A stretch of 64,000 bases of DNA, taken from the NCBI GenBank assembly GCA_000263395.1, contig AJXE01000007.1, positions 1 through 64,000 on the forward strand, in the 5' to 3' direction. This DNA is from Stutzerimonas stutzeri TS44. Lineage in GTDB: Bacteria > Pseudomonadota > Gammaproteobacteria > Pseudomonadales > Pseudomonadaceae. Shown here in pieces: positions 1 through 64,000 of the stretch. Each line of letters starts with the position of its first letter. Position 1 is the first letter of the stretch. The translations under genes were made by a program, and so were the position numbers. The notes under the pieces were generated by a model that did no database searches, was not told where the DNA came from, and worked only from the letters and a program-made list of their open reading frames with translations.

Positions 1-1
1 G

Positions 2-154
2 CTGGTGGACCTGCGTAGCGAATACCGCGTCGATGACGCCTGGCGCCTGCAGGTCAAGCTGGCCAACCTGTTCGACCGCGACTACGAAACCACCCAGACC
101 TACGAACAGCCCGGCCGCGCGGTGTACTTCACCGTCCGCTACCAGGCGATCTGA
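2..154 (+). CDS. btuB: TonB-dependent vitamin B12 receptor, C-terminal fragment (cut by window edge)
   Basis: Only the last 50 codons are in the window; the gene begins to the left. The visible end has the look of a TonB-dependent receptor barrel: an 'LANLFDRDYETT' turn followed by a final beta-strand 'GRAVYFTVRYQAI'. BtuB imports cobalamin across the outer membrane. The assignment to B12 rather than another ligand rests on the cobalamin genes that follow in the same direction 30 bp downstream. A cobalamin riboswitch would be expected upstream of the gene but lies outside the window. Confidence 0.75.
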   Translation: MVDLRSEYRVDDAWRLQVKLANLFDRDYETTQTYEQPGRAVYFTVRYQAI

Positions 155-183
155 ACCGTCAACCCCTACCCGAGGAGCACCGC

Positions 184-759
184 ATGCACGTCCTTTCCTC
201 CCGCGCGCAACTGGCAATCGGCGCCGCGCTGATCCTGCTGCTGGCCATGACCCGCGGCCAGCACTTCGCCAGCGTCGAGAATCTGCCCAGCGCCAGCTGG
301 TCGATCTTCTTCCTCGCCGGCTTCTACCTGCGCCCGCGCGCGATGTTCGCGCTGCTGTTCGCCGAAGCCTCGGTACTGGACTTCGCCTCCCTGGCCAGCG
401 GCACCATCAGCGACTGGTGCCTGTCGCCCGCTTACTGGGCGCTGGTGCCGGCCTACGGCAGCCTGTGGCTGGCCGGGCGGCTGTTCGCCGGCTGGCAGCG
501 CGGCGACCTGCGCAGCCTCGCGCTGCTGGTGCCGACGCTGATGGTGGCGGCCTTCGTTGCCTACCTGCTCTCCGGCGGTGGTTTCTACTTCTTCTCCGGG
601 CGCTATCCCGAGCCGACGCTGGCCGGCTTCCTGCCACGCATCGCCGAGTACGTGCCGCGGCATCTGGGCAACCTGGCGTTCTACCTCGGCACCGCGCTGG
701 TGCTGCACGTCGGCATCGTCTCGGCACTGCGCCTGAACCGCCTGCGGCAGGCGCACTGA
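184..759 (+). CDS. Small polytopic membrane protein of the B12 locus
   Basis: A 191-residue hydrophobic protein with about five to six predicted membrane segments (roughly residues 10-22, 38-64, 75-100, 112-132 and 160-180). It sits between the BtuB-like receptor and cobO and its stop shares one base with the cobO start, so it is probably translationally coupled to the cobalamin operon. The size, topology and position are reminiscent of small S-component-like or 'cobalamin transport-associated' membrane proteins. I see no motif that proves transport. The start is preceded by a good GAGGAG site. Function is inferred from context only. Confidence 0.7.
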   Translation: MHVLSSRAQLAIGAALILLLAMTRGQHFASVENLPSASWSIFFLAGFYLRPRAMFALLFAEASVLDFASLASGTISDWCLSPAYWALVPAYGSLWLAGRLFAGWQRGDLRSLALLVPTLMVAAFVAYLLSGGGFYFFSGRYPEPTLAGFLPRIAEYVPRHLGNLAFYLGTALVLHVGIVSALRLNRLRQAH

Positions 760-1361
760 TGGACGCACGTGACGAGCGGCACCGCGCGCGCATGCAGCGC
801 AAGAAGGCGGTGGTGGACGAGAAGATCGCCCAGGCGCAGGACGAATATGGCCTGCTGCTGGTGCACAGCGGCAACGGCAAGGGCAAGAGCAGCTCGGCCT
901 TCGGCATGGTCGCCCGCGCGCTCGGCCACGGCATGCAGGTCGGCATCGTGCAGTTCATCAAGGGCGCGGCCAGCACCGGCGAGGAGGCGTTCTTCCGCCG
1001 CTTTCCGGAGGAGGTGCGCTACCACGTGATGGGCGAGGGCTTCACCTGGGAAACCCAGGACCGCCAGCGCGACATCACCAAGGCGCAGCAGGCCTGGGCC
1101 GTGGCCCGCGAGCTGCTGGACGACGAACGCATCGGCCTGGTGGTGCTCGATGAGCTGAACATCGCGCTGAAGTACGGCTACCTGGAGCTGGACCGCGTGC
1201 TCGCCGACATCGCCGCGCGGCCGCTGCTGCAGCACGTCGTGGTCACCGGTCGCGGGGCGCTGCCGGGGATGATCGAGGCCGCCGACACGGTGACCGAGAT
1301 GAACCTGGTCAAGCACGCGTTCAAGGCCGGGGTGAAGGCGCAGAAGGGGATCGAGTTTTGA
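759..1361 (+). CDS. cobO: Cob(I)yrinic acid a,c-diamide adenosyltransferase
   Basis: A 200-residue CobO/BtuR-family enzyme that transfers the adenosyl group of ATP to the cobalt of cob(I)yrinic acid a,c-diamide in the cytoplasm. The N-terminal P-loop 'HSGNGKGKSSSAFG' (about residues 33-46), the 'VQFIKG' strand and the 'VVLDELN' Walker-B-like motif are typical, as is the C-terminal 'DTVTEMNLVKHAF' region. The ATG at 759 overlaps the upstream stop (TGATG). A 60-bp gap before cobB holds a small dyad (GTCAGC...GCTGAC) and is the only real gap in the first half of the operon. Confidence 0.95.
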   Translation: MDARDERHRARMQRKKAVVDEKIAQAQDEYGLLLVHSGNGKGKSSSAFGMVARALGHGMQVGIVQFIKGAASTGEEAFFRRFPEEVRYHVMGEGFTWETQDRQRDITKAQQAWAVARELLDDERIGLVVLDELNIALKYGYLELDRVLADIAARPLLQHVVVTGRGALPGMIEAADTVTEMNLVKHAFKAGVKAQKGIEF

Positions 1362-1421
1362 TGCGTTCGTCCACCAATGCGCCGGGCGTTGTGTCAGCGC
1401 CTTGGCTGACGGGGGGCCGCG

Positions 1422-2714
1422 ATGAATAGCAGAAATTGTCCGGCGCTGCTGATCGCCGCGCCGGCCTCCGGTCAGGGCAAGACCACCGTCACCGCCGCCC
1501 TGGCGCGCCTGCACACGCAGGCCGGGCGGCGCGTGCGGGTGTTCAAGTGCGGGCCGGATTTTCTCGACCCGATGATCCTCGCGCGCGCCAGCGGCCAGCC
1601 GGTGTACCAGCTCGACCTGTGGATGGTCGGCGAGGAGCAGTCGCGGCGCCTGCTGTGGGAGGCGGCGGGCGAGGCCGACCTGATCCTCATCGAAGGGGTG
1701 ATGGGGCTGTTCGACGGCGCACCTTCGGCCGCCGACCTGGCACGGCGCTTCGGCGTGCCGGTGCTGGCGGTGATCGATGGCTCGGCGATGGCGCAGACCT
1801 TCGGCGCGCTGGCGCACGGGCTGGCGAGCTTCCAGGCGGACCTGCCGTTCGCCGGCGTGCTGGCCAACCGTGTCGGCAGTGCGCGGCACGGCGAAATCCT
1901 GCGCGACAGCCTGCCGGCGCCGCTGCGCTGGTACGGCGCGCTGCCGCGCAGCGCCGAGGTGGAGCTGCCGAGCCGACATCTGGGGCTGGTCCAGGCCGAG
2001 GAACTGGCCGATCTGGATGCGCGCCTGGACGCCGCCGCCGAGGCGCTGGCGCAGAGCGCGGATACCGAACTGCCGCCAGCGGTGACGTTCGCCGCGCCGC
2101 AGGCGGCGCCCGTCGAGCCGCTGCTGGCCGGTGTGCGCATCGGCGTGGCGCGCGACGCCGCCTTCGCCTTTCTCTACCAGGCCAACCTCGACCTGTTGCG
2201 CGCGCTGGGCGCCGAGCTGCTGTTCTTCTCGCCGCTGCGCTTCACCCGCTTGCCGGCCGTCGACAGCCTCTATCTGCCGGGCGGCTATCCGGAACTGCAC
2301 CTGCGCAGCCTCGCGCGCAACCGGCCGATGGCCGAGGCGATCCGCGCGCACCACGCCGCCGGCAAGCCGATCCTCGCCGAGTGCGGCGGCATGCTCTACC
2401 TGCTCGACGGACTGACCGACACCGCCGGCGTGCGTGAGCCGATGCTCGGCCTGCTGCCGGGCGAGGCACGGATGCGCCCGCGCCTGACCGCCCTGGCGCT
2501 GCAGGAAGTGGCCCTGCCGGAAGGCCGTTTGCGCGGCCATACCTTCCATCATTCGGAGCTGGAGTCGCCGCTCGCACCGCTGGCCCGCGGCGAGTGCCCG
2601 AACTACCGGCGCACCGCCGAAGCCGTCTACCGGCAGGGGCGGCTGACGGCCTCCTACATCCACTTCCACATGCCGTCCGATCCCGTGGCGGCCGCGGCCC
2701 TGTTGCGACCATGA
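1422..2714 (+). CDS. cobB: Cobyrinic acid a,c-diamide synthase (glutamine amidotransferase)
   Basis: A 430-residue CobB/CbiA-type enzyme. It amidates the a and c side chains of (hydrogeno)cobyrinic acid using ATP and glutamine. It has an N-terminal P-loop domain ('ASGQGKTTVTAALA', residues about 14-27; 'EGVMGLFDG' near 90) and a C-terminal class I glutaminase domain with the nucleophile in 'AECGGMLYLLDG'. The start is supported by a G-rich Shine-Dalgarno (ACGGGGGGC). Its stop overlaps the bluB start as ATGA, so the two are coupled. Length is normal for the family. Confidence 0.96.
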   Translation: MNSRNCPALLIAAPASGQGKTTVTAALARLHTQAGRRVRVFKCGPDFLDPMILARASGQPVYQLDLWMVGEEQSRRLLWEAAGEADLILIEGVMGLFDGAPSAADLARRFGVPVLAVIDGSAMAQTFGALAHGLASFQADLPFAGVLANRVGSARHGEILRDSLPAPLRWYGALPRSAEVELPSRHLGLVQAEELADLDARLDAAAEALAQSADTELPPAVTFAAPQAAPVEPLLAGVRIGVARDAAFAFLYQANLDLLRALGAELLFFSPLRFTRLPAVDSLYLPGGYPELHLRSLARNRPMAEAIRAHHAAGKPILAECGGMLYLLDGLTDTAGVREPMLGLLPGEARMRPRLTALALQEVALPEGRLRGHTFHHSELESPLAPLARGECPNYRRTAEAVYRQGRLTASYIHFHMPSDPVAAAALLRP

Positions 2715-3361
2715 ACGAACACGCCTTCACCGACGAACAACGCGCCGGCGTCTACCGCGCCATCGCCGAGCGCCGCGACATGCGCCATTTCAGCGGCGGC
2801 GAGGTGGCGCCCGAATTGCTGGCCAGGCTGCTGCAGGCCGCGCATCGGGCGCCCAGCGTCGGGCTGATGCAGCCCTGGCGCTTCGTGCGCATCACCTCGA
2901 CCGAGCTGCGCGCACGCATCGCGGCGCTGGTCGAGGCCGAGCGCCAGTGCACCGCCGAGGCGCTGGGCGAGCGTTCTGCCGAGTTCCTGCGGCTCAAGGT
3001 CGAGGGCATCCATGACTGCGCCGAGCTGCTGGTCGCGGCGCTGATGGACGGGCGCGAGGCGCACGTGTTCGGTCGGCGCACCCTGCCGGAGATGGACCTC
3101 GCCTCGCTGGCCTGCGCGATCCAGAACCTCTGGCTTGCCGCGCGCGCCGAGGGGCTGGGTCTGGGCTGGGTCTCGCTGTTCGATCCGCAGGCGCTGGCCG
3201 AGCTGCTCGGCATGCCGGCCGGCGCCAAGCCGATGGCGATCCTCTGCCTCGGGCCGGTGCACGCCTTCTATCCGGCGCCGATGCTGGAGCTGGAGGGCTG
3301 GACCCAGGGCCGGCCGCTGGAAGAACTGCTCTACCAGGACCGCTGGGGCGAGCAGCCATGA
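2711..3361 (+). CDS. bluB: 5,6-dimethylbenzimidazole synthase
   Basis: A 216-residue flavin-destructase of the nitroreductase fold. BluB consumes reduced FMN and oxygen to make 5,6-dimethylbenzimidazole, the lower ligand of B12. '[10 protein letters not shown]' (about residues 20-29), '[14 protein letters not shown]' and '[10 protein letters not shown]' match the BluB pattern and separate it from ordinary nitroreductases. Its place between cobB and cobD supports this. Both ends overlap their neighbours by 4 bp (ATGA). Its presence implies that the organism makes the DMB ligand aerobically. Confidence 0.95.
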
Positions 3362-4269
3362 GCCTGGCGCTGAGCTGTCTGGCCGGCGTCGTGCTCGATG
3401 CGCTGCTCGGCGAGCCCAGGCGGGCGCATCCGCTGGTGGCCTTCGGCCGTCTGGCCGATGCGCTGGAGCGACGCTTCAACGGCCCCGAAGGACGCGGCTG
3501 GCGCAGCCACGGCGTGACCGCCTGGTGCCTGGCGGTGCTGCCGCTGACGGCACTGGCCTGGCTGCTCGCGCGGTTGCCGGGCGTCGGCTGGCTGGTGGAG
3601 GTCGTCCTGCTCTACCTCGCCCTCGGTCTGCGCAGCCTCGGCGCCCATGCGCTGCCGGTCGCACGCGCGTTGTGGCGCAACGACCTGGGGGTGGCGCGTC
3701 GCTGCGTCGGGCACATCGTCAGCCGTGATACCAGCGCGCTGGATGTGCCCGGTGTATCCCGCGCGGCCACCGAGTCGGTGCTGGAGAACGGCAGCGATGC
3801 GGTGTTCGCCGCGTTGTTCTGGTTCGCCGTCGCCGGCGCGCCGGGCGTGGTGCTTTATCGGCTGAGCAACACGCTGGATGCCATGTGGGGCTATCGCACC
3901 GCGCGCTTCGAGCGCTTCGGCTGGGCGGCGGCGCGGGTCGACGATGGCCTCAACTACCTGCCGGCGCGCCTCACCGCGCTGACCTATGCGCTGCTCGGCC
4001 GGACCCGTCGCGCGCTGCACTGCTGGCGCACTCAGGCGCCGCAATGGGACAGCCCCAACGCCGGGCCGGTGATGGCTGCCGGTGCCGGTGCGCTGGGTGT
4101 GGAGCTGGGTGGGCCCGCGTTCTACCACGGCGAGTGCCACGAACGCCCCGTGCTGGGCCAGGGCAGGGCGCCGGGCGCGCGCGATATCGAGCGTGCGCTG
4201 GATCTGGTCTGGGCCGGCGTCGGCGTCTGGCTGCTGGCGCTGCTGCTTGGAGCCTGGCTGCATGCTTGA
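3358..4269 (+). CDS. cobD: Adenosylcobinamide-phosphate synthase, membrane protein
   Basis: A 303-residue CobD/CbiB membrane protein that attaches the aminopropanol (phosphate) arm to adenosylcobyric acid. Family signatures are '[18 protein letters not shown]' near the start, '[19 protein letters not shown]' in the middle and '[14 protein letters not shown]' after it, with four to five hydrophobic segments. It overlaps bluB by 4 bp and the following cobC by 8 bp. Confidence 0.96.
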
Positions 4270-5242
4270 GCACGGCGGACGCCTGCGCGCGGCGGCGCGC
4301 CAGTACGGCATCGCGCCGGCCGACTGGCTCGACCTTTCCACCGGCGTGGCGCCCTACACGCCGACCCTGCCGGACATTCCCGTCAGCGCCTGGGCGCGCC
4401 TGCCGGAAGCCGACGACGACCTGCCAACCGTGGCGCGGGACTACTACGGCAGCGCCGAGCTGCTGCCGGTGGCCGGTTCGCAGGCGGCGATCCAGGCCTT
4501 GCCGCGTCTGCGGCGGCGGGCGCGGGTCGGTGTCGTCGCCCCCTGTTACGCCGAACACGCCGCTGCCTGGCAGCGCGAAGGCCATGCGCTGGTGGAACTG
4601 AGCGAAGCCGGCGTGCCGCGTGCGCTGGAGCAGCTCGACGTGCTGGTGGTGATCAATCCGAACAACCCCAGCGGGCGGCTGTTCGACGCGGCGCAGCTGC
4701 TGCACTGGCACGCCAGCCTGGCGGCGCGGGGCGGCTGGCTGGTGGTCGACGAGGCGTTCATGGACTGCACGCCGCAGCACAGCCTGGCCGGATACGCCGG
4801 GCGAGAGGGGTTGATCGTGCTGCGTTCGGTCGGCAAGTTCTTCGGCCTGGCCGGCGCGCGGCTGGGCTTCGTGCTGGCCGAGCGCGCGTTGCTGGAGACC
4901 CTCGACGAGCTGCTCGGGCCCTGGGCGGTCGGCGGCCCGACGCGCCTGCTCGGCAGCGCCTTGCTTGCCGATGGCGAGGCCCAGCAACGCCAGCGCCGGC
5001 GCCTGCAGGCCGATGGCCAGTGGCTTGCCAGACTGCTGGCCCAGCACGCGCTGGCGCCGCTGGGCGGCTGCGCGCTGTTCCAGTGGTGCGTCGAGCCGCG
5101 GGCGGCCTGGCTGCACGAGCAACTGGCCCGGCGCGGCATTCTGGTCCGTCTGTTCGCCCAGCCGGCCAGCCTGCGTTTCGGCCTGCCGCCCGACGAGGCG
5201 GGCTGGCAACGTCTCGCAACCGCCTTGAGGGAGATTTCGTGA
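4262..5242 (+). CDS. cobC: L-threonine-O-3-phosphate decarboxylase-like PLP enzyme
   Basis: A 326-residue fold-type I aminotransferase-like enzyme. In the aerobic pathway CobC (CobD in Salmonella) supplies aminopropanol phosphate for the nucleotide loop. The pyridoxal-phosphate lysine is in '[15 protein letters not shown]', preceded by '[12 protein letters not shown]' and 'LVVDEAFMD', as in histidinol-phosphate aminotransferase relatives. The ATG at 4262 overlaps cobD by 8 bp and the stop overlaps cobQ by 1 bp. The cobC symbol follows P. denitrificans usage. It should not be confused with the phosphatase gene further down, which carries the same symbol in Salmonella. Confidence 0.93.
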
Positions 5243-6714
5243 TGACCACGTTGATGGTGCAGGGCACCACGTCCGATGCCGGCAAGAGCACCCTGGTGAC
5301 CGCGCTGTGCCGCTGGCTGGTGCGCCAGGGCGTCGCGGTGGCGCCGTTCAAGCCACAGAACATGGCGCTCAATAGCGCGGTCACTGCCGACGGCGGCGAG
5401 ATCGGCCGCGCCCAGGCGGTGCAGGCGCAGGCCGCCAACCTTGCGCCGCACACCGACATGAATCCGGTGCTGCTCAAGCCCAACAGCGATATCGGCGCCC
5501 AGGTGATCATCCACGGCCGCGCGCTCGCCAGCATGGACGCCGCCGCCTACCACGACTACAAGCGCGTGGCCATGCAGGCGGTGCTCGACTCGCATCGGCG
5601 CTTGTCCGCGGCCTATGGCGTGGTGATGGTCGAGGGCGCCGGCTCGCCCGCCGAGATCAACCTGCGTGCCGGCGACATCGCCAACATGGGCTTCGCCGAG
5701 GCGGTGGACTGCCCGGTGATCCTCATCGCCGACATCGACCGCGGCGGGGTGTTCGCTCATCTGGTCGGCACCCTGGAGCTGTTGTCGCCTTCGGAGCAGG
5801 CGCGAGTGCAGGGCTTCGTCATCAACCGTTTTCGCGGCGATATGGCCCTGCTGCAACCGGGGCTCGACTGGCTGGAGCAGCGCACCGGCAAGCCGGTGCT
5901 GGGCGTGCTGCCGTACCTGACCGACTTTCATCTGGAGGCCGAGGACGCTATCGACACGCGCCAGACCGGCAAGGCCGCGACGACGCTGAAGGTGGTGGTG
6001 CCGGTGCTGCCGCGCATCAGCAACCACACCGATTTCGACCCGCTGCGCCTGCACCCGCAGGTCGATCTGCAATTCGTGGGTCCCGGCCAGCCGATTCCGC
6101 CGGCAGACCTGCTGATCCTCCCTGGCTCGAAAAGCGTGCGCGCCGATCTCGCGTTCCTGCGTGCCCACGGCTGGGAGACGGCGATCCGTCGCCACCTGCG
6201 TTATGGCGGCCGGCTGCTGGGTATCTGCGGCGGGCTGCAGATGCTCGGCAGGCGTATCGCCGATCCGCTCGGCCTGGAAGGTGCGCCGGGCGAATGCGCC
6301 GGGCTGGGCCTGCTCGACTTCACCACCGTGCTCGCTGCCGAAAAGCAGCTGCGCAACGTGCAGGGCCGGCTGGCGCTGGAGGGCGAGGCCGTCAGCGGCT
6401 ACGAGATTCATGCCGGCGTCAGCACGGGGCCGGCGCTCGAGCGCGCCGCGGTCGAGCTGGACGATGGCCGCCACGATGGTGCGCTGAGCGCCGACGGGCA
6501 GGTGCTCGGCACCTACCTGCACGGCCTGTTCGAGGGCCCGGCCGCCTGCGCCGCGCTGCTGCGCTGGGCCGGTCTGGGCACGGTGGACACGGTGGATTAC
6601 CACGCACTGCGCGAGCGCGAGATCGAGCGCCTGGCCGATCTGGTCGAGGCGCATCTGGACACCGCACGGCTACGCGAACTTTGCGGGCTGGGAGGCCGGA
6701 CATGCTCGAACTGA
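5242..6714 (+). CDS. cobQ: Cobyric acid synthase
   Basis: A 490-residue ATP- and glutamine-dependent amidotransferase that amidates the b, d, e and g side chains of adenosylcobyrinic acid a,c-diamide. The N-terminal P-loop is '[17 protein letters not shown]' (residues about 7-23), followed by '[11 protein letters not shown]' typical of CobQ. The C-terminal glutaminase domain has its nucleophile in '[12 protein letters not shown]' and the catalytic His in '[10 protein letters not shown]'. The ATG overlaps the cobC stop by one base; the 3' end overlaps cobP by 13 bp. Confidence 0.97.
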
Positions 6715-7220
6715 TTCTCGGTGGTGCGCGCTCCGGCAAGAGCCGGTTGGCCGAGCGGCTGGCTGCCGACAGCGATCTGGCGGTGACCTACATCGCCACC
6801 AGCCAGGCGCTGGACGGCGAGATGGCCGCGCGCATCGTCCACCATCGTCAGCGTCGCCCGGCGCACTGGGCGCTGGTCGAGGAGCCGCTACAGCTGGCCA
6901 GGGTGTTGCGCGAGCAGGCCGGTGCACAGCGCTGCCTGCTGGTCGACTGCCTGACCCTGTGGCTGACCAATCTGCTGATGCTGGAGGACCCGACGCGCCT
7001 GGCGGATGAACGCGATGCCTTTCTCGACTGCCTGGGCGAACTGCCGGGACGAGTCATCCTGGTCAGCAACGAAACCGGGCTCGGCGTGGTGCCGCTGGGC
7101 GAGCTGACCCGGCGTTATGTGGACGAAGCCGGCTGGCTGCACCAGGCCGTGGCCGAACGGGCGCAGCGGGTGACCTTCATGGTCGCCGGCCTGCCGATGA
7201 TTCTCAAAGGAGCACAGTGA
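6702..7220 (+). CDS. cobP: Adenosylcobinamide kinase / adenosylcobinamide-phosphate guanylyltransferase
   Basis: A 172-residue bifunctional CobP/CobU enzyme that phosphorylates adenosylcobinamide and then transfers GMP to give GDP-cobinamide. The P-loop '[13 protein letters not shown]' is at residues about 5-17. The 'IVHHRQRRP' stretch contains the histidine that carries GMP in CobU, and '[13 protein letters not shown]' is the conserved central motif. The start lies inside the end of cobQ and the stop overlaps the cobT start. Confidence 0.96.
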
Positions 7221-8269
7221 TGAATGAGTGGTGGATCGAGCCCTGCCAGCCGTTGAACGCGGCGGCGCGCGAGCGCGCGCTGGCACGCCAGGATCAGCTG
7301 ACCAAGCCGCGCGGCGCGCTCGGTCGGCTGGAGGCGCTGGCGGTGCAGCTGGCGGCGCTGCAAGGCAGCGAGCGGCCGCAGGTCGAACGCGTGCATGTCA
7401 GCGTGTTCGCCGGCGACCACGGCGTGGTCGAGGAGGGCGTTTCGGCCTTTCCGCAGGCGGTGACCGGGCAGATGCTGCGCAACTTCGTGGCGGGCGGCGC
7501 GGCGCTGGCAGTGCTGGCGCGGCGGCTGGGATCGGCGCTGGAAGTGATCGACCTGGGCACCGTCGAGCCACTGCAACTGGCCGGCGTCAGCCATCTGCGC
7601 CTGGGCCCGGGCACCGCCAACTTCACCCGCGAGGCGGCGATGAGCGACCAGCAGCTGCAGCAGGCGCTCGGCGCCGGCCGCGACACGGCGCGCCGCGCGG
7701 CGGCCGGCGCGGCGCAGCTGTTCATCGGCGGCGAGATGGGCATCGGCAACACCACCTGCGCCAGCGCGCTGGCCGCGGCGCTGCTGCCGCATTCGCCGCT
7801 GACCCTGGTCGGGCCGGGCACCGGGCTGGATGGCGACGGCGTACGGCGCAAGCTGGCCGCGGTGCAGGCGGCACTGCGGTTGCACGCCGAGTATTGCGCT
7901 GAGCCGCTGGAAACGCTGCGCCGGCTCGGCGGTTTCGAGGTGGCGGCGCTGGCCGGCGCCTACCTTGGCTGCGCGCAGCAGGGCATCCCCGTGCTGGTGG
8001 ACGGTTTCATCTGCAGCGCCGCGGCACTGTGCGCGGTGCGGCTGAACCCGACGTGCCGGCCGTGGCTGCTGTTCGCCCATCGCTCCGCCGAGCCGGGTCA
8101 TCTGGCGGTGCTGCAGGCGCTCGAAGCCGAACCGCTGCTGGACCTCGGCCTGCGTCTGGGCGAGGGCAGCGGCGCGGCGCTGGCGGTGCCGCTGCTGCAG
8201 CAGGCCTGTGCGCTGCACAACGAGATGGCCACCTTCGCCGAAGCGGCAGTGGCGGAAGGGGTGGTGTGA
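7220..8269 (+). CDS. cobT: Nicotinate-nucleotide--dimethylbenzimidazole phosphoribosyltransferase
   Basis: A 349-residue CobT that makes alpha-ribazole phosphate from nicotinate mononucleotide and DMB, the product of BluB. Signatures are '[12 protein letters not shown]' near residue 30, '[18 protein letters not shown]', '[14 protein letters not shown]' and '[11 protein letters not shown]'. ATG at 7220 shares a base with the cobP stop; GTG at 7217 is in the same frame and would add one residue. A typical AAAGGAG site lies upstream. Confidence 0.96.
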
Positions 8270-8844
8270 GCCTGCGCATCGATCTGCTGCGCCACGGCGA
8301 GACCGAGCGCGGCGGCGGCTTTCGCGGCAGCTTGGACGACGCGCTGACGGTGCGCGGCTGGCAGCAGATGCACGCCGCGCTGCACGCCGCCGGCCCGTGG
8401 GACGCCCTGGTCAGCTCGCCGCTGCAACGCTGCGCCGCCTTCGCCGGCCAGCTCGCCGCGCAGCGTGGCCTGCCGTTGCAGCTGGAGCCGGACCTGCGCG
8501 AGCTGCATTTCGGCGACTGGGAAGGCCGCAGCGCCGCCGAGCTGATGCAGACCGACGCCGAGGCGCTGGGGCGCTTCTGGGCCGATCCGTTCAGGTTCAC
8601 CCCGCCGGCGGGCGAGCCGCTGGCGGAGTTCCAGCACCGTGTGTTCGCCGCCGTGCAGCGCCTGCAGCACGAATACGCCGGCCAGCGGCTGCTGCTGATC
8701 GGCCACGCCGGCGTTATGCGGCTGCTGCTGGCGCGCGCCCGCGGCCTGCCGCGCGAGCGTCTGCTCGACGTCAGCGTGGCGCATGGCGAACTGCTGCCGC
8801 TGAGCCTGCCGTGGCCGGTGGAGCGTGCCTGGCCCAATCCCTGA
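8266..8844 (+). CDS. Alpha-ribazole phosphatase (histidine phosphatase family)
   Basis: A 192-residue phosphoglycerate-mutase-like phosphatase. It carries the catalytic '[15 protein letters not shown]' near the N-terminus and '[13 protein letters not shown]' near the C-terminus. In this operon position such enzymes remove the 5' phosphate of alpha-ribazole phosphate or adenosylcobalamin phosphate. I chose the GTG at 8266, which overlaps the cobT stop and begins just before the first conserved strand ('[11 protein letters not shown]'); no ATG is available in the correct place. Confidence 0.9.
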
Positions 8845-8855
8845 ACCTGCCTGGA

Positions 8856-9593
8856 ATGCCCATGCTGCCGTTGCTCATCGCCGTGCAATTTCTCACCAGC
8901 CTGCCGATCCGCCTGCCGGCCACGCCGACCGCGCAGCAGCAGGGGCGCTCGCTGCTGCACTACCCGACAGTGGGCCTGCTGCTCGGCGCGCTGCTGTGGC
9001 TGGCCGCGCTGCTGCTGGCTGGTGCGCCGCCGGCGCTGCAGGCGGCGCTGCTGCTGACACTCTGGGTCGCACTGAGTGGCGCGCTGCACCTCGATGGCCT
9101 GGCCGACAGCGCCGACGCCTGGCTCGGTGGCTTCGGCGACCGCGCGCGTACGCTGGAGATCATGAAGGACCCGCGCAGCGGCCCGGTCGCCGTGGTGGTG
9201 CTGGTGCTGCTGCTGTTGCTGAAGTTCGTCGCGCTGCTGGTGCTGTTGCAGGCGCAGCAGCTTGAGGCACTGCTGCTGGCGCCGCTGCTCGGCCGTGCGG
9301 CGCTGCTGGCGCTGTTCCTCTCGACCGCCTATGTGCGGCCGAACGGCCTCGGTCAGGCACTGGCGGCGAACCTGCCGCGCGAGCGCGCGCGCGGTGTGCT
9401 GGCGGTGGTGGTCATCGGCTGCCTGCCGTTCGGCGTTGGCGGGCTGCTCGCCCTGGCGTGCGCCGCGGTGACTTTCATGCTGGCGCGCCGCGCCATGTGT
9501 CGTCGTCTCGGTGGCACCACGGGCGACACCGCCGGCGCGCTGCTGGAACTGGTGGAATGTGCCGTGCTGCTGGGGCTGGCGCTGTCTGCCTGA
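8856..9593 (+). CDS. cobV: Adenosylcobinamide-GDP ribazoletransferase (cobalamin synthase)
   Basis: A 245-residue CobV/CobS membrane enzyme that joins GDP-cobinamide and alpha-ribazole (phosphate), the last step of B12 assembly. The acidic motif 'LDGLADSADAWLGG' (about residues 75-88) and 'EIMKDPRSGPVAVVV' are diagnostic. Six to seven hydrophobic segments are visible. Either of two in-frame ATGs (8856, 8862) could start it. It is the last gene of the cob operon; a hairpin overlaps its stop codon. Confidence 0.95.
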   Translation: MPMLPLLIAVQFLTSLPIRLPATPTAQQQGRSLLHYPTVGLLLGALLWLAALLLAGAPPALQAALLLTLWVALSGALHLDGLADSADAWLGGFGDRARTLEIMKDPRSGPVAVVVLVLLLLLKFVALLVLLQAQQLEALLLAPLLGRAALLALFLSTAYVRPNGLGQALAANLPRERARGVLAVVVIGCLPFGVGGLLALACAAVTFMLARRAMCRRLGGTTGDTAGALLELVECAVLLGLALSA

Positions 9594-9606
9594 GCGCTTC
9601 GCTCAG
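9590..9606. terminator. Hairpin between convergent cobV and modC
   Basis: CTGAGCG-CTT-CGCTCAG is a perfect 7-bp stem with a 3-base loop that overlaps the cobV stop and abuts the modC stop. It has no T-run on either strand, so it may be a modest bidirectional terminator or simply a transcript-end stabiliser. Confidence 0.4.
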
Positions 9607-10691
9607 CCCAGCAGCGCCACCGTCTTGATCTGCGCCCACAGCGCCTTGCCGGGAACCACGCCGAGCTGGTCCGCCGAACGCCGGGTGATGCGCGCCAGCA
9701 GCGGCGTGCCGCCGGCATCCAGGCGCACCAGCACGTGCGCCGGGGTATCGGCCGCCGCCAGTGCCTCGACACGGGCCGGCAGCAGGTTGCTGATGCTGCT
9801 GCCTTCGGCACGCTCCAGCGCCAGGCTGACGTCGCGCGCGTGCACGCGAAAACGCAGACGCTGGCCGATGGCCTGCGGGCGTTGCGAAACCAGTACCTCG
9901 CCGCCGGGAAATACCAGCCGGGTCAGGTGGTAGGCGGGATCGTGTTCGGCGATCTCGCCTTCGACCACCACGCCGGCGTCGTCGCTGAAGGCGGTTGGCA
10001 GGTCGAGCCGCGCCAGCGTCTCGCGCAGCTCGCCCTGGGCGATGGCGCGGCCCTGTTCGAGCAGCACCAGATGATCGGCCAGCCGCGCCACCTCGTCCGG
10101 TGAGTGGCTGACGTAGAGCACCGGGATATCCAGCTCGTCGTGCAGGCGCTCGAGATAGGGCAGGATTTCGTGCTTGCGCTTAAGGTCCAGCGCCGCCAGC
10201 GGTTCGTCCATCAGCAGCAGGCGCGGGCTGGTGAGCAGTGCGCGAGCCATGCCGACACGCTGGCGCTCGCCGCCGGACAGCCGCCCGGGCATGCGTTCGA
10301 GCAGATGGCCGATGCCCAGCAGGTCCACCGCCTGATCCCAGGCCACGCGCCGTTCCGCCGCCGCCACGCGCTTCATGCCGAATTCGAGGTTGCGCCGCAC
10401 CGAGAGGTGCGCGAACAGGTTGGCGTCCTGGAACACGTAACCGATGGCGCGCCGGTGCGGCGGTACGAACAGCCCGCGGGCGCTGTCCTGCCAGCATTCG
10501 CCGTTGATCTCCAGCTGCCCGCGGGCGCCGCGTTCCAGTCCGGCGACACAGCGCAGCAGCGTGGTCTTGCCAGAGCCGGAATGGCCGAACAGCGCCGTGA
10601 CGCCGCGCCCGGGCAGCGCCAGGTCGACGTCCAGGCGGAAGTCGGCGTAGTCCACGCGCAGACAGGCGCGAATTGCCTGGGCGCCGCTCAT
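9603..10691 (-). CDS. modC: Molybdate ABC transporter, ATP-binding protein
   Basis: A 362-residue ABC ATPase that powers molybdate import. It has Walker A '[12 protein letters not shown]', the signature '[16 protein letters not shown]' and Walker B '[12 protein letters not shown]'. The C-terminal 120 residues form a TOBE/mop-like regulatory domain of the kind that binds oxyanion in ModC. The start at 10691 gives the ATGA overlap with modB; a longer start three codons upstream is possible but less likely. Confidence 0.95.
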
Positions 10692-11368
10692 CCGCGCCAC
10701 CCCTGACGCTGACGGCTGCCATACAGCGCCAGCAGCACGAGGAAGGAGAACAGCAGCATGCCGCCGGCCAGCCAGTGCGCCTGGGCATACTCCATCGCCT
10801 CGACGTGATCGTAGATCTGCACCGAGACCACGCGGGTCTTTTCGGCAATGTTGCCGCCGATCATCAGCACCACGCCGAATTCACCGACGGTATGGGCGAA
10901 GCCGAGGATGCTGGCGGTGACGAAGCCTGATCGCGCCAGTGGCAGTACCACGCTGAAGAAACAGTCCCACGGGCTGGCGCGCAGCGTCGCGGCAGCTTCC
11001 AGCGGCGCATCGCCGATGGCCTCGAAGGCGTTCTGCAGCGGCTGCACCACGAAGGGCATCGAGTACAGCACCGAACCGACCACCAGGCCGGCGAAGCTGA
11101 ACGGCAACAGGCCCAGACCCAGGCTCTGGGTGAGCTGGCCGAGCAGTCCGTTCGGCCCCATCGCCACCAGCAGATAGAAGCCCAGCACGGTCGGCGGCAG
11201 CACCAGCGGCAGCGCCACCACCGCGCCGATCGGCCCGCGCCATTTGGAATGCGTGCGCGCCAGCCACCACGCCAGCGGCGTGCCGAGCAGCAACAGCAGC
11301 ACGGTGGTGGTGCTGGCCAGCTTGATGGTCAGCCAGATCGCCGCGAGATCGACGCTGTCGAGCATCAT
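10688..11368 (-). CDS. modB: Molybdate ABC transporter, permease
   Basis: A 226-residue inner-membrane permease with about five hydrophobic helices. The cytoplasmic EAA-loop is visible as '[20 protein letters not shown]', and '[15 protein letters not shown]' and '[12 protein letters not shown]' are typical of ModB. Two start codons in tandem (11368 and 11365) precede '[10 protein letters not shown]'. It is four bases downstream of the modA stop and overlaps modC. Confidence 0.95.
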
Positions 11369-11372
11369 CGGT

Positions 11373-13136
<1,764 letters not shown>

Positions 13137-13250
13137 TCACGTCCGTATTTTGGCGCCTGAAACTGGATGCCCTGCCGTTGCCGGCGACCCGCAAACCCGC
13201 GGTCCCGGACAGCCTCGTGCAGCGCCTGCGAATCCTTCAGGACTCTCCCC

Positions 13251-15272
13251 ATGAAAAAGCTCTTCCTGCCCGCCGAAGCCTTGATGAACCGGCTCAGCTA
13301 TCCGATCAAGTTCGGCCTGCTCGGGCTGCTGGTTTTCGCCGCCTTCGCCAGCCTGATGCTGAGCCTGGCCGGCCAGCTCAACCGCACCATCGAGCGCTCG
13401 GAGAACGAGTTGGTCGCCTCCTCGCTGTTGCGACCGCTGGCCAAACTGGTGGAGCTGGTGCAGCAGCACCGCGGCATGTCGTCGATGCTGCTGGGTGGCA
13501 ACAGCGCGCTGGCCACGCGCCGCAGCGAGCGCGAGACGGATATCGAGGCGGCGCTGGCGCTGCTCGAACGCACGCTGGCCGAGGACAAGCGCGCGCTGCG
13601 CCAGTGGCAGGAAATCGGCCAGGCCTGGGGCGAGATCCGCCGCGACGGCCTGAGCTGGCCGCAGAGCCGCAACTTCCAGGCGCACACCGCGCTGATCGGC
13701 AAGCTGCTGAGCTTCCAGACCCAGCTGGCCGATGCCTATGGCCTGACCCTCGACCCTGAGGCGGAAACCTTCTACCTGATGTCCGCCGCGTTGCAGCACA
13801 TGCCCAGCCTGATCGAGCGCATCGGCCAGCTGCGTGGCAGCGGCGCGGCCGCGCTGGCACAGGGTAACGTCGACGATCAGCGGCGCACCGCGCTGATCGT
13901 GCTGAGCGAGCAGATCAAGACCGCCACCGTCGACATGCGCGACAGCCTGGACAAGGTCGTCGCGCTGCGTCCCGAGTTGCGCACGCGCCTCAGCGAGGCG
14001 GTGACGGCGATGGATGAGCGCGCCCAGAACATCGAGCGCGTCATGCATGCGCTGGTCTTCGAGGGCGATTTCACCAGCACCACCTCGGTGCAGTTCTTCG
14101 ACATGGCCACCGAGGCCATCGGCATCGGCTACAGCCAGATGCACGAGGTGCTGCTGCCGACCCTGGACCAGCTGTTGCACCAGCGCATCGCCGATGCCCG
14201 CCAGGTGCTGTACCTGAACCTCGCCGTGCTGGCCGCGGTGCTCGCGGTGATCGGCTACCTGTCGGTCGGCGCCTACCTGTCGGTGATGACCAGCATCCGC
14301 AGCCTGCGCGAAGGCAGCGAGAAGCTCGCCGCCGGCGACCTCACCACGCATATCCAGTTGGCGGCGCGTGACGAGCTGCGCTTTGTTGCCGGCAGCTTCA
14401 ACGACATGGCCGACGCCATGCGCCGGCTGATCGGCAACATCAGGGACAACTCCGATCATGTCGCCGATTCGGCGCGCAGCCTGGTCGCGGCATCCGGGCA
14501 GATCCACATCGCCTCGCAGTGCCAGAGCGATGCCGCGGCGAGCATGGCGGCGGCGGTCGAGCAGATGACCGTGGGTATCGAGAGCATCGCGCGCAACGCC
14601 GGCGATGCCGATGCGCTGGCGCAGCGTTCCGGCGAACTGTCGCGCCAGGGCGGCGAGATCGTCGCGGCGGTGGTCGAGGAAATCAGCCAGATCGCGGTGT
14701 CGGTGAGCGCCTCGGCACGCACCGTCGCCGAGCTGGGCGAGCGTTCCGGGCAGATTTCGGCGATCGTCGGGGTGATCGGCGATATCGCCGCGCAGACCAA
14801 CCTGCTGGCGCTGAACGCGGCGATCGAGGCCGCGCGTGCCGGCGAGCAGGGCCGTGGCTTCGCCGTGGTCGCCGACGAGGTGCGCAAGCTGGCCGAGCGC
14901 ACGGCGCAGTCGACCCAGGAAATCGCGCAGATGGTCACCACCATCCAGCAGGGCACCGAGGGCGCCGTGCAGGGCATGGAGCACGGCGTGGTGCGCGTCA
15001 ACGAAGGCGCCGCCCGCGCGCAGCGGGCCGGCGAGGCGATGGGCGGCATTCGCGAGGCGGCCAACCAGGTGCTCGACACCGTGGCGGAAATCTCCAATGC
15101 CCTGCGCGAGCAGAGCGCCGCCTCCGCCGAGATCGCCCAGCAGGTCAGCACCATCGCACGCATGGCCGAGGAAAACGGCGAGGCGGTCGGCAGCAACCAC
15201 CACACCGCCAGCCGCCTGAGCGACCTGGCTGGGACGCTGCTGGCCAACGTCAGCCGCTTCAAGGCGGGCTGA
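13251..15272 (+). CDS. Methyl-accepting chemotaxis protein with NIT-like sensor domain
   Basis: A 673-residue chemoreceptor. TM1 is about residues 17-40, a large periplasmic helical domain follows (about 41-318), TM2 is about 321-343, then HAMP and a long cytoplasmic signalling coiled coil. The hairpin tip '[20 protein letters not shown]' and '[16 protein letters not shown]' are unmistakable. The periplasmic part begins with '[18 protein letters not shown]' (QHRG at about 72-75), which resembles the conserved R-G-S core of NIT domains that sense nitrate/nitrite; this assignment is by eye. No C-terminal CheR-docking pentapeptide is seen. It is divergent from modEABC, which supplies the cofactor metal for nitrate reductase. 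Confidence 0.85.
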
Positions 15273-15273
15273 A

Positions 15274-15291
15274 CCGGCGAAGAGGCGCCGG
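15274..15291. terminator. GC-rich hairpin between convergent genes
   Basis: CCGGCG-aagagg-CGCCGG follows the chemoreceptor stop by two bases, in the 43-bp gap before the convergent channel gene ends. There is no T-run, so terminator function is only a possibility. Confidence 0.3.
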
Positions 15292-15315
15292 CTCGCGCCG
15301 CGGCGCCGCCGGCGT

Positions 15316-15975
15316 TCAGCGCCGCACGATGGTCAGGCCGATCAGGCGCGACACCACCAGGGCGATGTACATCACCCCGGCGATTTCTTCGAGCATCACC
15401 AGCGCGCGCGCCTGCGGCGTCACGGGCAGGATGTCGCCCAGGCCGACGCCGGAGAGCAAGGTGACGCTGAGGAACAGCATCTCCATCCAGCTGCGCGGCG
15501 AATCCGGCTGGGTGGCGCCGGTGAAACTGCCGGGATAGAGCATCTGGCAGGTCATGAAGACATAGGCGAAGGCCCATGCCAGCAGGGTGAAGGTCGCGCC
15601 CACGGCGAACAGCTCGTCGGTGGTGGCGCGCTGATCTTCGTTCATGTAGCCGATCAGGCTGGCGGTCGCGTAGAAATAGAAACTCGCCTCCAGCACGAAC
15701 AGGCAGAGGTCGAGCCACGGCCTTGCCATGAACACGACGATGGCGTTCAGCGCGACGATCACCGCCACCAGGCTGAAGGCCATGATGTGCTGGGTCGGGC
15801 CGCGGCGCACCATGCGCAGCGCCGACACCAGCACGATCGCGCTGAACGCGCCGAAGAACGCGCGCGGTTCGGGCAACTCTTCCATGAACGGGTAGAGCAC
15901 GATGCCCAGCAGCTGGATCAGCAGCAGGCCGGCGGACGGGTACTGCACGACGTAGTGCCACGGCTGGCGTTTCAT
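15316..15975 (-). CDS. Putative ion channel, Ion_trans_2 type
   Basis: A 219-residue membrane protein with about six hydrophobic segments (around residues 12-30, 40-52, 65-83, 88-108, 122-145 and 195-215). Between the last two is a pore-loop-like region ending 'LSVTLLSGVGLGDILPVTP', followed by 'LVMLEEIAGVMYIALVVSRLIG'. This is the layout of a K+-channel pore (filter, then inner helix), but the filter reads S-G-V-G-L-G-D instead of T-V-G-Y-G-D. Ion selectivity is therefore uncertain. It is five bases downstream of the symporter gene and probably cotranscribed with it. Confidence 0.75.
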   Translation of the reverse strand: MKRQPWHYVVQYPSAGLLLIQLLGIVLYPFMEELPEPRAFFGAFSAIVLVSALRMVRRGPTQHIMAFSLVAVIVALNAIVVFMARPWLDLCLFVLEASFYFYATASLIGYMNEDQRATTDELFAVGATFTLLAWAFAYVFMTCQMLYPGSFTGATQPDSPRSWMEMLFLSVTLLSGVGLGDILPVTPQARALVMLEEIAGVMYIALVVSRLIGLTIVRR

Positions 15976-15979
15976 GGCT

Positions 15980-17212
15980 TCAACTCCGCTCGCCGGCCAG
16001 GTGCTGCACGACGACGCTGCCGGTGATGTCGCCCTGCACGTTGATCGCGGTGCGGATGGTGTCCAGCAGGCGGTCGATCGGCAACAGGATGGCGATGGCC
16101 TCGGCCGGCAATCCCACCGCCTGCAGCACCATCACCATCGTCACCATGCCGGCGCTGGGAATCCCCGGCGCGCCGATCGAGGCGACCATCGCGGTGAAGA
16201 ACACCACGGCCTGCTGGCCGAGCGTCAGGTCGATGCCCACCAGGTTGGCGACGAACAGCGCCGCGGCCGCCTCGTACAGCGCGGTGCCGTCCATGTTCAT
16301 GGTGGCGCCCAGCGGCAGGACGAAGCCGGCGTAGCGCTTGTCCACCTTGAGGTTTTCCTCGGCACAGCGGATCGACACCGGCAGCGTTGCCGAGCTGGAG
16401 CTGGTGGCGAACGCGGTGATCAGCGCATCCCGCGCACCGCGCCAGAACCACAGCGGCGAGCGGCCAGTGGTGAAGTAGAGGATCAGCGGCAGCACCACCG
16501 CGCCGTGGAACAGCGTGGTGGCGAAGACCAGCATGACGAAGCCGCCGACCGCCGAGAGCAGCGCGGCGTCCTGCTCGGCGACCAGGCGGATCAGCAGCGC
16601 GAGGATGCCCAGTGGCGCCAGCCACATGATCCAGCCGACGATGCGCAGCAGCATATCGAGGAATTCCTGCAGCAGGTTGAGGATGCCGCGGTAGCGCTCG
16701 CCACCGACCACCAGCGCGATGCCGACGAACAGCGCGAAGACCACCACGGCCAGCACGTTGTTCTCGGCGAAGGCGGCGAACGGGTTCTGGAACAATCCGG
16801 CGAAGAAGTGCTGGAAGAACTCCGGCAGGGTCAGTTGGCCTGCTTGGAAATCGGCCAGCTGATCGGCGAACAGGTCCAGCGACAGCCCTGCACCGGGCTT
16901 GAAGATGTTCGCCACGGTCAGCGCCAGCAGCATGGCCAGCGCCGTGGTGCTGGTGAAGTAGACCAGCGTGGAGAGCCACACCCGGTGCACCTGCTGATGC
17001 TGCTGCAGGCTGGCCACGCCGACCGCGATGGAGGTGAACACCAGCGGGATCAGCACCATCTTGAGCATGCCGATGAACACGCTGGAGACCAGCCCGGCGG
17101 CATACAGCGTGCCTTCACGCAGGGCGACTTCCTCGGGCTGACCGCCGACGAGCCAGCCGATCAGCACGCCGAGGCAGGCGGCGACGAGAATCTGCAGGTT
17201 GAGACTGGGCAT
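15980..17212 (-). CDS. Dicarboxylate/glutamate:cation symporter (DAACS family)
   Basis: A 410-residue member of the GltP/DctA family that imports C4-dicarboxylates or acidic amino acids with Na+ or H+. The serine-rich 'ATSSSSATLPVS' hairpin, 'GATMNMDGTALYE' and 'IGAPGIPSAGMV' are the core substrate- and ion-binding motifs. About eight membrane helices are visible. GltP-like and DctA-like substrates cannot be separated by eye. It appears to head a two-gene operon with the channel gene. Its upstream region contains the structured 540-bp element. Confidence 0.9.
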   Translation of the reverse strand: MPSLNLQILVAACLGVLIGWLVGGQPEEVALREGTLYAAGLVSSVFIGMLKMVLIPLVFTSIAVGVASLQQHQQVHRVWLSTLVYFTSTTALAMLLALTVANIFKPGAGLSLDLFADQLADFQAGQLTLPEFFQHFFAGLFQNPFAAFAENNVLAVVVFALFVGIALVVGGERYRGILNLLQEFLDMLLRIVGWIMWLAPLGILALLIRLVAEQDAALLSAVGGFVMLVFATTLFHGAVVLPLILYFTTGRSPLWFWRGARDALITAFATSSSSATLPVSIRCAEENLKVDKRYAGFVLPLGATMNMDGTALYEAAAALFVANLVGIDLTLGQQAVVFFTAMVASIGAPGIPSAGMVTMVMVLQAVGLPAEAIAILLPIDRLLDTIRTAINVQGDITGSVVVQHLAGERS

Positions 17213-17432
17213 GGGGTGTCCTTGTCGTTTCTTGTTGTTGCCGATGGGCCGGGTGGTGCTTTGGGGGCGCGGTTCGCTGGGAGGGAATGATACAGAGCGG
17301 TGGGGTGGCGGGTATGGGCCTTTGCGTGTTCGGCGTTCTCATGGAATGGAGAAAGTCGTGCGCCTGGCATCTGCCAGCTTTTTAGGTTTGTTGGTCTGGA
17401 GATCGGGGCGATTACTGGGTGTAGTGATGGTT

Positions 17433-17974
17433 CTGGTTTCGGCCCCCCGGCCGAGTCACTTTCTCTTTGCTCGCGCGAAAGAGAAAGTAACCAAAGAGAA
17501 AGCGCGCCCGACATCCGGGTTTTGCTGCGCAAAACTTCCCTCCCTCCGGTGCCGCTCCGGGGGCACGTCACGAAGGGACGTCCCTGTCCCTTCGTGACTC
17601 GCTCGGCGTCCTGCCTCGCGTCCCCCTGCGCGACACCTCCACTCGGCCTCCTGACGGGGAAGGAGTCCGAGTCGCCTGGAAGATCGAGAAGCAAGCTTCA
17701 CTGTGCTTGGCTTTGGCTTTTTCTCTGCACAGCCTGTCAGGCGGCACCCACCGCCCCTTTCAGGAGGGTGAGCGCAATCGTTGCGTAAGGGGTTGAGCCG
17801 CATGGATGCGGCGAAAGGCTTAAAGGGCCAAGGATGGCCCTTGTAAGCCGACTCCTGGAGCAGCGATGCAGCGAACGGACCCTGCGCGTAGCGCAGGGCC
17901 GGATGCAGGGGCAAGCGTTTTTGCTTACTTTTTTCGCGACTGAAAAAAGTGAGTCGCCCAGCAGGGCGAAACCA
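17433..17974 (+). repeat. Structured noncoding element, copy A (about 542 bp, inverted relative to copy B)
   Basis: This stretch aligns almost end to end with the reverse complement of 50170-50714. Both ends begin with TGGTTTCG, a G/C dyad, then GAGTCACTTT and a long hairpin arm, so the element has imperfect terminal inverted repeats. The left end carries ACTTTCTCTTT...AAAGAGAAAGT and the right end ACTTTTTTC...GAAAAAAGT. Several open frames cross it but none has coding character. It occupies most of the 992-bp gap 17213-18204; I see nothing else supportable in the flanks except likely promoters for the divergent genes. Confidence 0.85.
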
Positions 17975-18204
17975 GGCGAGCAAGCAACTCGCCAATTGCC
18001 ATGAAAGCAAAACCTTCAGTCAATCCCCCCAAAAAACTGCCAGTCTCCAGACCTACGAGCGCCCCGTTTCGCCGGCAAGCATCGGCGCGTAACCAGCACC
18101 TTCCAGTGCGTGCCGGGATGAGCGCGTACCTACGACTTCAGGCAAACTCCTGCCGTACTGGCGATTGGCTATATTGAGATCTTGCCGTTCCTCCCAGGTG
18201 CCTG

Positions 18205-19329
18205 ATGCCAGACCATCCGTTCACGGAAGCGACCACCCGTTCGTCCGTATCCCGTCGTGCGTTCTATCCACGCTTCATTGGATTGGGCGTGGGCTTCCTC
18301 TGCGCCGCCGCCGTGTTCCTCGAGCGACCGGCGACGCCGGCCTGGACCTGGGCGCTGCTGATCGGCTTCTGTTATCTGTGGCCGTTCCTTGCCTTCTGGC
18401 TGAGCCTCCGTTCGCTGTCGCCGTTGCGCACCGAGCGTCGCCAGGTGCTGTTCGATTCGCTGCTGGGCGGCTTCTTCATCGGTGCCATGCAGTACAACAC
18501 GCTGCCCAGCGCGATGATGCTGTCGATGCTGGCGATGAACAACTGCGCCACCGGCGGCGCAGCGTTCGTTCTGCGCGGCTTGCTGGCGCAAGCGGTCGGC
18601 ATGCTGCTGGCCGGGCTGTTGCTGGGCTTCGGCTTCGCGCCGCAGACCAGCCAGATGCAGATCTACGCCTGCATTCCGATGCTGATCGTTCATCCGCTGG
18701 TGATCGGTATGGTGCTCTACCGGCTGGCCATGCAGCTGGCCCGGCACAAGCAGGCGCTGCGCGAGCTGAGCCGGACCGACGGGTTGACCGGGCTGTTCAA
18801 CCGCAGACACTGGGACGAGCTGTTCAAGCTGGAATTCAGCCATCGCCAGGCCCGTGGCGGCCATGCGGTGCTGGCGCTGATCGATGTCGATCATTTCAAG
18901 AACATCAATGACCGCTACGGGCATCCGCTGGGCGATGTGGTGTTGCGGCAGGTGAGCGCCTGCATCGGCCGCAACCTGCGGGTCGGCGATCTGTCGGGGC
19001 GCTATGGCGGGGATGAGTTCTGTGTGCTGCTGCCCGCTACCAGTGGCGACCTCGCGCGCGCGGTGATGGAGCGGCTGCGCGAGGATATCGCACGGCTGGA
19101 TTTCGACAGCGCGCCGCAGCTGTCGACCAGCCTGAGCATCGGCATCGCGGCCTTCGAGCCGGGCATGCAGGATTCGCTGGAGTGGATCGCCGCCGCCGAC
19201 CGGGCGCTGTACGCGGCCAAGCAGGACGGGCGCAATCGCATCAGCGTCGCGCCGCCGTTGGCGTCTCAGGAGGCTCCGCTGGTCGCCGCGCTGTGTGTCT
19301 GCGTCTCAGCTGGCCAGTCGCGCGAGTAA
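18205..19329 (+). CDS. Membrane-bound diguanylate cyclase (MASE2-GGDEF)
   Basis: A 374-residue AdrA-like protein. The N-terminal about 185 residues hold five to six membrane helices resembling a MASE2 sensor. The GGDEF domain follows ('ELSRTDGLTGLFNRRHWDE', 'LIDVDHFKNINDRYGH') with an intact GGDEF active site at residues 268-272. An RxxD product-inhibition site (RVGD, 259-262) lies exactly five residues before it. It should therefore make cyclic-di-GMP from GTP with feedback control. The last 24 bases overlap the end of the convergent ankyrin gene. Confidence 0.92.
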   Translation: MPDHPFTEATTRSSVSRRAFYPRFIGLGVGFLCAAAVFLERPATPAWTWALLIGFCYLWPFLAFWLSLRSLSPLRTERRQVLFDSLLGGFFIGAMQYNTLPSAMMLSMLAMNNCATGGAAFVLRGLLAQAVGMLLAGLLLGFGFAPQTSQMQIYACIPMLIVHPLVIGMVLYRLAMQLARHKQALRELSRTDGLTGLFNRRHWDELFKLEFSHRQARGGHAVLALIDVDHFKNINDRYGHPLGDVVLRQVSACIGRNLRVGDLSGRYGGDEFCVLLPATSGDLARAVMERLREDIARLDFDSAPQLSTSLSIGIAAFEPGMQDSLEWIAAADRALYAAKQDGRNRISVAPPLASQEAPLVAALCVCVSAGQSRE

Positions 19330-19863
19330 TGCCTGAGTGTCGGTCGCGCCCATCAGCGCCGCAGCAGTCAGTGCCGTCGCACCGCCCGCATCGCGAGCAT
19401 GCGGATCGGCCCCTTGGGCGATCAGGTATTCGACGATCTCGCTGCGGTTGAACATCGCGGCGATCATCAGCGCGGTGCGGCCGTCGGGCGAGGCGCCCTC
19501 GACGTCGGCGCCGTGTTCGAGCAGCAGGCGGATCATCGGCAGGTCACCCTTGAACGCGGCGCCCGCCAGCGGTGTCTGGCCGCGCGCATTGCGCAGCTGC
19601 GGATCGGCGTCGTGCTGCAGCAGCAGGCGCACGGTATCGAGATGACCGTGGTAGCTGGCGAGCATCAGCAGGCTGTCGCCGGCATGGTTGCGCAGGTTGG
19701 CCGGCAGCCCCTGGGCGAGCAGTTCGCCGAGCCGGTCGCTGTCGCCCTTGCGCGCGCAGTCGAAGACCTGTTCGGCGAAGGCGAGGGTGGCGTCGTCCAG
19801 TTCGGGGGTTGGCTTGGGCGCTTGCATGTTCGGCTCCTGGGGCATGGCGGCGATGGCGCTCAT
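19306..19863 (-). CDS. Ankyrin repeat protein
   Basis: A 185-residue protein with four consecutive ankyrin repeats from about residue 50 ('AGDSLLMLASYHGHLDTVRL', 'RGQTPLAGAAFKGDLPMIRL', 'DGRTALMIAAMFNRSEIVEY', and a final partial one) after a helical N-terminus. No signal peptide is evident, so it is probably cytoplasmic. Similar small ankyrin proteins in pseudomonads often sit near peroxidase or catalase genes; a cytochrome peroxidase remnant lies 100 bp upstream here. Start could be at MSAIAAM (used) or at a later Met. Confidence 0.85.
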   Translation of the reverse strand: MSAIAAMPQEPNMQAPKPTPELDDATLAFAEQVFDCARKGDSDRLGELLAQGLPANLRNHAGDSLLMLASYHGHLDTVRLLLQHDADPQLRNARGQTPLAGAAFKGDLPMIRLLLEHGADVEGASPDGRTALMIAAMFNRSEIVEYLIAQGADPHARDAGGATALTAAALMGATDTQALLARLAS

Positions 19864-19962
19864 TGTCGGCCGCGCTTACGGCGCCGGCCAGCGGAGTCTG
19901 TCTATGCCGTGGATAGCCGCGCTTTATCCAGTGCCGCGAGAGGCGCCGGATAAAGCGGTGCC

Positions 19963-20085
19963 TCAGAGCGTGCGCAGGAAGGCGAGCAGATCAGCCTTCT
20001 CCTGCTGGCTGAGGTGACGCTGCAGGACCAGGTTGAAGAATTCCACGCTGTCTTCGAGGGAGCTGTGCGTTTGGCATGTGCATGC
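19963..20085 (-). pseudogene. C-terminal remnant of a di-haem cytochrome c peroxidase
   Basis: About 35 codons on the minus strand read 'HSSLEDSVEFFN...HLSQQEKADLLAFLRTL' and then a stop. This is the typical end of MauG/CcpA-type di-haem cytochrome c peroxidases ('..SLEDVVEFYN...L..QEKADLVAFL..L'). Nothing upstream continues the family: no CxxCH motif and no start codon are attached, and the frame extends only as a shadow of the DUF3820 gene. It looks like a gene deleted except for its 3' end. Confidence 0.65.
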
Positions 20086-20184
20086 GTCGAAACTTATGCC
20101 GGATCGATAAAAGGCCACTGGCCAGCGAACGCCGCGCCGCAGTCCTGTGGCAGTATTCGCCGTCCCGCCGAGCCGAGCGCCTCG

Positions 20185-20397
20185 ATGAAACCCGAAGACC
20201 TGCAACGACTGGTCACCCAGACCATGCCCTACGGCAAGTACAAGGGCCGGCTGATCGCCGATCTGCCCGGCCACTACCTCAACTGGTTCGCCCGGGTCGG
20301 CTTTCCGCCGGGCGATATCGGCCGCCTGCTGGCGCTGATGCAGGAGATCGATCACAACGGCCTCAAGCCGCTGCTCGAGCCGCTGCGCCGGCGCTGA
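20185..20397 (+). CDS. DUF3820 family protein
   Basis: A 70-residue protein matching the small DUF3820 family, which is annotated in P. aeruginosa as a putative quorum-sensing-regulated factor. Key conserved pieces are 'TMPYGKYKGRLIADLPGHYLNWF' (given here only as recognition; the core is YGKYKG and DLP-YL-WF) and the basic C-terminus. The molecular role is unknown. The start at 20185 is the only ATG just before the conserved part. It converges on the next gene with no gap. Confidence 0.85.
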   Translation: MKPEDLQRLVTQTMPYGKYKGRLIADLPGHYLNWFARVGFPPGDIGRLLALMQEIDHNGLKPLLEPLRRR

Positions 20398-20931
20398 TCA
20401 GTCCGCTTCGAGTTCGGCCTTGAGCGCATCGAGCGCCGGCGCGGCATAGATGCCGACTTCCACCGCCAGCTGCATCACCCGTTCGACATCGCAGCTGTAG
20501 ACCAGTACGGTCTGCAGTTCGTCGTCCAGCGGCTCGCTGAAATCCACCAGCACGTAGCCGCCTTTCTCCGGGTAGAGGCTGCTCAGCTGCACCTGGATGC
20601 GATTAAGCGCCTTCAGCGGCTCGGTCTTGGCCAGCTGCTTGGCCTTGAGCACGAACGACACCTGCGGGCCGAACGAGGCGACGATGCGCTCGAACAGCTG
20701 CTGGTAATCGTCGGCCTGGAACAGCACGGTTTCGGGCAGGCTGCCGACGACCACCCATTCGCCCAGGGGGATGGGGAAGTCGTCGTCATAGTTGATGTCC
20801 GGGTTCGCGGCGAGAAAGGCCGCCGGGTCGGCATAGGCCTGCGCCGCTTCGTCGGCGATCCGCGCTATTTCTTCGTCGCTCATGCAGCCAGAGCCGATCA
20901 GGCGAAGCAGTTCTTCGAGTTGGTCTTTCAT
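20398..20931 (-). CDS. Conserved acidic protein of unknown function
   Basis: A 177-residue soluble, acidic protein. I recognise no catalytic motif. The N-terminal about 60 residues are helical and rich in Asp/Glu; the rest alternates strands and helices ('WVVVGSLPETVLFQADDYQQ', 'GYVLVDFSEPLDDELQTVLV'). It may belong to the DUF6630 group, but that is from memory and weak. The ATG at 20931 follows a TGCCCC leader with a poor ribosome site; an upstream alternative would add ten residues. It converges directly on DUF3820. Confidence 0.7.
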   Translation of the reverse strand: MKDQLEELLRLIGSGCMSDEEIARIADEAAQAYADPAAFLAANPDINYDDDFPIPLGEWVVVGSLPETVLFQADDYQQLFERIVASFGPQVSFVLKAKQLAKTEPLKALNRIQVQLSSLYPEKGGYVLVDFSEPLDDELQTVLVYSCDVERVMQLAVEVGIYAAPALDALKAELEAD

Positions 20932-21164
20932 GGGGCAGTCCTGGTCAGGGGACGCAAGCATAACCGAGACGGAGCCGGCTACCGCGTGATCATGCCCCAG
21001 GGGGTATAGGGCACAAAGATATATTCGAAACGGTTCTAAGCTTATTCCGTTACTGGATGAAGGGTTATGCCTGTGTTAGCTTCGGGTCGCTGCGACAGAC
21101 TGCCGCACTGCCTGACGGCGCTGGCGCAGAAGAAATCAGAAAATAAACGCTGATGAGGGGTTGC

Positions 21165-21803
21165 ATGAAAATTCCAAGCAGGGCGCTGGCCGGCGCCGGT
21201 GCACTGATACTTGCATTGCAGGTGCACGCTGCCGATGGGCAGAAAATCTACAGCCAGGGGGGCGCCAATCCGGCTGCACTGGCATGCGTGACATGTCATG
21301 GCGCCAATGGCGAAGGGATGGCGGCCAGTGGTTTTCCGCGCCTGGCAGGACTTTCCGCCGCCTACATGCGCAAGCAGTTGGAGGACATCCGCAGCGGCGC
21401 GCGCAGCGCACCTGTGATGCAGCCGCTGGCGGCCGCGCTGACGGACGAGGAGATCACCGCGGTGACCGACATGCTCGCTGCGCTGCCGGCCGTCGACGTA
21501 CCGCTGGTGACGCGGGTGGAAAAGGCCGATGACCTCGGCGCGCAGCTCGCGCTACGTGGTGCCTGGGCGCGCAACATCCCCGAATGTGTTTCCTGTCACG
21601 GGCCGAGCGGCATCGGCGTCGGTGACGCCTTCCCGGCGCTGGCGGGGCAGCCCGCGCAATATATTGCTGGCCAGTTGCAGGCCTGGCGCCAGGGGACGCG
21701 CAAGAACGATCCGAATGACCTGATGGGCCATGTCGCCCGCGGGCTGACCGATGCCGAAGTCCAGGCGGTTTCGGAATATTTCGCCAATCTGAGCCAGCCA
21801 TGA
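21165..21803 (+). CDS. tsdB: Di-haem cytochrome c4-like electron acceptor of thiosulfate dehydrogenase
   Basis: A 212-residue periplasmic cytochrome with a Sec signal peptide (about 1-22) and two similar haem domains: CVTCH at 41-45 and CVSCH at 141-145. In P. stutzeri the gene next to tsdA encodes TsdB, a c4-like di-haem protein that takes electrons from TsdA, and this pair has the same order. The start at 21165 is chosen because GAGGGG lies 4 bases upstream and only this start begins a clean signal peptide. The tsdA start is 11 bp after its stop. Confidence 0.85.
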   Translation: MKIPSRALAGAGALILALQVHAADGQKIYSQGGANPAALACVTCHGANGEGMAASGFPRLAGLSAAYMRKQLEDIRSGARSAPVMQPLAAALTDEEITAVTDMLAALPAVDVPLVTRVEKADDLGAQLALRGAWARNIPECVSCHGPSGIGVGDAFPALAGQPAQYIAGQLQAWRQGTRKNDPNDLMGHVARGLTDAEVQAVSEYFANLSQP

Positions 21804-21814
21804 GGAGACTGCCG

Positions 21815-22738
21815 ATGAACACTCTTATCCCAGCGCTCCTGGCTCTGGCTGTTGGTGCGCCGCTGCAGGCCGCCGAAAAAATCCGCATGGACGACCAGTC
21901 GCAACTGGTTGCCAGCGCCAGCAAGGCGCCGGGCGAGGCGTTTTTCCAGCCGCCGCATGAGAAGGACCTGCCGGACAATGCCTTCGGCAAGCTGGTGCAG
22001 GATGGCCGCGCCATCTTCATCGATACCCAGAAGTACGCTGCCGAATACGTCGGCAACGGCATGAACTGCACCAACTGCCACCTCGACCAGGGACGCAAGG
22101 CCAACTCTGCGCCGCTGTGGGGTGCGTATCCGATGTACCCGGCGTATCGCAAGAAGAACGACAAGGTCAACAGCTACGCCGAACGCGTACAGGGCTGCTT
22201 CCAGTTCAGCATGAACGGCAAGCCGCCGGCGGCCGACAGCCATGTGATCAACGCGCTGACGGCCTATTCCTACTGGTTGTCTACGGGCGCGCCGACCGGC
22301 CAGGAACTGCCTGGCCGCGCCTACCCCGAGGTCCCGCAACCGAAGGCCGGTTACGACATTGCCCAGGGCAAGCAGGTGTATGTCGAGCAGTGCGCGGTTT
22401 GCCACGGCGCCAATGGCGAGGGGCAGAAGGCGGGCGGCAGCTATGTGTTCCCGCCGCTCTGGGGCAAGGACTCGTTCAACTGGGGCGCGGGGATGCACCG
22501 CATCAACACCGCTGCGGCGTTCATCAAGCAGAGCATGCCGCTGGGCAAGGGCGGCTCGCTGACCGACGAGCAGGCGTGGAACGTCGCCGCCTTCATGAAC
22601 AGCCATGAGCGCCCGCAGGATCCGCGGCTGATCGAGGGATCGATCGCGAAGACCCGCGACAAATACCACGCCAACGACGGGGTGAATCTGTACGGCAAGG
22701 AGGTCAATGGCGTGCTGCTCGGTCAGGGCATCAAGTGA
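21815..22738 (+). CDS. tsdA: Thiosulfate dehydrogenase (tetrathionate-forming)
   Basis: A 307-residue periplasmic di-haem cytochrome c that oxidises two thiosulfate to tetrathionate (or the reverse). A signal peptide covers residues 1-20. Haem 1 is CTNCH at 85-89; haem 2 is CAVCH at 193-197. Cys128 in 'VQGCFQFSMNG' lies 39 residues after His89. That is the spacing of the unusual axial cysteine ligand (Cys96 to His57) known from Allochromatium vinosum TsdA, which makes the assignment strong. A GAGGAG site precedes the ATG. A strong terminator follows. Confidence 0.9.
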   Translation: MNTLIPALLALAVGAPLQAAEKIRMDDQSQLVASASKAPGEAFFQPPHEKDLPDNAFGKLVQDGRAIFIDTQKYAAEYVGNGMNCTNCHLDQGRKANSAPLWGAYPMYPAYRKKNDKVNSYAERVQGCFQFSMNGKPPAADSHVINALTAYSYWLSTGAPTGQELPGRAYPEVPQPKAGYDIAQGKQVYVEQCAVCHGANGEGQKAGGSYVFPPLWGKDSFNWGAGMHRINTAAAFIKQSMPLGKGGSLTDEQAWNVAAFMNSHERPQDPRLIEGSIAKTRDKYHANDGVNLYGKEVNGVLLGQGIK

Positions 22739-22760
22739 ATCCGACCGGTTGGTCTATACA

Positions 22761-22794
22761 CAAAGAGGGCGTCGCAAGACGCCTTCTTTGTTTT
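22761..22794 (+). terminator. Rho-independent terminator after tsdBA
   Basis: CAAAGA-g-GGCGTC, loop GCAA, GACGCC-t-TCTTTG, followed by TTTT. The stem is about 13 bp and the tail is T-rich, giving a convincing intrinsic terminator. It is flanked on both sides by short dyads GACC-ggtt-GGTC and GACC-gatt-GGTC. Confidence 0.9.
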
Positions 22795-22989
22795 GCGACC
22801 GATTGGTCACGCCTAGGCGTTGCGAAATTATCGGTTTTTCCTCTGGTTTCGCTGCCAGGTTGCGGATTCTTCGGGCTTTTCATGCACAATAGCCGGCATT
22901 AACCCGGCGCTGGGAGCACTCGTACGGCCGTGGTCGACGCGCTCCGAACGTTAGAGAAACGATCAGCCAATCATTCAAGAGGAACGACT

Positions 22990-24111
22990 GTGTACGACGT
23001 CGTCATCAGCGGTACCGGCCTTTACACCCCTGCCAGCAGCATCTCCAACGAAGAACTGGTGGCGTCGTTCAACGCCTACGTGCAGCGCTTCAACAGCGAC
23101 CACGCGACCGCCATCGAGGCTGGCGAGATCGCGGCGCTGGCCGAGTCGAGCGTCGCCTTCATCGAAAAGGCCTCGGGCATCAAGAGCCGTTACGTCACTG
23201 ACAAGGCCGGCATTCTCGATCCCGAGCGCATGGTTCCGCGCATTCCCGAGCGCAGCAACGACGAGTGGTCGATCCTCTGCGAAATGTCGGTCAAGGCCGC
23301 CGAAGAGGCGCTGGCGCGGGCCGGCAAGACGGCCGCCGACCTCGATGGCGTGATCGTCGCCTGTTCCAACCTGCAGCGGCCGTATCCGGCCATTGCCGTC
23401 GAAGTGCAGGCGGCGCTGGGCATCAAGGGCTTCGGCTTCGACATGAACGTGGCCTGCTCCTCGGCGACCTTTGGTATCCAGAACGCGGTGAACAGCGTCA
23501 AGCTCGGTCAGGCGCGGGCGATCCTGATGGTCAACCCGGAAATCTGCACCGGCCACATGAACTTCCGTGATCGCGACAGCCATTTCATCTTCGGCGACGC
23601 CTGCACCGCGGTGATCATCGAGCGCGCCGATCTGGCGACCTCCGAACACCAGTGGGATGTGGTCAGCACCAAGCTGGTGACCGAGTTTTCCAACAACATC
23701 CGCAACAACTTCGGCTTCCTCAACCGCGCTGCCGAAGAGCACAAGGACGACGCGGACAAGCTGTTCATCCAGGAAGGCCGCAAGGTGTTCAAGGAAGTCT
23801 GCCCGATGGTCGCCGAGCTGATCGGCGCGCACCTGCAGGAAAACGCTATCGCCGTGGAGTCGGTCAAGCGCTTCTGGCTGCACCAGGCCAACCTCAACAT
23901 GAACCACCTGATCGTGCGCCGCCTGCTGGGCCGCGATGCCACCGAGCAGGAAGCGCCGGTGATTCTCGATACCTACGCCAACACCAGTTCGGCCGGTTCG
24001 GTGATCGCCTTCCACAAGCACCAGGATGACCTGCCCAGTGGCAGCCTCGGGGTGCTCAGCTCGTTCGGTGCCGGCTACTCGATCGGCAGCGTGATCCTGC
24101 GCAAGCGCTGA
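22990..24111 (+). CDS. Beta-ketoacyl-ACP synthase III-like enzyme
   Basis: A 373-residue thiolase-fold condensing enzyme of the KASIII type. The catalytic triad is visible: Cys156 in 'NVACSSATFG', His298 in 'WLHQANLNMN' and Asn331 in 'YANTSSAGS'. It is about 55 residues longer than housekeeping FabH, with the extra length mostly in the N-terminal third. The GTG start at 22990 is supported by AAGAGGAA seven bases upstream. It is a single-gene unit between tsdBA and the convergent csdE gene. The natural acyl substrate cannot be read from sequence. Confidence 0.88.
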   Translation: MYDVVISGTGLYTPASSISNEELVASFNAYVQRFNSDHATAIEAGEIAALAESSVAFIEKASGIKSRYVTDKAGILDPERMVPRIPERSNDEWSILCEMSVKAAEEALARAGKTAADLDGVIVACSNLQRPYPAIAVEVQAALGIKGFGFDMNVACSSATFGIQNAVNSVKLGQARAILMVNPEICTGHMNFRDRDSHFIFGDACTAVIIERADLATSEHQWDVVSTKLVTEFSNNIRNNFGFLNRAAEEHKDDADKLFIQEGRKVFKEVCPMVAELIGAHLQENAIAVESVKRFWLHQANLNMNHLIVRRLLGRDATEQEAPVILDTYANTSSAGSVIAFHKHQDDLPSGSLGVLSSFGAGYSIGSVILRKR

Positions 24112-24129
24112 GTTTTGCCGACGGCGGCT

Positions 24130-24540
24130 TCAGCCGGCCGTCAGCTCGCGCATCCGCTGCAGCACGGCATGCATGCCGTTGCTGCGCGACGGTGACAGCT
24201 GACGCGCCAGCCCGAGCTGGCTAAACCAGTCGCTCGGGTCCACGCGCGCCAGTTCGCCGTCATCCAGTCCATCGACGCGCGCCAGCAGTACCGCCAGCAG
24301 GCCGCGCAACAGACGTGCATCGCTGCTGGCGCGGAAATGCCAGCGACCGTCGCGCTGCCCGCCGACCAGCCAGACCTGACTCTCGCAGCCACTAACCCGA
24401 TTCGCCTCGCAGCGCTCGCTGTCGGCGAGCGGCGCCAGCTGTTCGCCCCATTGCATCAGCAGGCGTGCACGCTGCTCCCAGCCCGGCGCGGCGCCGAAGG
24501 CGGCGAGCGCCTGTTCGGCGCGCGGGGGCAGGGCGCTCAT
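24130..24540 (-). CDS. csdE: Cysteine desulfurase sulfur acceptor (SufE/CsdE family)
   Basis: A 136-residue SufE-like protein that accepts persulfide sulfur from its partner desulfurase on the conserved Cys in 'NRVSGCESQVWLVG'. It overlaps the upstream desulfurase gene by 4 bp (ATGA), as expected for a csdA-csdE pair. Without suf or isc genes nearby, CsdE is the better name than SufE. Its 3' end contains part of a long GC-rich inverted repeat (24120-24142) shared with the convergent KASIII gene end. Confidence 0.9.
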   Translation of the reverse strand: MSALPPRAEQALAAFGAAPGWEQRARLLMQWGEQLAPLADSERCEANRVSGCESQVWLVGGQRDGRWHFRASSDARLLRGLLAVLLARVDGLDDGELARVDPSDWFSQLGLARQLSPSRSNGMHAVLQRMRELTAG

Positions 24541-25742
24541 CGCAACAGCTCCAGGCTACGATCCAGCGCCTCGAAGAAGCGCTGCAGGTCGCCGCCGTCG
24601 TTGTACAGGCCGAGCGAGACGCGAATCGCGCCGGTGAGGCCCAGTTCCTTCATCAGCGGCATCGCGCAGTGATTGCCGCTGCGCACGGCGATGCCCTGCT
24701 CGGTGAGCAGGTGCGCCAGATCGGCATGGTGCACGCCGTCGACGACGAAGCTGACGAGCGCGACGCTGGGCGCGCCGAGCAGACGCACGCCTTCGCGCTG
24801 GCGCAGGCCGTCGAGCAGGGCGCCGTGCAGCGTCTGTTCATGCGCCTCGACCGCTGCCGCGTCCAGCCCGGCGAGGTAATCCAGGCTGGCGCCCAGGCCG
24901 ATCACTCCGGCGATCGGCGGCGTGCCCGCTTCGAAGCCGAGCGGCGCGGCATGGAACTCGGCGCTGTGGTATTCGGCGACGCGCACCATCTCGCCGCCGA
25001 ACTGCCAGTGCCTGAGCTGCAGCAACGACTCGCCACGGCCATAGAGCACGCCGACGCCGTCCGGTCCGTAGAGCTTGTGGCTGGACAGTACGTAGAAATC
25101 GCAGGCGAGCGCCTGCAGGTCGTGGCGACCGTGCACCACGCCCTGCGCGCCGTCGACCACGGTCAGCGCGCCCTGTGCCTTGGCCAGCGCCAGCAGCGCC
25201 GGCAGCGGCTGCCAGCTGCCCAGCACGTTGGATAACTGGCTCACTGCGAGCAGACGGGTGCGCGGGCCGATCAGTGTCGCAGCGGCCGGCAGGTCGATGA
25301 GGCCTTGCGCGTCCAGCGGCAGCACCACCAGGCGGGCACCCCGGCGCAGGGCGAGCTGCTGCCAGGGCAGCAGATTGGCATGGTGCTCCAGGGCACTGAT
25401 GACGATCTCGTCGTCCGCCTGCAGCAGATGCTCCAGCCCGTAGGCCAGCAGGTTCAGCGCCTCGGTGGCGCCACGGGTAAAGACGATCTCGGTCGGGTCG
25501 GCGGCGTTTAACCACCGGGCGACCTTGATCCGCGCGTCCTCGAAGGCGCGCGTGGCGCGTTCGGCCGGCTGGTGCTGGGCGCGATGCACGTTGGCGGCGC
25601 CGCAGGTGTAGTAACCGGTCAGCGCGTCGATCAGCGCCTGCGGTTTCTGCGCAGTGGCGGCGCTGTCGAGGTAGGTCTGGCCCTGGGCTTCGAGAATCGC
25701 CAGGGCCGGAAAGTCGGCACGCCAGGGGGATATCAGGGCCAT
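24537..25742 (-). CDS. csdA: Cysteine desulfurase
   Basis: A 401-residue SufS/CsdA-type PLP enzyme that releases sulfur from cysteine as an enzyme-bound persulfide. The PLP lysine is in 'LSSHKLYGPDGVG', and the catalytic cysteine of group II desulfurases is in 'RSGNHCAMPLM'. The N-terminus has 'YLDSAATAQKP' and 'ANVHRAQHQPAERAT'. I use the ATG at 25742; a TTG three codons upstream lies in the inverted repeat. It follows dapD in the same direction across a 93-bp gap filled by that repeat. Confidence 0.93.
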   Translation of the reverse strand: MALISPWRADFPALAILEAQGQTYLDSAATAQKPQALIDALTGYYTCGAANVHRAQHQPAERATRAFEDARIKVARWLNAADPTEIVFTRGATEALNLLAYGLEHLLQADDEIVISALEHHANLLPWQQLALRRGARLVVLPLDAQGLIDLPAAATLIGPRTRLLAVSQLSNVLGSWQPLPALLALAKAQGALTVVDGAQGVVHGRHDLQALACDFYVLSSHKLYGPDGVGVLYGRGESLLQLRHWQFGGEMVRVAEYHSAEFHAAPLGFEAGTPPIAGVIGLGASLDYLAGLDAAAVEAHEQTLHGALLDGLRQREGVRLLGAPSVALVSFVVDGVHHADLAHLLTEQGIAVRSGNHCAMPLMKELGLTGAIRVSLGLYNDGGDLQRFFEALDRSLELLR

Positions 25743-25832
25743 AAGCTGCAAGCTTCAAGCTGCAAGATAAAACAGCAAGATGCGGCCGTTGGGCCTTGCT
25801 TGCCGCTCGTGGCTTGCAGCTTGCGGCTGCTC
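25743..25832. repeat. Inverted repeat in the dapD-csdA gap
   Basis: CAAGCTGCAAG at 25756-25766 is the exact reverse complement of CTTGCAGCTTG at 25813-25823. Nested inside are GCAAG...CTTGC and GGCC-gttg-GGCC arms, so the whole gap can fold into one long stem. It resembles the AAGCTGCAAG-type intergenic repeats common in Pseudomonas. It may shape the transcript between the two genes. Confidence 0.7.
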
Positions 25833-25835
25833 CTG

Positions 25836-26870
25836 TCAGTTATGCGCGTGCAGCGCTTCGTTCAGCTCGATCGCCGACTTGTGGGTCTTGCACTCCACCG
25901 CGCCGGTCTGCGAGTTGCGGCGGAACAGCAGGTCCGGCTGACCGGCCAGCTCACGCGCCTTGACCACCTGCACCAGCTGGCTGTTCTCATCGAGCAGGCA
26001 GACCTTGGTGCCGGCGGTGATGTACAGGCCGGATTCGACGGTGTTGCGATCGCCCAGCGGGATACCGATGCCGGCATTGGCGCCGATCAGGCAGCCTTCG
26101 CCCACGGAAATCACGATGTTGCCGCCGCCGGACAGGGTGCCCATCGTCGAGCAGCCGCCGCCCAGGTCCGAGCCCTTGCCGACGAACACGCCGGCCGACA
26201 CGCGGCCTTCGATCATCCCCGGGCCGGCGGTGCCGGCGTTGAAGTTGATGAAGCCTTCGTGCATCACCGTGGTGCCTTCGCCGACATAGGCGCCCAGCCG
26301 CACACGGGCGCTGTCGGCGATGCGCACGCCGGCCGGCACCACGTAGTCAGTCATCTTCGGGAACTTGTCCACCGAGAACACTTCCAGCAGCTCACCCTTC
26401 AGGCGCGCTTCCAGCTGGCGCTCGCCCAATTCGGCGAGATCGACCGCGCCCTGGCTGGTCCAGGCGACGTTGGGCAGCAGCGCGAAGATGCCGGAGAGGT
26501 TCAGGTCGTGCGGCTTGACCAGGCGATGCGAGAGCAGGTGCAGTTTGAGGTAGGCCTCGGGCGTCGAGGTCGGCGCAGCATCCTCGGCCAGCAGCGTCAC
26601 CACCAGCGGGCGCTGGCTTTCGGCCAGGCGCGTGAGCAGTGCGTGCTGCTTGGCATCCAGCGGCTTGACCGCATCGGCCAGCTCGGCGGCCTGGTTGATG
26701 GTGATGGCGATGGCCTGGTTGCCGCCGGTGTAGCCGAGGATCGGGCTGATCGCCGCGACCAGCTCGCCGGCCGGTTGCAGCAGCGGCAGCGAGTAGAAGA
26801 CTTCCAGCCAGTCGCCCTGGCGATTCTGGGTGCCGACGCCGAAGGCCAGGCTGAAGAGAGTGGTAGACAT
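25836..26870 (-). CDS. dapD: 2,3,4,5-tetrahydropyridine-2,6-dicarboxylate N-succinyltransferase
   Basis: A 344-residue DapD that succinylates tetrahydrodipicolinate in lysine and peptidoglycan-precursor synthesis. The length is that of the longer Pseudomonas/actinobacterial DapD type. The C-terminal half is a left-handed beta-helix of hexapeptide repeats with 'MHEGFINFNAGTAGPGMIEG' and 'GGCSTMGTLSGGGNIVI'. dapC, for the next step, is 1.4 kb away on the same strand, as in P. aeruginosa. Confidence 0.96.
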   Translation of the reverse strand: MSTTLFSLAFGVGTQNRQGDWLEVFYSLPLLQPAGELVAAISPILGYTGGNQAIAITINQAAELADAVKPLDAKQHALLTRLAESQRPLVVTLLAEDAAPTSTPEAYLKLHLLSHRLVKPHDLNLSGIFALLPNVAWTSQGAVDLAELGERQLEARLKGELLEVFSVDKFPKMTDYVVPAGVRIADSARVRLGAYVGEGTTVMHEGFINFNAGTAGPGMIEGRVSAGVFVGKGSDLGGGCSTMGTLSGGGNIVISVGEGCLIGANAGIGIPLGDRNTVESGLYITAGTKVCLLDENSQLVQVVKARELAGQPDLLFRRNSQTGAVECKTHKSAIELNEALHAHN

Positions 26871-26914
26871 AAAAGAATCCTTTTCGTGTGGCGGTCCGTG
26901 CCGACGGGCCGCTG

Positions 26915-27286
26915 TCAGTTCGTGTTCGCCAATGTGGCGGCGTAGAGATCGGGCTTGAAGCCGATCAGGGTCCGGTTGCCCAGGTCGAGCACCGGGCGTT
27001 TGATCATCGACGGCTGGGCCAGCATCAGTTCGATGGCCTTGTCCTGGTCGAGATCGGTTTTCTGCGCGTCATCCAGCTTGCGGAAGGTGGTGCCGGCGCG
27101 GTTCAGCACCGTCTGCCAGCCATGTTCGTCGCACCAGGCCTGCAGGTGAGCGCGGTCGATGCCGGCGCTCTTGTAGTCATGGAAGGCATAGTCCACGTGC
27201 TGCTCGTCGAGCCAGTTGCGCGCCTTCTTCATCGTGTCGCAGGCCTTGATGCCGTACAGGCAAATTCCCTGGTTGTCATTGGGCAT
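26915..27286 (-). CDS. ArsC/Spx-family thioredoxin-fold protein (YffB-like)
   Basis: A 123-residue member of the ArsC-like family. The active-site region 'LYGIKACDTMKKARNWLD' carries a single cysteine in the CxxxxK arrangement, and 'SMIKRPVLDLGNRTLIGFKP' is the conserved C-terminal part. Proteins of this type sit beside dapD in many gammaproteobacteria, and a thiol reductase role is presumed. The true start is at 27286; an in-frame extension upstream is not used because the family begins at 'MPNDNQGICLYG'. Confidence 0.88.
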   Translation of the reverse strand: MPNDNQGICLYGIKACDTMKKARNWLDEQHVDYAFHDYKSAGIDRAHLQAWCDEHGWQTVLNRAGTTFRKLDDAQKTDLDQDKAIELMLAQPSMIKRPVLDLGNRTLIGFKPDLYAATLANTN

Positions 27287-27405
27287 GGATGCCTCTCCAA
27301 ACTCCTGTAAAACCGGTGGCGGATTATGCCATGCCCGGCTGTCGTGTGTCGGTGTGCGCCGGCCTTGGAGCGCCGCCGCGGGTGTGACCGGAGATGTCGC
27401 GCGGC

Positions 27406-27735
27406 TCAGGCCTGGCCGGCATCGCCGAGGATCTGCTCGATGGCCTCGGCGGTGGTCGGGCGAACCGCGCGGGCTATCTCGACGCCCTGGCGCAGCAGGA
27501 TCAGCGTCGGCCACAGCTTGACGCGAAACGAGCGCCCGAGCGGGCGGCCGGGGCCATCCTCGATCTTCAGGTGACGCAGCGCCGGACGCTCGGCCAGAAC
27601 CTGCGCCAGCGGCTGCTGGGCGGCACGGCAATGACCGCACCAGGGCGCGCCGAACTCCAGCAATGTCAGTCCGTCGAGGGCATCGACCGCCGCGCGGCTG
27701 GGTTCGCTCGCGGCATATTCTTCGGTCATGGTCAT
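27406..27735 (-). CDS. Thioredoxin-family protein
   Basis: A 109-residue thioredoxin-fold protein with 'LLEFGAPWCGHCRAAQQPL', that is, a WCGHC redox site instead of thioredoxin's WCGPC, and the cis-proline region 'RVKLWPTLILLRQG'. No signal peptide is present, so it should be cytoplasmic. Start could be Met1 or Met3. The WCGHC site is more oxidising than WCGPC in characterised proteins such as PDI; what that means here is unknown. Confidence 0.85.
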   Translation of the reverse strand: MTMTEEYAASEPSRAAVDALDGLTLLEFGAPWCGHCRAAQQPLAQVLAERPALRHLKIEDGPGRPLGRSFRVKLWPTLILLRQGVEIARAVRPTTAEAIEQILGDAGQA

Positions 27736-27862
27736 CGGTCTTCTCCGGCAGGGCTATGGTTGTATTCAGAGCGTGGCACGGCGGGCGCGTTCGGGCCGGG
27801 TCGGCGATCTTTTACCAGCGTCTTGTTGTCCATTGGTGACAATCGCAACGACGGGGCACTTC

Positions 27863-28099
27863 ATGGCACGCAGACATTTCGAGCATTTCGAGGCGCTGTC
27901 ATCGGCCATCCCGCTGGAAGATGGCTACCAGGCGATCATCGCCGTACAGCGGCGGGGCAGCGAGGAGCACGTGCATATAGTCAAGGTAGCGGACGGACGT
28001 CGGTTCGATCTGCAATCCGAGGCGCAGAGCGTCGCCGAGGCCGCGCTGAACAGGTTGCGCGAGATCGATGCCGATGGCGAACCGATCTGGGAAGGGTAG
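27863..28099 (+). CDS. Small conserved protein of unknown function
   Basis: A 78-residue soluble protein with two beta-strands ('EDGYQAIIAVQRRG', 'EHVHIVKVADGRRF') and a C-terminal helix ('SVAEAALNRLREI'). No known motif is recognised. The pattern resembles small DUF-type proteins of pseudomonads. It starts 127 bp after the divergent thioredoxin gene and is followed 23 bp later by a second small ORF, so the two may be cotranscribed. Confidence 0.65.
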   Translation: MARRHFEHFEALSSAIPLEDGYQAIIAVQRRGSEEHVHIVKVADGRRFDLQSEAQSVAEAALNRLREIDADGEPIWEG

Positions 28100-28122
28100 C
28101 TCCAGCGAGGTAGGAGGCTGAC

Positions 28123-28281
28123 ATGAGCGAACAGAACAGGCAGCACGAACCGGAACGGTCCGAGCGGACTGAGCCGGACGAGGAACAGCGCGAGGCTGAT
28201 CTGCCGGAACACATGAAGCCGGAAAATCTGAAGAAGCTGCGCAACTACGGCAAGGACGCCATACCGCCCGGCGTCTACTGA
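28123..28281 (+). CDS. Small charged ORF, 52 residues
   Basis: An ATG preceded by a near-perfect GTAGGAGG site opens 52 codons of a very hydrophilic, Glu/Arg-rich peptide. It begins 'MSEQNRQHEPERSERTEPDE', continues with 'DLPEHMKPENLKKLRNYGKD' and ends 'AIPPGVY'. It lies 23 bp after the previous small gene in the same direction and converges on dapC. The strong ribosome site and the patterned C-terminus argue that it is real. The N-terminal half is probably disordered. Function unknown. Confidence 0.6.
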   Translation: MSEQNRQHEPERSERTEPDEEQREADLPEHMKPENLKKLRNYGKDAIPPGVY

Positions 28282-28316
28282 GCGCAGCGGGCGGTTGCAG
28301 CGGGCCTGCGGGCGGT

Positions 28317-29513
28317 TCAGCGGCGTTCGAGGAAGTCGCGGATGCGCTGCGCGGCCTCGCTGCATTCGGCCAGCGGGGCCACCAGCGCCATGCGCACCCG
28401 ACCGGCGCCGGGGTTGAGGCCGTCGATCTCGCGCGACAGGTAGGAGCCCGGCACCACGGTGACGTGCTCTTCGGCGAACAGCTCGCGGGTGAAGGCCTGA
28501 TCGTCGCCCGGCGTCTTCGCCCACAGGTAGAAGCCGCCATCGGGACGCTGCACGTCGAGCACCGGCGCGAGAATCTGCAGTGCGGCGTCGAACTTCGCCC
28601 GGTACAGCTCGCGATTGGCGCGCACGTGGATTTCGTCGTTCCATGCCGCCACGCTGGCCAGCTGGGTCTGCACCGGCATCGCGCAGCCGTGGTAGGTGCG
28701 ATAGAGCAGGAAGGCCTTGAGGATGTCGGCATCGCCGGCGACGAACCCTGAGCGCAGCCCCGGCAGGTTGGAGCGCTTGGACAGGCTGTGGAACACCACG
28801 CAGCGCTTGTAGTCGTGGCGACCGAGGGCGGCGCAGGCGCTCAGCAGGCCGGCCGGCGGGTTGGCCTCGTCGAAGTAGAGTTCGCTGTAGCACTCGTCGG
28901 CGGCGATCACGAAGTCGTGTTCGTCGGCCAGGGCGATGAGTTTCTGCAGCGTCGGCAGTGGTACCAGTGCCCCGGTGGGATTGCCCGGCGAGCAGAGGAA
29001 CAGGATCTGGCAGCGTTGCCAGACTTCGCTCGGCACCGCATCGAAATCCGGATTGAAGCCGTTCTCGGCCAGGCACGGCAGATAGTGCGGCGTGGCGCCG
29101 GCCAGCAGCGCCGCGCCCTCGTAGATCTGATAGAACGGGTTGGGGCTGATCACCAGACCGTCGGCGGCGCGGCTGACCACGGCCTGGGTGAAGGCGAACA
29201 GCGCTTCGCGGGTGCCGTTGACCGGCAGCACCTGACGGGCCGGATCGACCGCGCCGGCGGCCAGGCCGAAGCGCCGCTCGCACCAGCCGGCAATCGCTTC
29301 GCGCAGCGCCGGGAGGCCGAGGGTAGTCGGGTAGACCGCCAGCTGATCGAGGTTGTCCCTCAGGGCCTGGGCGACGAAGTCCGGCGAGCGATGTTTGGGC
29401 TCGCCGATCGACAGCGCGATCGGCCGCTTGTCTGCTGGCGGCACGACGCCGGCGAGCAAAGCGCGCAGTTTCTCGAAGGGGTAGGGCTGCAGCAGGGACA
29501 GGGCGTCATTCAT
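28317..29513 (-). CDS. dapC: Succinyldiaminopimelate transaminase
   Basis: A 398-residue class I aminotransferase that converts N-succinyl-2-amino-6-oxopimelate to N-succinyl-L,L-diaminopimelate using glutamate. The PLP lysine is in 'VFHSLSKRSNLPGLRSGFV', with 'CSPGNPTGALVPL' and 'VIAADECYSELYFD' before it. The N-terminus 'MNDALSLLQPYPFEKLRALL' is typical of DapC, so I start at 29513 and not at the far-upstream in-frame codon. Synteny with dapD supports the specific name. Confidence 0.93.
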   Translation of the reverse strand: MNDALSLLQPYPFEKLRALLAGVVPPADKRPIALSIGEPKHRSPDFVAQALRDNLDQLAVYPTTLGLPALREAIAGWCERRFGLAAGAVDPARQVLPVNGTREALFAFTQAVVSRAADGLVISPNPFYQIYEGAALLAGATPHYLPCLAENGFNPDFDAVPSEVWQRCQILFLCSPGNPTGALVPLPTLQKLIALADEHDFVIAADECYSELYFDEANPPAGLLSACAALGRHDYKRCVVFHSLSKRSNLPGLRSGFVAGDADILKAFLLYRTYHGCAMPVQTQLASVAAWNDEIHVRANRELYRAKFDAALQILAPVLDVQRPDGGFYLWAKTPGDDQAFTRELFAEEHVTVVPGSYLSREIDGLNPGAGRVRMALVAPLAECSEAAQRIRDFLERR

Positions 29514-29559
29514 GGTTCTGGTTCTTGTCAGTCGCGGGGCGCGCTGCGCCTCGGTGGGT

Positions 29560-30216
29560 TCAATCGTTGCGGGCGCCGCCGTAGTAGGCGCAACCGCGCA
29601 GGACCTTGCCGTCATCCAGGCGCAGCTGCGCGCTCAGGTGGGTGATGGCGCCGCTGGCACTGTCCTGGCAGCGCTGTGGCGTGACCCAGAGCTGCAGCCT
29701 TTGCCGGTTGGCTTCGCTGCTGAAGGCCAGTTGGCCGCCGGGCAGCTGCTCTTCCAAATAGGGCAGGGCAAGCGCGGGTTCGCCCGGGCGTTCGAGCAGC
29801 AGGCCGTCGCTGGTGATCATCAGGCTCCAGCCGGGTTCGTGGCCGCTGGCGCGCAGGATCAGGCGTGGGAAATTCGTATCGTTGCAGCCGGGGCCCTCGC
29901 CCTGCAGGCGGTAGAGTCGATTCACCGCCAGCGTGGCGTGCTGCAGATCGAGCACTCCGCGTACATCGGCGAACAGCTGTGCCTGCCCGTCCGCCAGCAG
30001 CTCACTGGCCTGCTCGAGCAGCTCGCCATCCGTGGTGTCGCGTAACCGCAGCGCCGGCAGCTGGCTGCACGGCTGCAGCTGCCAGACATCGCCCTGGTGC
30101 GTCAGCACGCCCTGCAGACGATCACCGGCCGGCGCGGGCGCCTCATCGCGAAACAGCGACTGGCAGCCGGCGAACAGCGGCAGCAGGACGAGCAACAGGG
30201 CGCGGGCGGCGGTCAT
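29560..30216 (-). CDS. Putative lipoprotein (COG3650-like)
   Basis: A 218-residue secreted protein with a lipobox: 'LLLVLLPLFAGCQ', so Cys18 should be acylated. The mature part has a first strand-rich half and a second half containing 'RASGHEPGWSLMITSDG', the pattern of the COG3650/heat-shock-protein-like envelope domain, and it ends with 'RGCAYYGGARND'. It probably sits in the outer membrane facing the periplasm. No enzymatic function can be assigned. Confidence 0.8.
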   Translation of the reverse strand: MTAARALLLVLLPLFAGCQSLFRDEAPAPAGDRLQGVLTHQGDVWQLQPCSQLPALRLRDTTDGELLEQASELLADGQAQLFADVRGVLDLQHATLAVNRLYRLQGEGPGCNDTNFPRLILRASGHEPGWSLMITSDGLLLERPGEPALALPYLEEQLPGGQLAFSSEANRQRLQLWVTPQRCQDSASGAITHLSAQLRLDDGKVLRGCAYYGGARND

Positions 30217-30266
30217 GGGGTACTCGACAGGGAGAGGGCGGCACCGCAGAGCGGCGCCGCGAGTGA

Positions 30267-30977
30267 TCAGTTGCCTTTGACGGCGCGGCCGTCGACGCTG
30301 CCTTCCTGCAGCATGATCTGGTACTGCTTGCCATCCTTTTCCACCTGATGCAGGCGCACCAGCAGGTAGTTCCAGTCCTTGGCGAACCAGAGGATGGTCT
30401 CGCGCTTGCTCTGCGTCGGATCGCGCACGCGCTCGACCTTGATCGCGTCGACCTGGCCGGCCTGGGTGTCGACCTTCTCCTCGCCGAGCACGCGGAAGTC
30501 GTAGGTTTCGATCTCGTCGCCGTCGACCACCTGATAACTCATGCTCTGCTTGCCTGCCGCGACTTCCTGCTGCAGGGCGACCTGATAGGTCGACTTGTCC
30601 AGCAGGCCGCGGTGCAGCGTCAGTTGGACCGGATCGCCGCGGTCGCTGCCGACCACCTGCTTGGCCTGCCAGTCGAAGGTGTGCTTGATCTTCTTGCCCT
30701 TGCCCAGGCCGCCGCGTTCGAGGCGATAGCTATCCGGCAGGAAGGTGTCACCCTCGACGCGAAACGTGCTGCGCTCGCTGAAGCTGGCAACCAGCATCGA
30801 AGCCTCGAAATCGAGCTGCCAGCGGCCATCCTGCGTTTTCGCCAGGCTGCGTTCGGCAGTGCCGCTGACCGGTACCTGCGTCCAGTCGGCGGTGTAGCTG
30901 GCGGAGAAGGGCTTGAGCTCCAGCGCATGGACCGGCAGGGCCAGCATGGCGAGAGCGAGCAGCAAGGCGCGACGCAT
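30267..30977 (-). CDS. DUF3108 family secreted protein
   Basis: A 236-residue protein with a signal peptide (about 1-18, cut near 'VHALE'). The DUF3108 fold is seen as 'LKPFSASYTADWTQVPVSGT', 'FRVEGDTFLPDSYRLERGG' and the C-terminal 'TILWFAKDWNYLLVRLHQ'. This gene is consistently next to purMN in pseudomonads. It is 8 bp from purN and in the same direction, so it is likely cotranscribed. Its periplasmic role is unknown. Confidence 0.88.
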   Translation of the reverse strand: MRRALLLALAMLALPVHALELKPFSASYTADWTQVPVSGTAERSLAKTQDGRWQLDFEASMLVASFSERSTFRVEGDTFLPDSYRLERGGLGKGKKIKHTFDWQAKQVVGSDRGDPVQLTLHRGLLDKSTYQVALQQEVAAGKQSMSYQVVDGDEIETYDFRVLGEEKVDTQAGQVDAIKVERVRDPTQSKRETILWFAKDWNYLLVRLHQVEKDGKQYQIMLQEGSVDGRAVKGN

Positions 30978-30985
30978 AATCTCTC

Positions 30986-31627
30986 CTAGGTTCGTATCAG
31001 GTGGCCGGAGGCCGGCAGTTTTTCGCCGTCCAGCATCGCGCCCTGCTCGCCGAGGCGCAAGCGCCCTTCGGCGAACCAGCGGACGGCGAGCGGGTAGATG
31101 CGATGTTCTTCGACATGCACGCGGTCGGTCAGTTGCGCGACGCTTTCATCCGGGCGGATCGGGATCGCCGCCTGGATCGCCACCGGCCCGCCGTCCAGCT
31201 CTTCGGTGACGAAGTGCACGCTGCAGCCATGTTCGGCATCACCGGCAGCCACGGCGCGGTTGTGCGTATCCAGCCCCTTGTGCCGGGGCAGCAGTGACGG
31301 GTGGATGTTCAGCAGGCGCCCCTGGTAATGGCGGACGAAGCCGGGCGTGAGGATGCGCATGAATCCGGCGAGCACGATCAGATCCGGCTGGAACGCGTCG
31401 ATGGCGGCCATCAGTGCCGCATCGAAAGCCTCGCGGTCGGCGAACTCACGGTGCGACAGCACCTGAGTGGGAATGCCGGCGGCCTGGGCGCGCTGCAGTC
31501 CGTAGGCATCGGCACGGTTGGAGATCACCGCGCCGATACGTGCCGGGTTGCTGTCGCTCTGGCTGTCGATCAGCGCCTGCAGGTTGCTGCCGGACCCGGA
31601 GATCAGGACGACGACGTTGCAGGGCAT
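30986..31627 (-). CDS. purN: Phosphoribosylglycinamide formyltransferase
   Basis: A 213-residue GAR transformylase that transfers a formyl group from 10-formyltetrahydrofolate in purine synthesis. The N-terminal 'VVLISGSGSNLQALID', catalytic 'NIHPSLLPRHKGLDTHNRA' and 'EELDGGPVAIQAAIPI' motifs are all present. It overlaps purM by one base, so the two are translationally coupled as in most gammaproteobacteria. Confidence 0.96.
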   Translation of the reverse strand: MPCNVVVLISGSGSNLQALIDSQSDSNPARIGAVISNRADAYGLQRAQAAGIPTQVLSHREFADREAFDAALMAAIDAFQPDLIVLAGFMRILTPGFVRHYQGRLLNIHPSLLPRHKGLDTHNRAVAAGDAEHGCSVHFVTEELDGGPVAIQAAIPIRPDESVAQLTDRVHVEEHRIYPLAVRWFAEGRLRLGEQGAMLDGEKLPASGHLIRT

Positions 31628-32685
31628 CAGTGAGCTTTCAGGTTGTTCAGCTGGACCTGCGCCGCGCCTTCGGCGGCCTCGGCGATCCGGCCGATCACCC
31701 ACGGCTGCTCACCGCTGGCGCGCAGGTTGGCCAGGGCTGCGTCGACCTGGTCCTGGGCGACGCAGATGACCATGCCGACGCCGCAGTTCAGCACACGGTG
31801 CATCTCGTGCTCGTCGACGTTGCCTTTTTCCTGCAGCCAGTCGAACACCGCCGGGCGGTTCCAGCTGGCCACGTCGATCACCGCCTGGGCGCCTTCGGGC
31901 AGCACGCGCGGGATGTTGTCGAGCAGGCCGCCGCCGGTGATGTGGGCCATCGCCTTGACCGCGCCGGTGTCCTTGATGAGTTTCAGCAGCGGCTTGACGT
32001 AGATGCGTGTCGGCGCCATCAGCAGATCGGCCAGCGGCTTGCCGTCGAGCTGCACGTTTTCGATGTCGGCGCCGGCGACTTCGATGATCTTGCGAATCAG
32101 CGAGTAACCGTTGGAGTGCGGACCGGAAGAGGGCAGGGCGATCAGCGCGTCGCCAGTGGCGACCTTGGAGCCGTCGATGATCTCGGACTTTTCCACCACG
32201 CCGACGCAGAAGCCGGCCAGATCGTAGTCCTCGCCTTCGTACATGCCGGGCATTTCGGCGGTTTCACCGCCGACCAGCGAGCAGCCGGCCAGTTCGCAGC
32301 CGGCGCCGATGCCGGTAACCACGGTGGCGGCCACGTCGACGTTGAGCTTGCCGGTGGCGTAGTAGTCGAGGAAGAACAGTGGCTCGGCGCCGCAGACGAC
32401 GAGGTCATTGACGCACATGGCGACCAGGTCCTGGCCGATGCTGTCGTGCTTGTTCAGGTTCAGCGCCAGACGCAGCTTGGTGCCGACGCCATCGGTGCCG
32501 GAGACCAGCACCGGCTGCTTGTAGCCGGCCGGAATCTCGCAAAGGGCGCCGAATCCACCCAGGCCGCCCATCACTTCAGGGCGCGCGGTGCGCTTGGCCA
32601 CGCCCTTGATGCGTTCGACCAGCGCTTCGCCTGCATCGATATCGACGCCAGCGTCCTTGTAGCTAATGGAGGGTTGCTTGCTCAT
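31627..32685 (-). CDS. purM: Phosphoribosylformylglycinamidine cyclo-ligase
   Basis: A 352-residue AIR synthetase that closes the imidazole ring with ATP. Typical motifs are '[20 protein letters not shown]', '[20 protein letters not shown]' (cofactor site), '[15 protein letters not shown]'-like '[18 protein letters not shown]' and '[18 protein letters not shown]'. It heads the purM-purN-DUF3108 group. The 312-bp divergent region upstream contains a stem-loop in its leader. Confidence 0.97.
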
Positions 32686-32730
32686 AGAGTCCGGGCCTGT
32701 GAGAGGAGTGCGGGTTTCGACCGTGCGACG

Positions 32731-32757
32731 GCCAGCGGAAGCATGCCTTCGGCTGGC
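32731..32757 (-). other. Stem-loop in the purM leader
   Basis: GCCAGC-g-GAAG / CTTC-g-GCTGGC forms an 11-position stem with one G-G mismatch and a CATGC loop, 46 bp upstream of purM. It could be a leader structure. The rest of the 312-bp gap 32686-32997 shows no other supportable element; I see no known purine riboswitch or PurR-type palindrome. Confidence 0.3.
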
Positions 32758-32997
32758 GCAGGATTTCCGGCCCGCGGTGGGGCGTCGGAGTTGGTCTGCG
32801 GAAAGCGCGCGATTTTATCAGGCTTGCCACGCAGCGACCATCCCGCCCGGGGCGCGCGGCGCGGGCAGCTACGACCGGACGCGGCGGTGACACAGCCGAC
32901 AGGCCGGGCGTGTGTCGGTTGCCGGGTATCCGGCGGCTGTTTAAGGTATGCGCTCCCGTTCCCCGCCGGCGATCAGCCGCTCTCGCGAGAACCCTCC

Positions 32998-34038
32998 ATG
33001 CGCCTAGTTTCCCGTTTCCTCGTCGCCTGCCTCGCGCTGGCGGCATCGCCGCTGTTCGCCGAACCGCTGCGCACGCTCTATCAGGTGCGTGAGCCGGTGC
33101 CCAGCCAGCAGACCGACGCGCGCGGCGAGGCGCTGCAGCGGGCCTTCGATACGCTGCTGCTGCGCCTGACCGGCGATGCCGACAGTGCCAGCAAGCCGGC
33201 GCTAGCCGAACTGCGCAAGGACCCGCAGAAGCTGATCAGTCGCTACGGCTACGAGGGCGACAGCATCGTCGTCGACTTCGATCCGGCCACCACCGAGCGC
33301 AGCCTGCGCGAGGCCGGCCTGGCCTTGTGGGGCGCCAACCACCCGGTGGTGCTGGCGTGGTGGCTGAGCGAGACGGTCAACGGCACCCAGCTGCTGGGCG
33401 ATGCGCAGGACGGTGCGACCACGCTGCAGGCCGCGGCCCGGCATCGCGGCCTGCCGTTGCGTCTGCCGCTGGCCGATCTGCAGGAACAGCTCGCGGCAAC
33501 CCCCGAAACACTCGCCGCCGCGGACGCCCAGGCGCTGCGCGAACCGTCCGAACGCTACGCCGCCGATGCGCTGCTGGCGGTGCACGCGCGTGAGGGCGAG
33601 CAGGGCTGGCAGGCGCACTGGAACCTCTGGCTGAACGATGACCACGGCAGCGGTCAGGCCAAGGGCGATAGCCAGGCGGCGCTCGCCGATGCGGTGATGC
33701 TGGCGGTGAGCCAATACCTGGCGCCGCGCTACGTCGTTGCGCCGGGCGCGGCCAAGGAGCTGACGCTGGAAGTGCTCGGTGCCGACATCAGCCGCTTCGC
33801 CGAGCTGGACAAGCTGCTGCAGCCGCTCGGCGGCAAGCTGCTGAGCGTCGAGCGCGACCGTCTGGTCTATCGCGTGACCACCAGCCCCGAGCAGCTGCGT
33901 GCCCAGCTGGAGCTGGCGCATCTGCAGGAAGTTCCGACCGAGCCGGCACCGCTCGATGCCAGTGCGGCGCCGGTAGCACCCGACCAGCCGCAGGCGGCGC
34001 AACCTGCGCCCGACACGCTGCTGCGTTACCGCTGGTAA
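32998..34038 (+). CDS. DUF2066 domain-containing secreted protein
   Basis: A 346-residue protein with a signal peptide (1-21, cut after 'SPLFA'). The DUF2066 family hallmarks are 'RGEALQRAFDTLLLRLTGD' and 'LRKDPQKLISRYGYEGD' in the first half. The C-terminal tail is rich in Pro, Ala and Gln and ends 'TLLRYRW'. It is always found upstream of a PerM-type permease and hda in pseudomonads, as here. The function is unknown, and the arrangement suggests a periplasmic role. Confidence 0.88.
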   Translation: MRLVSRFLVACLALAASPLFAEPLRTLYQVREPVPSQQTDARGEALQRAFDTLLLRLTGDADSASKPALAELRKDPQKLISRYGYEGDSIVVDFDPATTERSLREAGLALWGANHPVVLAWWLSETVNGTQLLGDAQDGATTLQAAARHRGLPLRLPLADLQEQLAATPETLAAADAQALREPSERYAADALLAVHAREGEQGWQAHWNLWLNDDHGSGQAKGDSQAALADAVMLAVSQYLAPRYVVAPGAAKELTLEVLGADISRFAELDKLLQPLGGKLLSVERDRLVYRVTTSPEQLRAQLELAHLQEVPTEPAPLDASAAPVAPDQPQAAQPAPDTLLRYRW

Positions 34039-34084
34039 GCGCCACTGCACACTTCCCAAGCCCCTGACCGCAAGGCACCGCGCC

Positions 34085-35182
34085 ATGAACATGAATGATT
34101 CCAACCGCTGGCTGTGGCTGGTCGGCCTGCTGCTGTGCGGCTGGCTGGTCTACCTGTTGATGCCGATTCTCTCGCCGTTCCTGGTGGGCATCCTGCTGGC
34201 CTATCTGGGCGATCCGCTGGCCGATCGCCTGGAGCGCTGCAAGCTGTCGCGCACCTGGGCGGTGATTGCCGTGTTCACGCTGTTCAGCCTGCTGCTGTTG
34301 CTGCTCCTGCTGGTGTTGCTGCCGATGCTCGGCAAGCAGCTGATGCATCTCTACCAGCTCGCGCCGCTGGCGCTGGACTGGTTGCAGCAACAGGCGCTGC
34401 CCTGGGTGCAGGAGCGGCTGGGACTGGAGCAGGACTTCTGGCGCTTCGACCAGTTGAAGACGGCGCTGTCCGGGCATCTGGGCAGCACCACCGACATCGT
34501 CGGGGCGATCCTCAGCCAGGCGACCGCGTCGAGCCTGGCGCTGCTGGCGTGGGTCGGCAACCTGCTGCTGGTGCCGGTGGTGAGCTTCTATCTGCTGCGC
34601 GACTGGGACCTGATCATGGCCAAGCTGCGCAGCCTGCTGCCGCGCCGCCGCGAGGGCGTGGTGATGGCGCTGATCGGTGAGTGCCACGAAGTGATCGGCG
34701 CGTTCCTGCGCGGCCAGTTGCTGGTGATGCTGGCGCTGGCGGTGATCTATGCCGGCGGCCTGATGCTGGTCGGCCTGGAGCTGGGCCTGCTGATCGGCGT
34801 GCTCGCCGGTCTCGCCAGCATCGTGCCGTACATGGGCTTCGTCGTCGGCTTCGTGGCGGCGATCGTCGCCGTGCTGTTCCAGTTCGGCCTGGAGCCGTAT
34901 CCGCTGCTGGGCGTCGCCGCGGTCTTCACGGTCGGGCAGATGCTCGAAGGCATGTTGCTGACGCCGTTGCTGGTGGGTGATCGCATCGGTCTGCATCCGG
35001 TGGCGGTGATCTTCGCGGTGCTCGCCGGCGGCCAGCTGTTCGGCTTCACCGGCGTGCTACTGGCGCTGCCGGTGGCGGCGGTGATCATGGTCCTGCTGCG
35101 CCATGTGCATGATCTCTATAAACTCTCGGACCTTTATGCGAAGCCTGCCGCCGCCGCGGCCGAACCACCATCCGAGCCATGA
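34085..35182 (+). CDS. AI-2E/PerM-family permease
   Basis: A 365-residue inner-membrane protein with about eight helices and the layout of the AI-2E transporter (PerM) family: two N-terminal helices, a helical periplasmic or cytoplasmic insert, then 'VVSFYLLRDWDLIMAKLRSL' and the conserved block 'QFGLEPYPLLGVAAVFTVGQ'. Substrate cannot be predicted; family members include exporters of AI-2 and Na+/H+ antiporters. The stop overlaps hda by 4 bp. Confidence 0.88.
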   Translation: MNMNDSNRWLWLVGLLLCGWLVYLLMPILSPFLVGILLAYLGDPLADRLERCKLSRTWAVIAVFTLFSLLLLLLLLVLLPMLGKQLMHLYQLAPLALDWLQQQALPWVQERLGLEQDFWRFDQLKTALSGHLGSTTDIVGAILSQATASSLALLAWVGNLLLVPVVSFYLLRDWDLIMAKLRSLLPRRREGVVMALIGECHEVIGAFLRGQLLVMLALAVIYAGGLMLVGLELGLLIGVLAGLASIVPYMGFVVGFVAAIVAVLFQFGLEPYPLLGVAAVFTVGQMLEGMLLTPLLVGDRIGLHPVAVIFAVLAGGQLFGFTGVLLALPVAAVIMVLLRHVHDLYKLSDLYAKPAAAAAEPPSEP

Positions 35183-35883
35183 AACCGATTCAACTGCCCC
35201 TGGGCGTGCGTCTGCGCGACGATGCCACCTTCGCCAACTTCTATCCGGGCGCCAACGCCGCGGCGCTCGGCTATGTCGAGCGACTCTGCTCGCCGGCGGC
35301 AGGCTGGTCGGACGAGCTGATCTACCTGTGGGGCAGCATCGGTGTCGGCCGCAGCCACCTGCTGCAGGCGGCCTGCCTGCGTGTCGAGGAGCGTGGCGAG
35401 CAGGCCGTCTACCTGCCGCTGGCGGAGGTCGCCGAGTATGGCCCGGCTTTGCTCGACAACCTCGAACAGTGCGAACTGGTCTGCCTCGACGATCTCGACG
35501 CGATCGCCGGCGATGCGGTGTGGGAGGAGGCGCTGTTCCACCTGTTCAATCGCCTGCGCGACAGCGGCCGGCGCCTGCTGCTGGCCGCCGATGCCTCGCC
35601 GCGCGAGCTGGCGGTGCAGTTGCCTGATCTCAAATCGCGGCTGAGCCTGGCGCTGGTGTTCCAGCTGCAGCAGCTGTCCGACGAAGACAAGCTGCGCGCG
35701 CTGCAGCTGCGCGCCTCGCGTCGCGGGCTGAACCTGCCGGACGACGTCGGGCGCTTCATCCTCACCCGCGGCGCGCGCAGCATGAGCGCGCTGTTCGAGC
35801 TGCTCGACCGCCTCGATCAGGCGTCGCTGCAGGCGCAGCGCAAGCTGACCATTCCTTTCCTTAAAGAAACCCTCGGCTGGTAG
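35179..35883 (+). CDS. hda: DnaA regulatory inactivator
   Basis: A 234-residue AAA+ protein that works with the DNA clamp to stimulate DnaA-ATP hydrolysis and so limit re-initiation. The N-terminal 'MKPIQLPLGVRLRDDATFANFYPG' region (core QLPLGV, the clamp-binding motif) and the Hda-type Walker A 'WGSIGVGRSHLLQAAC' are present. So are Walker B 'ELVCLDDLDAI' and 'LTRGARSMSALFELLDRLD'. The P-loop has R instead of K, as in other Hda proteins. Confidence 0.95.
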   Translation: MKPIQLPLGVRLRDDATFANFYPGANAAALGYVERLCSPAAGWSDELIYLWGSIGVGRSHLLQAACLRVEERGEQAVYLPLAEVAEYGPALLDNLEQCELVCLDDLDAIAGDAVWEEALFHLFNRLRDSGRRLLLAADASPRELAVQLPDLKSRLSLALVFQLQQLSDEDKLRALQLRASRRGLNLPDDVGRFILTRGARSMSALFELLDRLDQASLQAQRKLTIPFLKETLGW

Positions 35884-35885
35884 TG

Positions 35886-37439
35886 CTACGGCGCCTGAAC
35901 GGGGCTTGCCAGTAGCTCGAAGGCGACGCTCCAGTTCTGCAGCGGGTAGGGCTTGCCGACCAGGGCGGGGATGTTCGCTTCGTCGGGCATGCCCTGGTTC
36001 GGCAGGTATTCGTAGCTGGCATCGGCCTGCGTGGCATCACTGTCGCGCAGCTGGCCGGCACCGCCGACCTGGAAGCTGGCGTAGGTAACGCGCGGCTGCC
36101 CGACCAGTTCGCGCCCGGCGCGCAGGCGGACGATGGTGTCGGCGGCAATCTCCACCGCCGCCAGCGGCACCTCGCCGTTGTCGTCGTAGACCATGAAGCC
36201 CTTGTTCTTCACCGGCCGCGCGACGTGGCCGAGGTAGGGTTCGGCGAACTGCAGCGGCGGCTCGGGAACGTGGAAATCCAGCAGAATCTCGCGCCCCGCG
36301 ACGGTAGCCTGACGCGGCGCCAGCGGCTGCCATTTGCGGCCCTCGACGACGACCCGGTGGTAGACCTTGCCGAGCATCTGGCCGAACCAGCGATAGCCGT
36401 TGGCCGACAGGTGCACGCCCTTGTCGACGTACGGGTACACCGGGCCGGCGAGAAACCAGTTGGGCTCCTCCTGCGCCAGCTCCCATTGCGCCATGCCGAC
36501 CGCCAGCGAGCCGTCCTTCACCGATGACTTGGCGTCGGTCTGATAGCTGATGAAGGCGGGCATCCGCGTCTGCCCGGTGATGGCGCGGGTGTCGGCATAG
36601 AGGTCGTCGCGCAACTGGCGCGCCAGCCGCTTGTAATGCGCCTTGTCGTTCACCCCGCCGTTGGTGTGGGAATAGTCGAACTCGCCCTGCATCCAGAAGA
36701 ACGCGCTGACGGCATAGCTGGCGTTCTCCGCATCGGCGAGCGCCTTCGCCTGGTCCATGGCCTGTGGCACGCGACGGTATTCGTGGGTGCCGCCGGTCTT
36801 CGACAGCTGGGCGATGGAGCGTCCGGAGGTTGCCGCGTTGCTGGCGAGGAACAGGTGTCGCGGGTCCGACTCGCTGCCGCGCTTTTGCAGATACAGGCGT
36901 CGCGCCATGTTCAGCGCACCGATATCCACCGATTCGCCTTCCTCCTGGGCGTGCTCTTCGAGCTGAGCGACCTGCGCCGGTTCGAGAATGTCTCGCGCAT
37001 CGCTCTTGCGCTGCACCACCGCGCGCAGCGGGCTGAAGGCCGCCTGGCCAACAGGTTGGAAAGACGCCCCGCTGAAGGTCGCCGAGCGCACCGCCTGGCC
37101 GAGCATCAGGTTGTCGTAGCGCGCCTCGGTCGACAGCGCCGGCCAGCCTTCGGCCGCCGAGGCGAGCGACTGGCCGAAGGTGATGATGTGGTTGTAGCGC
37201 GTGGTCGGCGCGGCGGCTTGCCCGTTGGGTGCCAGCTGCAGTTGTTCGCTCAGGCGTTTGTTGTGCGCGTCGCGCTCGGCCAGCGAGCCGCCGTTCGTCG
37301 CCCAGGCGGGCAGCGCGACGGCCGTCGCCAGCAGCGCGAACGCTCCGGCGCGCAGGTGCCGCAGCTGTCCTGAAGGGTGCGCTCCAGTCGCCGGGAGGGT
37401 GTTTCGCTGCGTAGCGGTGAGGTACGAGCTGTCGCGCAT
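35886..37439 (-). CDS. Secreted SGNH/sialate-O-acetylesterase-like esterase
   Basis: A 517-residue exported protein with a long positively charged N-region and a hydrophobic core (about 31-47) ending 'AWA', so a signal peptide is likely. The esterase blocks are visible: 'IITFGQSLASA' (nucleophile Ser, near 90), 'FFWMQGEFDYSHTNGG' and 'DKGVHLSANGYRWFGQ' (Asp/His pair, near 340). This is the SASA/carbohydrate-esterase pattern. It is divergent from the siderophore operon, 214 bp from its start, and its substrate is unknown. GGAGTCGAA precedes the ATG. Confidence 0.82.
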   Translation of the reverse strand: MRDSSYLTATQRNTLPATGAHPSGQLRHLRAGAFALLATAVALPAWATNGGSLAERDAHNKRLSEQLQLAPNGQAAAPTTRYNHIITFGQSLASAAEGWPALSTEARYDNLMLGQAVRSATFSGASFQPVGQAAFSPLRAVVQRKSDARDILEPAQVAQLEEHAQEEGESVDIGALNMARRLYLQKRGSESDPRHLFLASNAATSGRSIAQLSKTGGTHEYRRVPQAMDQAKALADAENASYAVSAFFWMQGEFDYSHTNGGVNDKAHYKRLARQLRDDLYADTRAITGQTRMPAFISYQTDAKSSVKDGSLAVGMAQWELAQEEPNWFLAGPVYPYVDKGVHLSANGYRWFGQMLGKVYHRVVVEGRKWQPLAPRQATVAGREILLDFHVPEPPLQFAEPYLGHVARPVKNKGFMVYDDNGEVPLAAVEIAADTIVRLRAGRELVGQPRVTYASFQVGGAGQLRDSDATQADASYEYLPNQGMPDEANIPALVGKPYPLQNWSVAFELLASPVQAP

Positions 37440-37566
37440 TTCGACTCCTTTAGCAGTAAATCAACGCCGTTTCGATGCGATCTTGTCGGCGAAGTTCGCG
37501 GCCGTTCGTGCAATTTATGCTGGCTTTTTGACATCCAGGCATTCGCTGAAAATCCTCCGAAATAAT

Positions 37567-37628
37567 TTGACGCATCTCGTTGGCGTGACTAGATTCGTCG
37601 CTCTTTCATGCAAATGATAATAATTCTG
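37567..37628 (+). promoter_or_regulatory. Sigma-70 promoter and Fur box of the siderophore operon
   Basis: TTGACG (37567-37572) and TAGATT (37590-37595) are 17 bp apart. Immediately downstream, 37610-37628 matches the 19-bp Fur consensus at 14 positions, centred on AATGATAATAATT. Iron-loaded Fur bound there would cover the start point. The same 214-bp gap also serves the divergent esterase gene; no second Fur-like site was found on that side. Confidence 0.75.
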
Positions 37629-37653
37629 ATTAAGATCGGATAAGGAGATCGCG

Positions 37654-38826
37654 GTGAACGCATGGGCTCAGGCAGTACTCTCTGGCGGCCGCCAGAGCCG
37701 TATCTTTGACCCTGGTTTCCGGTTTTATTCGCCGACAGGCGGAGTCGAGGCGAGCGGTTGTTTCGCTGCGCTGACCCTGCCCTGCGGTGACGATGGCCAG
37801 GCGCTCGAGCGCAGCATGCAGCAGGCATTCGACGACGCGCGTCGGGCCGGGCTGAGCAATCCGGCTGTGGTCGGGGTGATTCCCTTCGACAAGGCGCAGC
37901 CATCGCGGCTCTTCGTGCCGCGGCATCTGGCGTTCCTGCCGCCCAGCGCGCCGCCCACCGCGATCTGCGGTCTGTCCTGCGGCGCCGCGCGCAGCTGCAT
38001 CGAGCAGCCGGGACGCGCTGGCTTCTGCGATGCGGTCAATCAGGCGCTGGATCTGCTGCGTGAAGGCCGCATCGACAAGGCCGTGCTGTCGCGTCTGCTG
38101 CAACTCGAATTCGACGAACCGCCCTGCGCGCAGACGATCTTCCAGGGTCTGCGCCAGCAGAACCCGGAGGCCTATCACTTCGCGGTCGACCTGCCCGGCG
38201 AGGGCGTGCTGATCGGCGCCAGTCCGGAGCTGCTGCTGCGCAAGCAGGGGCGTGCGTTCAGCACCAACCCGCTGGCGGGATCGGCCAAGCGTTCGCCCGA
38301 CCCGCGGACCGACGCGGAGGCCGCCCACGCGCTGCTCGATTCGGCCAAGGATCAGCACGAGCACCGGCTGGTCATTGACGATCTCGAACGCCAGCTGCGC
38401 CCGCTGTGCCGCACGCTGAACGTCCCGCCAGCGCCAGCGCTGCTCAAGACCGCCAGGCTCTGGCACCTGTCGACCCGGATCGACGGCGAGCTGCATGACG
38501 AGCTGTCCGCGCTGCGTCTGGCTTGCCGGCTGCACCCGACGCCGGCGCTGTGCGGTTTTCCCACCGCTGCCGCCAAGCAGGTGATCGCCGAACTGGAGCC
38601 ATTCGACCGTGGCGTGTTCGGCGGCATCGTCGGCTGGTGCGATGCCGCCGGCAACGGCGAGTGGGCGGTGGTCATCCGTTGCGGAATCATCCAGCAGACT
38701 CGCGTGCGCCTGTTCGCCGGCGCCGGTCTGGTCAGCGCGTCCTGCCCGGAGGCGGAATGGCGCGAAACCGGCACCAAGCTCGGCACCATGCTCGCCGCCT
38801 TCGGCCTCGACAAGGAGGCCGTGTGA
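37654..38826 (+). CDS. entC: Isochorismate synthase
   Basis: A 390-residue chorismate-binding enzyme that isomerises chorismate to isochorismate, the first step to 2,3-dihydroxybenzoate. Motifs include '[14 protein letters not shown]', '[14 protein letters not shown]', '[18 protein letters not shown]' and the C-terminal '[19 protein letters not shown]'. It matches EntC/DhbC better than salicylate synthases because it is followed by entE, entB and entA homologues. The GTG start is supported by AAGGAG at 37642-37647. It overlaps the entE start by 4 bp. Confidence 0.95.
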
Positions 38827-40448
38827 GCCTGATTCCCTTCACCCGCTGGCCCGCCGCGTTCGCCGAGCGCTACCGCCAGGCCGGTTACTGGCTGGGCGAG
38901 CCGCTCAGCCACCTGCTTGCGGTTCAGGTCGAAACGCAGCCGGAGGCCATCGCCGTGGTCTGCGGCGAGCGCGAGCTGAGCTATGCCGAACTCGATGAGT
39001 TGTCCACCAACCTGGCGCGGCGACTGGCCAATCACGGCCTCGGTCAGGGCGACCGGGCGCTGGTGCAGCTGGGCAATCAGGCCGAGCTGTACATCGTCTT
39101 CTTCGCCCTGCTCAAGGCCGGCATCGCACCGGTCAACGCGCTGTTCAGCCACAGCCGGCTGGAACTGCGCGCCTATGCCGAGCAGATCCGTCCGCGCCTG
39201 CTGATCGCCAGCCGTTTGCATCCGCTGTTCCAGAACGACGACCTGTTTCTCGCCGAACTGCAACAGCTGGCCGGCATCGACACCGCCTTGCTGCATGCCG
39301 ACGGTCTGGCGCAGCGCAGCCTGGCGGCCTGGCTGCAACCGGTGGCCGCCGCGCGCGAGTTTGCGCCGACGCCGGCGCACGAGGTGGCGTTCTTCCAGCT
39401 CTCCGGCGGCAGCACCGGCACGCCGAAGCTGATCCCCCGTACCCACGACGACTACTACTACAGCGTGCGGCGCAGCGTGGAGCTGTGCGGTTTCGACCGC
39501 GATACCCGTTACCTCTGCGCACTGCCGGCGGCGCACAACTTCCCGCTCAGCTCGCCCGGCGCGCTGGGCGTGTTCGTCGCCGGTGGCCGCGTGGTGCTGG
39601 CGGCCGATCCCGGCCCGGCCAGCTGTTTTGCGCTGATCGCCGCGCAGCGGGTCAACGTCGCCGCGCTGGTACCGCCGGCGCTGTCGCTGTGGCTGCAGGC
39701 GGCGCCCGGGCATGAGGCCGCGCTGGCCTCGCTGCGGCTGCTGCAGGTCGGCGGCGCGCGGCTGCCAGAAGCGCTGGCGCGGCGCATCCCGGCGGTGCTC
39801 GGCTGTCGTCTGCAGCAGGTCTTCGGCATGGCCGAGGGACTGGTCAACTACACCCGCCTGGACGATGACGACGAGCACGTCTACCTGACCCAGGGCCGGC
39901 CGATGAGCGCGGACGACGAGGTCAAGGTGGTCGACCGCGACGGTTGTCCGGTGGCACCGGGGCAGACCGGCGCACTGCTGACCCGCGGGCCCTACACCAT
40001 CCGTGGCTATTTCCAGAGCCCGGAACACAACGCCCAGGCTTTCGATGCCGAGGGCTTCTACCGCTCCGGCGATCTGGTGCAGCTGCGCGCGGACGGCTAC
40101 CTGGTGGTGGTCGGGCGAATCAAGGACCAGATCAACCGCGGCGGCGAAAAGATCGCCGCCGAGGAAGTCGAGAACTTGCTGATGGCGCATCCGGCCGTCA
40201 CCCACGCCGCGCTGGTTTCCATGCCGGACCCGAGCATGGGCGAGAAGAGCTGCGCGTTCATCGTCAGCCGCGACCCGACGCTCAAGGGCGTCGCCCTGCG
40301 CAAGTACCTGCGTGGCCTCGGGCTGGCCGACTACAAGCTGCCGGACCGCATCGAGCAGGTCGCGGCGCTGCCCATGACGGCGGTGGGCAAGGTCGACAAG
40401 AGTCGCCTGCGCCGCCGTCTCGCCGAACAACTGACCGTCACCGAATAA
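38823..40448 (+). CDS. entE: 2,3-dihydroxybenzoate-AMP ligase
   Basis: A 541-residue stand-alone adenylation enzyme that activates 2,3-DHB and loads it onto the carrier domain of EntB. It has the phosphate loop '[14 protein letters not shown]', the aryl-acid pocket '[14 protein letters not shown]' (the Asn after His is the residue used for DHB in DhbE) and '[20 protein letters not shown]'. The GTG start gives a 4-bp overlap with entC. Length is normal for EntE/DhbE. Confidence 0.95.
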
Positions 40449-40459
40449 GGACTTCGCAC

Positions 40460-41332
40460 ATGGCTATTCCCTCACTCACGCCCTACCGACTGCCCAGCGA
40501 ATGGGCGGTGAACAAGGTCCAGTGGCCGGTCGAGCCGGCGCGAGCGGTGCTGCTGATCCATGACATGCAGGACTACTTCTGCGATTTCTGGGGCGAGGGC
40601 AGCGCCTTCGTTGTCGCGCTGGTCGAGCGCCTGGCCGCCGTGCGCGCGCGTTGCAAGGCGCTTGGCATCCCGGTGGTCTACACCGCACAACCGGGCCAGC
40701 AGGCCGACGCCGAGCGGGCGCTGCTCAACGATATGTGGGGGCCGGGCATCACCCAGTATCCGGCGCGCCAGGGCATCGTCGCCGGCCTGGCGCCGGCGGC
40801 GGACGACACGGTGCTGGTCAAATGGCGTTACAGCGCCTTCCAGCGCTCGCCGCTGGAACACCTGCTGCGCGAGCTGGGCCGCGATCAGCTGATCATCGGC
40901 GGCATCTACGGCCACATCGGCTGCCTGATGACCGCCTGCGACGCCTTCATGCGCGACATCCAGCCGTTCCTGCTGGCCGACGGCATCGCCGACTTCAGCC
41001 AGGTCGACCACCAGATGGCGCTGAACTACGTCGCCACGCGCTGCGGTCGAGTCATCGAATGCCGCGAAGTGCTCGGGCTGGGGCATGCAGCAGGTCTGAG
41101 GCTGACCCGCGAGGCGCTGCAGGCGCGCCTGCTGGCCATGCTCGATGAGGTGGACGAGCCGTTCGACGCGGACGAGAACCTGCTCGACTACGGCCTGGAT
41201 TCGATCCAGGTCATGTCGCTGCTCAGCGAGTGGCGCGAGCAGGGGCTGGAACTGAGCTTCACCGATCTGGCGAAGACGCCGACGCTCAACGGCTGGTGGG
41301 CGCAGATCCAGCAGCGTGGGGGTGCCGCATGA
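40460..41332 (+). CDS. entB: Isochorismatase with aryl carrier domain
   Basis: A 290-residue two-domain protein. The N-terminal isochorismatase (about 1-205) has '[16 protein letters not shown]', '[10 protein letters not shown]' and '[20 protein letters not shown]', and converts isochorismate to 2,3-dihydro-DHB. The C-terminal aryl carrier (about 210-290) has the phosphopantetheine site '[13 protein letters not shown]' with Ser248. It carries the DHB starter unit for the first NRPS, whose start overlaps its stop as ATGA. Confidence 0.96.
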
Positions 41333-44300
41333 GGCCGCTGGGCAATGCGCAGCAGGGCCTGTGGTACGGCTACCTGCTCAACGAAGACCGCGCCATGTTC
41401 AACACCGTCGAATGCATCGCCTTTGCCGGCACGGTGCAGGCGCCACTGCTGATCGCTGCCGTGCAGCAGGCGGTGGGCGAGTGCGAGGCGCTCTGCGGGC
41501 GCTATGTGACCGACGGCGAAACGGTGTGCTTCGACCCCTGCGAGCTGCCGCTGACGGTGGCGCAGCTGGACGTGCCGGCGTTTGCCGATGCCGAAAGCTG
41601 GGTACGCGACTGGGCGCAGGCCGATATCCGTCAGCCGTTCGACCTTGAGCGCGAACTGGCCTGCCGCTTCGTCCTGCTGCGGGCGGCGGGGCAGGATTTT
41701 CTCTACAGCTGCGTGCACCACATCGCCCTCGACGGCTACGGCAGCAACCTGCTGTACCAGCGCGTCGCCGAGCTTTACGGCACCGCCGTGCGCGGCGAGC
41801 CGGCACCGGCCTGCGGCTTCGGCCGTTACGCCGATGTGCTCGCCGAGGACGCCGAGCGCGACGCGCAGAACACGACCGCCGCCGCGCGCGGCTACTGGCT
41901 GGAAGCCTTCTCGCGGCTGCCGGCGCCGGTCAGCTTCAGCGAGCGCAGTGCGCCGATCTCGGCGACCTTCGTGCGGCACGGCGCGCGCTTTCCGGCACCG
42001 CTGTGGCAGCTGCTGAGCGCCACCGCCGAGGCCCACGGTATCGGCTGGGCCGATCTGCTGCTGGCCGCGCTCAGCGCGCAGCTGCGCCAGGTCAGCGGCA
42101 GCGATGCCCAGGTGTTCGGGCTGATGGTGATGAATCGCATCGGCTCGGCGGCGTTCAACGTGCCGTGCATGCAGATGAACATCGCGCCGCTGTGCCTGCA
42201 GGCCGATGGCGAGGCCAGCCTGATCGCCAGTGCGAAGGCGATCGGCAAGCTGCGCCGCGCCAGCCGCAGGCACCAGCATTACCGCTACGAAGCGCTGCGC
42301 CGCGACCTCGGCCGTGTCGGTGGCGAGCAGCGGCTGTTTGGCCCGCTGATCAACATCATGCCGTTCGACCGCCCGCTGGCCTACGGCGAGCTGGCGGCAC
42401 GCACGCTCAACCTCAGCGCCGGGCCGGTGGAGGACCTGACCCTGGAAGTGCAGGTCGGTGCAGATGGCGTTCCGCAGCTGGACTACGACGCCAACCCGGC
42501 CTGCTACAGCGCCGCGCACCTGCAGGCGCTACAGGAAGAACTGTTCGAGCTGCTCGGCCGCTGGCTGACGGAACCCGAGACCCCGCGCGACAGGGTGCTC
42601 GATGCCTGGATGGCCGACTACCGATTTCGCGAGCGCCTGAACGCGCCGGCCGCAGAGCAGGCGCAGCTGGGCGAGGTGACCAGCGTGCTGGCGGCGATCC
42701 GCGCTCACGCCGAGCGCCAGCCGGAGCGCATTGCCCTGTGCCAGGGCGAGCGCAGGCTGAACTACGCCGCGCTGCTCGCACGCGCCGAGGAGATCGCCGC
42801 GGCACTGGCAGAGCAGGGCGTGCAGCCCGGCGCGCGGGTCGGGGTGATGCTCGCGCGTTCGCCCGAGGCGATCCTCGCCCAGCTCGGCGTGCTGCTGGCG
42901 GGCGCCGTGTACGTGCCGCTGGACGCCGAACAGCCGGCCGAACGGCAGACACTGATCTGCGCCAGCGCAGAGCTGGCGCTGGTGATCACCGAAGCGGCCT
43001 ACCGGCATCGTCTGGCCGACAGCTACGCCGGACCGATCCTGCTGGTCGGCCAGCTCGCCAGCCGTGAGCGCCGCCATGCGCCGCGCGGCGGCGAGGCGGC
43101 CGCCTACCTGATGTTCACCTCCGGCTCCACCGGCACGCCGAAGGGCGTGGAGATCAGCCATCGCGCGCTGGATCACTTCAGCGCGGCGGCGCGCCTGCGG
43201 TATGGCGTGACGGCGGACGACCGCATGCTGCAGTTCGCACCGTTCAACTTCGATGCGAGCATCGAGGAAGTCTTCGTCAGCCTGAGTGCCGGCGCGACCC
43301 TGGTGCTGCGCACCGATGCGCTGCTGCAGTCGATCGGCACCTTCGTCGATGGCATCGAGGCACAGGCGATCAGCATCGTCGACCTGCCGACGGCGTTCTG
43401 GAACGAATGGGTGGTGGCGCTGCGCAGCGGCCAGGCGCGGATTCCGGCGCGGCTGCACACGGTGATCATCGGTGGCGAGGCGGTATTTCCCGAACAGCTG
43501 GCAGCCTGGCAACGGGTGGCCGGGCCGCAACTGCGGCTGATCAACACCTACGGACCGACCGAGGCCACGGTGGTCGCCAGCAGCTGCGATCTGCAGGGCG
43601 CCGACGCGGGAGCCGAACGCCTGCCGATCGGGCTGCCGCTGGCGACGGTGCAGGCGCTGGTGCTCGAACGCGGCGACCGTCCAGCCGTCGAGGGTGAGCT
43701 GGTGTTGTGCGGTGCGCAGCTGGCCAGCGGCTATATCAACAGCGCGTCCGCGGCCTTCGCCCGTCTGCGCATCGGTGCGCACGAGCAGACCGTCTACCGC
43801 ACCGGCGACCGCGTGCGCCGCGTCGACGGTCAGCTGGTCTATCTCGGCCGGCTGGACAACGAATTCAAGATCAGCGGCTACCGCATCCAGCCCGGCGAGG
43901 TGGAGGCGCGCCTGCTGGCGCTGGACGGCGTCGACGAGGCCTGCGTGCTCGGCCTCGAGCTGGACGGCGGCCTGCGCCGGCTGGTGGCCTTTGTCGCTGG
44001 CCCGCGTGACGACCTGCGGGCGCTTCGCCGCGCGCTGAGTCATGTGCTGCCGGCGGCGATGGTGCCCACCGACTACCGCCACTACCGCGCGCTGCCGCGC
44101 ACCGGCAGCAACAAGCTCGACCGCAAGCGCCTGCAGGCCGAGTACCTGCAGGGTGCGACGACGCAGGCGCTGGACGATGCGACCCAGCAGCGGGTCAGCG
44201 CCATCTGGCAGCAGATCCTCGGCGTCGGCGGCATTCAGGCGCGGGACAACTTCTTCGAACTCGGTGGCCAGTCGTTGCAGACCATCCAGATCGTCAACCG

Positions 44301-44430
44301 CCTGGCCGCCGAGTTCGGCACCGCGGTGAAGGTTTCGGATGTGTTCGACAACCCCTGTCTGGCGGATTTCTGCCGCTTCCTCGACAGCCGGCTGCGGCAG
44401 GGGCAAGCGCAGGTGGAACTGGTCTGGTGA
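41329..44430 (+). CDS. Non-ribosomal peptide synthetase, C-A-T (predicted Lys)
   Basis: A 1033-residue, one-module NRPS. The condensation domain (about 1-430) has an intact active site HHIALDG at 130-136 and should join DHB from EntB to the first amino acid. The adenylation domain (about 455-960) has '[19 protein letters not shown]' and '[13 protein letters not shown]'. My by-eye specificity residues are D-A-E-D-I-G-T-V-V-K, in which Glu at the third position is typical of domains for basic amino acids and the whole resembles lysine codes. The carrier domain has LGGQSL with Ser982. There is no thioesterase at the end. Confidence 0.93.
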
Positions 44431-44440
44431 GGACATGCAG

Positions 44441-45199
44441 ATGACACAGCAGATGGATTTTCGCGGGCGGCGCATCTGGGTCACCGGTGCCGGCCAGGGC
44501 ATCGGCCGCGCGGTGGCCGAGGGCTTTGCCCGGCTTGGCGGTGAGGTGCTGGGGCTGGACCGTGCGTTTCCGGAGCGCGACTACGGTTATCGCACCCATG
44601 TGCTCGATGTGGGTGATGCCGCCGCCGTGCGTCAGGCCTGCGCCGAGCTGCTGGTGCCGGGGCAGGGCATCGACGTGTTCGCCAGCGTCGCCGGCATCCT
44701 GCGCCTCGGCGCGATCGAAGAGCTGAGCCTGGCCGACTGGGACGACTCGCTGCGGGTCAACGTCTCCGGGCCGTTCTACCTGCTGCGCGAGCTGCTGCCG
44801 CGCTTCCGCGCGCAAGGCCGTGGCGCGGTGGTGGCGGTGAGCAGCAATGCGACGCGGGTGCCGCGCATGCAGATGGCGGCCTACGCGGCATCCAAGGCAG
44901 CGCTGAGCAGCCTGATCCGCACCGCCGGGCTGGAGCTGGCGAGCTGCGGCGTGCGCTGCAACCTGGTGTCGCCGGGTTCCACCGATACCGCCATGCAGCG
45001 CGGCATGTGGACCGACGACAGCGGCCGCGCGCGGACCATCGCCGGCCTGCCCGAGCAGTTCAAGCTCGGCATCCCGCTGCAGAAGATTGCCACGCCCGAG
45101 GAGGTGGCCAATACGGTGCTGTTCCTCGCCTCGGACCTGGCCAGCCACATCACCCTGCAGGACATCGTCGTCGACGGCGGTGCCACCCTGGCAGCCTGA
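44441..45199 (+). CDS. entA: 2,3-dihydro-2,3-dihydroxybenzoate dehydrogenase
   Basis: A 252-residue short-chain dehydrogenase that oxidises 2,3-dihydro-DHB to 2,3-DHB with NAD+. It has the nucleotide motif 'VTGAGQGIGRAVAEGFA', the catalytic 'SSNATRVPRMQMAAYAASKAA' (Ser, Tyr, Lys) and 'CNLVSPGSTDTAMQ'. I chose the second ATG (44441) because the GAGG at 44429-44432 is 8 bases from it; 44435 would be too close. It sits between the two NRPS genes, which is unusual but keeps it in the operon. Confidence 0.94.
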   Translation: MTQQMDFRGRRIWVTGAGQGIGRAVAEGFARLGGEVLGLDRAFPERDYGYRTHVLDVGDAAAVRQACAELLVPGQGIDVFASVAGILRLGAIEELSLADWDDSLRVNVSGPFYLLRELLPRFRAQGRGAVVAVSSNATRVPRMQMAAYAASKAALSSLIRTAGLELASCGVRCNLVSPGSTDTAMQRGMWTDDSGRARTIAGLPEQFKLGIPLQKIATPEEVANTVLFLASDLASHITLQDIVVDGGATLAA

Positions 45200-45209
45200 G
45201 AGGTAGCAG

Positions 45210-48200
45210 ATGCACGACAACATCATCGGCCTGCTCCGGCAGCTCGCCGGGCAAGGCGTACACCTGGCGCTGAATGCCCAGGGTCAGCTGGTTTCGCAGT
45301 CGAGCCAGGCGGCACTGACGCCCGAGCTGGGTCAGCTGATTCGCGCCAATCGCGACGCCATCGTCCGCTGCCTGCGCGCGCGGCAGGCGTTCGAGGCGCC
45401 CATCGAGCCGCATCACGCCGAGGTCGGCCCGCTGTCCTCGTCGCAGAGCGGGCTGTGGTTCATCGAGCAGTACCAGGCGCATTCGCACCTGTACAACATG
45501 CCGGTGTTCTTCCGCCTCAGCGGCGAGCTGGACGTGGCGGCGCTGGAGTTCGCCTTCGACGCCCTGGTGCGGCGCCACGCCAGCCTGCGCACGCGCTTTC
45601 TGCGCAACGCCGAGGGCAAGGGCGAGCAGCAGATCTTCGCCCATCGCGGCTTCGCCCTGATCCATGAAGACTTCACCGGACTGGAGGAATCGGCCCTCGA
45701 GGCGCGAGTGGCCGCACGGGTGCGCGAGGAAATCGAGCGGCCGTTCGACCTCGCCAGCGGCGAGCTGACCCGCGTGCACCTGCTGCGTCTGGGCGCGCGT
45801 GAGCATGTGCTGCTGATCAACCAGCATCACATCATTTCCGATGGCTGGTCGGTGAAGAACATGTTCGCCGGCCTCAAGACCGCCTTCCTCGCCTACCAGA
45901 ATCGCCAGCCGCTGGACTGGGGCGAGCCGCCGCTGACCTTCATCGACTACGCGCACTGGTTCAACTCGCCGCTGTTTCGCGATTACCACGCCGAGTACAG
46001 GCCGTTCTGGGTCGAGCGCCTGGCCGGCATTCCCGAGGTGCACAGCCTGCCGCTGGACCGGCCGCGCCCGGCGCAGCAGACCAGCGGCGGCGCGCTGGTG
46101 TTCTCGACCATCGACAACGGCCTGTGGGCGCGCTTCAAGCAGCTCTGCCAGCGCCACAGCGCTTCGCCGTTCATCGGCCTGCACGCGTTGTTCGCCCTGC
46201 TGCTGGCGCGTCACAGCGGTGAGCGTGACATCGTCGTCGGCACCCCGCTGGCCTATCGCGAACGCCCGGACATCGAGACGCTGGTGGGCTTCTTCGTCAA
46301 CACCCTGGTGCTGCGCACGCAGCTGCCCGAGCAGCAGTCGTTCAGCGACTACCTGCGCCAGTGCCGGCAGGACGATCTGCAGGCCTTCGACCATCAGCTG
46401 TACCGCTTCGAGGCGCTCGGCGAGGCGCTGGGCATGGACCGGCATACGGCGATCAACCCGATCTTTCAGATCATGCTGGTGTACCAGGCGCGGGTCGATT
46501 TCAACGACCTGATCCCCGGTTGCGCGGCGGTGGAGGAAACCTCGCCGGCGCTGCCGGCCAAGACCGATATCTCGGTGAAGGCCACCGAGTTGATGGATGC
46601 GGTGCGCATCGACTGGCTGTACGCCACCGCGCTGTTCGAGCGCGGCACCGTCGAAGGCTACGCCAGCCGCTTGCTGCGGCTGCTGCAGGCGGTGGTCGCC
46701 GACCCCGCGCAGGACATCTGGCAATTGCCGCTGCTCGACGACGAACTGCTGCGCACCACCGGCGAGCGGCTGGCGGCGCTGCCGGCGGGCTACCCGCACG
46801 GGCTGACGCCGCTGTCGCTGTTCGAGCAGTGGGCGCGCCGCCAGCCGCAGGCCGTGGCGCTGCATGAAGGCGCAGGCCACATCAGCTACGCCGAGCTGGA
46901 TGCGCGGGCCAATCGCCTGGCGCACTGGCTGCAGGCCGAGGGCTGCCGGCCGGGTGCGCTGGTCGGGGTGCTGGCGCGGCGTGAGAACGCCTTCGCCGTC
47001 GCCGCGCTCGCGGTGTGGAAGGCCGGCTGCGCCTACGTGCCGCTGGACCCGGATTACCCGGCCGAGCGCATCGCCCATATCGTCAGCGACGCCGGGCTCG
47101 ACCTGCTACTCGGTGCCGGCGCCGCGCCGTTCGCGCTGGGCGAGCTGCGCTGGGTCGATCTGAACGACCCGGAGCTGTGCGCGCAGCTGGATGCCCAGTC
47201 GCCTGCGGCGCCGCCACGCCGCGACGAGCCGCAGCAGCTGGCGCAGGTGATCTACACCTCGGGTTCCACAGGGTTGCCCAAGGGCGTGATGGTCGAGCAC
47301 GGCGCGCTGGCCAACCTGCTGCTGGATCATGGCCGCCGTCTGGCCATCGGCCCGGGCGACCGCATGCTCGACTGCATGTCGCTGTCCTTCGACGCCGGCA
47401 ACATGTGCGCGCTGCTGCCGCTGACCCATGGCGCCTGCCTGCTCTGGGCCGACCCCGGCGAGGGCCTGCTGGACGAGATCGAGCGCACGCGCACCACCCA
47501 CATGATCTTCGCCACCGCGCTGCTGGCGACCCTGCCGGCGCGGCCGCTGCCGGCGATGAAGGCGGTCGGCTTCGGCGGCGAGGCCTGCCCGCCGGCGCTG
47601 GCCGAGCGCTGGGGCCGGCAGTTCCGCCTGATCGACATGTACGGCCCGACCGAGGCCACCGTCACCGCGCTGACCAAGCGCATCGAACCCGGCACGACGC
47701 CGAGCATCGGCCGGCCCATCGACGGCATGCAGGCGCTGGTGCTCGACGCGCATGGCCGGCTCTGTCCGGTTGGCGTACCGGGTGAACTGTGCCTGGCTGG
47801 ACTGGGTCTGGCGCGCGGCTACCTGAACCAGCCGGAGCGCACCGCCGCGGTGTTCCGCGAGCATGAGATCGCCGGCGTGACGGTGCGGCTGTACCACACC
47901 GGCGACCGCGCGCGCCTGCTGGCCAACGGCGACTACCAGTACCTCGGTCGCATCGACGAGCAGATCAAGCTGCGCGGCTATCGCATCGAACCCGGCGAGA
48001 TCGAGGCGCAGCTGGGCATCAGCTGCCCGGCGCTGCAACAGATCAAGGTCAGCGTCGCCCGCCAGAGCCAGCGCCAGGCGCTGGTGGCCTACGCCTCGGT
48101 CAAAGCGGGTGAAGCCATGCCGGACGCCGACGCCATCCTCCAGGACGTGGCGCGGCGCCTGCCGGAATACATGCTGCCGGTGCGGCTGATCCTGCTCGAA

Positions 48201-49778
48201 CGCATGCCGCTGACCGCCAACGGCAAGCTCGACCTGCGACGTCTGCCGCCGGTGGAACTGGCCGACAGCGCAGTGCTGGTGGCGCCGGCGGACGAGCTGG
48301 AAGCGGCGGTGCTGGCGATCTGGCAGGGCGTGCTCGAGCAGCCGCTGGGGGTCGAGAGCGACTTCTTCGCCCTCGGCGGCGATTCGATCCTGAGCATCCA
48401 GCTGACCACCCGCCTGCGTGATGCCGGCCATGCCTGCACGGTCAAGGAAGTGTTCGAGGCGCGCACCGTGCGCCGCCTGTGCCGCGTGCTCGGCCAGCCG
48501 CGCGAACGGGTGGCGATCCGCGCCGAGCAGGGCGTGCTGGAGGGCGAGGCATTCGCCCTGCAACCGATCCAGCAGTGGTTCTTCGAACAGCCGTTCGCCA
48601 GCCCGCAACACTGGAATCAGGGCGTGGTGCTGCGCCTGCCGGCCAACATCGCGGTGGCGCAGTTGATGGACTTCATGCGCCAGCTGCTGCGCCATCACGA
48701 TGCGCTGCGCCTGGCGGTGGATGCGCGCGGCCAGCGCTATCTGGCGCATCTGCCGTTGAGCGAACCGGCGCGGCTGGATGCGGCAACGCTGGGCGAGGAT
48801 GGCCTGCAGCAGGCGCTGACCGAGCTGCAGGCGCATATGCAGCCGGCGCAGGGGCGCCACCTGGCCTGGGCGCTGCTCGACCGGCTGGCCGGCGACACGC
48901 GCGGGCTGTTCATCGCCGTGCATCACCTGGCGATCGACGCGGTGTCCTGGCGCATCCTGGTCGAGGATCTGCGCCGGCTCGCGCGCGGCGAGGCGCTGCC
49001 GGCCAAGACCAGCAGCTATCGCCAGTGGGGCGAGGGACTGGCCGCCTATGCCCGGCGCGCCGAGGCACAGCTGCCGTACTGGCTGGCGGAGCTGGCCGGC
49101 ATGCCGCAGACGCTACCCGCCGGCTGGGCCGGCACGGATGCAGCGCGCGAGCAGAAGCTGGAACTGAGCGAAGCGCTGACGCGGCGGTTGCAGCAGGCCA
49201 GCCGGCACTTCGCGGTGGACATGCGCGAGCTGCTGCTGGCTGCCCTGACCCGCGCGCTGCACGGGCTCGGGCTGGGCGAGCGGCAGTGGATCATGCTCGA
49301 AGGCCACGGCCGCGAGGCCATCGACCCGGCGCTGGATGTCAGCCGCACGGTCGGCTGGTTCACCAGCATGTTCCCGCTGGCGCTGCGCGATCAGGCGGAC
49401 TGGCCGCAGCTGCTGCGCCATGCGGCCGAACAGCTGCGGCGCGTGCCGGACAAGGGCGTCGGCTACCTGCCGCTGCGCGCCAAGCCTGAGTTTCGGCCGC
49501 AGCTGCCGTTGCCGGCGGTGGCGCTCAACTACCTCGGCGTCTACCAGAGCGGCACGGACGCCTGGCAGGCACTGCCCATCGCCCCGGGCCGGCCGAGCGC
49601 GGCGGACAACCCCTCGGCGGAGCTGATCAGCCTGCACGGCGGCGTGTTCGACGGACGCCTGACCCTGCGGCAGATCGGCAATCTGCGCGCCGAGCTGAAC
49701 GAGCAGCTGCTGGCTCTGCTGCAGGACAACCTGCTGGAGCTGGCCGAGCAAACGGAGGACAGCCATGCGTGCGCTTGA
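45210..49778 (+). CDS. Non-ribosomal peptide synthetase, TubC-dock-C-A-T-E
   Basis: A 1522-residue NRPS. The first about 60 residues look like a TubC-type docking domain ('LLRQLAGQGVHLALNAQGQL'). Next are a condensation domain (HHIISDG at 206-212), an adenylation domain (about 520-1020; 'VIYTSGSTGLPKGVMVEHG') and a carrier LGGDSI (Ser1059; GGDS is the form usual before epimerases). A full epimerisation domain follows, with 'HHLAIDAVSW' at about 1238, 'EGHGRE', 'SRTVGWFTSMFP' and 'ALNYLG'. The specificity residues read D-A-M-I-G-G-M-V-T-K by eye and match no code I know. It should install a D-amino acid. No thioesterase is present. Confidence 0.92.
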   Translation: MHDNIIGLLRQLAGQGVHLALNAQGQLVSQSSQAALTPELGQLIRANRDAIVRCLRARQAFEAPIEPHHAEVGPLSSSQSGLWFIEQYQAHSHLYNMPVFFRLSGELDVAALEFAFDALVRRHASLRTRFLRNAEGKGEQQIFAHRGFALIHEDFTGLEESALEARVAARVREEIERPFDLASGELTRVHLLRLGAREHVLLINQHHIISDGWSVKNMFAGLKTAFLAYQNRQPLDWGEPPLTFIDYAHWFNSPLFRDYHAEYRPFWVERLAGIPEVHSLPLDRPRPAQQTSGGALVFSTIDNGLWARFKQLCQRHSASPFIGLHALFALLLARHSGERDIVVGTPLAYRERPDIETLVGFFVNTLVLRTQLPEQQSFSDYLRQCRQDDLQAFDHQLYRFEALGEALGMDRHTAINPIFQIMLVYQARVDFNDLIPGCAAVEETSPALPAKTDISVKATELMDAVRIDWLYATALFERGTVEGYASRLLRLLQAVVADPAQDIWQLPLLDDELLRTTGERLAALPAGYPHGLTPLSLFEQWARRQPQAVALHEGAGHISYAELDARANRLAHWLQAEGCRPGALVGVLARRENAFAVAALAVWKAGCAYVPLDPDYPAERIAHIVSDAGLDLLLGAGAAPFALGELRWVDLNDPELCAQLDAQSPAAPPRRDEPQQLAQVIYTSGSTGLPKGVMVEHGALANLLLDHGRRLAIGPGDRMLDCMSLSFDAGNMCALLPLTHGACLLWADPGEGLLDEIERTRTTHMIFATALLATLPARPLPAMKAVGFGGEACPPALAERWGRQFRLIDMYGPTEATVTALTKRIEPGTTPSIGRPIDGMQALVLDAHGRLCPVGVPGELCLAGLGLARGYLNQPERTAAVFREHEIAGVTVRLYHTGDRARLLANGDYQYLGRIDEQIKLRGYRIEPGEIEAQLGISCPALQQIKVSVARQSQRQALVAYASVKAGEAMPDADAILQDVARRLPEYMLPVRLILLERMPLTANGKLDLRRLPPVELADSAVLVAPADELEAAVLAIWQGVLEQPLGVESDFFALGGDSILSIQLTTRLRDAGHACTVKEVFEARTVRRLCRVLGQPRERVAIRAEQGVLEGEAFALQPIQQWFFEQPFASPQHWNQGVVLRLPANIAVAQLMDFMRQLLRHHDALRLAVDARGQRYLAHLPLSEPARLDAATLGEDGLQQALTELQAHMQPAQGRHLAWALLDRLAGDTRGLFIAVHHLAIDAVSWRILVEDLRRLARGEALPAKTSSYRQWGEGLAAYARRAEAQLPYWLAELAGMPQTLPAGWAGTDAAREQKLELSEALTRRLQQASRHFAVDMRELLLAALTRALHGLGLGERQWIMLEGHGREAIDPALDVSRTVGWFTSMFPLALRDQADWPQLLRHAAEQLRRVPDKGVGYLPLRAKPEFRPQLPLPAVALNYLGVYQSGTDAWQALPIAPGRPSAADNPSAELISLHGGVFDGRLTLRQIGNLRAELNEQLLALLQDNLLELAEQTEDSHACA

Positions 49779-50106
49779 GCGGCATTTCACCGAGCAGTTC
49801 CAGCGCCACGCCGTGCGCCCGGCGCTGGGCTGTCTGGGCGACAGTTTCAGCTACGCCGAGCTGCAGGCGCGGGTCGCGGCCATCGAACACGCCGCTGTGC
49901 GGCTGCATGGCGAGGGCGATGAGGCCTGTCTGGTTGGCTATGTGGAGTTGTGCGAGGCCGGGGCGCTGAGTCGGGTGGCGATCCGGCGCGAGCTGCAGCG
50001 CAGTCTGCCGCACTACATGGTGCCGGGGCGGATTGTGTTGCTGGAGTGTTTGCCGAAGACCGCCAGCGGGAAGATTGATCGCAAGAGGTTGCTGGAGGTG
50101 GTTTGA
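49765..50106 (+). pseudogene. In-frame internally deleted adenylation domain (mini A domain)
   Basis: A 113-residue ORF that begins as an adenylation domain ('LERHFTEQFQRHAVRPALG', 'FSYAELQARVAAIE'). From about residue 45 it continues as the very end of one ('CLVGYVEL', 'LRRELQ'-like 'IRRELQRSLPHYMVPGRIVL', 'LPKTASGKIDRKRLLEVV'). The whole ATP- and substrate-binding core, about 400 residues, is missing, yet the frame is kept. It overlaps the NRPS end by 14 bp and has a good GGAGGAC site, so it is probably still translated. It cannot activate an amino acid alone. It may be a relic of a lost third enzyme. Confidence 0.75.
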
Positions 50107-50169
50107 GGTAAGGAGCTTCGCTGTCTATGGGTTCTGCGCTCATGGCGATTGGCCGGCTGCTTGAGAGCT

Positions 50170-50714
50170 TGGTTTCGCCCTGCTGGGCGAGTCACTTTTG
50201 CCAATCGCGGCAAAAGTAACCAAAACCGCTTGCCCCTCCATCCGGCCCTGCGCTTCGCTCCGGGTCCGTTCGCTCCATCACTGCTCCAGGGGTCGGCTTA
50301 CAAGGGCCATCCTTGGCCCTTTAAGCCTTTCGCCGCATCCATGCGGCTCAACCCCTTACGCAGCGACTGCGCTCACCCTCCTGAAAGGGGCGATGGGTGC
50401 TGCTTGGCAGGCCGTGCAAAGAAAAGCGAAGCCAAAGCCAAGCACAGCGAAGTCCGCTTCTCGATCTTCCAGGCAACTCGGACCCCGATCCCGTCAGGAG
50501 GCCGAGTGGAGGTGTCGCGTAGGGGGACGCGAGGCATGGACGCCGAGCGAGGAACGAAGGGACAGGGACGTCCCTTCGTGACGGCCCCCGGAGCGGCGCC
50601 GGAGGGAGGGAAGTTTTGCGTAGCAAAACCCGGATGTCGGGCGCGCTTTCTCTTTGGTTACTTTCTCTTTCGCACGAGCAAAGAGAAAGTGACTCGGCCG
50701 GGTGGCCGAAACCA
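50170..50714 (-). repeat. Structured noncoding element, copy B (about 545 bp)
   Basis: The reverse complement of copy A at 17433-17974 with small changes throughout. Both terminal hairpins are conserved in shape but not in sequence: ACTTTTGCC...GGCAAAAGT here at one end and ACTTTCTCTTT...AAAGAGAAAGT at the other. This is compensatory variation of the kind expected when structure matters. It fills most of the 690-bp gap 50107-50796 between the convergent biosynthesis and uptake operons. The ORFs across it are rejected as genes. Confidence 0.85.
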
Positions 50715-50796
50715 GCGGCATCAGCACGCGCGGTAGTCGCCCAACCTCAACCGCAAACCGAAACGAGCTGGCAACCGCCCAGCCTCCCCTCGATCC

Positions 50797-51741
50797 TTAA
50801 TCCTTCACCACCAATTCAGCCTCCGCCTTCCCCAACAACGCCTCGATATCCTCGATCACCTGCAGCGCCGCCATCGGCCCGCCAAGCGAAGTCCACAAGG
50901 ACCCGTCCACCGCACCGAAGCGCCTCGCCTGAATGGCCGACAGCTGGCGGAACGCCGGCGTCTGCTCGGCCTGATTCATCGCCTCGACCGCCTCGCCGCT
51001 GGTGGCCAGTGTGCCGATCACCAGCCAGTCGGCATCCAGCAGTTCCAGCGATTCCAGGCTCAGCGCCATCGAATGGGTGTGGCCGCGGTCCTGCTGGTGG
51101 GCGGGGCGGCGCAGCCCGACATCTTCGGCGACGGTGCTGGCGAAGGCATCCTTGAACATGTACGAGGGCCCTTTGGGATTCCAGCGCACGATGCTCAGCG
51201 TTTGGCCCTGATGGGCCGCCAGGCGCTGGCGTGCTTCTTCGACTCGTGCCCGATAGCGCTCCAGCACGGCCTTGGCCTCGGCTTCGCGGTTCAGCGCCTG
51301 CGCGGTGCGCTGCATGCTTTCCTGCCAGGGGCGTGCCCAGTTGAAGGTGATCACCGTCGGGGCGATCTCGTTGAGGATCGCCAGCTGCTCCGGTTTCACC
51401 GGGCCGGTGAGGATCAGGTCGGGTTGCAGCTCCAGCAGGGTCTCCAGATTCGGGTTGTCGATATCGCCGACCACCTTGATGCCGGCCGGCAGCTTGCCGT
51501 CGAGATAGCGTGGCGGCGCCGCCTGGCCGCGGCCGTTGATGGTGCCGACCGGGGTGACGCCGAGGGTCAGCGCGGTGTCCAGGTCGATCTCGCTGAGGGT
51601 GATCACCCGCTTGGGTGCTTCCGGCACCGTGACGGTATTGCCGAGCGCATCGGTCATCTGCCGGGCGTCGGCCTGGGCCGGCAGGGCGAGCAGGCCGGCG
51701 AGCAGCGCGGCGGCGAGGCTCCAGGATGTCTTTCGGGTCAT
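50797..51741 (-). CDS. Periplasmic iron-siderophore binding protein
   Basis: A 314-residue class III binding protein (FepB/FhuD/BtuF fold) that would carry ferric siderophore from the outer-membrane receptor to the permease. A signal peptide covers about 1-25. The mature chain has 'GNTVTVPEAPKRVITLSEID', 'NLETLLELQPDLILTG' and the C-terminal 'FGAVDGSLWTSLGGPMAALQV'. The start at 51741 overlaps the ATPase stop (ATGA). It is the last gene of the uptake operon. Confidence 0.92.
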   Translation of the reverse strand: MTRKTSWSLAAALLAGLLALPAQADARQMTDALGNTVTVPEAPKRVITLSEIDLDTALTLGVTPVGTINGRGQAAPPRYLDGKLPAGIKVVGDIDNPNLETLLELQPDLILTGPVKPEQLAILNEIAPTVITFNWARPWQESMQRTAQALNREAEAKAVLERYRARVEEARQRLAAHQGQTLSIVRWNPKGPSYMFKDAFASTVAEDVGLRRPAHQQDRGHTHSMALSLESLELLDADWLVIGTLATSGEAVEAMNQAEQTPAFRQLSAIQARRFGAVDGSLWTSLGGPMAALQVIEDIEALLGKAEAELVVKD

Positions 51742-52574
51742 TGCATGCCTTCCTTTTCGGGGTATTCGTGGCGCAGCGGTTGCGGTGCGGCATGGCTCTG
51801 GCGGCGGCGCGGCACGATCACCGGAGCACCGTCGCCGGGAGCGTGGAGGATGTCGACGTCGGTGTCGTAGAGGCGGTCGACCAACGCCTTGGTCATCACC
51901 TCCCGCGCCGGGCCGATAGCCTGCACGCGGCCGTCGGCGAGGGCGATCAGCTCGTCGCAATAGCGCGCGGCAATGCCGAGATCGTGGATGACGATGAGCA
52001 CCGTGCGCCCGGCAGCGGCGATGCGGTACACCGCTTCCATCACCTCGGCCTGGTGGCCGATGTCCAGCGCGCTGGTGGGTTCGTCGAGCAGGATCAGGTC
52101 GGTGTTCTGCGCCAGGATCATGCCCAGCCAGGCCCGTTGCGCCTGGCCGCCGGAGAGCGAGGTGGCGCTGCGCTGCCAGATGGCGTCGAGCTGCATCGCC
52201 TCGCGGGCGCGGGCGACCTGCTGGGCGTCTTCCTCGCTCCACTGGTTGAACCAGCCCTGATGCGGGTGGCGGCCGTACTGCACCAGCTGCTCGACGCGGA
52301 TGCCTTCGGCCAGCACCGGCCGTTGCGGCAGGAAGGCCAGCTCGCGCGCCAGCGCCTTGAGCGAATAGTGCGTCAGTGGCTTGCCGTGGATTTCCACCGT
52401 GCCGCGCTGCAGCGGTAACTGGCGGGCGAGCAGTTTGAGCAGCGTGGATTTGCCGCTGCCGTTGGGGCCGACGATGCCGATCAGCTTGCCGCGCGGCAGG
52501 CTGAAGGACACGTCGTCGAGCACCACCTTGTCCTGGTAGGCGAAATGCAGGTTTTCTGCACGCAGGGCAGTCAT
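51738..52574 (-). CDS. Iron-siderophore ABC transporter ATP-binding protein
   Basis: A 278-residue FecE/FepC-type ATPase with Walker A 'GPNGSGKSTLLKLLA', signature 'LSGGQAQRAWLGMILAQ' and Walker B 'LILLDEPTSALD', then the H-loop 'VIHDLGIAARYC'. It powers the FecCD-type permease encoded just before it. Both junctions are 1-4 bp overlaps, so the three transporter genes are translated together. The last about 25 residues (Arg/His/Pro rich) are extra compared with FecE. Confidence 0.94.
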   Translation of the reverse strand: MTALRAENLHFAYQDKVVLDDVSFSLPRGKLIGIVGPNGSGKSTLLKLLARQLPLQRGTVEIHGKPLTHYSLKALARELAFLPQRPVLAEGIRVEQLVQYGRHPHQGWFNQWSEEDAQQVARAREAMQLDAIWQRSATSLSGGQAQRAWLGMILAQNTDLILLDEPTSALDIGHQAEVMEAVYRIAAAGRTVLIVIHDLGIAARYCDELIALADGRVQAIGPAREVMTKALVDRLYDTDVDILHAPGDGAPVIVPRRRQSHAAPQPLRHEYPEKEGMQ

Positions 52575-53863
52575 CAGTCAGCTCCTCGTCTGTCCTTGAT
52601 CAAGAGGCCGAGCAGCAGGATGCCGCCGAGCAGGCGCGTCATGATTCCGGTGGGGATTTCTTCGGGTTGCGCGAGCACGCGCACCAGCGTATCGCTGCCG
52701 AGCAGCAGCACCGCGCCGCACAGTGCCGACAGCCAGATCGGTGCGAGGTTGTCGCGCGCCAGCCACGAGGCGAGGATCGGCGCGGCCATGGCGATGAACA
52801 CCACCGGTCCGCCGATGGCCGTGCCCAGCGCCGCCACCAGAATCGCCAGGGCGAGCACGCCGAGCTGGATAGCCGGCACGCGGATGCCGAGGTTCTGCGC
52901 GGTGGCATCACCGAAGCGCAGCAGCGCCAGCGGCCGGTTGACCAGCGCCAGCAGCGGGCAGAGCAGCGCCAGCAGCACCGCGATGGGGCTGACCGTCTGG
53001 TAGCTGATGCCGGCGAAGTGGCCCATCGTCCACAGGTAGATGCTGCCCAGGTGTACCAGCGGCTGCGTCGACATGGCGAAGTCGCCGATGGCGCCGAGCA
53101 GCTCGGACAGCGCAATGCCGATGACGATGAACAGGTAGCCCTGCTCGCCGGGGCGCCGGCACAGGGCGAACAGCGCGGCGGCGGCGAGCAGGGCGCCGAG
53201 CGGCGAGGCCCACCAGGGCCAGTTGCCGAGCGTCAGGTAGAGGGCGAAGGCGACCACGGCGAGCGAGGCGCCCTCGTTCACGCCGATCATGTCCGGCGTG
53301 GCCAGGCGGTTGCGCACCAGGGTCTGGATCAGACAGCCGGCCATGCCCATCGCCAGCCCGCCGAAGATGGCGCCCAGCGCCACGCCGGCGAGAATCAGCT
53401 TGAGCGGGCTGGCCTGGCCGAGCATCAGGCCGACGCCGAGCACCACCAGATTGCCCAGCAGCGCGCCGAGTCCGGACCAGAGCAGGTAGCCCTGGGTCGA
53501 CTCGACGCCGAAATAGATCAGGCCGATCACCAGCCCGAGTACCGCACCGGCATTCACGCCGAGCAGGCCGGGTTCGGCCAGCGGATTGCGCGTTGCGCTC
53601 TGCAGCAGCGAGGCGGCGATCGCCAGACTGGCGCCGACCACCAGCGCGGCGAAGGTGCGCGGCAGGCGCAGGGTGTCGACCACCATGGCCAGCTTGTCGT
53701 CTGCCAGATACTCAGGCTGCTCGAGCAGATAACCGAGTACCGCGTCGGCGCCATACACGCCGGCACCGGTGGCCAGCGACAGGGCCAGCAACACCAGCAG
53801 AAGGCCGCCCCCGGCAACGAGGGTGGCCTTCTGGAAGCGCGGCATCGTCGAATCAGTTCGCAT
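52574..53863 (-). CDS. FecCD-type permease, apparent FecC/FecD chimera
   Basis: A 429-residue membrane protein, about 80-100 residues longer than a usual FecCD subunit but too short for two. The family motif occurs twice: RNPLAEPGLLGVNAGA at about 92-107 and RNRLATPDMIGVNEGA at 184-199. Residues 1-162 read as the first half of one permease (ending 'SPLKLILAGVALGA'); from about 165 a second copy begins without its first helix and runs to the normal end. It looks like two adjacent permease genes fused by an in-frame deletion. Activity is uncertain. It is the only permease in the operon. Confidence 0.85.
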   Translation of the reverse strand: MRTDSTMPRFQKATLVAGGGLLLVLLALSLATGAGVYGADAVLGYLLEQPEYLADDKLAMVVDTLRLPRTFAALVVGASLAIAASLLQSATRNPLAEPGLLGVNAGAVLGLVIGLIYFGVESTQGYLLWSGLGALLGNLVVLGVGLMLGQASPLKLILAGVALGAIFGGLAMGMAGCLIQTLVRNRLATPDMIGVNEGASLAVVAFALYLTLGNWPWWASPLGALLAAAALFALCRRPGEQGYLFIVIGIALSELLGAIGDFAMSTQPLVHLGSIYLWTMGHFAGISYQTVSPIAVLLALLCPLLALVNRPLALLRFGDATAQNLGIRVPAIQLGVLALAILVAALGTAIGGPVVFIAMAAPILASWLARDNLAPIWLSALCGAVLLLGSDTLVRVLAQPEEIPTGIMTRLLGGILLLGLLIKDRRGAD

Positions 53864-53917
53864 GGTGCATCGCTATTGGCTCCGGTTGCCCAGCGTCGCC
53901 GCCGGGCTGGGGATGGG

Positions 53918-55879
53918 TCAGATGTCGTAGTTGAAACCGACGAACAAGGTGCGGCCCATGAGGATGTTGTCGACCGACTGGGCAACGTCGTCGCGCTTTT
54001 CGTTGGTCAGGTTGTTCATCCCCGCGCGCAGCGAGAGCTCCGGCGTCGCCTGGTACTTGGCGCCCAGGTTCAGCTGGTGGAACGCGCCACTCTCGACGTT
54101 GGGTTTGGCGGCCGAGACGTACAGCAGCTGGCTGCCGGTGTACTGGTAGTCGAGGTTCAGCCCGAGCCTGGGCATGGCCTGCCAGTCGACGCCGAGGTTG
54201 GCGACATGCTGCGGCGAGTTGCGGATCGCTTCGTCGGTGTCGCGGTCCTCGGCATCCGAGTAGGTGTAGTTGCCGCGCAGGCCGAGCGTGTCGGTCAGCG
54301 CGTAACGGCCGTGCAGCTCGTAGCCCTGCACGCGCGCCTTGCTGACGTTGCTGTAGGTCATCACCGGCGGACGGTAGCCGACGCGCCAGGTGTCGGTGAC
54401 GATCATGTCTTCGATGTCGTTGTGGAAGAACATGATGCCGGCTTCCAGGCGCTCGTCCTGGTAGAGCGTGCCGATTTCGTAGCTGGTCGCGGTTTCCGGC
54501 TTGAGGTTCGGGTTGCCAACCAGCGTGCACATGCCGCGGCAGGCCAGGACGCCGTAGGTTTCGTCCGACTGATAGATGCTCGGCGCCTTGAACGACTTGC
54601 CCGCGCCGCCCTTGATCACCCAGTTGTCGGTGAGGTTGTAGACGCCGTAGGCGCGCGGGCTGAACTCGCCGCCGAAGGTGTCGTGGTCGTCCCAGCGGCC
54701 GCCGAGCGTGATGTCCAGATTGCCGAGGGAGAACTCGTCCTGCAGGTAGATCGCCTTCTGGTCGACTTCGGTGTCCGCGCCGAGGTTCTGGTTGTGCGCC
54801 AGTTCGGTACGCCGCCATTCGCTGCCGACGGTGAACAGGTGGCTGCCCAGCGCGGCGCTGAGCTGGCCGTCGACGGTGTGGTTGTTCTGCTGGATGTCGC
54901 CTTTCTTGCCGCGCAGCGTGGTCATGATCTGCGAGTCGTCCATCAGGTCGACGTCTTCGTAGTAGTAGCGCACGCGGGTGTTGAAGCCGTCCCAGTTGCC
55001 GCTGTGGCCGAGGCCGAAGCTCCAGCGCTCCATCTCCTGCACGTTAGGGACGACGGCGCCGAAGTTGTTCCACTCGGCCTCGCGGTCGTCCTTGCGATGG
55101 GTGAAATCGAGGTCGACGGTCTGGCGCTCATCCAGCAGCCAGTTCAGCGAGCCGAAGACGCTGCCGTTCTGCCGTTGTTCCACCGCGTCGGTGTTGGGGT
55201 TGACGGTCTGCTCGCTCAGCCAGGCGGCCTGGTCGGTTTTCTCGACGAACAGATTGCCGCGCAGTTTGCCGTCGATCAGCGCGCCGCTGACGTAGCCGCT
55301 GGCCTGATGGCTGTCGCCGGAGTCGCCCTCGCTGGGGTGTTCGTAGGTATAGGCGACGCCGGCGTGCGTTTCGTCGGTGGCCTGACGCAGGATCACGTTG
55401 ACCACGCCGCCCAGCGCATCGGCGCCGTACAGCGAGGACATCGGCCCGCGGATCACTTCGATGCGCTCGATGGCGGCCATCGGGATCGACGACAGGTCGA
55501 AGTCATTGGCGTAGTTGGAGGACAGCGCATCGCGCGAGTTGATGCGCCGGCCGTTGACCAGCAGCAGCGTGTAGTCCGAATCCATGCCGCGCAGCTTGAT
55601 TTCCTTGCGGCCGTAGGTGGAGGACGGGTTGATGTGCACGCCCGGCAGGTATTTGACCGCGTCGGCCAGGTTGTAGACCGGCAGCTTGTCCAGCTCCTCG
55701 CGGGTGACCACCGAGACGCTCGCCGGTGCGCTGAGTTCGCTGTGGGCGGTCTGGGTGGCGGTGATGACTTCGTTCTTCAGGGTGACCGGGGTATCAGCCA
55801 GCGCTGCCAGCGGCAGCAGGCTGCCGAGCAGGGTCAGGGTCAGATGACGGGGGCGGCTGATTCTTCGTGCAAGCTGCAT
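53918..55879 (-). CDS. TonB-dependent ferric-siderophore receptor
   Basis: A 653-residue outer-membrane receptor. A signal peptide (about 1-28, cut near 'LAALADT') is followed by a TonB box region 'NEVITATQ'. The plug domain contains 'LADAVKYLPGVHI', 'KEIKLRGMDSDYTLLLVNG' and 'IERIEVIRGPMSSLYGADALGGVVN', and a 22-strand-type barrel ends 'TLFVGFNYDI'. The look is FepA/CirA-like, suiting a catecholate. I start at 55879, which has GGAGCC upstream. It lies between the exporter and permease genes. Confidence 0.94.
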   Translation of the reverse strand: MQLARRISRPRHLTLTLLGSLLPLAALADTPVTLKNEVITATQTAHSELSAPASVSVVTREELDKLPVYNLADAVKYLPGVHINPSSTYGRKEIKLRGMDSDYTLLLVNGRRINSRDALSSNYANDFDLSSIPMAAIERIEVIRGPMSSLYGADALGGVVNVILRQATDETHAGVAYTYEHPSEGDSGDSHQASGYVSGALIDGKLRGNLFVEKTDQAAWLSEQTVNPNTDAVEQRQNGSVFGSLNWLLDERQTVDLDFTHRKDDREAEWNNFGAVVPNVQEMERWSFGLGHSGNWDGFNTRVRYYYEDVDLMDDSQIMTTLRGKKGDIQQNNHTVDGQLSAALGSHLFTVGSEWRRTELAHNQNLGADTEVDQKAIYLQDEFSLGNLDITLGGRWDDHDTFGGEFSPRAYGVYNLTDNWVIKGGAGKSFKAPSIYQSDETYGVLACRGMCTLVGNPNLKPETATSYEIGTLYQDERLEAGIMFFHNDIEDMIVTDTWRVGYRPPVMTYSNVSKARVQGYELHGRYALTDTLGLRGNYTYSDAEDRDTDEAIRNSPQHVANLGVDWQAMPRLGLNLDYQYTGSQLLYVSAAKPNVESGAFHQLNLGAKYQATPELSLRAGMNNLTNEKRDDVAQSVDNILMGRTLFVGFNYDI

Positions 55880-55923
55880 GTGCAGGCTCCGTTGCCAAGT
55901 AGTTGTTGTACAGCGCGGACTGA

Positions 55924-57159
55924 TCACGATTCCCCGGCAGGTTGGGTCCTGCCTTCTTGTGTGGTGCTGGCGTCTGGGCGTGCGTGGATCGCACGCAGCA
56001 GCAACAGCACGCCGATGCCGGCGGCGGTACCGGCGCCGGCGTAGAGCCAGGCCAGGTCGTTGAAGCCGACCAGGCGGCGGGCGGCGTCCTCGGCGAGGTA
56101 GGCCGCGGAAAACAGGCTGCCGAGGCCGGCAGCGATGTTCGATACGGTGCTCTGCAGCGCCATGAAGGCGGCACGCTGCTCGGGCCGCGGAACGGCGGCG
56201 GCGATAGTCAGCGTGCTGCTGCTGCGCACCGCGCCGAGCGCCATGAACAGGGTGAACACCAGATACAGCGACAATCCCAGCGGCAACGCGAAACCGAGCA
56301 GGGTGACGATCGCCAGGCCGCCGCTGCTGACCAGCGCCACGGCCTTCGCGCGGCCGCGATCGATCAGCACGCCGCCCAGATGCATCGCCGCCAGGCTGGC
56401 GAGGCCGCCGCACAGATAGAGCAGACCGATGTGCTGGCGCGGAAAGCTGAGGTTGAACTGGAAATAGTTGGAGAAGTGCGGCACCAGCAGGAAGTGGCCG
56501 AACATCTGCAGCGCCACGATCAACAGCGCGCCCTGGCACAGCGGGGTGCGCAGCAGCGGCCACAGGCGCGTCGCGCTGCGGGCGTGGGTCGGCGGTGTGG
56601 GAAACAGTCGCAGGCAGAGCAACGCGAGCAGCAGACCGGCGCCGCCGAACAGCACGAAGGGCGCCTGCCAGCCGCCGCGCGCGGCAAGTTCCAGCGCCAG
56701 CGGCGTGACCACGATGGCCGCCAGTGAATAGCCCATGGCGACGTAGGCGAGCTTGCGGCCACGTTCGGCGGGCGGGATCAGATCGAGCATGGCGGCCATC
56801 AACACCGCGCCCATGGGCCCTGCGACCAGGCCGGACAGCACGAACAGCACGATCAGCTGTTGCGGCCCGCTGGCCAGCGCGCAAGCCAGCAGCAGGGCGA
56901 AACGCAGTGCCAGCAGGCCGATCAGCGCGCGCTTGCGCTCCAGGCGATCGAGCCAGGCGGCGCTCAACGCCGCGCTCAGCGCCGCGGCCAGCGTGGCGCC
57001 ACCGGCGAGGTAGCCGACGTGGCTGGCCTGCATGCCCAGTGCGCGGACGAAATCCGGACCGAGCGGCATCACCATCATCAGGCTGCCGATCGACAGCATG
57101 TTGATCAGCATGGCCAGGTGCACGGCGGCTTTCGATTGTCGATCAGCGTCCATCTGCAT
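55924..57159 (-). CDS. MFS transporter, EntS-like siderophore exporter
   Basis: A 411-residue major-facilitator protein with twelve hydrophobic helices. The loop 2-3 region 'SAAWLDRLERKRALIGLLAL' and the loop 8-9 region 'GVLIDRGRAKAVALVSSGG' are the usual MFS basic motifs. Being first in the iron-uptake operon and next to catechol biosynthesis, it most likely exports the siderophore as EntS does. This is inferred from position. The TonB receptor starts 44 bp downstream. Confidence 0.87.
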   Translation of the reverse strand: MQMDADRQSKAAVHLAMLINMLSIGSLMMVMPLGPDFVRALGMQASHVGYLAGGATLAAALSAALSAAWLDRLERKRALIGLLALRFALLLACALASGPQQLIVLFVLSGLVAGPMGAVLMAAMLDLIPPAERGRKLAYVAMGYSLAAIVVTPLALELAARGGWQAPFVLFGGAGLLLALLCLRLFPTPPTHARSATRLWPLLRTPLCQGALLIVALQMFGHFLLVPHFSNYFQFNLSFPRQHIGLLYLCGGLASLAAMHLGGVLIDRGRAKAVALVSSGGLAIVTLLGFALPLGLSLYLVFTLFMALGAVRSSSTLTIAAAVPRPEQRAAFMALQSTVSNIAAGLGSLFSAAYLAEDAARRLVGFNDLAWLYAGAGTAAGIGVLLLLRAIHARPDASTTQEGRTQPAGES

Positions 57160-57210
57160 CGCGCTCGGGTGGCTAGGGCGGCAGAATGTTAGGCAGTCTT
57201 AAATGCGATT

Positions 57211-57229
57211 TCAAATGCTAATCGTTCGC
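57211..57229 (-). promoter_or_regulatory. Fur-like box upstream of the uptake operon
   Basis: Twelve of 19 positions match the Fur consensus, including the core AATG-TAATC-TT. It lies 51 bp upstream of the exporter start in an AT-rich island within a GC-rich region. With the stronger box at 37610 it would put both arms of the locus under iron control. Confidence 0.55.
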
Positions 57230-57400
57230 AATAGAAAAAAGATGAAACATTTGCACACGTCGGAGCGCGTGGACGTGAAGCGAAAGACGCGAGGCGATGG
57301 GCCGGGATTGCGCCGGCGGGCCGCGCATGGCGCCAGACGCAGCGCGCGGCGCCGGCGTTGCTAGAATGCCGCTCCCCGATCATTGCCCCTGCGAGTCCCC

Positions 57401-58342
57401 ATGCACGACGACGCCCTCGCCATGCTCCATCAGCAGTTGCTCCGCGGCCTCGACCCCGCGCCCGATGAAACGCGGCGGCTGTTCCACGGCCGCGGGCGTT
57501 GCTGGCCGGGTCTCGAACACGTCACGGTCGACTGGCTGCAGGGTGTGCTGCTGGTGGCGTTGTTTCGAGAACCGCAGGCGGCGCAGCTGGAGGCACTGCG
57601 GCAGATGCTGCGGACGCTGAGCGAGGCCCCGGCCTGGCAGCGCAGTCAGGCGCAGGCGCTGCTGGTGCAGCATCGCTACCTGCCAGACAGCCCCACCGAG
57701 GCGCTGCTGGGCGAGCTGCCCGCCGAGTGGGGCATCAGCGAAAACGGCCTGCGCTACAAGCTGGATCTGGGCCGCAAGCAGAACAACGGGCTATTCCTCG
57801 ACATGCGTTACGGCCGCCGCTGGGTGCAGGACAACGCGCACGAGCGGCGCGTGCTGAACCTGTTCGCCTACACCTGCGGCTTTTCCGTTGCGGCGATCGC
57901 CGGTGGCGCACGCCAGGTGGTCAACCTGGACATGGCCAGCGCGGCGCTGAGCCGTGGCCGCGAAAATCACCGGCTGAACGGACACGACCTGTCCCGCGTG
58001 AGCTTCCTGGGCCACGAACTGTTCAAGTCCTGGGGCAAGGTGAAGAAGCTCGGACCGTATGACCTGATCATCATCGACCCGCCGTCGTTCCAGAAGGGCA
58101 GCTTCGTCCTGAGTACCGATTACCGGAAGATACTGCGGCGCCTGCCGGAGCTGCTCGATGCGCACGGCGAGGTGCTCGCCTGCATCAACGACCCGGACAT
58201 CGCCCCGGACTTTCTCATTGCGGAGATGGCCGCCGAGGCACCGCAACTGCGCTTCGTGCGACGGCTGGAGAACCCGCCGGAATTTCCCGACATCAGCCCG
58301 GACAGCGGGCTGAAGGCGCTGCTGTTCGCGCGCGGCGACTAA
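57401..58342 (+). CDS. Class I SAM-dependent methyltransferase (RlmI-like)
   Basis: A 313-residue protein with a leading helical domain and a C-terminal Rossmann methyltransferase. 'RRVLNLFAYTCGFSVAAIAGG' is the SAM-binding motif I, and 'DLIIIDPPSFQKGSFVLSTD' is the DPPSF catalytic motif seen in RlmI/RlmK-type rRNA cytosine or guanine methyltransferases. The PUA and other RNA-binding domains of RlmI are absent, so the target is uncertain. Start at 57401 is chosen at the first ATG. Its stop overlaps the convergent gene by 4 bp. Confidence 0.85.
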   Translation: MHDDALAMLHQQLLRGLDPAPDETRRLFHGRGRCWPGLEHVTVDWLQGVLLVALFREPQAAQLEALRQMLRTLSEAPAWQRSQAQALLVQHRYLPDSPTEALLGELPAEWGISENGLRYKLDLGRKQNNGLFLDMRYGRRWVQDNAHERRVLNLFAYTCGFSVAAIAGGARQVVNLDMASAALSRGRENHRLNGHDLSRVSFLGHELFKSWGKVKKLGPYDLIIIDPPSFQKGSFVLSTDYRKILRRLPELLDAHGEVLACINDPDIAPDFLIAEMAAEAPQLRFVRRLENPPEFPDISPDSGLKALLFARGD

Positions 58343-58875
58343 TCGTTTCCGGCGTTGGCGGCGCAGTCCGGCTCGGTGGTGAAGGTGCGCGAGGCATCCA
58401 CCGGGCCCAGTTTCTCCAGCGTGCGGCGGCCGAGCAGTACCGGATAGAGCATGTCGTCGCGGTCGTTGAGCGAGAACTCCTCCTCGTAGACCTGCTTGCC
58501 CAGGCACACCTTCATCCTGACCACCGGGCGGTCCTCCTTGCCGGCCGCGCCGCGCACGGTCAGCTCGCGCTCGATCTTGCGCTCGACCCGTTTCTCGACC
58601 TGCTTGTCGGTGTCGATGTCCTCCAGGTCGAGATCGAAGCGCACCCACTGCTCGCCGTCCTTTTCGAAGCGGTCGAGGTTCTCGGCGTGCATCGAGGAGG
58701 TCAGCGCGCCGGTATCGAGCTTGAATTTCACCGCGACGCCGGCGGGCAGGATCAGGCCTTCCTCGACCCAGCCCAGCACCGGGCGTGAATCGGCGAGCGC
58801 GGTGGCGCTGAACCAGACGAGGAGCGAAGCCAGCCCGCAGAGCAGGCGGCGCGGAGGGTGTTGGCGGCGGGGCAT
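58339..58875 (-). CDS. Secreted retropepsin-like (RimK-type zinc protease/DUF785) protein
   Basis: A 178-residue protein with a signal peptide (about 1-28). The core 'AVKFKLDTGALTSSMHAENL' has the D-T-G-A aspartic-protease triad seen in the 'ATP-dependent zinc protease' family (DUF785), and 'DMLYPVLLGRRTLEKLGPVD' is the second conserved block. It probably acts in the periplasm, possibly on peptides or as a binding domain. It overlaps the end of the methyltransferase gene by 4 bp on the opposite strand. Confidence 0.85.
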   Translation of the reverse strand: MPRRQHPPRRLLCGLASLLVWFSATALADSRPVLGWVEEGLILPAGVAVKFKLDTGALTSSMHAENLDRFEKDGEQWVRFDLDLEDIDTDKQVEKRVERKIERELTVRGAAGKEDRPVVRMKVCLGKQVYEEEFSLNDRDDMLYPVLLGRRTLEKLGPVDASRTFTTEPDCAANAGND

Positions 58876-58933
58876 GCGGTTTCCTCGACGAACGATGGGC
58901 GTGGAAAAGTAGAGTCGTCGAGGTCGTGATTGT

Positions 58934-59596
58934 TCAGTCGGCCGACGCGGTCGGCGGAGTGAGGCCGCAGCCCTTGAGGATGACCTGGATGAGGTTGTCG
59001 GTGGCCACGGCGAAGTCCTGGCGGGTCATGCGCTTGCCGCTGATGCGGCGAATCTGGTCGGAGAAATCGGCGTAGTGCTGCGTGCTGCTCCAGATCAGGA
59101 AGATCAGGTGCGTGGGGTCTACCGGGTCCATCTTGCCGGCGGCGATCCAGGCCTCGAACACCGCCGTGCGTCCGCGGAACCAGTCGCGATAGGCCTGGCC
59201 GAAGTACTCGGCGAGGTATTCCGAGCCGCTGATGACCTCCATCGCGAAGATCTTCGAGGCCTGCGGATGGCGCCGGGAGAACTCCATCTTCGTGCGGATG
59301 TAGTGGGCCAGGGCGGTCGCCGGATCGTCCTCGGCGTGCATGTCGTCGAAGGCGGTGTCCCACAGTTCGAGGATGTGGCGCATCACCTCGACGTACAGCC
59401 CGAGCTTGCTGCTGAAGTAATAGTGCAGGTTGGCCTTGGGCAGGCCGGCGCGGGTGGCGATGGCGTTCATGCTGGTGCCCTTGAAGCCGTAGCGGGCGAA
59501 CTCGGCCGCGGCGGCGGCGAGGATGGTTTCCTCGTTCTTCTGGCGGATGCGGCCGGCGGATTTGCCGGGTACGGCTGGAGTATCGTGCTCGTTCAT
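58934..59596 (-). CDS. TetR-family regulator, RutR-like
   Basis: A 220-residue TetR regulator. The N-terminal helix-turn-helix is 'GTSMNAIATRAGLPKANLHYYF'-type (core AIATRAGLPKANLHYYF). The C-terminal ligand domain closely resembles E. coli RutR, with 'PQASKIFAMEVISG' and 'HLIFLIWSSTQHYADFSDQI'. RutR binds uracil and controls pyrimidine use; no rut genes are nearby, so the ligand here is not established. Start at 59596 is the first Met before the HTH; upstream in-frame sequence is GC-rich shadow. Confidence 0.88.
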   Translation of the reverse strand: MNEHDTPAVPGKSAGRIRQKNEETILAAAAAEFARYGFKGTSMNAIATRAGLPKANLHYYFSSKLGLYVEVMRHILELWDTAFDDMHAEDDPATALAHYIRTKMEFSRRHPQASKIFAMEVISGSEYLAEYFGQAYRDWFRGRTAVFEAWIAAGKMDPVDPTHLIFLIWSSTQHYADFSDQIRRISGKRMTRQDFAVATDNLIQVILKGCGLTPPTASAD

Positions 59597-59754
59597 GGCT
59601 CTGGCTCGCGTAGGTGGCGCATCCGGCGTACTTGGCTGCATGCCGGCCAGAGGGATTTTGCCCGAGTTGGCCGTCCGGCGCAGCCGTTGCGCTGGTGCGG
59701 CACGCCCGGGCGTTCGCGTGGTCCCAAGCGCAACCCCCCAACGATGGAGCCGCA

Positions 59755-60300
59755 ATGAAACAGAGCGAAAAACAGCTGATGCTGACCGGCCAGCTGTACC
59801 GGGCCGGCGATGCCGAACTGCAGAACGAGCGCGAGCAGGCCAGGCGCTGGCTGGCGCGCTACAACGCCTCGGCGCTGACCGGCGAGCCGCAGACGCGCCT
59901 ACTGGCCGAGGGTCTGGGCTCGGTGGGACGTGGCGTCGAGGTGCGCGCGCCGTTTCACTGCGACTACGGCTACAACCTGCATCTGGAGGACGGTGTGTTC
60001 CTCAATTTCGGCTGCGTGATCCTGGATGTGTGCCCGGTGCGCATCGGCGCGGGCAGCCAGATCGGCCCGGCGGTGCAGATCTACGCCGCCGATCATCCGC
60101 GCGATGCGGCGCAGCGTCGGGCCGGGTTGGAGTCGGGCAAGCCGGTGACGATCGGCCGGAACGTCTGGATCGGTGGAGGGGCGATCATCCTGCCGGGTGT
60201 GACGGTGGGCGATGACGCGATCATCGGCGCCGGCAGCGTGGTGACGCGCGACGTGGCGGCCGGCGCCACGGTGCTGGGCAATCCGGCGCGGGTGCGCTGA
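59755..60300 (+). CDS. Maltose/galactoside O-acetyltransferase-type enzyme
   Basis: A 181-residue left-handed beta-helix acetyltransferase of the Maa/LacA group. The N-terminal 'LMLTGQLYRAGDAELQNERE' is the typical maltose O-acetyltransferase leader. The hexapeptide region has 'NFGCVILDVCPVRIG', the catalytic His in 'IYAADHPRD' and 'IGGGAIILPGVTVGDDAII'. It uses acetyl-CoA; the acceptor is probably a sugar. A GGAG site is ten bases upstream of the ATG. Confidence 0.92.
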   Translation: MKQSEKQLMLTGQLYRAGDAELQNEREQARRWLARYNASALTGEPQTRLLAEGLGSVGRGVEVRAPFHCDYGYNLHLEDGVFLNFGCVILDVCPVRIGAGSQIGPAVQIYAADHPRDAAQRRAGLESGKPVTIGRNVWIGGGAIILPGVTVGDDAIIGAGSVVTRDVAAGATVLGNPARVR

Positions 60301-60355
60301 AGGCGCTGCCAGCGCGACTGCAGGCGCGGACCCTGTTGTCAGTCAGCTCCCGCCC

Positions 60356-61006
60356 TTAGGACTCCGGCTCGCAGACGTGGGCCAGGATGATCGACGCGCC
60401 CTGGGCGCGGTTGTTCGCGCCGAGCTTGCGCAGCGCGTTGTGGATGTGGCTCTTGATGGTGTGGGTGCTCAGGTGCAGCTTCTCGCCGATCGCTGCGTTC
60501 GACAGGCCCTTGCCGGCGAGGACGAGAATCTGTTTTTCGCGCAGCGTCAGCGTATCGATGCACTGGTCGGAGTGGGTCAGCTGGCGGTAGCGCAGCAGCA
60601 GTTTCTCCATCAGCGCGCGCGGCAGCCAGTCGCTACCGGCGAGCAGGGCGCGGATGCCACTGATGAAATTGCTGCGCAGGGTCGAGCGGTAGAACACGCC
60701 GCGAATCCACGGGTGCTGTTCGACGAGCCGGTGTGCCTGCTCGGGCAGGGCGTTGATCAGGGCAATCGGCGTGTCGCCGGCCTTGCGCAACAGCTGTAGG
60801 CAGTCTTCGTGACTGAAGCTGCCGAGGTCGATCAGCAGCAGCTCGCACTGGGCATGCTCGGCCCGCAGTGTCGCGGTGCGCTGCAGGTTGCAGCGCGGCT
60901 GTTCGAGCAGATGCTGGCGCAGCGCGCTGTCGAGCAGTTCGCTGTGGGAGAGCAGTACCAGGCGTGGCGATGCGGGTGCGATGGTCGATGAGGCTTTGTT
61001 GTTCAT
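60356..61006 (-). CDS. CsgD-like LuxR-family transcriptional regulator
   Basis: A 216-residue regulator. The first about 140 residues are receiver-like but lack a normal phosphorylation aspartate pattern. They contain 'HPWIRGVFYRSTLRSNFISG', which matches the 'INGVFY' region unique to CsgD. The C-terminal HTH is 'LTLREKQILVLAGKGLSNAAIG...STHTIKSHIHNALRKL'. CsgD controls curli and biofilm matrix; no curli genes lie in the window. Start at 61006 has AAAGGAT upstream. Confidence 0.85.
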   Translation of the reverse strand: MNNKASSTIAPASPRLVLLSHSELLDSALRQHLLEQPRCNLQRTATLRAEHAQCELLLIDLGSFSHEDCLQLLRKAGDTPIALINALPEQAHRLVEQHPWIRGVFYRSTLRSNFISGIRALLAGSDWLPRALMEKLLLRYRQLTHSDQCIDTLTLREKQILVLAGKGLSNAAIGEKLHLSTHTIKSHIHNALRKLGANNRAQGASIILAHVCEPES

Positions 61007-61106
61007 TCGCAGATCCTTTGCTGAATGTGACCGGGTGGTCTCCAATGCCCCTGTGCTTTGACGGGGTGGCTTAGTGATAGTACGGCGAGCAGGTTAGTTC
61101 GGCGGG

Positions 61107-61124
61107 GTGACAATAAAAAGTCAC
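61107..61124. promoter_or_regulatory. Possible operator in the csgD-like/lysE divergent region
   Basis: GTGAC and GTCAC flank an A-rich 8-base spacer, forming a perfect dyad with 5-bp arms. It lies about 100 bp upstream of the CsgD-like gene and 183 bp upstream of lysE. It could bind a dimeric regulator such as the adjacent CsgD-like protein. The remainder of the 300-bp gap 61007-61306 shows nothing else I can support. Confidence 0.3.
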
Positions 61125-61306
61125 AGGTCATTGCTTTAGACGTTTTTCCGACGAAGTGCTTAGCTGGGCCGGTCGGAATCTACCGCGTGGCCGGCGTGGC
61201 TGATCATGAGTCGTCGTCCTATCCGATGTGGCATCCTCCGGTTCCGCGTCGGTCGCGGTCGAGAGACTTCTTTTTATCCTGCCCAAGTGTGTCAGCGAGG
61301 TTGCCG

Positions 61307-61933
61307 ATGGATGATCTGTCGTTCTGGCTGTTGTTCTTTTCCGCCGCGCTGGCGCTCAATCTGTCGCCGGGGCCGGATCTGCTCTATGTGTTGTCGCGCA
61401 CCCTGTCCGGCGGTCGGCGGCTGGGAGTGGTCTCGACCCTTGGCGTCTGCACCGGCGCGCTGGTGCATGTGGCTGCGGCGGCGCTGGGACTGTCGGCGAT
61501 CCTGGCTACCTCCGCGGCGGCATTCGCGGTGGTCAAGTATGTCGGCGCGGCCTATCTGATCTATCTCGGGTTCCAGGCGCTGCGCTCGACCGGCGGCGTG
61601 CGGATCGAGGTGCGCGCGCCGGTCTCGGCCTGGCGCGCCTTTCGCCAGGGCGTGCTGGTGGATGTGCTCAATCCCAAGGCGGCGATCTTCTTCATGGCCT
61701 TCCTGCCGCAGTTCGTCCGTCCCGACCACGGTGCGGTGGCGCTGCAGCTGTTCATCCTCGGCGTGCTGGTGGTGCTGGTGGCGATCATCGTCGAGTGCAC
61801 GCTGGTATTGCTGGCGACGCGCGCGAGTCAGGCGCTGCGCAGTCATCAGGCCGTCGGCCGCTGGCTCGATCGTCTGATGGGCTCGCTGCTGGTCGGCCTG
61901 GGTGTGCGCCTCGGGCTGAGCGAGCGGCTGTAG
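61307..61933 (+). CDS. LysE/RhtB-family amino acid exporter
   Basis: A 208-residue inner-membrane protein with six hydrophobic segments. The N-terminal 'ALALNLSPGPDLLYVLSRTL' and 'GVCTGALVHVAAAALGLSAI' are the LysE family signature, and 'GVLVDVLNPKAAIFFMAFLP' is the central conserved loop. Family members export amino acids such as lysine, threonine or homoserine lactone; the substrate here is unknown. It may be transcribed with the VOC and aldo/keto reductase genes that follow. Confidence 0.9.
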   Translation: MDDLSFWLLFFSAALALNLSPGPDLLYVLSRTLSGGRRLGVVSTLGVCTGALVHVAAAALGLSAILATSAAAFAVVKYVGAAYLIYLGFQALRSTGGVRIEVRAPVSAWRAFRQGVLVDVLNPKAAIFFMAFLPQFVRPDHGAVALQLFILGVLVVLVAIIVECTLVLLATRASQALRSHQAVGRWLDRLMGSLLVGLGVRLGLSERL

Positions 61934-62001
61934 TGGAGGAATCATCCGCGGCCGCTGCGGGTCAGAGATTTATCCCTGTGGTCGCCGCCGGAGGAACGCG
62001 A

Positions 62002-62466
62002 ATGTCACGCCAGAGCAAGAACACCACGGCCACGCTGATCCCCTGCCTGCGCTATCGCGATGTGCCGCGCGCGCTCGACTGGTTGTGCCAGGCGTTCGAC
62101 TTCGAGCGCCAGCGGGTCGTCGAAGACCCACTGGCAGGCGTCATCCATGCCCAGCTGAGCTTCGGCAACGGCATGTTGATGCTCGGGCCGGTGGCCGATT
62201 CGCCCTACGGCCAGCTGCTACGCCAGCCCGACCAGCTCGGCGGCGTCTCGACCCAGGGCATCTATGTCGTGGTCAACAGCGCCGACGCGCTCTACGCCCG
62301 GGCCAAGGCGGCGGGTGCGCAGATCGTCATCGAGCTGAAGGACGAGGACTACGGCGGCCGCGGCTTCACCTGCCGCGATCCGGAGGGCCACCTGTGGAGC
62401 TTCGGCACCTACGACCCCTGGACCGATCCGGCGGCTGCCGAACTGGCGCACGTGGAGCACAGCTGA
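62002..62466 (+). CDS. VOC-superfamily (glyoxalase/bleomycin-resistance-like) protein
   Basis: A 154-residue protein with the paired beta-alpha-beta-beta-beta modules of the vicinal oxygen chelate fold. 'LIPCLRYRDVPRALDWLCQ' opens the first module, and 'FTCRDPEGHLWSFGTYDPW' carries the Glu/His metal-site pattern of the second. Many such proteins resemble PhnB. A strong GGAGGAA site precedes the ATG. The stop overlaps the aldo/keto reductase start, so the two are coupled. Confidence 0.88.
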   Translation: MSRQSKNTTATLIPCLRYRDVPRALDWLCQAFDFERQRVVEDPLAGVIHAQLSFGNGMLMLGPVADSPYGQLLRQPDQLGGVSTQGIYVVVNSADALYARAKAAGAQIVIELKDEDYGGRGFTCRDPEGHLWSFGTYDPWTDPAAAELAHVEHS

Positions 62467-63293
62467 TGCGCACGCTGCGTCTGCACGATGACCGCACGGT
62501 GCCGGTGATCGGCCAGGGTACCTGGCACATGGGCGAGCGCCCTGCCGAGCGAGCGCGCGAAGTGGCGGCGCTGCGCCTGGGCATCGAGCTGGGCATGACG
62601 CTTATCGATACCGCCGAGATGTACGGCGAGGGCGGGGCCGAGGAGGTGGTCGGCGAGGCCATCGCCAACCGGCGTGAACGGGTTTTCCTGGTCAGCAAGG
62701 TCTATCCGCACAACGCCAGCCGGCGCGGCATCCCGCAGGCCTGCGAACGCAGTCTGCGGCGTCTGGGTTGCGATTATCTGGACCTCTACCTGCTGCACTG
62801 GCGCGGCGAATATCCGCTGGCCGAAACCGTCGAGGCCTTCGAGCAGTTGAAGGCCGCCGGGCGGATTCGCGCCTGGGGCGTATCCAACCTCGACGTGGCC
62901 GACTTGCAGGAGCTGCCGGACGGCGCGGCCTGTGCAGTCAATCAGGTGCTCTACAACCCGCAGGCGCGTGGCATCGAATTCGATCTGCTGCCCTGGTGCC
63001 AGGCGCACGGCATGCCGCTGATGGCCTACTGTCCGCTCGGCCAGGGCGGCCCGTTGCTGCGCCATTCGGCGTTGCTCGAAGTCGCGCGACGGCATGGCGT
63101 GCAGCCCGCCCAGGTGGCGCTGGCCTGGGCGCTGCGCCAGCCCGGTGTACTGGTGATTCCGAAGGCCGTCGAGCCGGCGCATGTGCACGCCAATGCCGCG
63201 GCGCACGATTTGCGCCTGACGGTCGAAGACCTGGCGCTGATCGACGCTGCCTTCGCGCCGCCGCGGCGTGCGCAGCCGCTGCAGATGGTTTAG
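62466..63293 (+). CDS. Aldo/keto reductase
   Basis: A 275-residue NADPH-dependent oxidoreductase with the (beta/alpha)8 fold. The catalytic tetrad is visible: Asp and Tyr in 'LIDTAEMYGEGG', Lys in 'VFLVSKVYP' and His in 'YLDLYLLHWRG'. 'PVIGQGTWHMGE' is at the N-terminus, and 'VIPKAVEPAHVHANAAA' is the cofactor-phosphate region. Substrate range is unknown. Its ATG overlaps the VOC gene stop by one base. Confidence 0.93.
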   Translation: MRTLRLHDDRTVPVIGQGTWHMGERPAERAREVAALRLGIELGMTLIDTAEMYGEGGAEEVVGEAIANRRERVFLVSKVYPHNASRRGIPQACERSLRRLGCDYLDLYLLHWRGEYPLAETVEAFEQLKAAGRIRAWGVSNLDVADLQELPDGAACAVNQVLYNPQARGIEFDLLPWCQAHGMPLMAYCPLGQGGPLLRHSALLEVARRHGVQPAQVALAWALRQPGVLVIPKAVEPAHVHANAAAHDLRLTVEDLALIDAAFAPPRRAQPLQMV

Positions 63294-63316
63294 CGGCCCG
63301 TTTGCTTAACGGCCGC
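63293..63316. terminator. Hairpin between convergent aldo/keto reductase and metR
   Basis: GCGGCC-(c)-GTT / AAC-GGCCGC gives a 9-bp stem with one bulged base and a TGCTT loop. It starts at the aldo/keto reductase stop and includes the metR stop. It is placed to end transcripts from both sides, though it lacks T-runs. Confidence 0.45.
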
Positions 63317-64000
63317 GTGCCGCCGCGCTGACGCCTTCCAGCGTGGCGAACGAGGTGTCCTTGGCGGTCAGCAGGAAGTCGCGCATGAACGGCGAGTCGA
63401 GCATGTCCGAGCGGATGCCGGCGAACAGCGTGGCAAACAGGCCCTTCTCGCCCAGCCGCTTGGCGGTGACATAGCCGCGCGCGCTGTATTCATGCAGCGC
63501 CCAGTTCGGCACGCAGCACACGCCACGGCCGGAGGCCACCAGCTGCATCATCATCACCGTCAGTTCCGAGGTGCGCACCTGCGCCGGCTCGACGTCGGCC
63601 GGTTCGAGGAAGCGGGTGAAGATGTCCAGGCGGTCGCGCTCCACCGGGTAGGTGATCAGCGTTTCGCTGGCCAGATCTTCCGGGCGCACGTAGGGGCGGG
63701 TGGCCAGTGGGTGCTGGTTGGCCACCGCGAGCAGCGCCTCGTAGGTGAACAGCGGCACGTAGGTGATGCCCGGCAGGTCGATCGGGTCGGAGGTGACGAC
63801 CAGGTCGAGATCGCCGCGCGCCAGCGCCGGCAGCGGCGCGAAGGAGAAGCCCGAGGCCAGGTCCAGCTCCACCTCCGGCCAGGCGTCGCGGAACTGGTCG
63901 ATGGTCGGCATCAGCCACTGGAAGCAGCTGTGGCATTCGATCGCCATGTGCAGCCGGCCCGCCGTGCCGCCGGCCAGTCGCGCCAGGTCGCGCTCGGCGC
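63306..64000 (-). CDS. metR: LysR-type methionine regulator MetR, C-terminal part (cut by window edge)
   Basis: About 230 residues of the effector-binding part of a LysR regulator; the DNA-binding N-terminus is beyond the window. 'ECHSCFQWLMPTIDQF', 'SGFSFAPLPALARGDLDLVVTSDP' (core LPAL--GDLDLV-TSDP) and 'ETLITYPVERDRLDIF' match E. coli MetR, which controls methionine genes using homocysteine. An internal Met at 63947 should not be taken as the start. The partial gene converges on the aldo/keto reductase gene. Confidence 0.88.
   Translation of the reverse strand, partial: AERDLARLAGGTAGRLHMAIECHSCFQWLMPTIDQFRDAWPEVELDLASGFSFAPLPALARGDLDLVVTSDPIDLPGITYVPLFTYEALLAVANQHPLATRPYVRPEDLASETLITYPVERDRLDIFTRFLEPADVEPAQVRTSELTVMMMQLVASGRGVCCVPNWALHEYSARGYVTAKRLGEKGLFATLFAGIRSDMLDSPFMRDFLLTAKDTSFATLEGVSAAARGR

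What the first reader, a model, noticed from the sequence alone, without database searches (positions are those of the whole stretch)
49765..50106. Adenylation-domain remnant with the whole catalytic core deleted in frame
The 113-residue ORF joins the first about 44 residues of an A domain directly to its last about 69 (A10 motif included), with no stop or frameshift and with a strong ribosome site coupled to the NRPS upstream. It cannot make aminoacyl-AMP. Either it is a recent in-frame deletion of a third enzyme or a kept mini-protein that acts as a structural or docking piece. It marks the spot where the assembly line now ends.
Basis: partly seen in the sequence, partly recalled or inferred. 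Interest (0 to 1): 0.75.

Follow-up and report, generated by a model that had tools for sequence, protein, structure and literature searches.

The report
Siderophore glycine-loading gene, core deleted
This bacterium has lost the middle of one gene in its iron-scavenging (amonabactin) pathway, the gene thought to add an optional glycine, so it probably still makes the siderophore but only in its glycine-free forms.

Summary
Window 49765-50106 encodes 113 residues: 1-40 match the start and 43-113 the end of a stand-alone adenylation (A) domain; residues 41-42 match neither. Full-length orthologs (~480 residues) occur in 15 of 56 Stutzerimonas genomes searched, none short like this one; here 1104 bp net are missing in frame, with the catalytic core. 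The gene is amoH of an amonabactin cluster (amoCEBFAGH). All 15 intact copies and one Aeromonas AmoH carry a glycine-type pocket (DILQLGC[V/I]WK). A review calls glycine optional in amonabactins. Best reading: a deletion on this strain's own branch abolished glycine activation, and the other six genes, intact and constrained, should still make the glycine-free forms (P693/T732). It is not the end of an assembly line. The ribosome site and 14-base overlap with amoG are inherited. Whether the fragment itself is constrained is unresolved: against five relatives its unique changes are 4 synonymous and 1 not. A side result is more interesting: Stutzerimonas AmoG lacks the extra C and carrier domains of Aeromonas AmoG, so AmoH there may charge a shared carrier. 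The chemistry is inferred, not measured.

The parts
49765..50106 (+). amoH remnant, 113 aa: residues 1-40 = N-terminus of AmoH, 41-42 = junction residues, 43-113 = C-terminus with the A9 and A10 motifs
49885..49890 (+). deletion junction, codons 41-42 (GAA CAC), matching neither end of the intact gene; 1104 bp net missing here relative to Stutzerimonas sp. S1
45210..49778 (+). amoG, 1522 aa NRPS (weak TubC-type docking match, C, A, carrier, E); intact; lacks the C-carrier tail of Aeromonas AmoG
44435..45199 (+). amoA, short-chain dehydrogenase (2,3-dihydro-DHB dehydrogenase type)
41329..44430 (+). amoF, NRPS C-A-carrier, closest NCBIfam model myxochelin MxcG (below that model's cut-off); presumed lysine module
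40460..41332 (+). amoB, isochorismatase with aryl carrier domain
38823..40448 (+). amoE, DHB-AMP ligase type enzyme (start inferred)
37654..38826 (+). amoC, isochorismate synthase
50797..53863 (-). uptake genes: periplasmic binding protein (start approximate, near 51741), ABC ATPase 51738-52574, FecCD permease 52574-53863
53918..57159 (-). TonB-dependent receptor, closest model CirA (below cut-off; start approximate, near 55885), and MFS exporter 55924-57159, closest model MxcK (below cut-off)

Best explanation
The 113-residue ORF is what is left of amoH, the stand-alone glycine-activating A domain of an amonabactin operon (amoCEBFAGH) in a Stutzerimonas. An in-frame loss of 1104 bp on this strain's own branch removed the ATP- and amino-acid-binding core (A3-A8), so AmoH can no longer activate glycine. 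The other six genes are intact and constrained. Since glycine is the optional residue of amonabactins, the line should still join two DHB-Lys units to Phe or Trp and release the glycine-free forms P693 and T732 (neutral masses 693.30 and 732.31), but not P750 or T789. Shown: homology, deletion, intact relatives on both sides of it in the tree, intact neighbours, glycine-type pocket in relatives. Inferred: that AmoH supplies the optional glycine in Stutzerimonas, that the strain still makes siderophore, and which forms.
For: Full-length orthologs in 15 of 56 Stutzerimonas genomes, none short like this one. Net 1104 bp in-frame loss. In an 8-sequence amoG tree the window lies among intact lineages, 5.0-6.3% from S1, degradans and G066; the support for its exact place is only 0.667. 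dN/dS 0.08-0.20 for amoC, E, B, F, A and G against S1 and G066. Pocket residues D235 I236 L239 Q278 L299 G301 C322 V/I330 W331 K517 in 15 of 15 intact AmoH and in Aeromonas caviae AmoH; DILQLG-type codes are given as glycine in PMC12283262 and PMC5466765 (passages). Gene order equals amoCEBFAGH. The review PMC8949500 calls glycine the optional residue, in two of four amonabactins (passages). Masses assigned to P693, P750 and '789' in cultures of P. zhaodongensis SST2 and Pseudomonas sp. SST3 (PMC10609385, passages); one search shows S. zhaodongensis is a Stutzerimonas with intact amoH. The amonabactin receptor FstC of Aeromonas salmonicida is said to have broad ligand plasticity (PMC12421891, passages).
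Against: No reads and no second strain of this species were available, so the deletion rests on one assembly. Position 322 is Cys, not the usual Leu/Met. Stutzerimonas lacks the fourth C and carrier domains that would take glycine in Aeromonas, so how, or even whether, AmoH glycine enters the product there is unproven. If AmoH does something essential, the strain would make no amonabactin at all. The primary paper on the optional mechanism (Esmaeel 2016) was not held. Against the distant G025, dN/dS of the six genes is higher (0.26-0.46).
Confidence: 0.75

Rival explanations
1. The short form is a kept mini-protein: a free-standing C-terminal A subdomain in which the N-terminal helix SYAELQARVAAIE replaced the lost helix GEIEASLRRLAGV, now acting as a structural or docking piece.
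For: The alignment lays the N-terminal helix over the lost one; Pfam AMP-binding_C is covered from position 7 to 76; a 17-sequence AlphaFold2 model gives block means of 76-91 pLDDT over residues 31-110 and Foldseek finds A domains and related ligases; changes unique to the remnant against five relatives are 4 synonymous and 1 nonsynonymous (codon 2, variable in the relatives too), where neutral evolution would give 4 or more synonymous of 5 with a chance of 0.017.
Against: No other of 56 Stutzerimonas genomes showed a short form. A young deletion explains the few changes equally well. The N-terminal part alone has dN/dS 0.444 against S1, from six changes, the junction codon included. Single-sequence folding is poor (pLDDT 49.8) and the alignment-based model leans on rows from full A domains. 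The ribosome site and overlap are inherited.
Confidence: 0.06
2. The loss kills the pathway: AmoH is needed for any product and the cluster is at an early stage of decay, as in other Stutzerimonas.
For: Some Aeromonas salmonicida strains carry a natural deletion in amoG and make no amonabactin (PMC10253897, passages).
Against: The six other genes of the operon are open, full length and constrained; glycine is reported as optional.
Confidence: 0.16
3. Assembly artefact: the core was collapsed or dropped by the assembler.
For: Draft genome of 78 contigs; no reads available.
Against: The site lies inside a 143 kb contig; the ends of the intact gene share words of only 7-9 bases in five relatives, too short for collapse; the junction holds two codons found in neither end.
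Confidence: 0.03

Closest known systems
AmoH of the amonabactin operon amoCEBFAGH (Aeromonas; intact copies in Stutzerimonas)
   Same: Place after amoG, N- and C-terminal sequence (residues 36-113 match S1 at 91%, residues 36-109 match Aeromonas caviae at 61%), A9 and A10 motifs
   Different: Motifs A3-A8, hence ATP and amino-acid binding, are gone; 113 residues instead of 481 (S1) or 514 (A. caviae)
Natural amoG deletion in some Aeromonas salmonicida isolates from fish raised in seawater (PMC10253897, passages)
   Same: A natural deletion in one gene of the same operon
   Different: There amonabactin is lost; here the gene hit is the presumed glycine enzyme and the core NRPS genes are intact
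Stand-alone A-T proteins complementing NRPS modules in trans (albicidin Alb04, ramoplanins, enduracidins; PMC8949500, passages)
   Same: A separately encoded A domain serves another protein's line
   Different: Those replace an inactive A domain needed for the product and bring their own carrier; AmoH has no carrier and serves an optional residue

Membership tests
AmoH, stand-alone A domain of amonabactin clusters | Position directly after amoG in amoCEBFAGH order | tested here: met
AmoH, stand-alone A domain of amonabactin clusters | Homology of both ends to intact AmoH | tested here: met
AmoH, stand-alone A domain of amonabactin clusters | Catalytic core motifs A3-A8 and substrate pocket | tested here: not met
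   absent from the 113 residues; so it is a remnant, not a working AmoH
AmoH, stand-alone A domain of amonabactin clusters | Glycine-type specificity code in intact orthologs | tested here: met
   15 of 15 Stutzerimonas and 1 of 1 Aeromonas; position 322 is Cys; positions assigned by motif from recalled GrsA numbering; substrate not assayed
Amonabactin biosynthetic cluster | DHB genes plus AmoF and AmoG NRPS, intact | tested here: met
Amonabactin biosynthetic cluster | AmoG with C-A-carrier-E followed by a second C and carrier, as in Aeromonas | tested here: not met
   AmoG open frames 1518-1526 in 13 of the 15 genomes with intact amoH, 1377 in G023 and 1669 in G025 (1517 aa aligned); none reaches 2087; exactly three condensation-type domains in 6 of 6 genomes searched
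Amonabactin biosynthetic cluster | Amonabactin made by this strain | not testable with these tools
   needs LC-MS
A stand-alone family of ~113-residue proteins | Other members of the same length | tested here: not met
   none among 56 Stutzerimonas genomes; the Pfam hit and the NCBIfam hits shown (25 of 43) are to C-terminal parts of A domains or acyl-CoA ligases

The most novel reading that the evidence does not exclude
The 113-residue product is a functional helix-swapped C-terminal A subdomain: the deletion happened to replace the helix before the beta-strand AAVRL with the N-terminal helix, leaving a foldable AMP-binding_C unit that still binds AmoG or a carrier domain, making this a new kind of free-standing NRPS accessory born in one deletion.
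Probability: 0.06. Interest if true: 0.65.

Novelty: new variant of a known kind. Interest (0 to 1): 0.36.

Why it matters
It is a natural knock-out of the one enzyme thought to make the amonabactin line optional, in an otherwise intact operon. That makes the 'optional glycine' model testable without engineering: a strain without AmoH should make only P693/T732. The comparison also shows that Stutzerimonas AmoG lacks the extra C and carrier domains of Aeromonas AmoG while AmoH is kept under purifying selection in the four genomes compared. If glycine is really incorporated there, AmoH probably charges a carrier shared with another building block, an unusual mode for an NRPS.

Tried and rejected
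A search for the lysine code string in papers gave one unrelated paper. The single-sequence fold of the remnant was of low confidence.

Considered and rejected: repeat-mediated deletion or collapse (longest shared word at the two ends 7-9 bases in five relatives). Replacement by another amino-acid A domain in this genome: of 8 matches to intact AmoH, 6 are listed, three in the cluster (AmoG, AmoF, the remnant) and three outside at 27-30% identity; an A-carrier-thioesterase protein on contig C2 and a 196-residue frame on C38 were looked at only briefly, and their substrates are unknown. A missing C-carrier unit elsewhere: the Aeromonas tail P0008 finds only the first C domain of AmoG, at 22-23%, in 4 of 4 genomes.

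Mended on re-checking: a first count gave 7 of 7 private changes as synonymous (criterion S1 = degradans and different from the window). Two of those seven are shared with G032/24a75. Against five relatives the unique changes are 4 synonymous and 1 nonsynonymous, which is weaker; the claim of a recent deletion was toned down.

Limits of counts: the list of weaker matches was cut by the tool; '15 of 56' counts full-length matches at 71% identity or more (this strain's own genome is among the 56); one is this strain, one (G072 = 4C29) a scrap with four stops, and 39 show no AmoH ortholog among the listed matches. In one search the degradans stretch did not reach amoC and covered 486 of 540 amoE codons. 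dN/dS values are simple Nei-Gojobori counts; 113 codons give wide errors.

Full report
What is there. ORF 49765-50106 (+) encodes 113 residues without a stop. It overlaps the stop of the NRPS gene before it (45210-49778) by 14 bases. Pfam sees an almost complete AMP-binding_C domain (32.5 bits, cut-off 24.5). The genome is a Stutzerimonas: the nearest named relatives found are Stutzerimonas sp. S1, S. degradans DSM 50238 and S. stutzeri 24a75 (records very near the window may be left out there).

The deletion. In S1 the gene at this place encodes 481 residues. Residues 1-40 of the window protein match its start and 43-113 its end; the two codons between (GAA CAC) match neither side. The net loss is 1104 bp, in frame. 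A3-A8 are gone; A1, A9 and A10 remain (motif names recalled). The ends of the intact gene in five relatives share words of only 7-9 bases, and the site lies inside a 143 kb contig, so a repeat collapse by the assembler is unlikely, though no reads were available.

How common it is. Of 56 Stutzerimonas genomes (this one included) searched with S1 AmoH, 15 hold a full-length ortholog (71-100% identity, open frames 479-563), one is this strain, one (G072/4C29) holds a scrap with four stops, and 39 show no ortholog among the listed matches (weak matches were cut from the list). None showed the short form. In an 8-sequence amoG tree this strain lies among intact lineages (5.0-6.3% from S1, degradans and G066), though its exact place has support of only 0.667. 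So the deletion most likely belongs to its own branch.

What the gene was. The order is isochorismate synthase, DHB-AMP ligase, isochorismatase-ArCP, NRPS (C-A-T), SDR, NRPS (C-A-T-E), A domain, the order amoC-E-B-F-A-G-H given for amonabactin (PMC11861348, passages). An unannotated Aeromonas caviae record carries homologs of amoF, amoA, amoG and amoH in that order, with 61% identity over residues 36-109 of the remnant. Amonabactins are reported from P. stutzeri VS-10 (PMC5345036, passage), an amonabactin cluster from a Stutzerimonas (PMC10165715, passages and one section), and masses assigned to P693, P750 and '789' from cultures of P. zhaodongensis SST2 and Pseudomonas sp. SST3 (PMC10609385, passages).

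What AmoH did. The ten pocket residues, placed by motif (GrsA numbering recalled), read D I L Q L G C V/I W K in 15 of 15 intact Stutzerimonas copies and in A. caviae. PMC12283262 gives DILQLGMIWK for glycine domains and PMC5466765 gives DILQLGVI (passages); Cys at 322 is unusual. The review PMC8949500 (passages) says glycine is introduced in only two of the four amonabactins ('optional mode'), that AmoE-AmoF act twice, and that AmoG accepts Phe or Trp. Computed masses fit two DHB, two Lys, one Phe or Trp, with or without Gly. So the loss of AmoH should remove P750 and T789 and leave P693 and T732. Uptake need not suffer: the Aeromonas salmonicida receptor FstC is reported to have broad ligand plasticity (PMC12421891, passages). 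Whether FstC resembles the receptor here was not tested.

The rest of the operon. dN/dS against S1 and G066 is 0.08-0.20 for amoC, E, B, F, A and G; against the distant G025 it is 0.26-0.46. Genes of uptake and export types lie downstream on the minus strand.

Is the remnant constrained? Its dN/dS is 0.139 against S1, 0.112 against degradans, 0.099 against G032 and 0.132 against 24a75; the N-terminal part alone gives 0.444 against S1, from six changes, the junction codon included. These values mostly reflect time before the deletion. Changes unique to the remnant against five intact relatives (111 codons, junction left out) are 4 synonymous and 1 nonsynonymous, the latter at codon 2, which varies in the relatives too. 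Under neutrality 4 or more synonymous of 5 has a chance of 0.017. A looser count (different from S1 = degradans) gave 7 of 7 synonymous, but two of those are shared with G032/24a75. So a young deletion or some constraint is suggested, not shown, and the data do not separate the two.

The mini-protein idea. MAFFT lays the N-terminal helix AELQARVAAIE over the lost helix GEIEASLRRLAGVQ. With 17 rows AlphaFold2 gives mean pLDDT 74.3 and pTM 0.68, with block means of 76-91 over residues 31-110; Foldseek matches A domains and related ligases (best E 8.9e-06, TMq about 0.6). Without an alignment the mean is 49.8. So a fold is possible, but the rows come from full A domains and bias the model. I keep this at 6%.

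An unexpected difference. A. caviae AmoG has 2087 residues with three condensation-type and two carrier domains; PMC11861348 gives 2089 residues and three condensation domains for A. hydrophila (passages). In Stutzerimonas, AmoG open frames are 1518-1526 in 13 of the 15 genomes with intact amoH (1377 in G023, 1669 in G025 with 1517 aligned). Six of six genomes searched have exactly three condensation-type domains, all in amoF and amoG. In G066 and G061, with intact AmoH, the carriers found are those of AmoB, AmoF and AmoG, one in an 81-residue frame and one in a 916-residue frame; G031, G015 and G032 have further small carrier-like frames of 89-96 residues elsewhere. In the window's genome the 916-residue protein is an A-carrier-thioesterase. 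The Aeromonas tail finds only the first C domain of AmoG (22-23%) in 4 of 4 genomes. The AmoH core is nevertheless constrained (dN/dS 0.06-0.15 in six pairs of four genomes). If glycine is incorporated in these species, AmoH probably charges a shared carrier. This is inference.

Verdict. It is a loss, seen in one genome, of an accessory gene in a known pathway, of moderate interest because it is a natural test of the optional-glycine model.

Noticed in passing
L107 7433-13696 versus window 45210-49778: Aeromonas AmoG carries an extra C and carrier domain after the E domain; Stutzerimonas AmoG lacks both and no extra C domain is present in 6 of 6 genomes searched, although AmoH (glycine-type) is kept.
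   Followed up: partly
L037 (SD25545, the contig of G023): In the 20 kb held the amo cluster lacks amoF and amoA: an amoB frame matches over 88 residues only and amoG starts at about residue 175, while amoH is intact.
   Followed up: partly
L038 9940-10240 and L105 9985-10073: S. stutzeri 4C29 and S. xanthomarina DSM 18231 keep only 3' scraps of amoH; no other amo gene was matched in the stretches held.
   Followed up: partly
window 50149-50736 and 17425-17995: A ~580 bp repeat follows the remnant; ten further matches of 260 bases or more in this genome (76-90% identity), and similar DNA lies after amoH in S1, degradans, G066, G032 and 24a75.
   Followed up: partly
window 37654-38826: amoC is much farther from S1 (dS 0.458) than from G066 (0.179), while the other five genes are about equally far from both, which hints at recombination at the upstream edge of the operon.
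   Followed up: no
L005 370-3114 (G000 contig C2), minus strand: A 914-residue AMP-binding-carrier-thioesterase protein of unknown substrate lies elsewhere in this genome.
   Followed up: partly
PMC10609385 (passages): An ion at m/z 694.3082 listed there as without database hits equals the computed [M+H]+ of amonabactin P693 (694.3083); the value listed as its [M+H]+ (693.3010) equals the neutral mass.
   Followed up: yes
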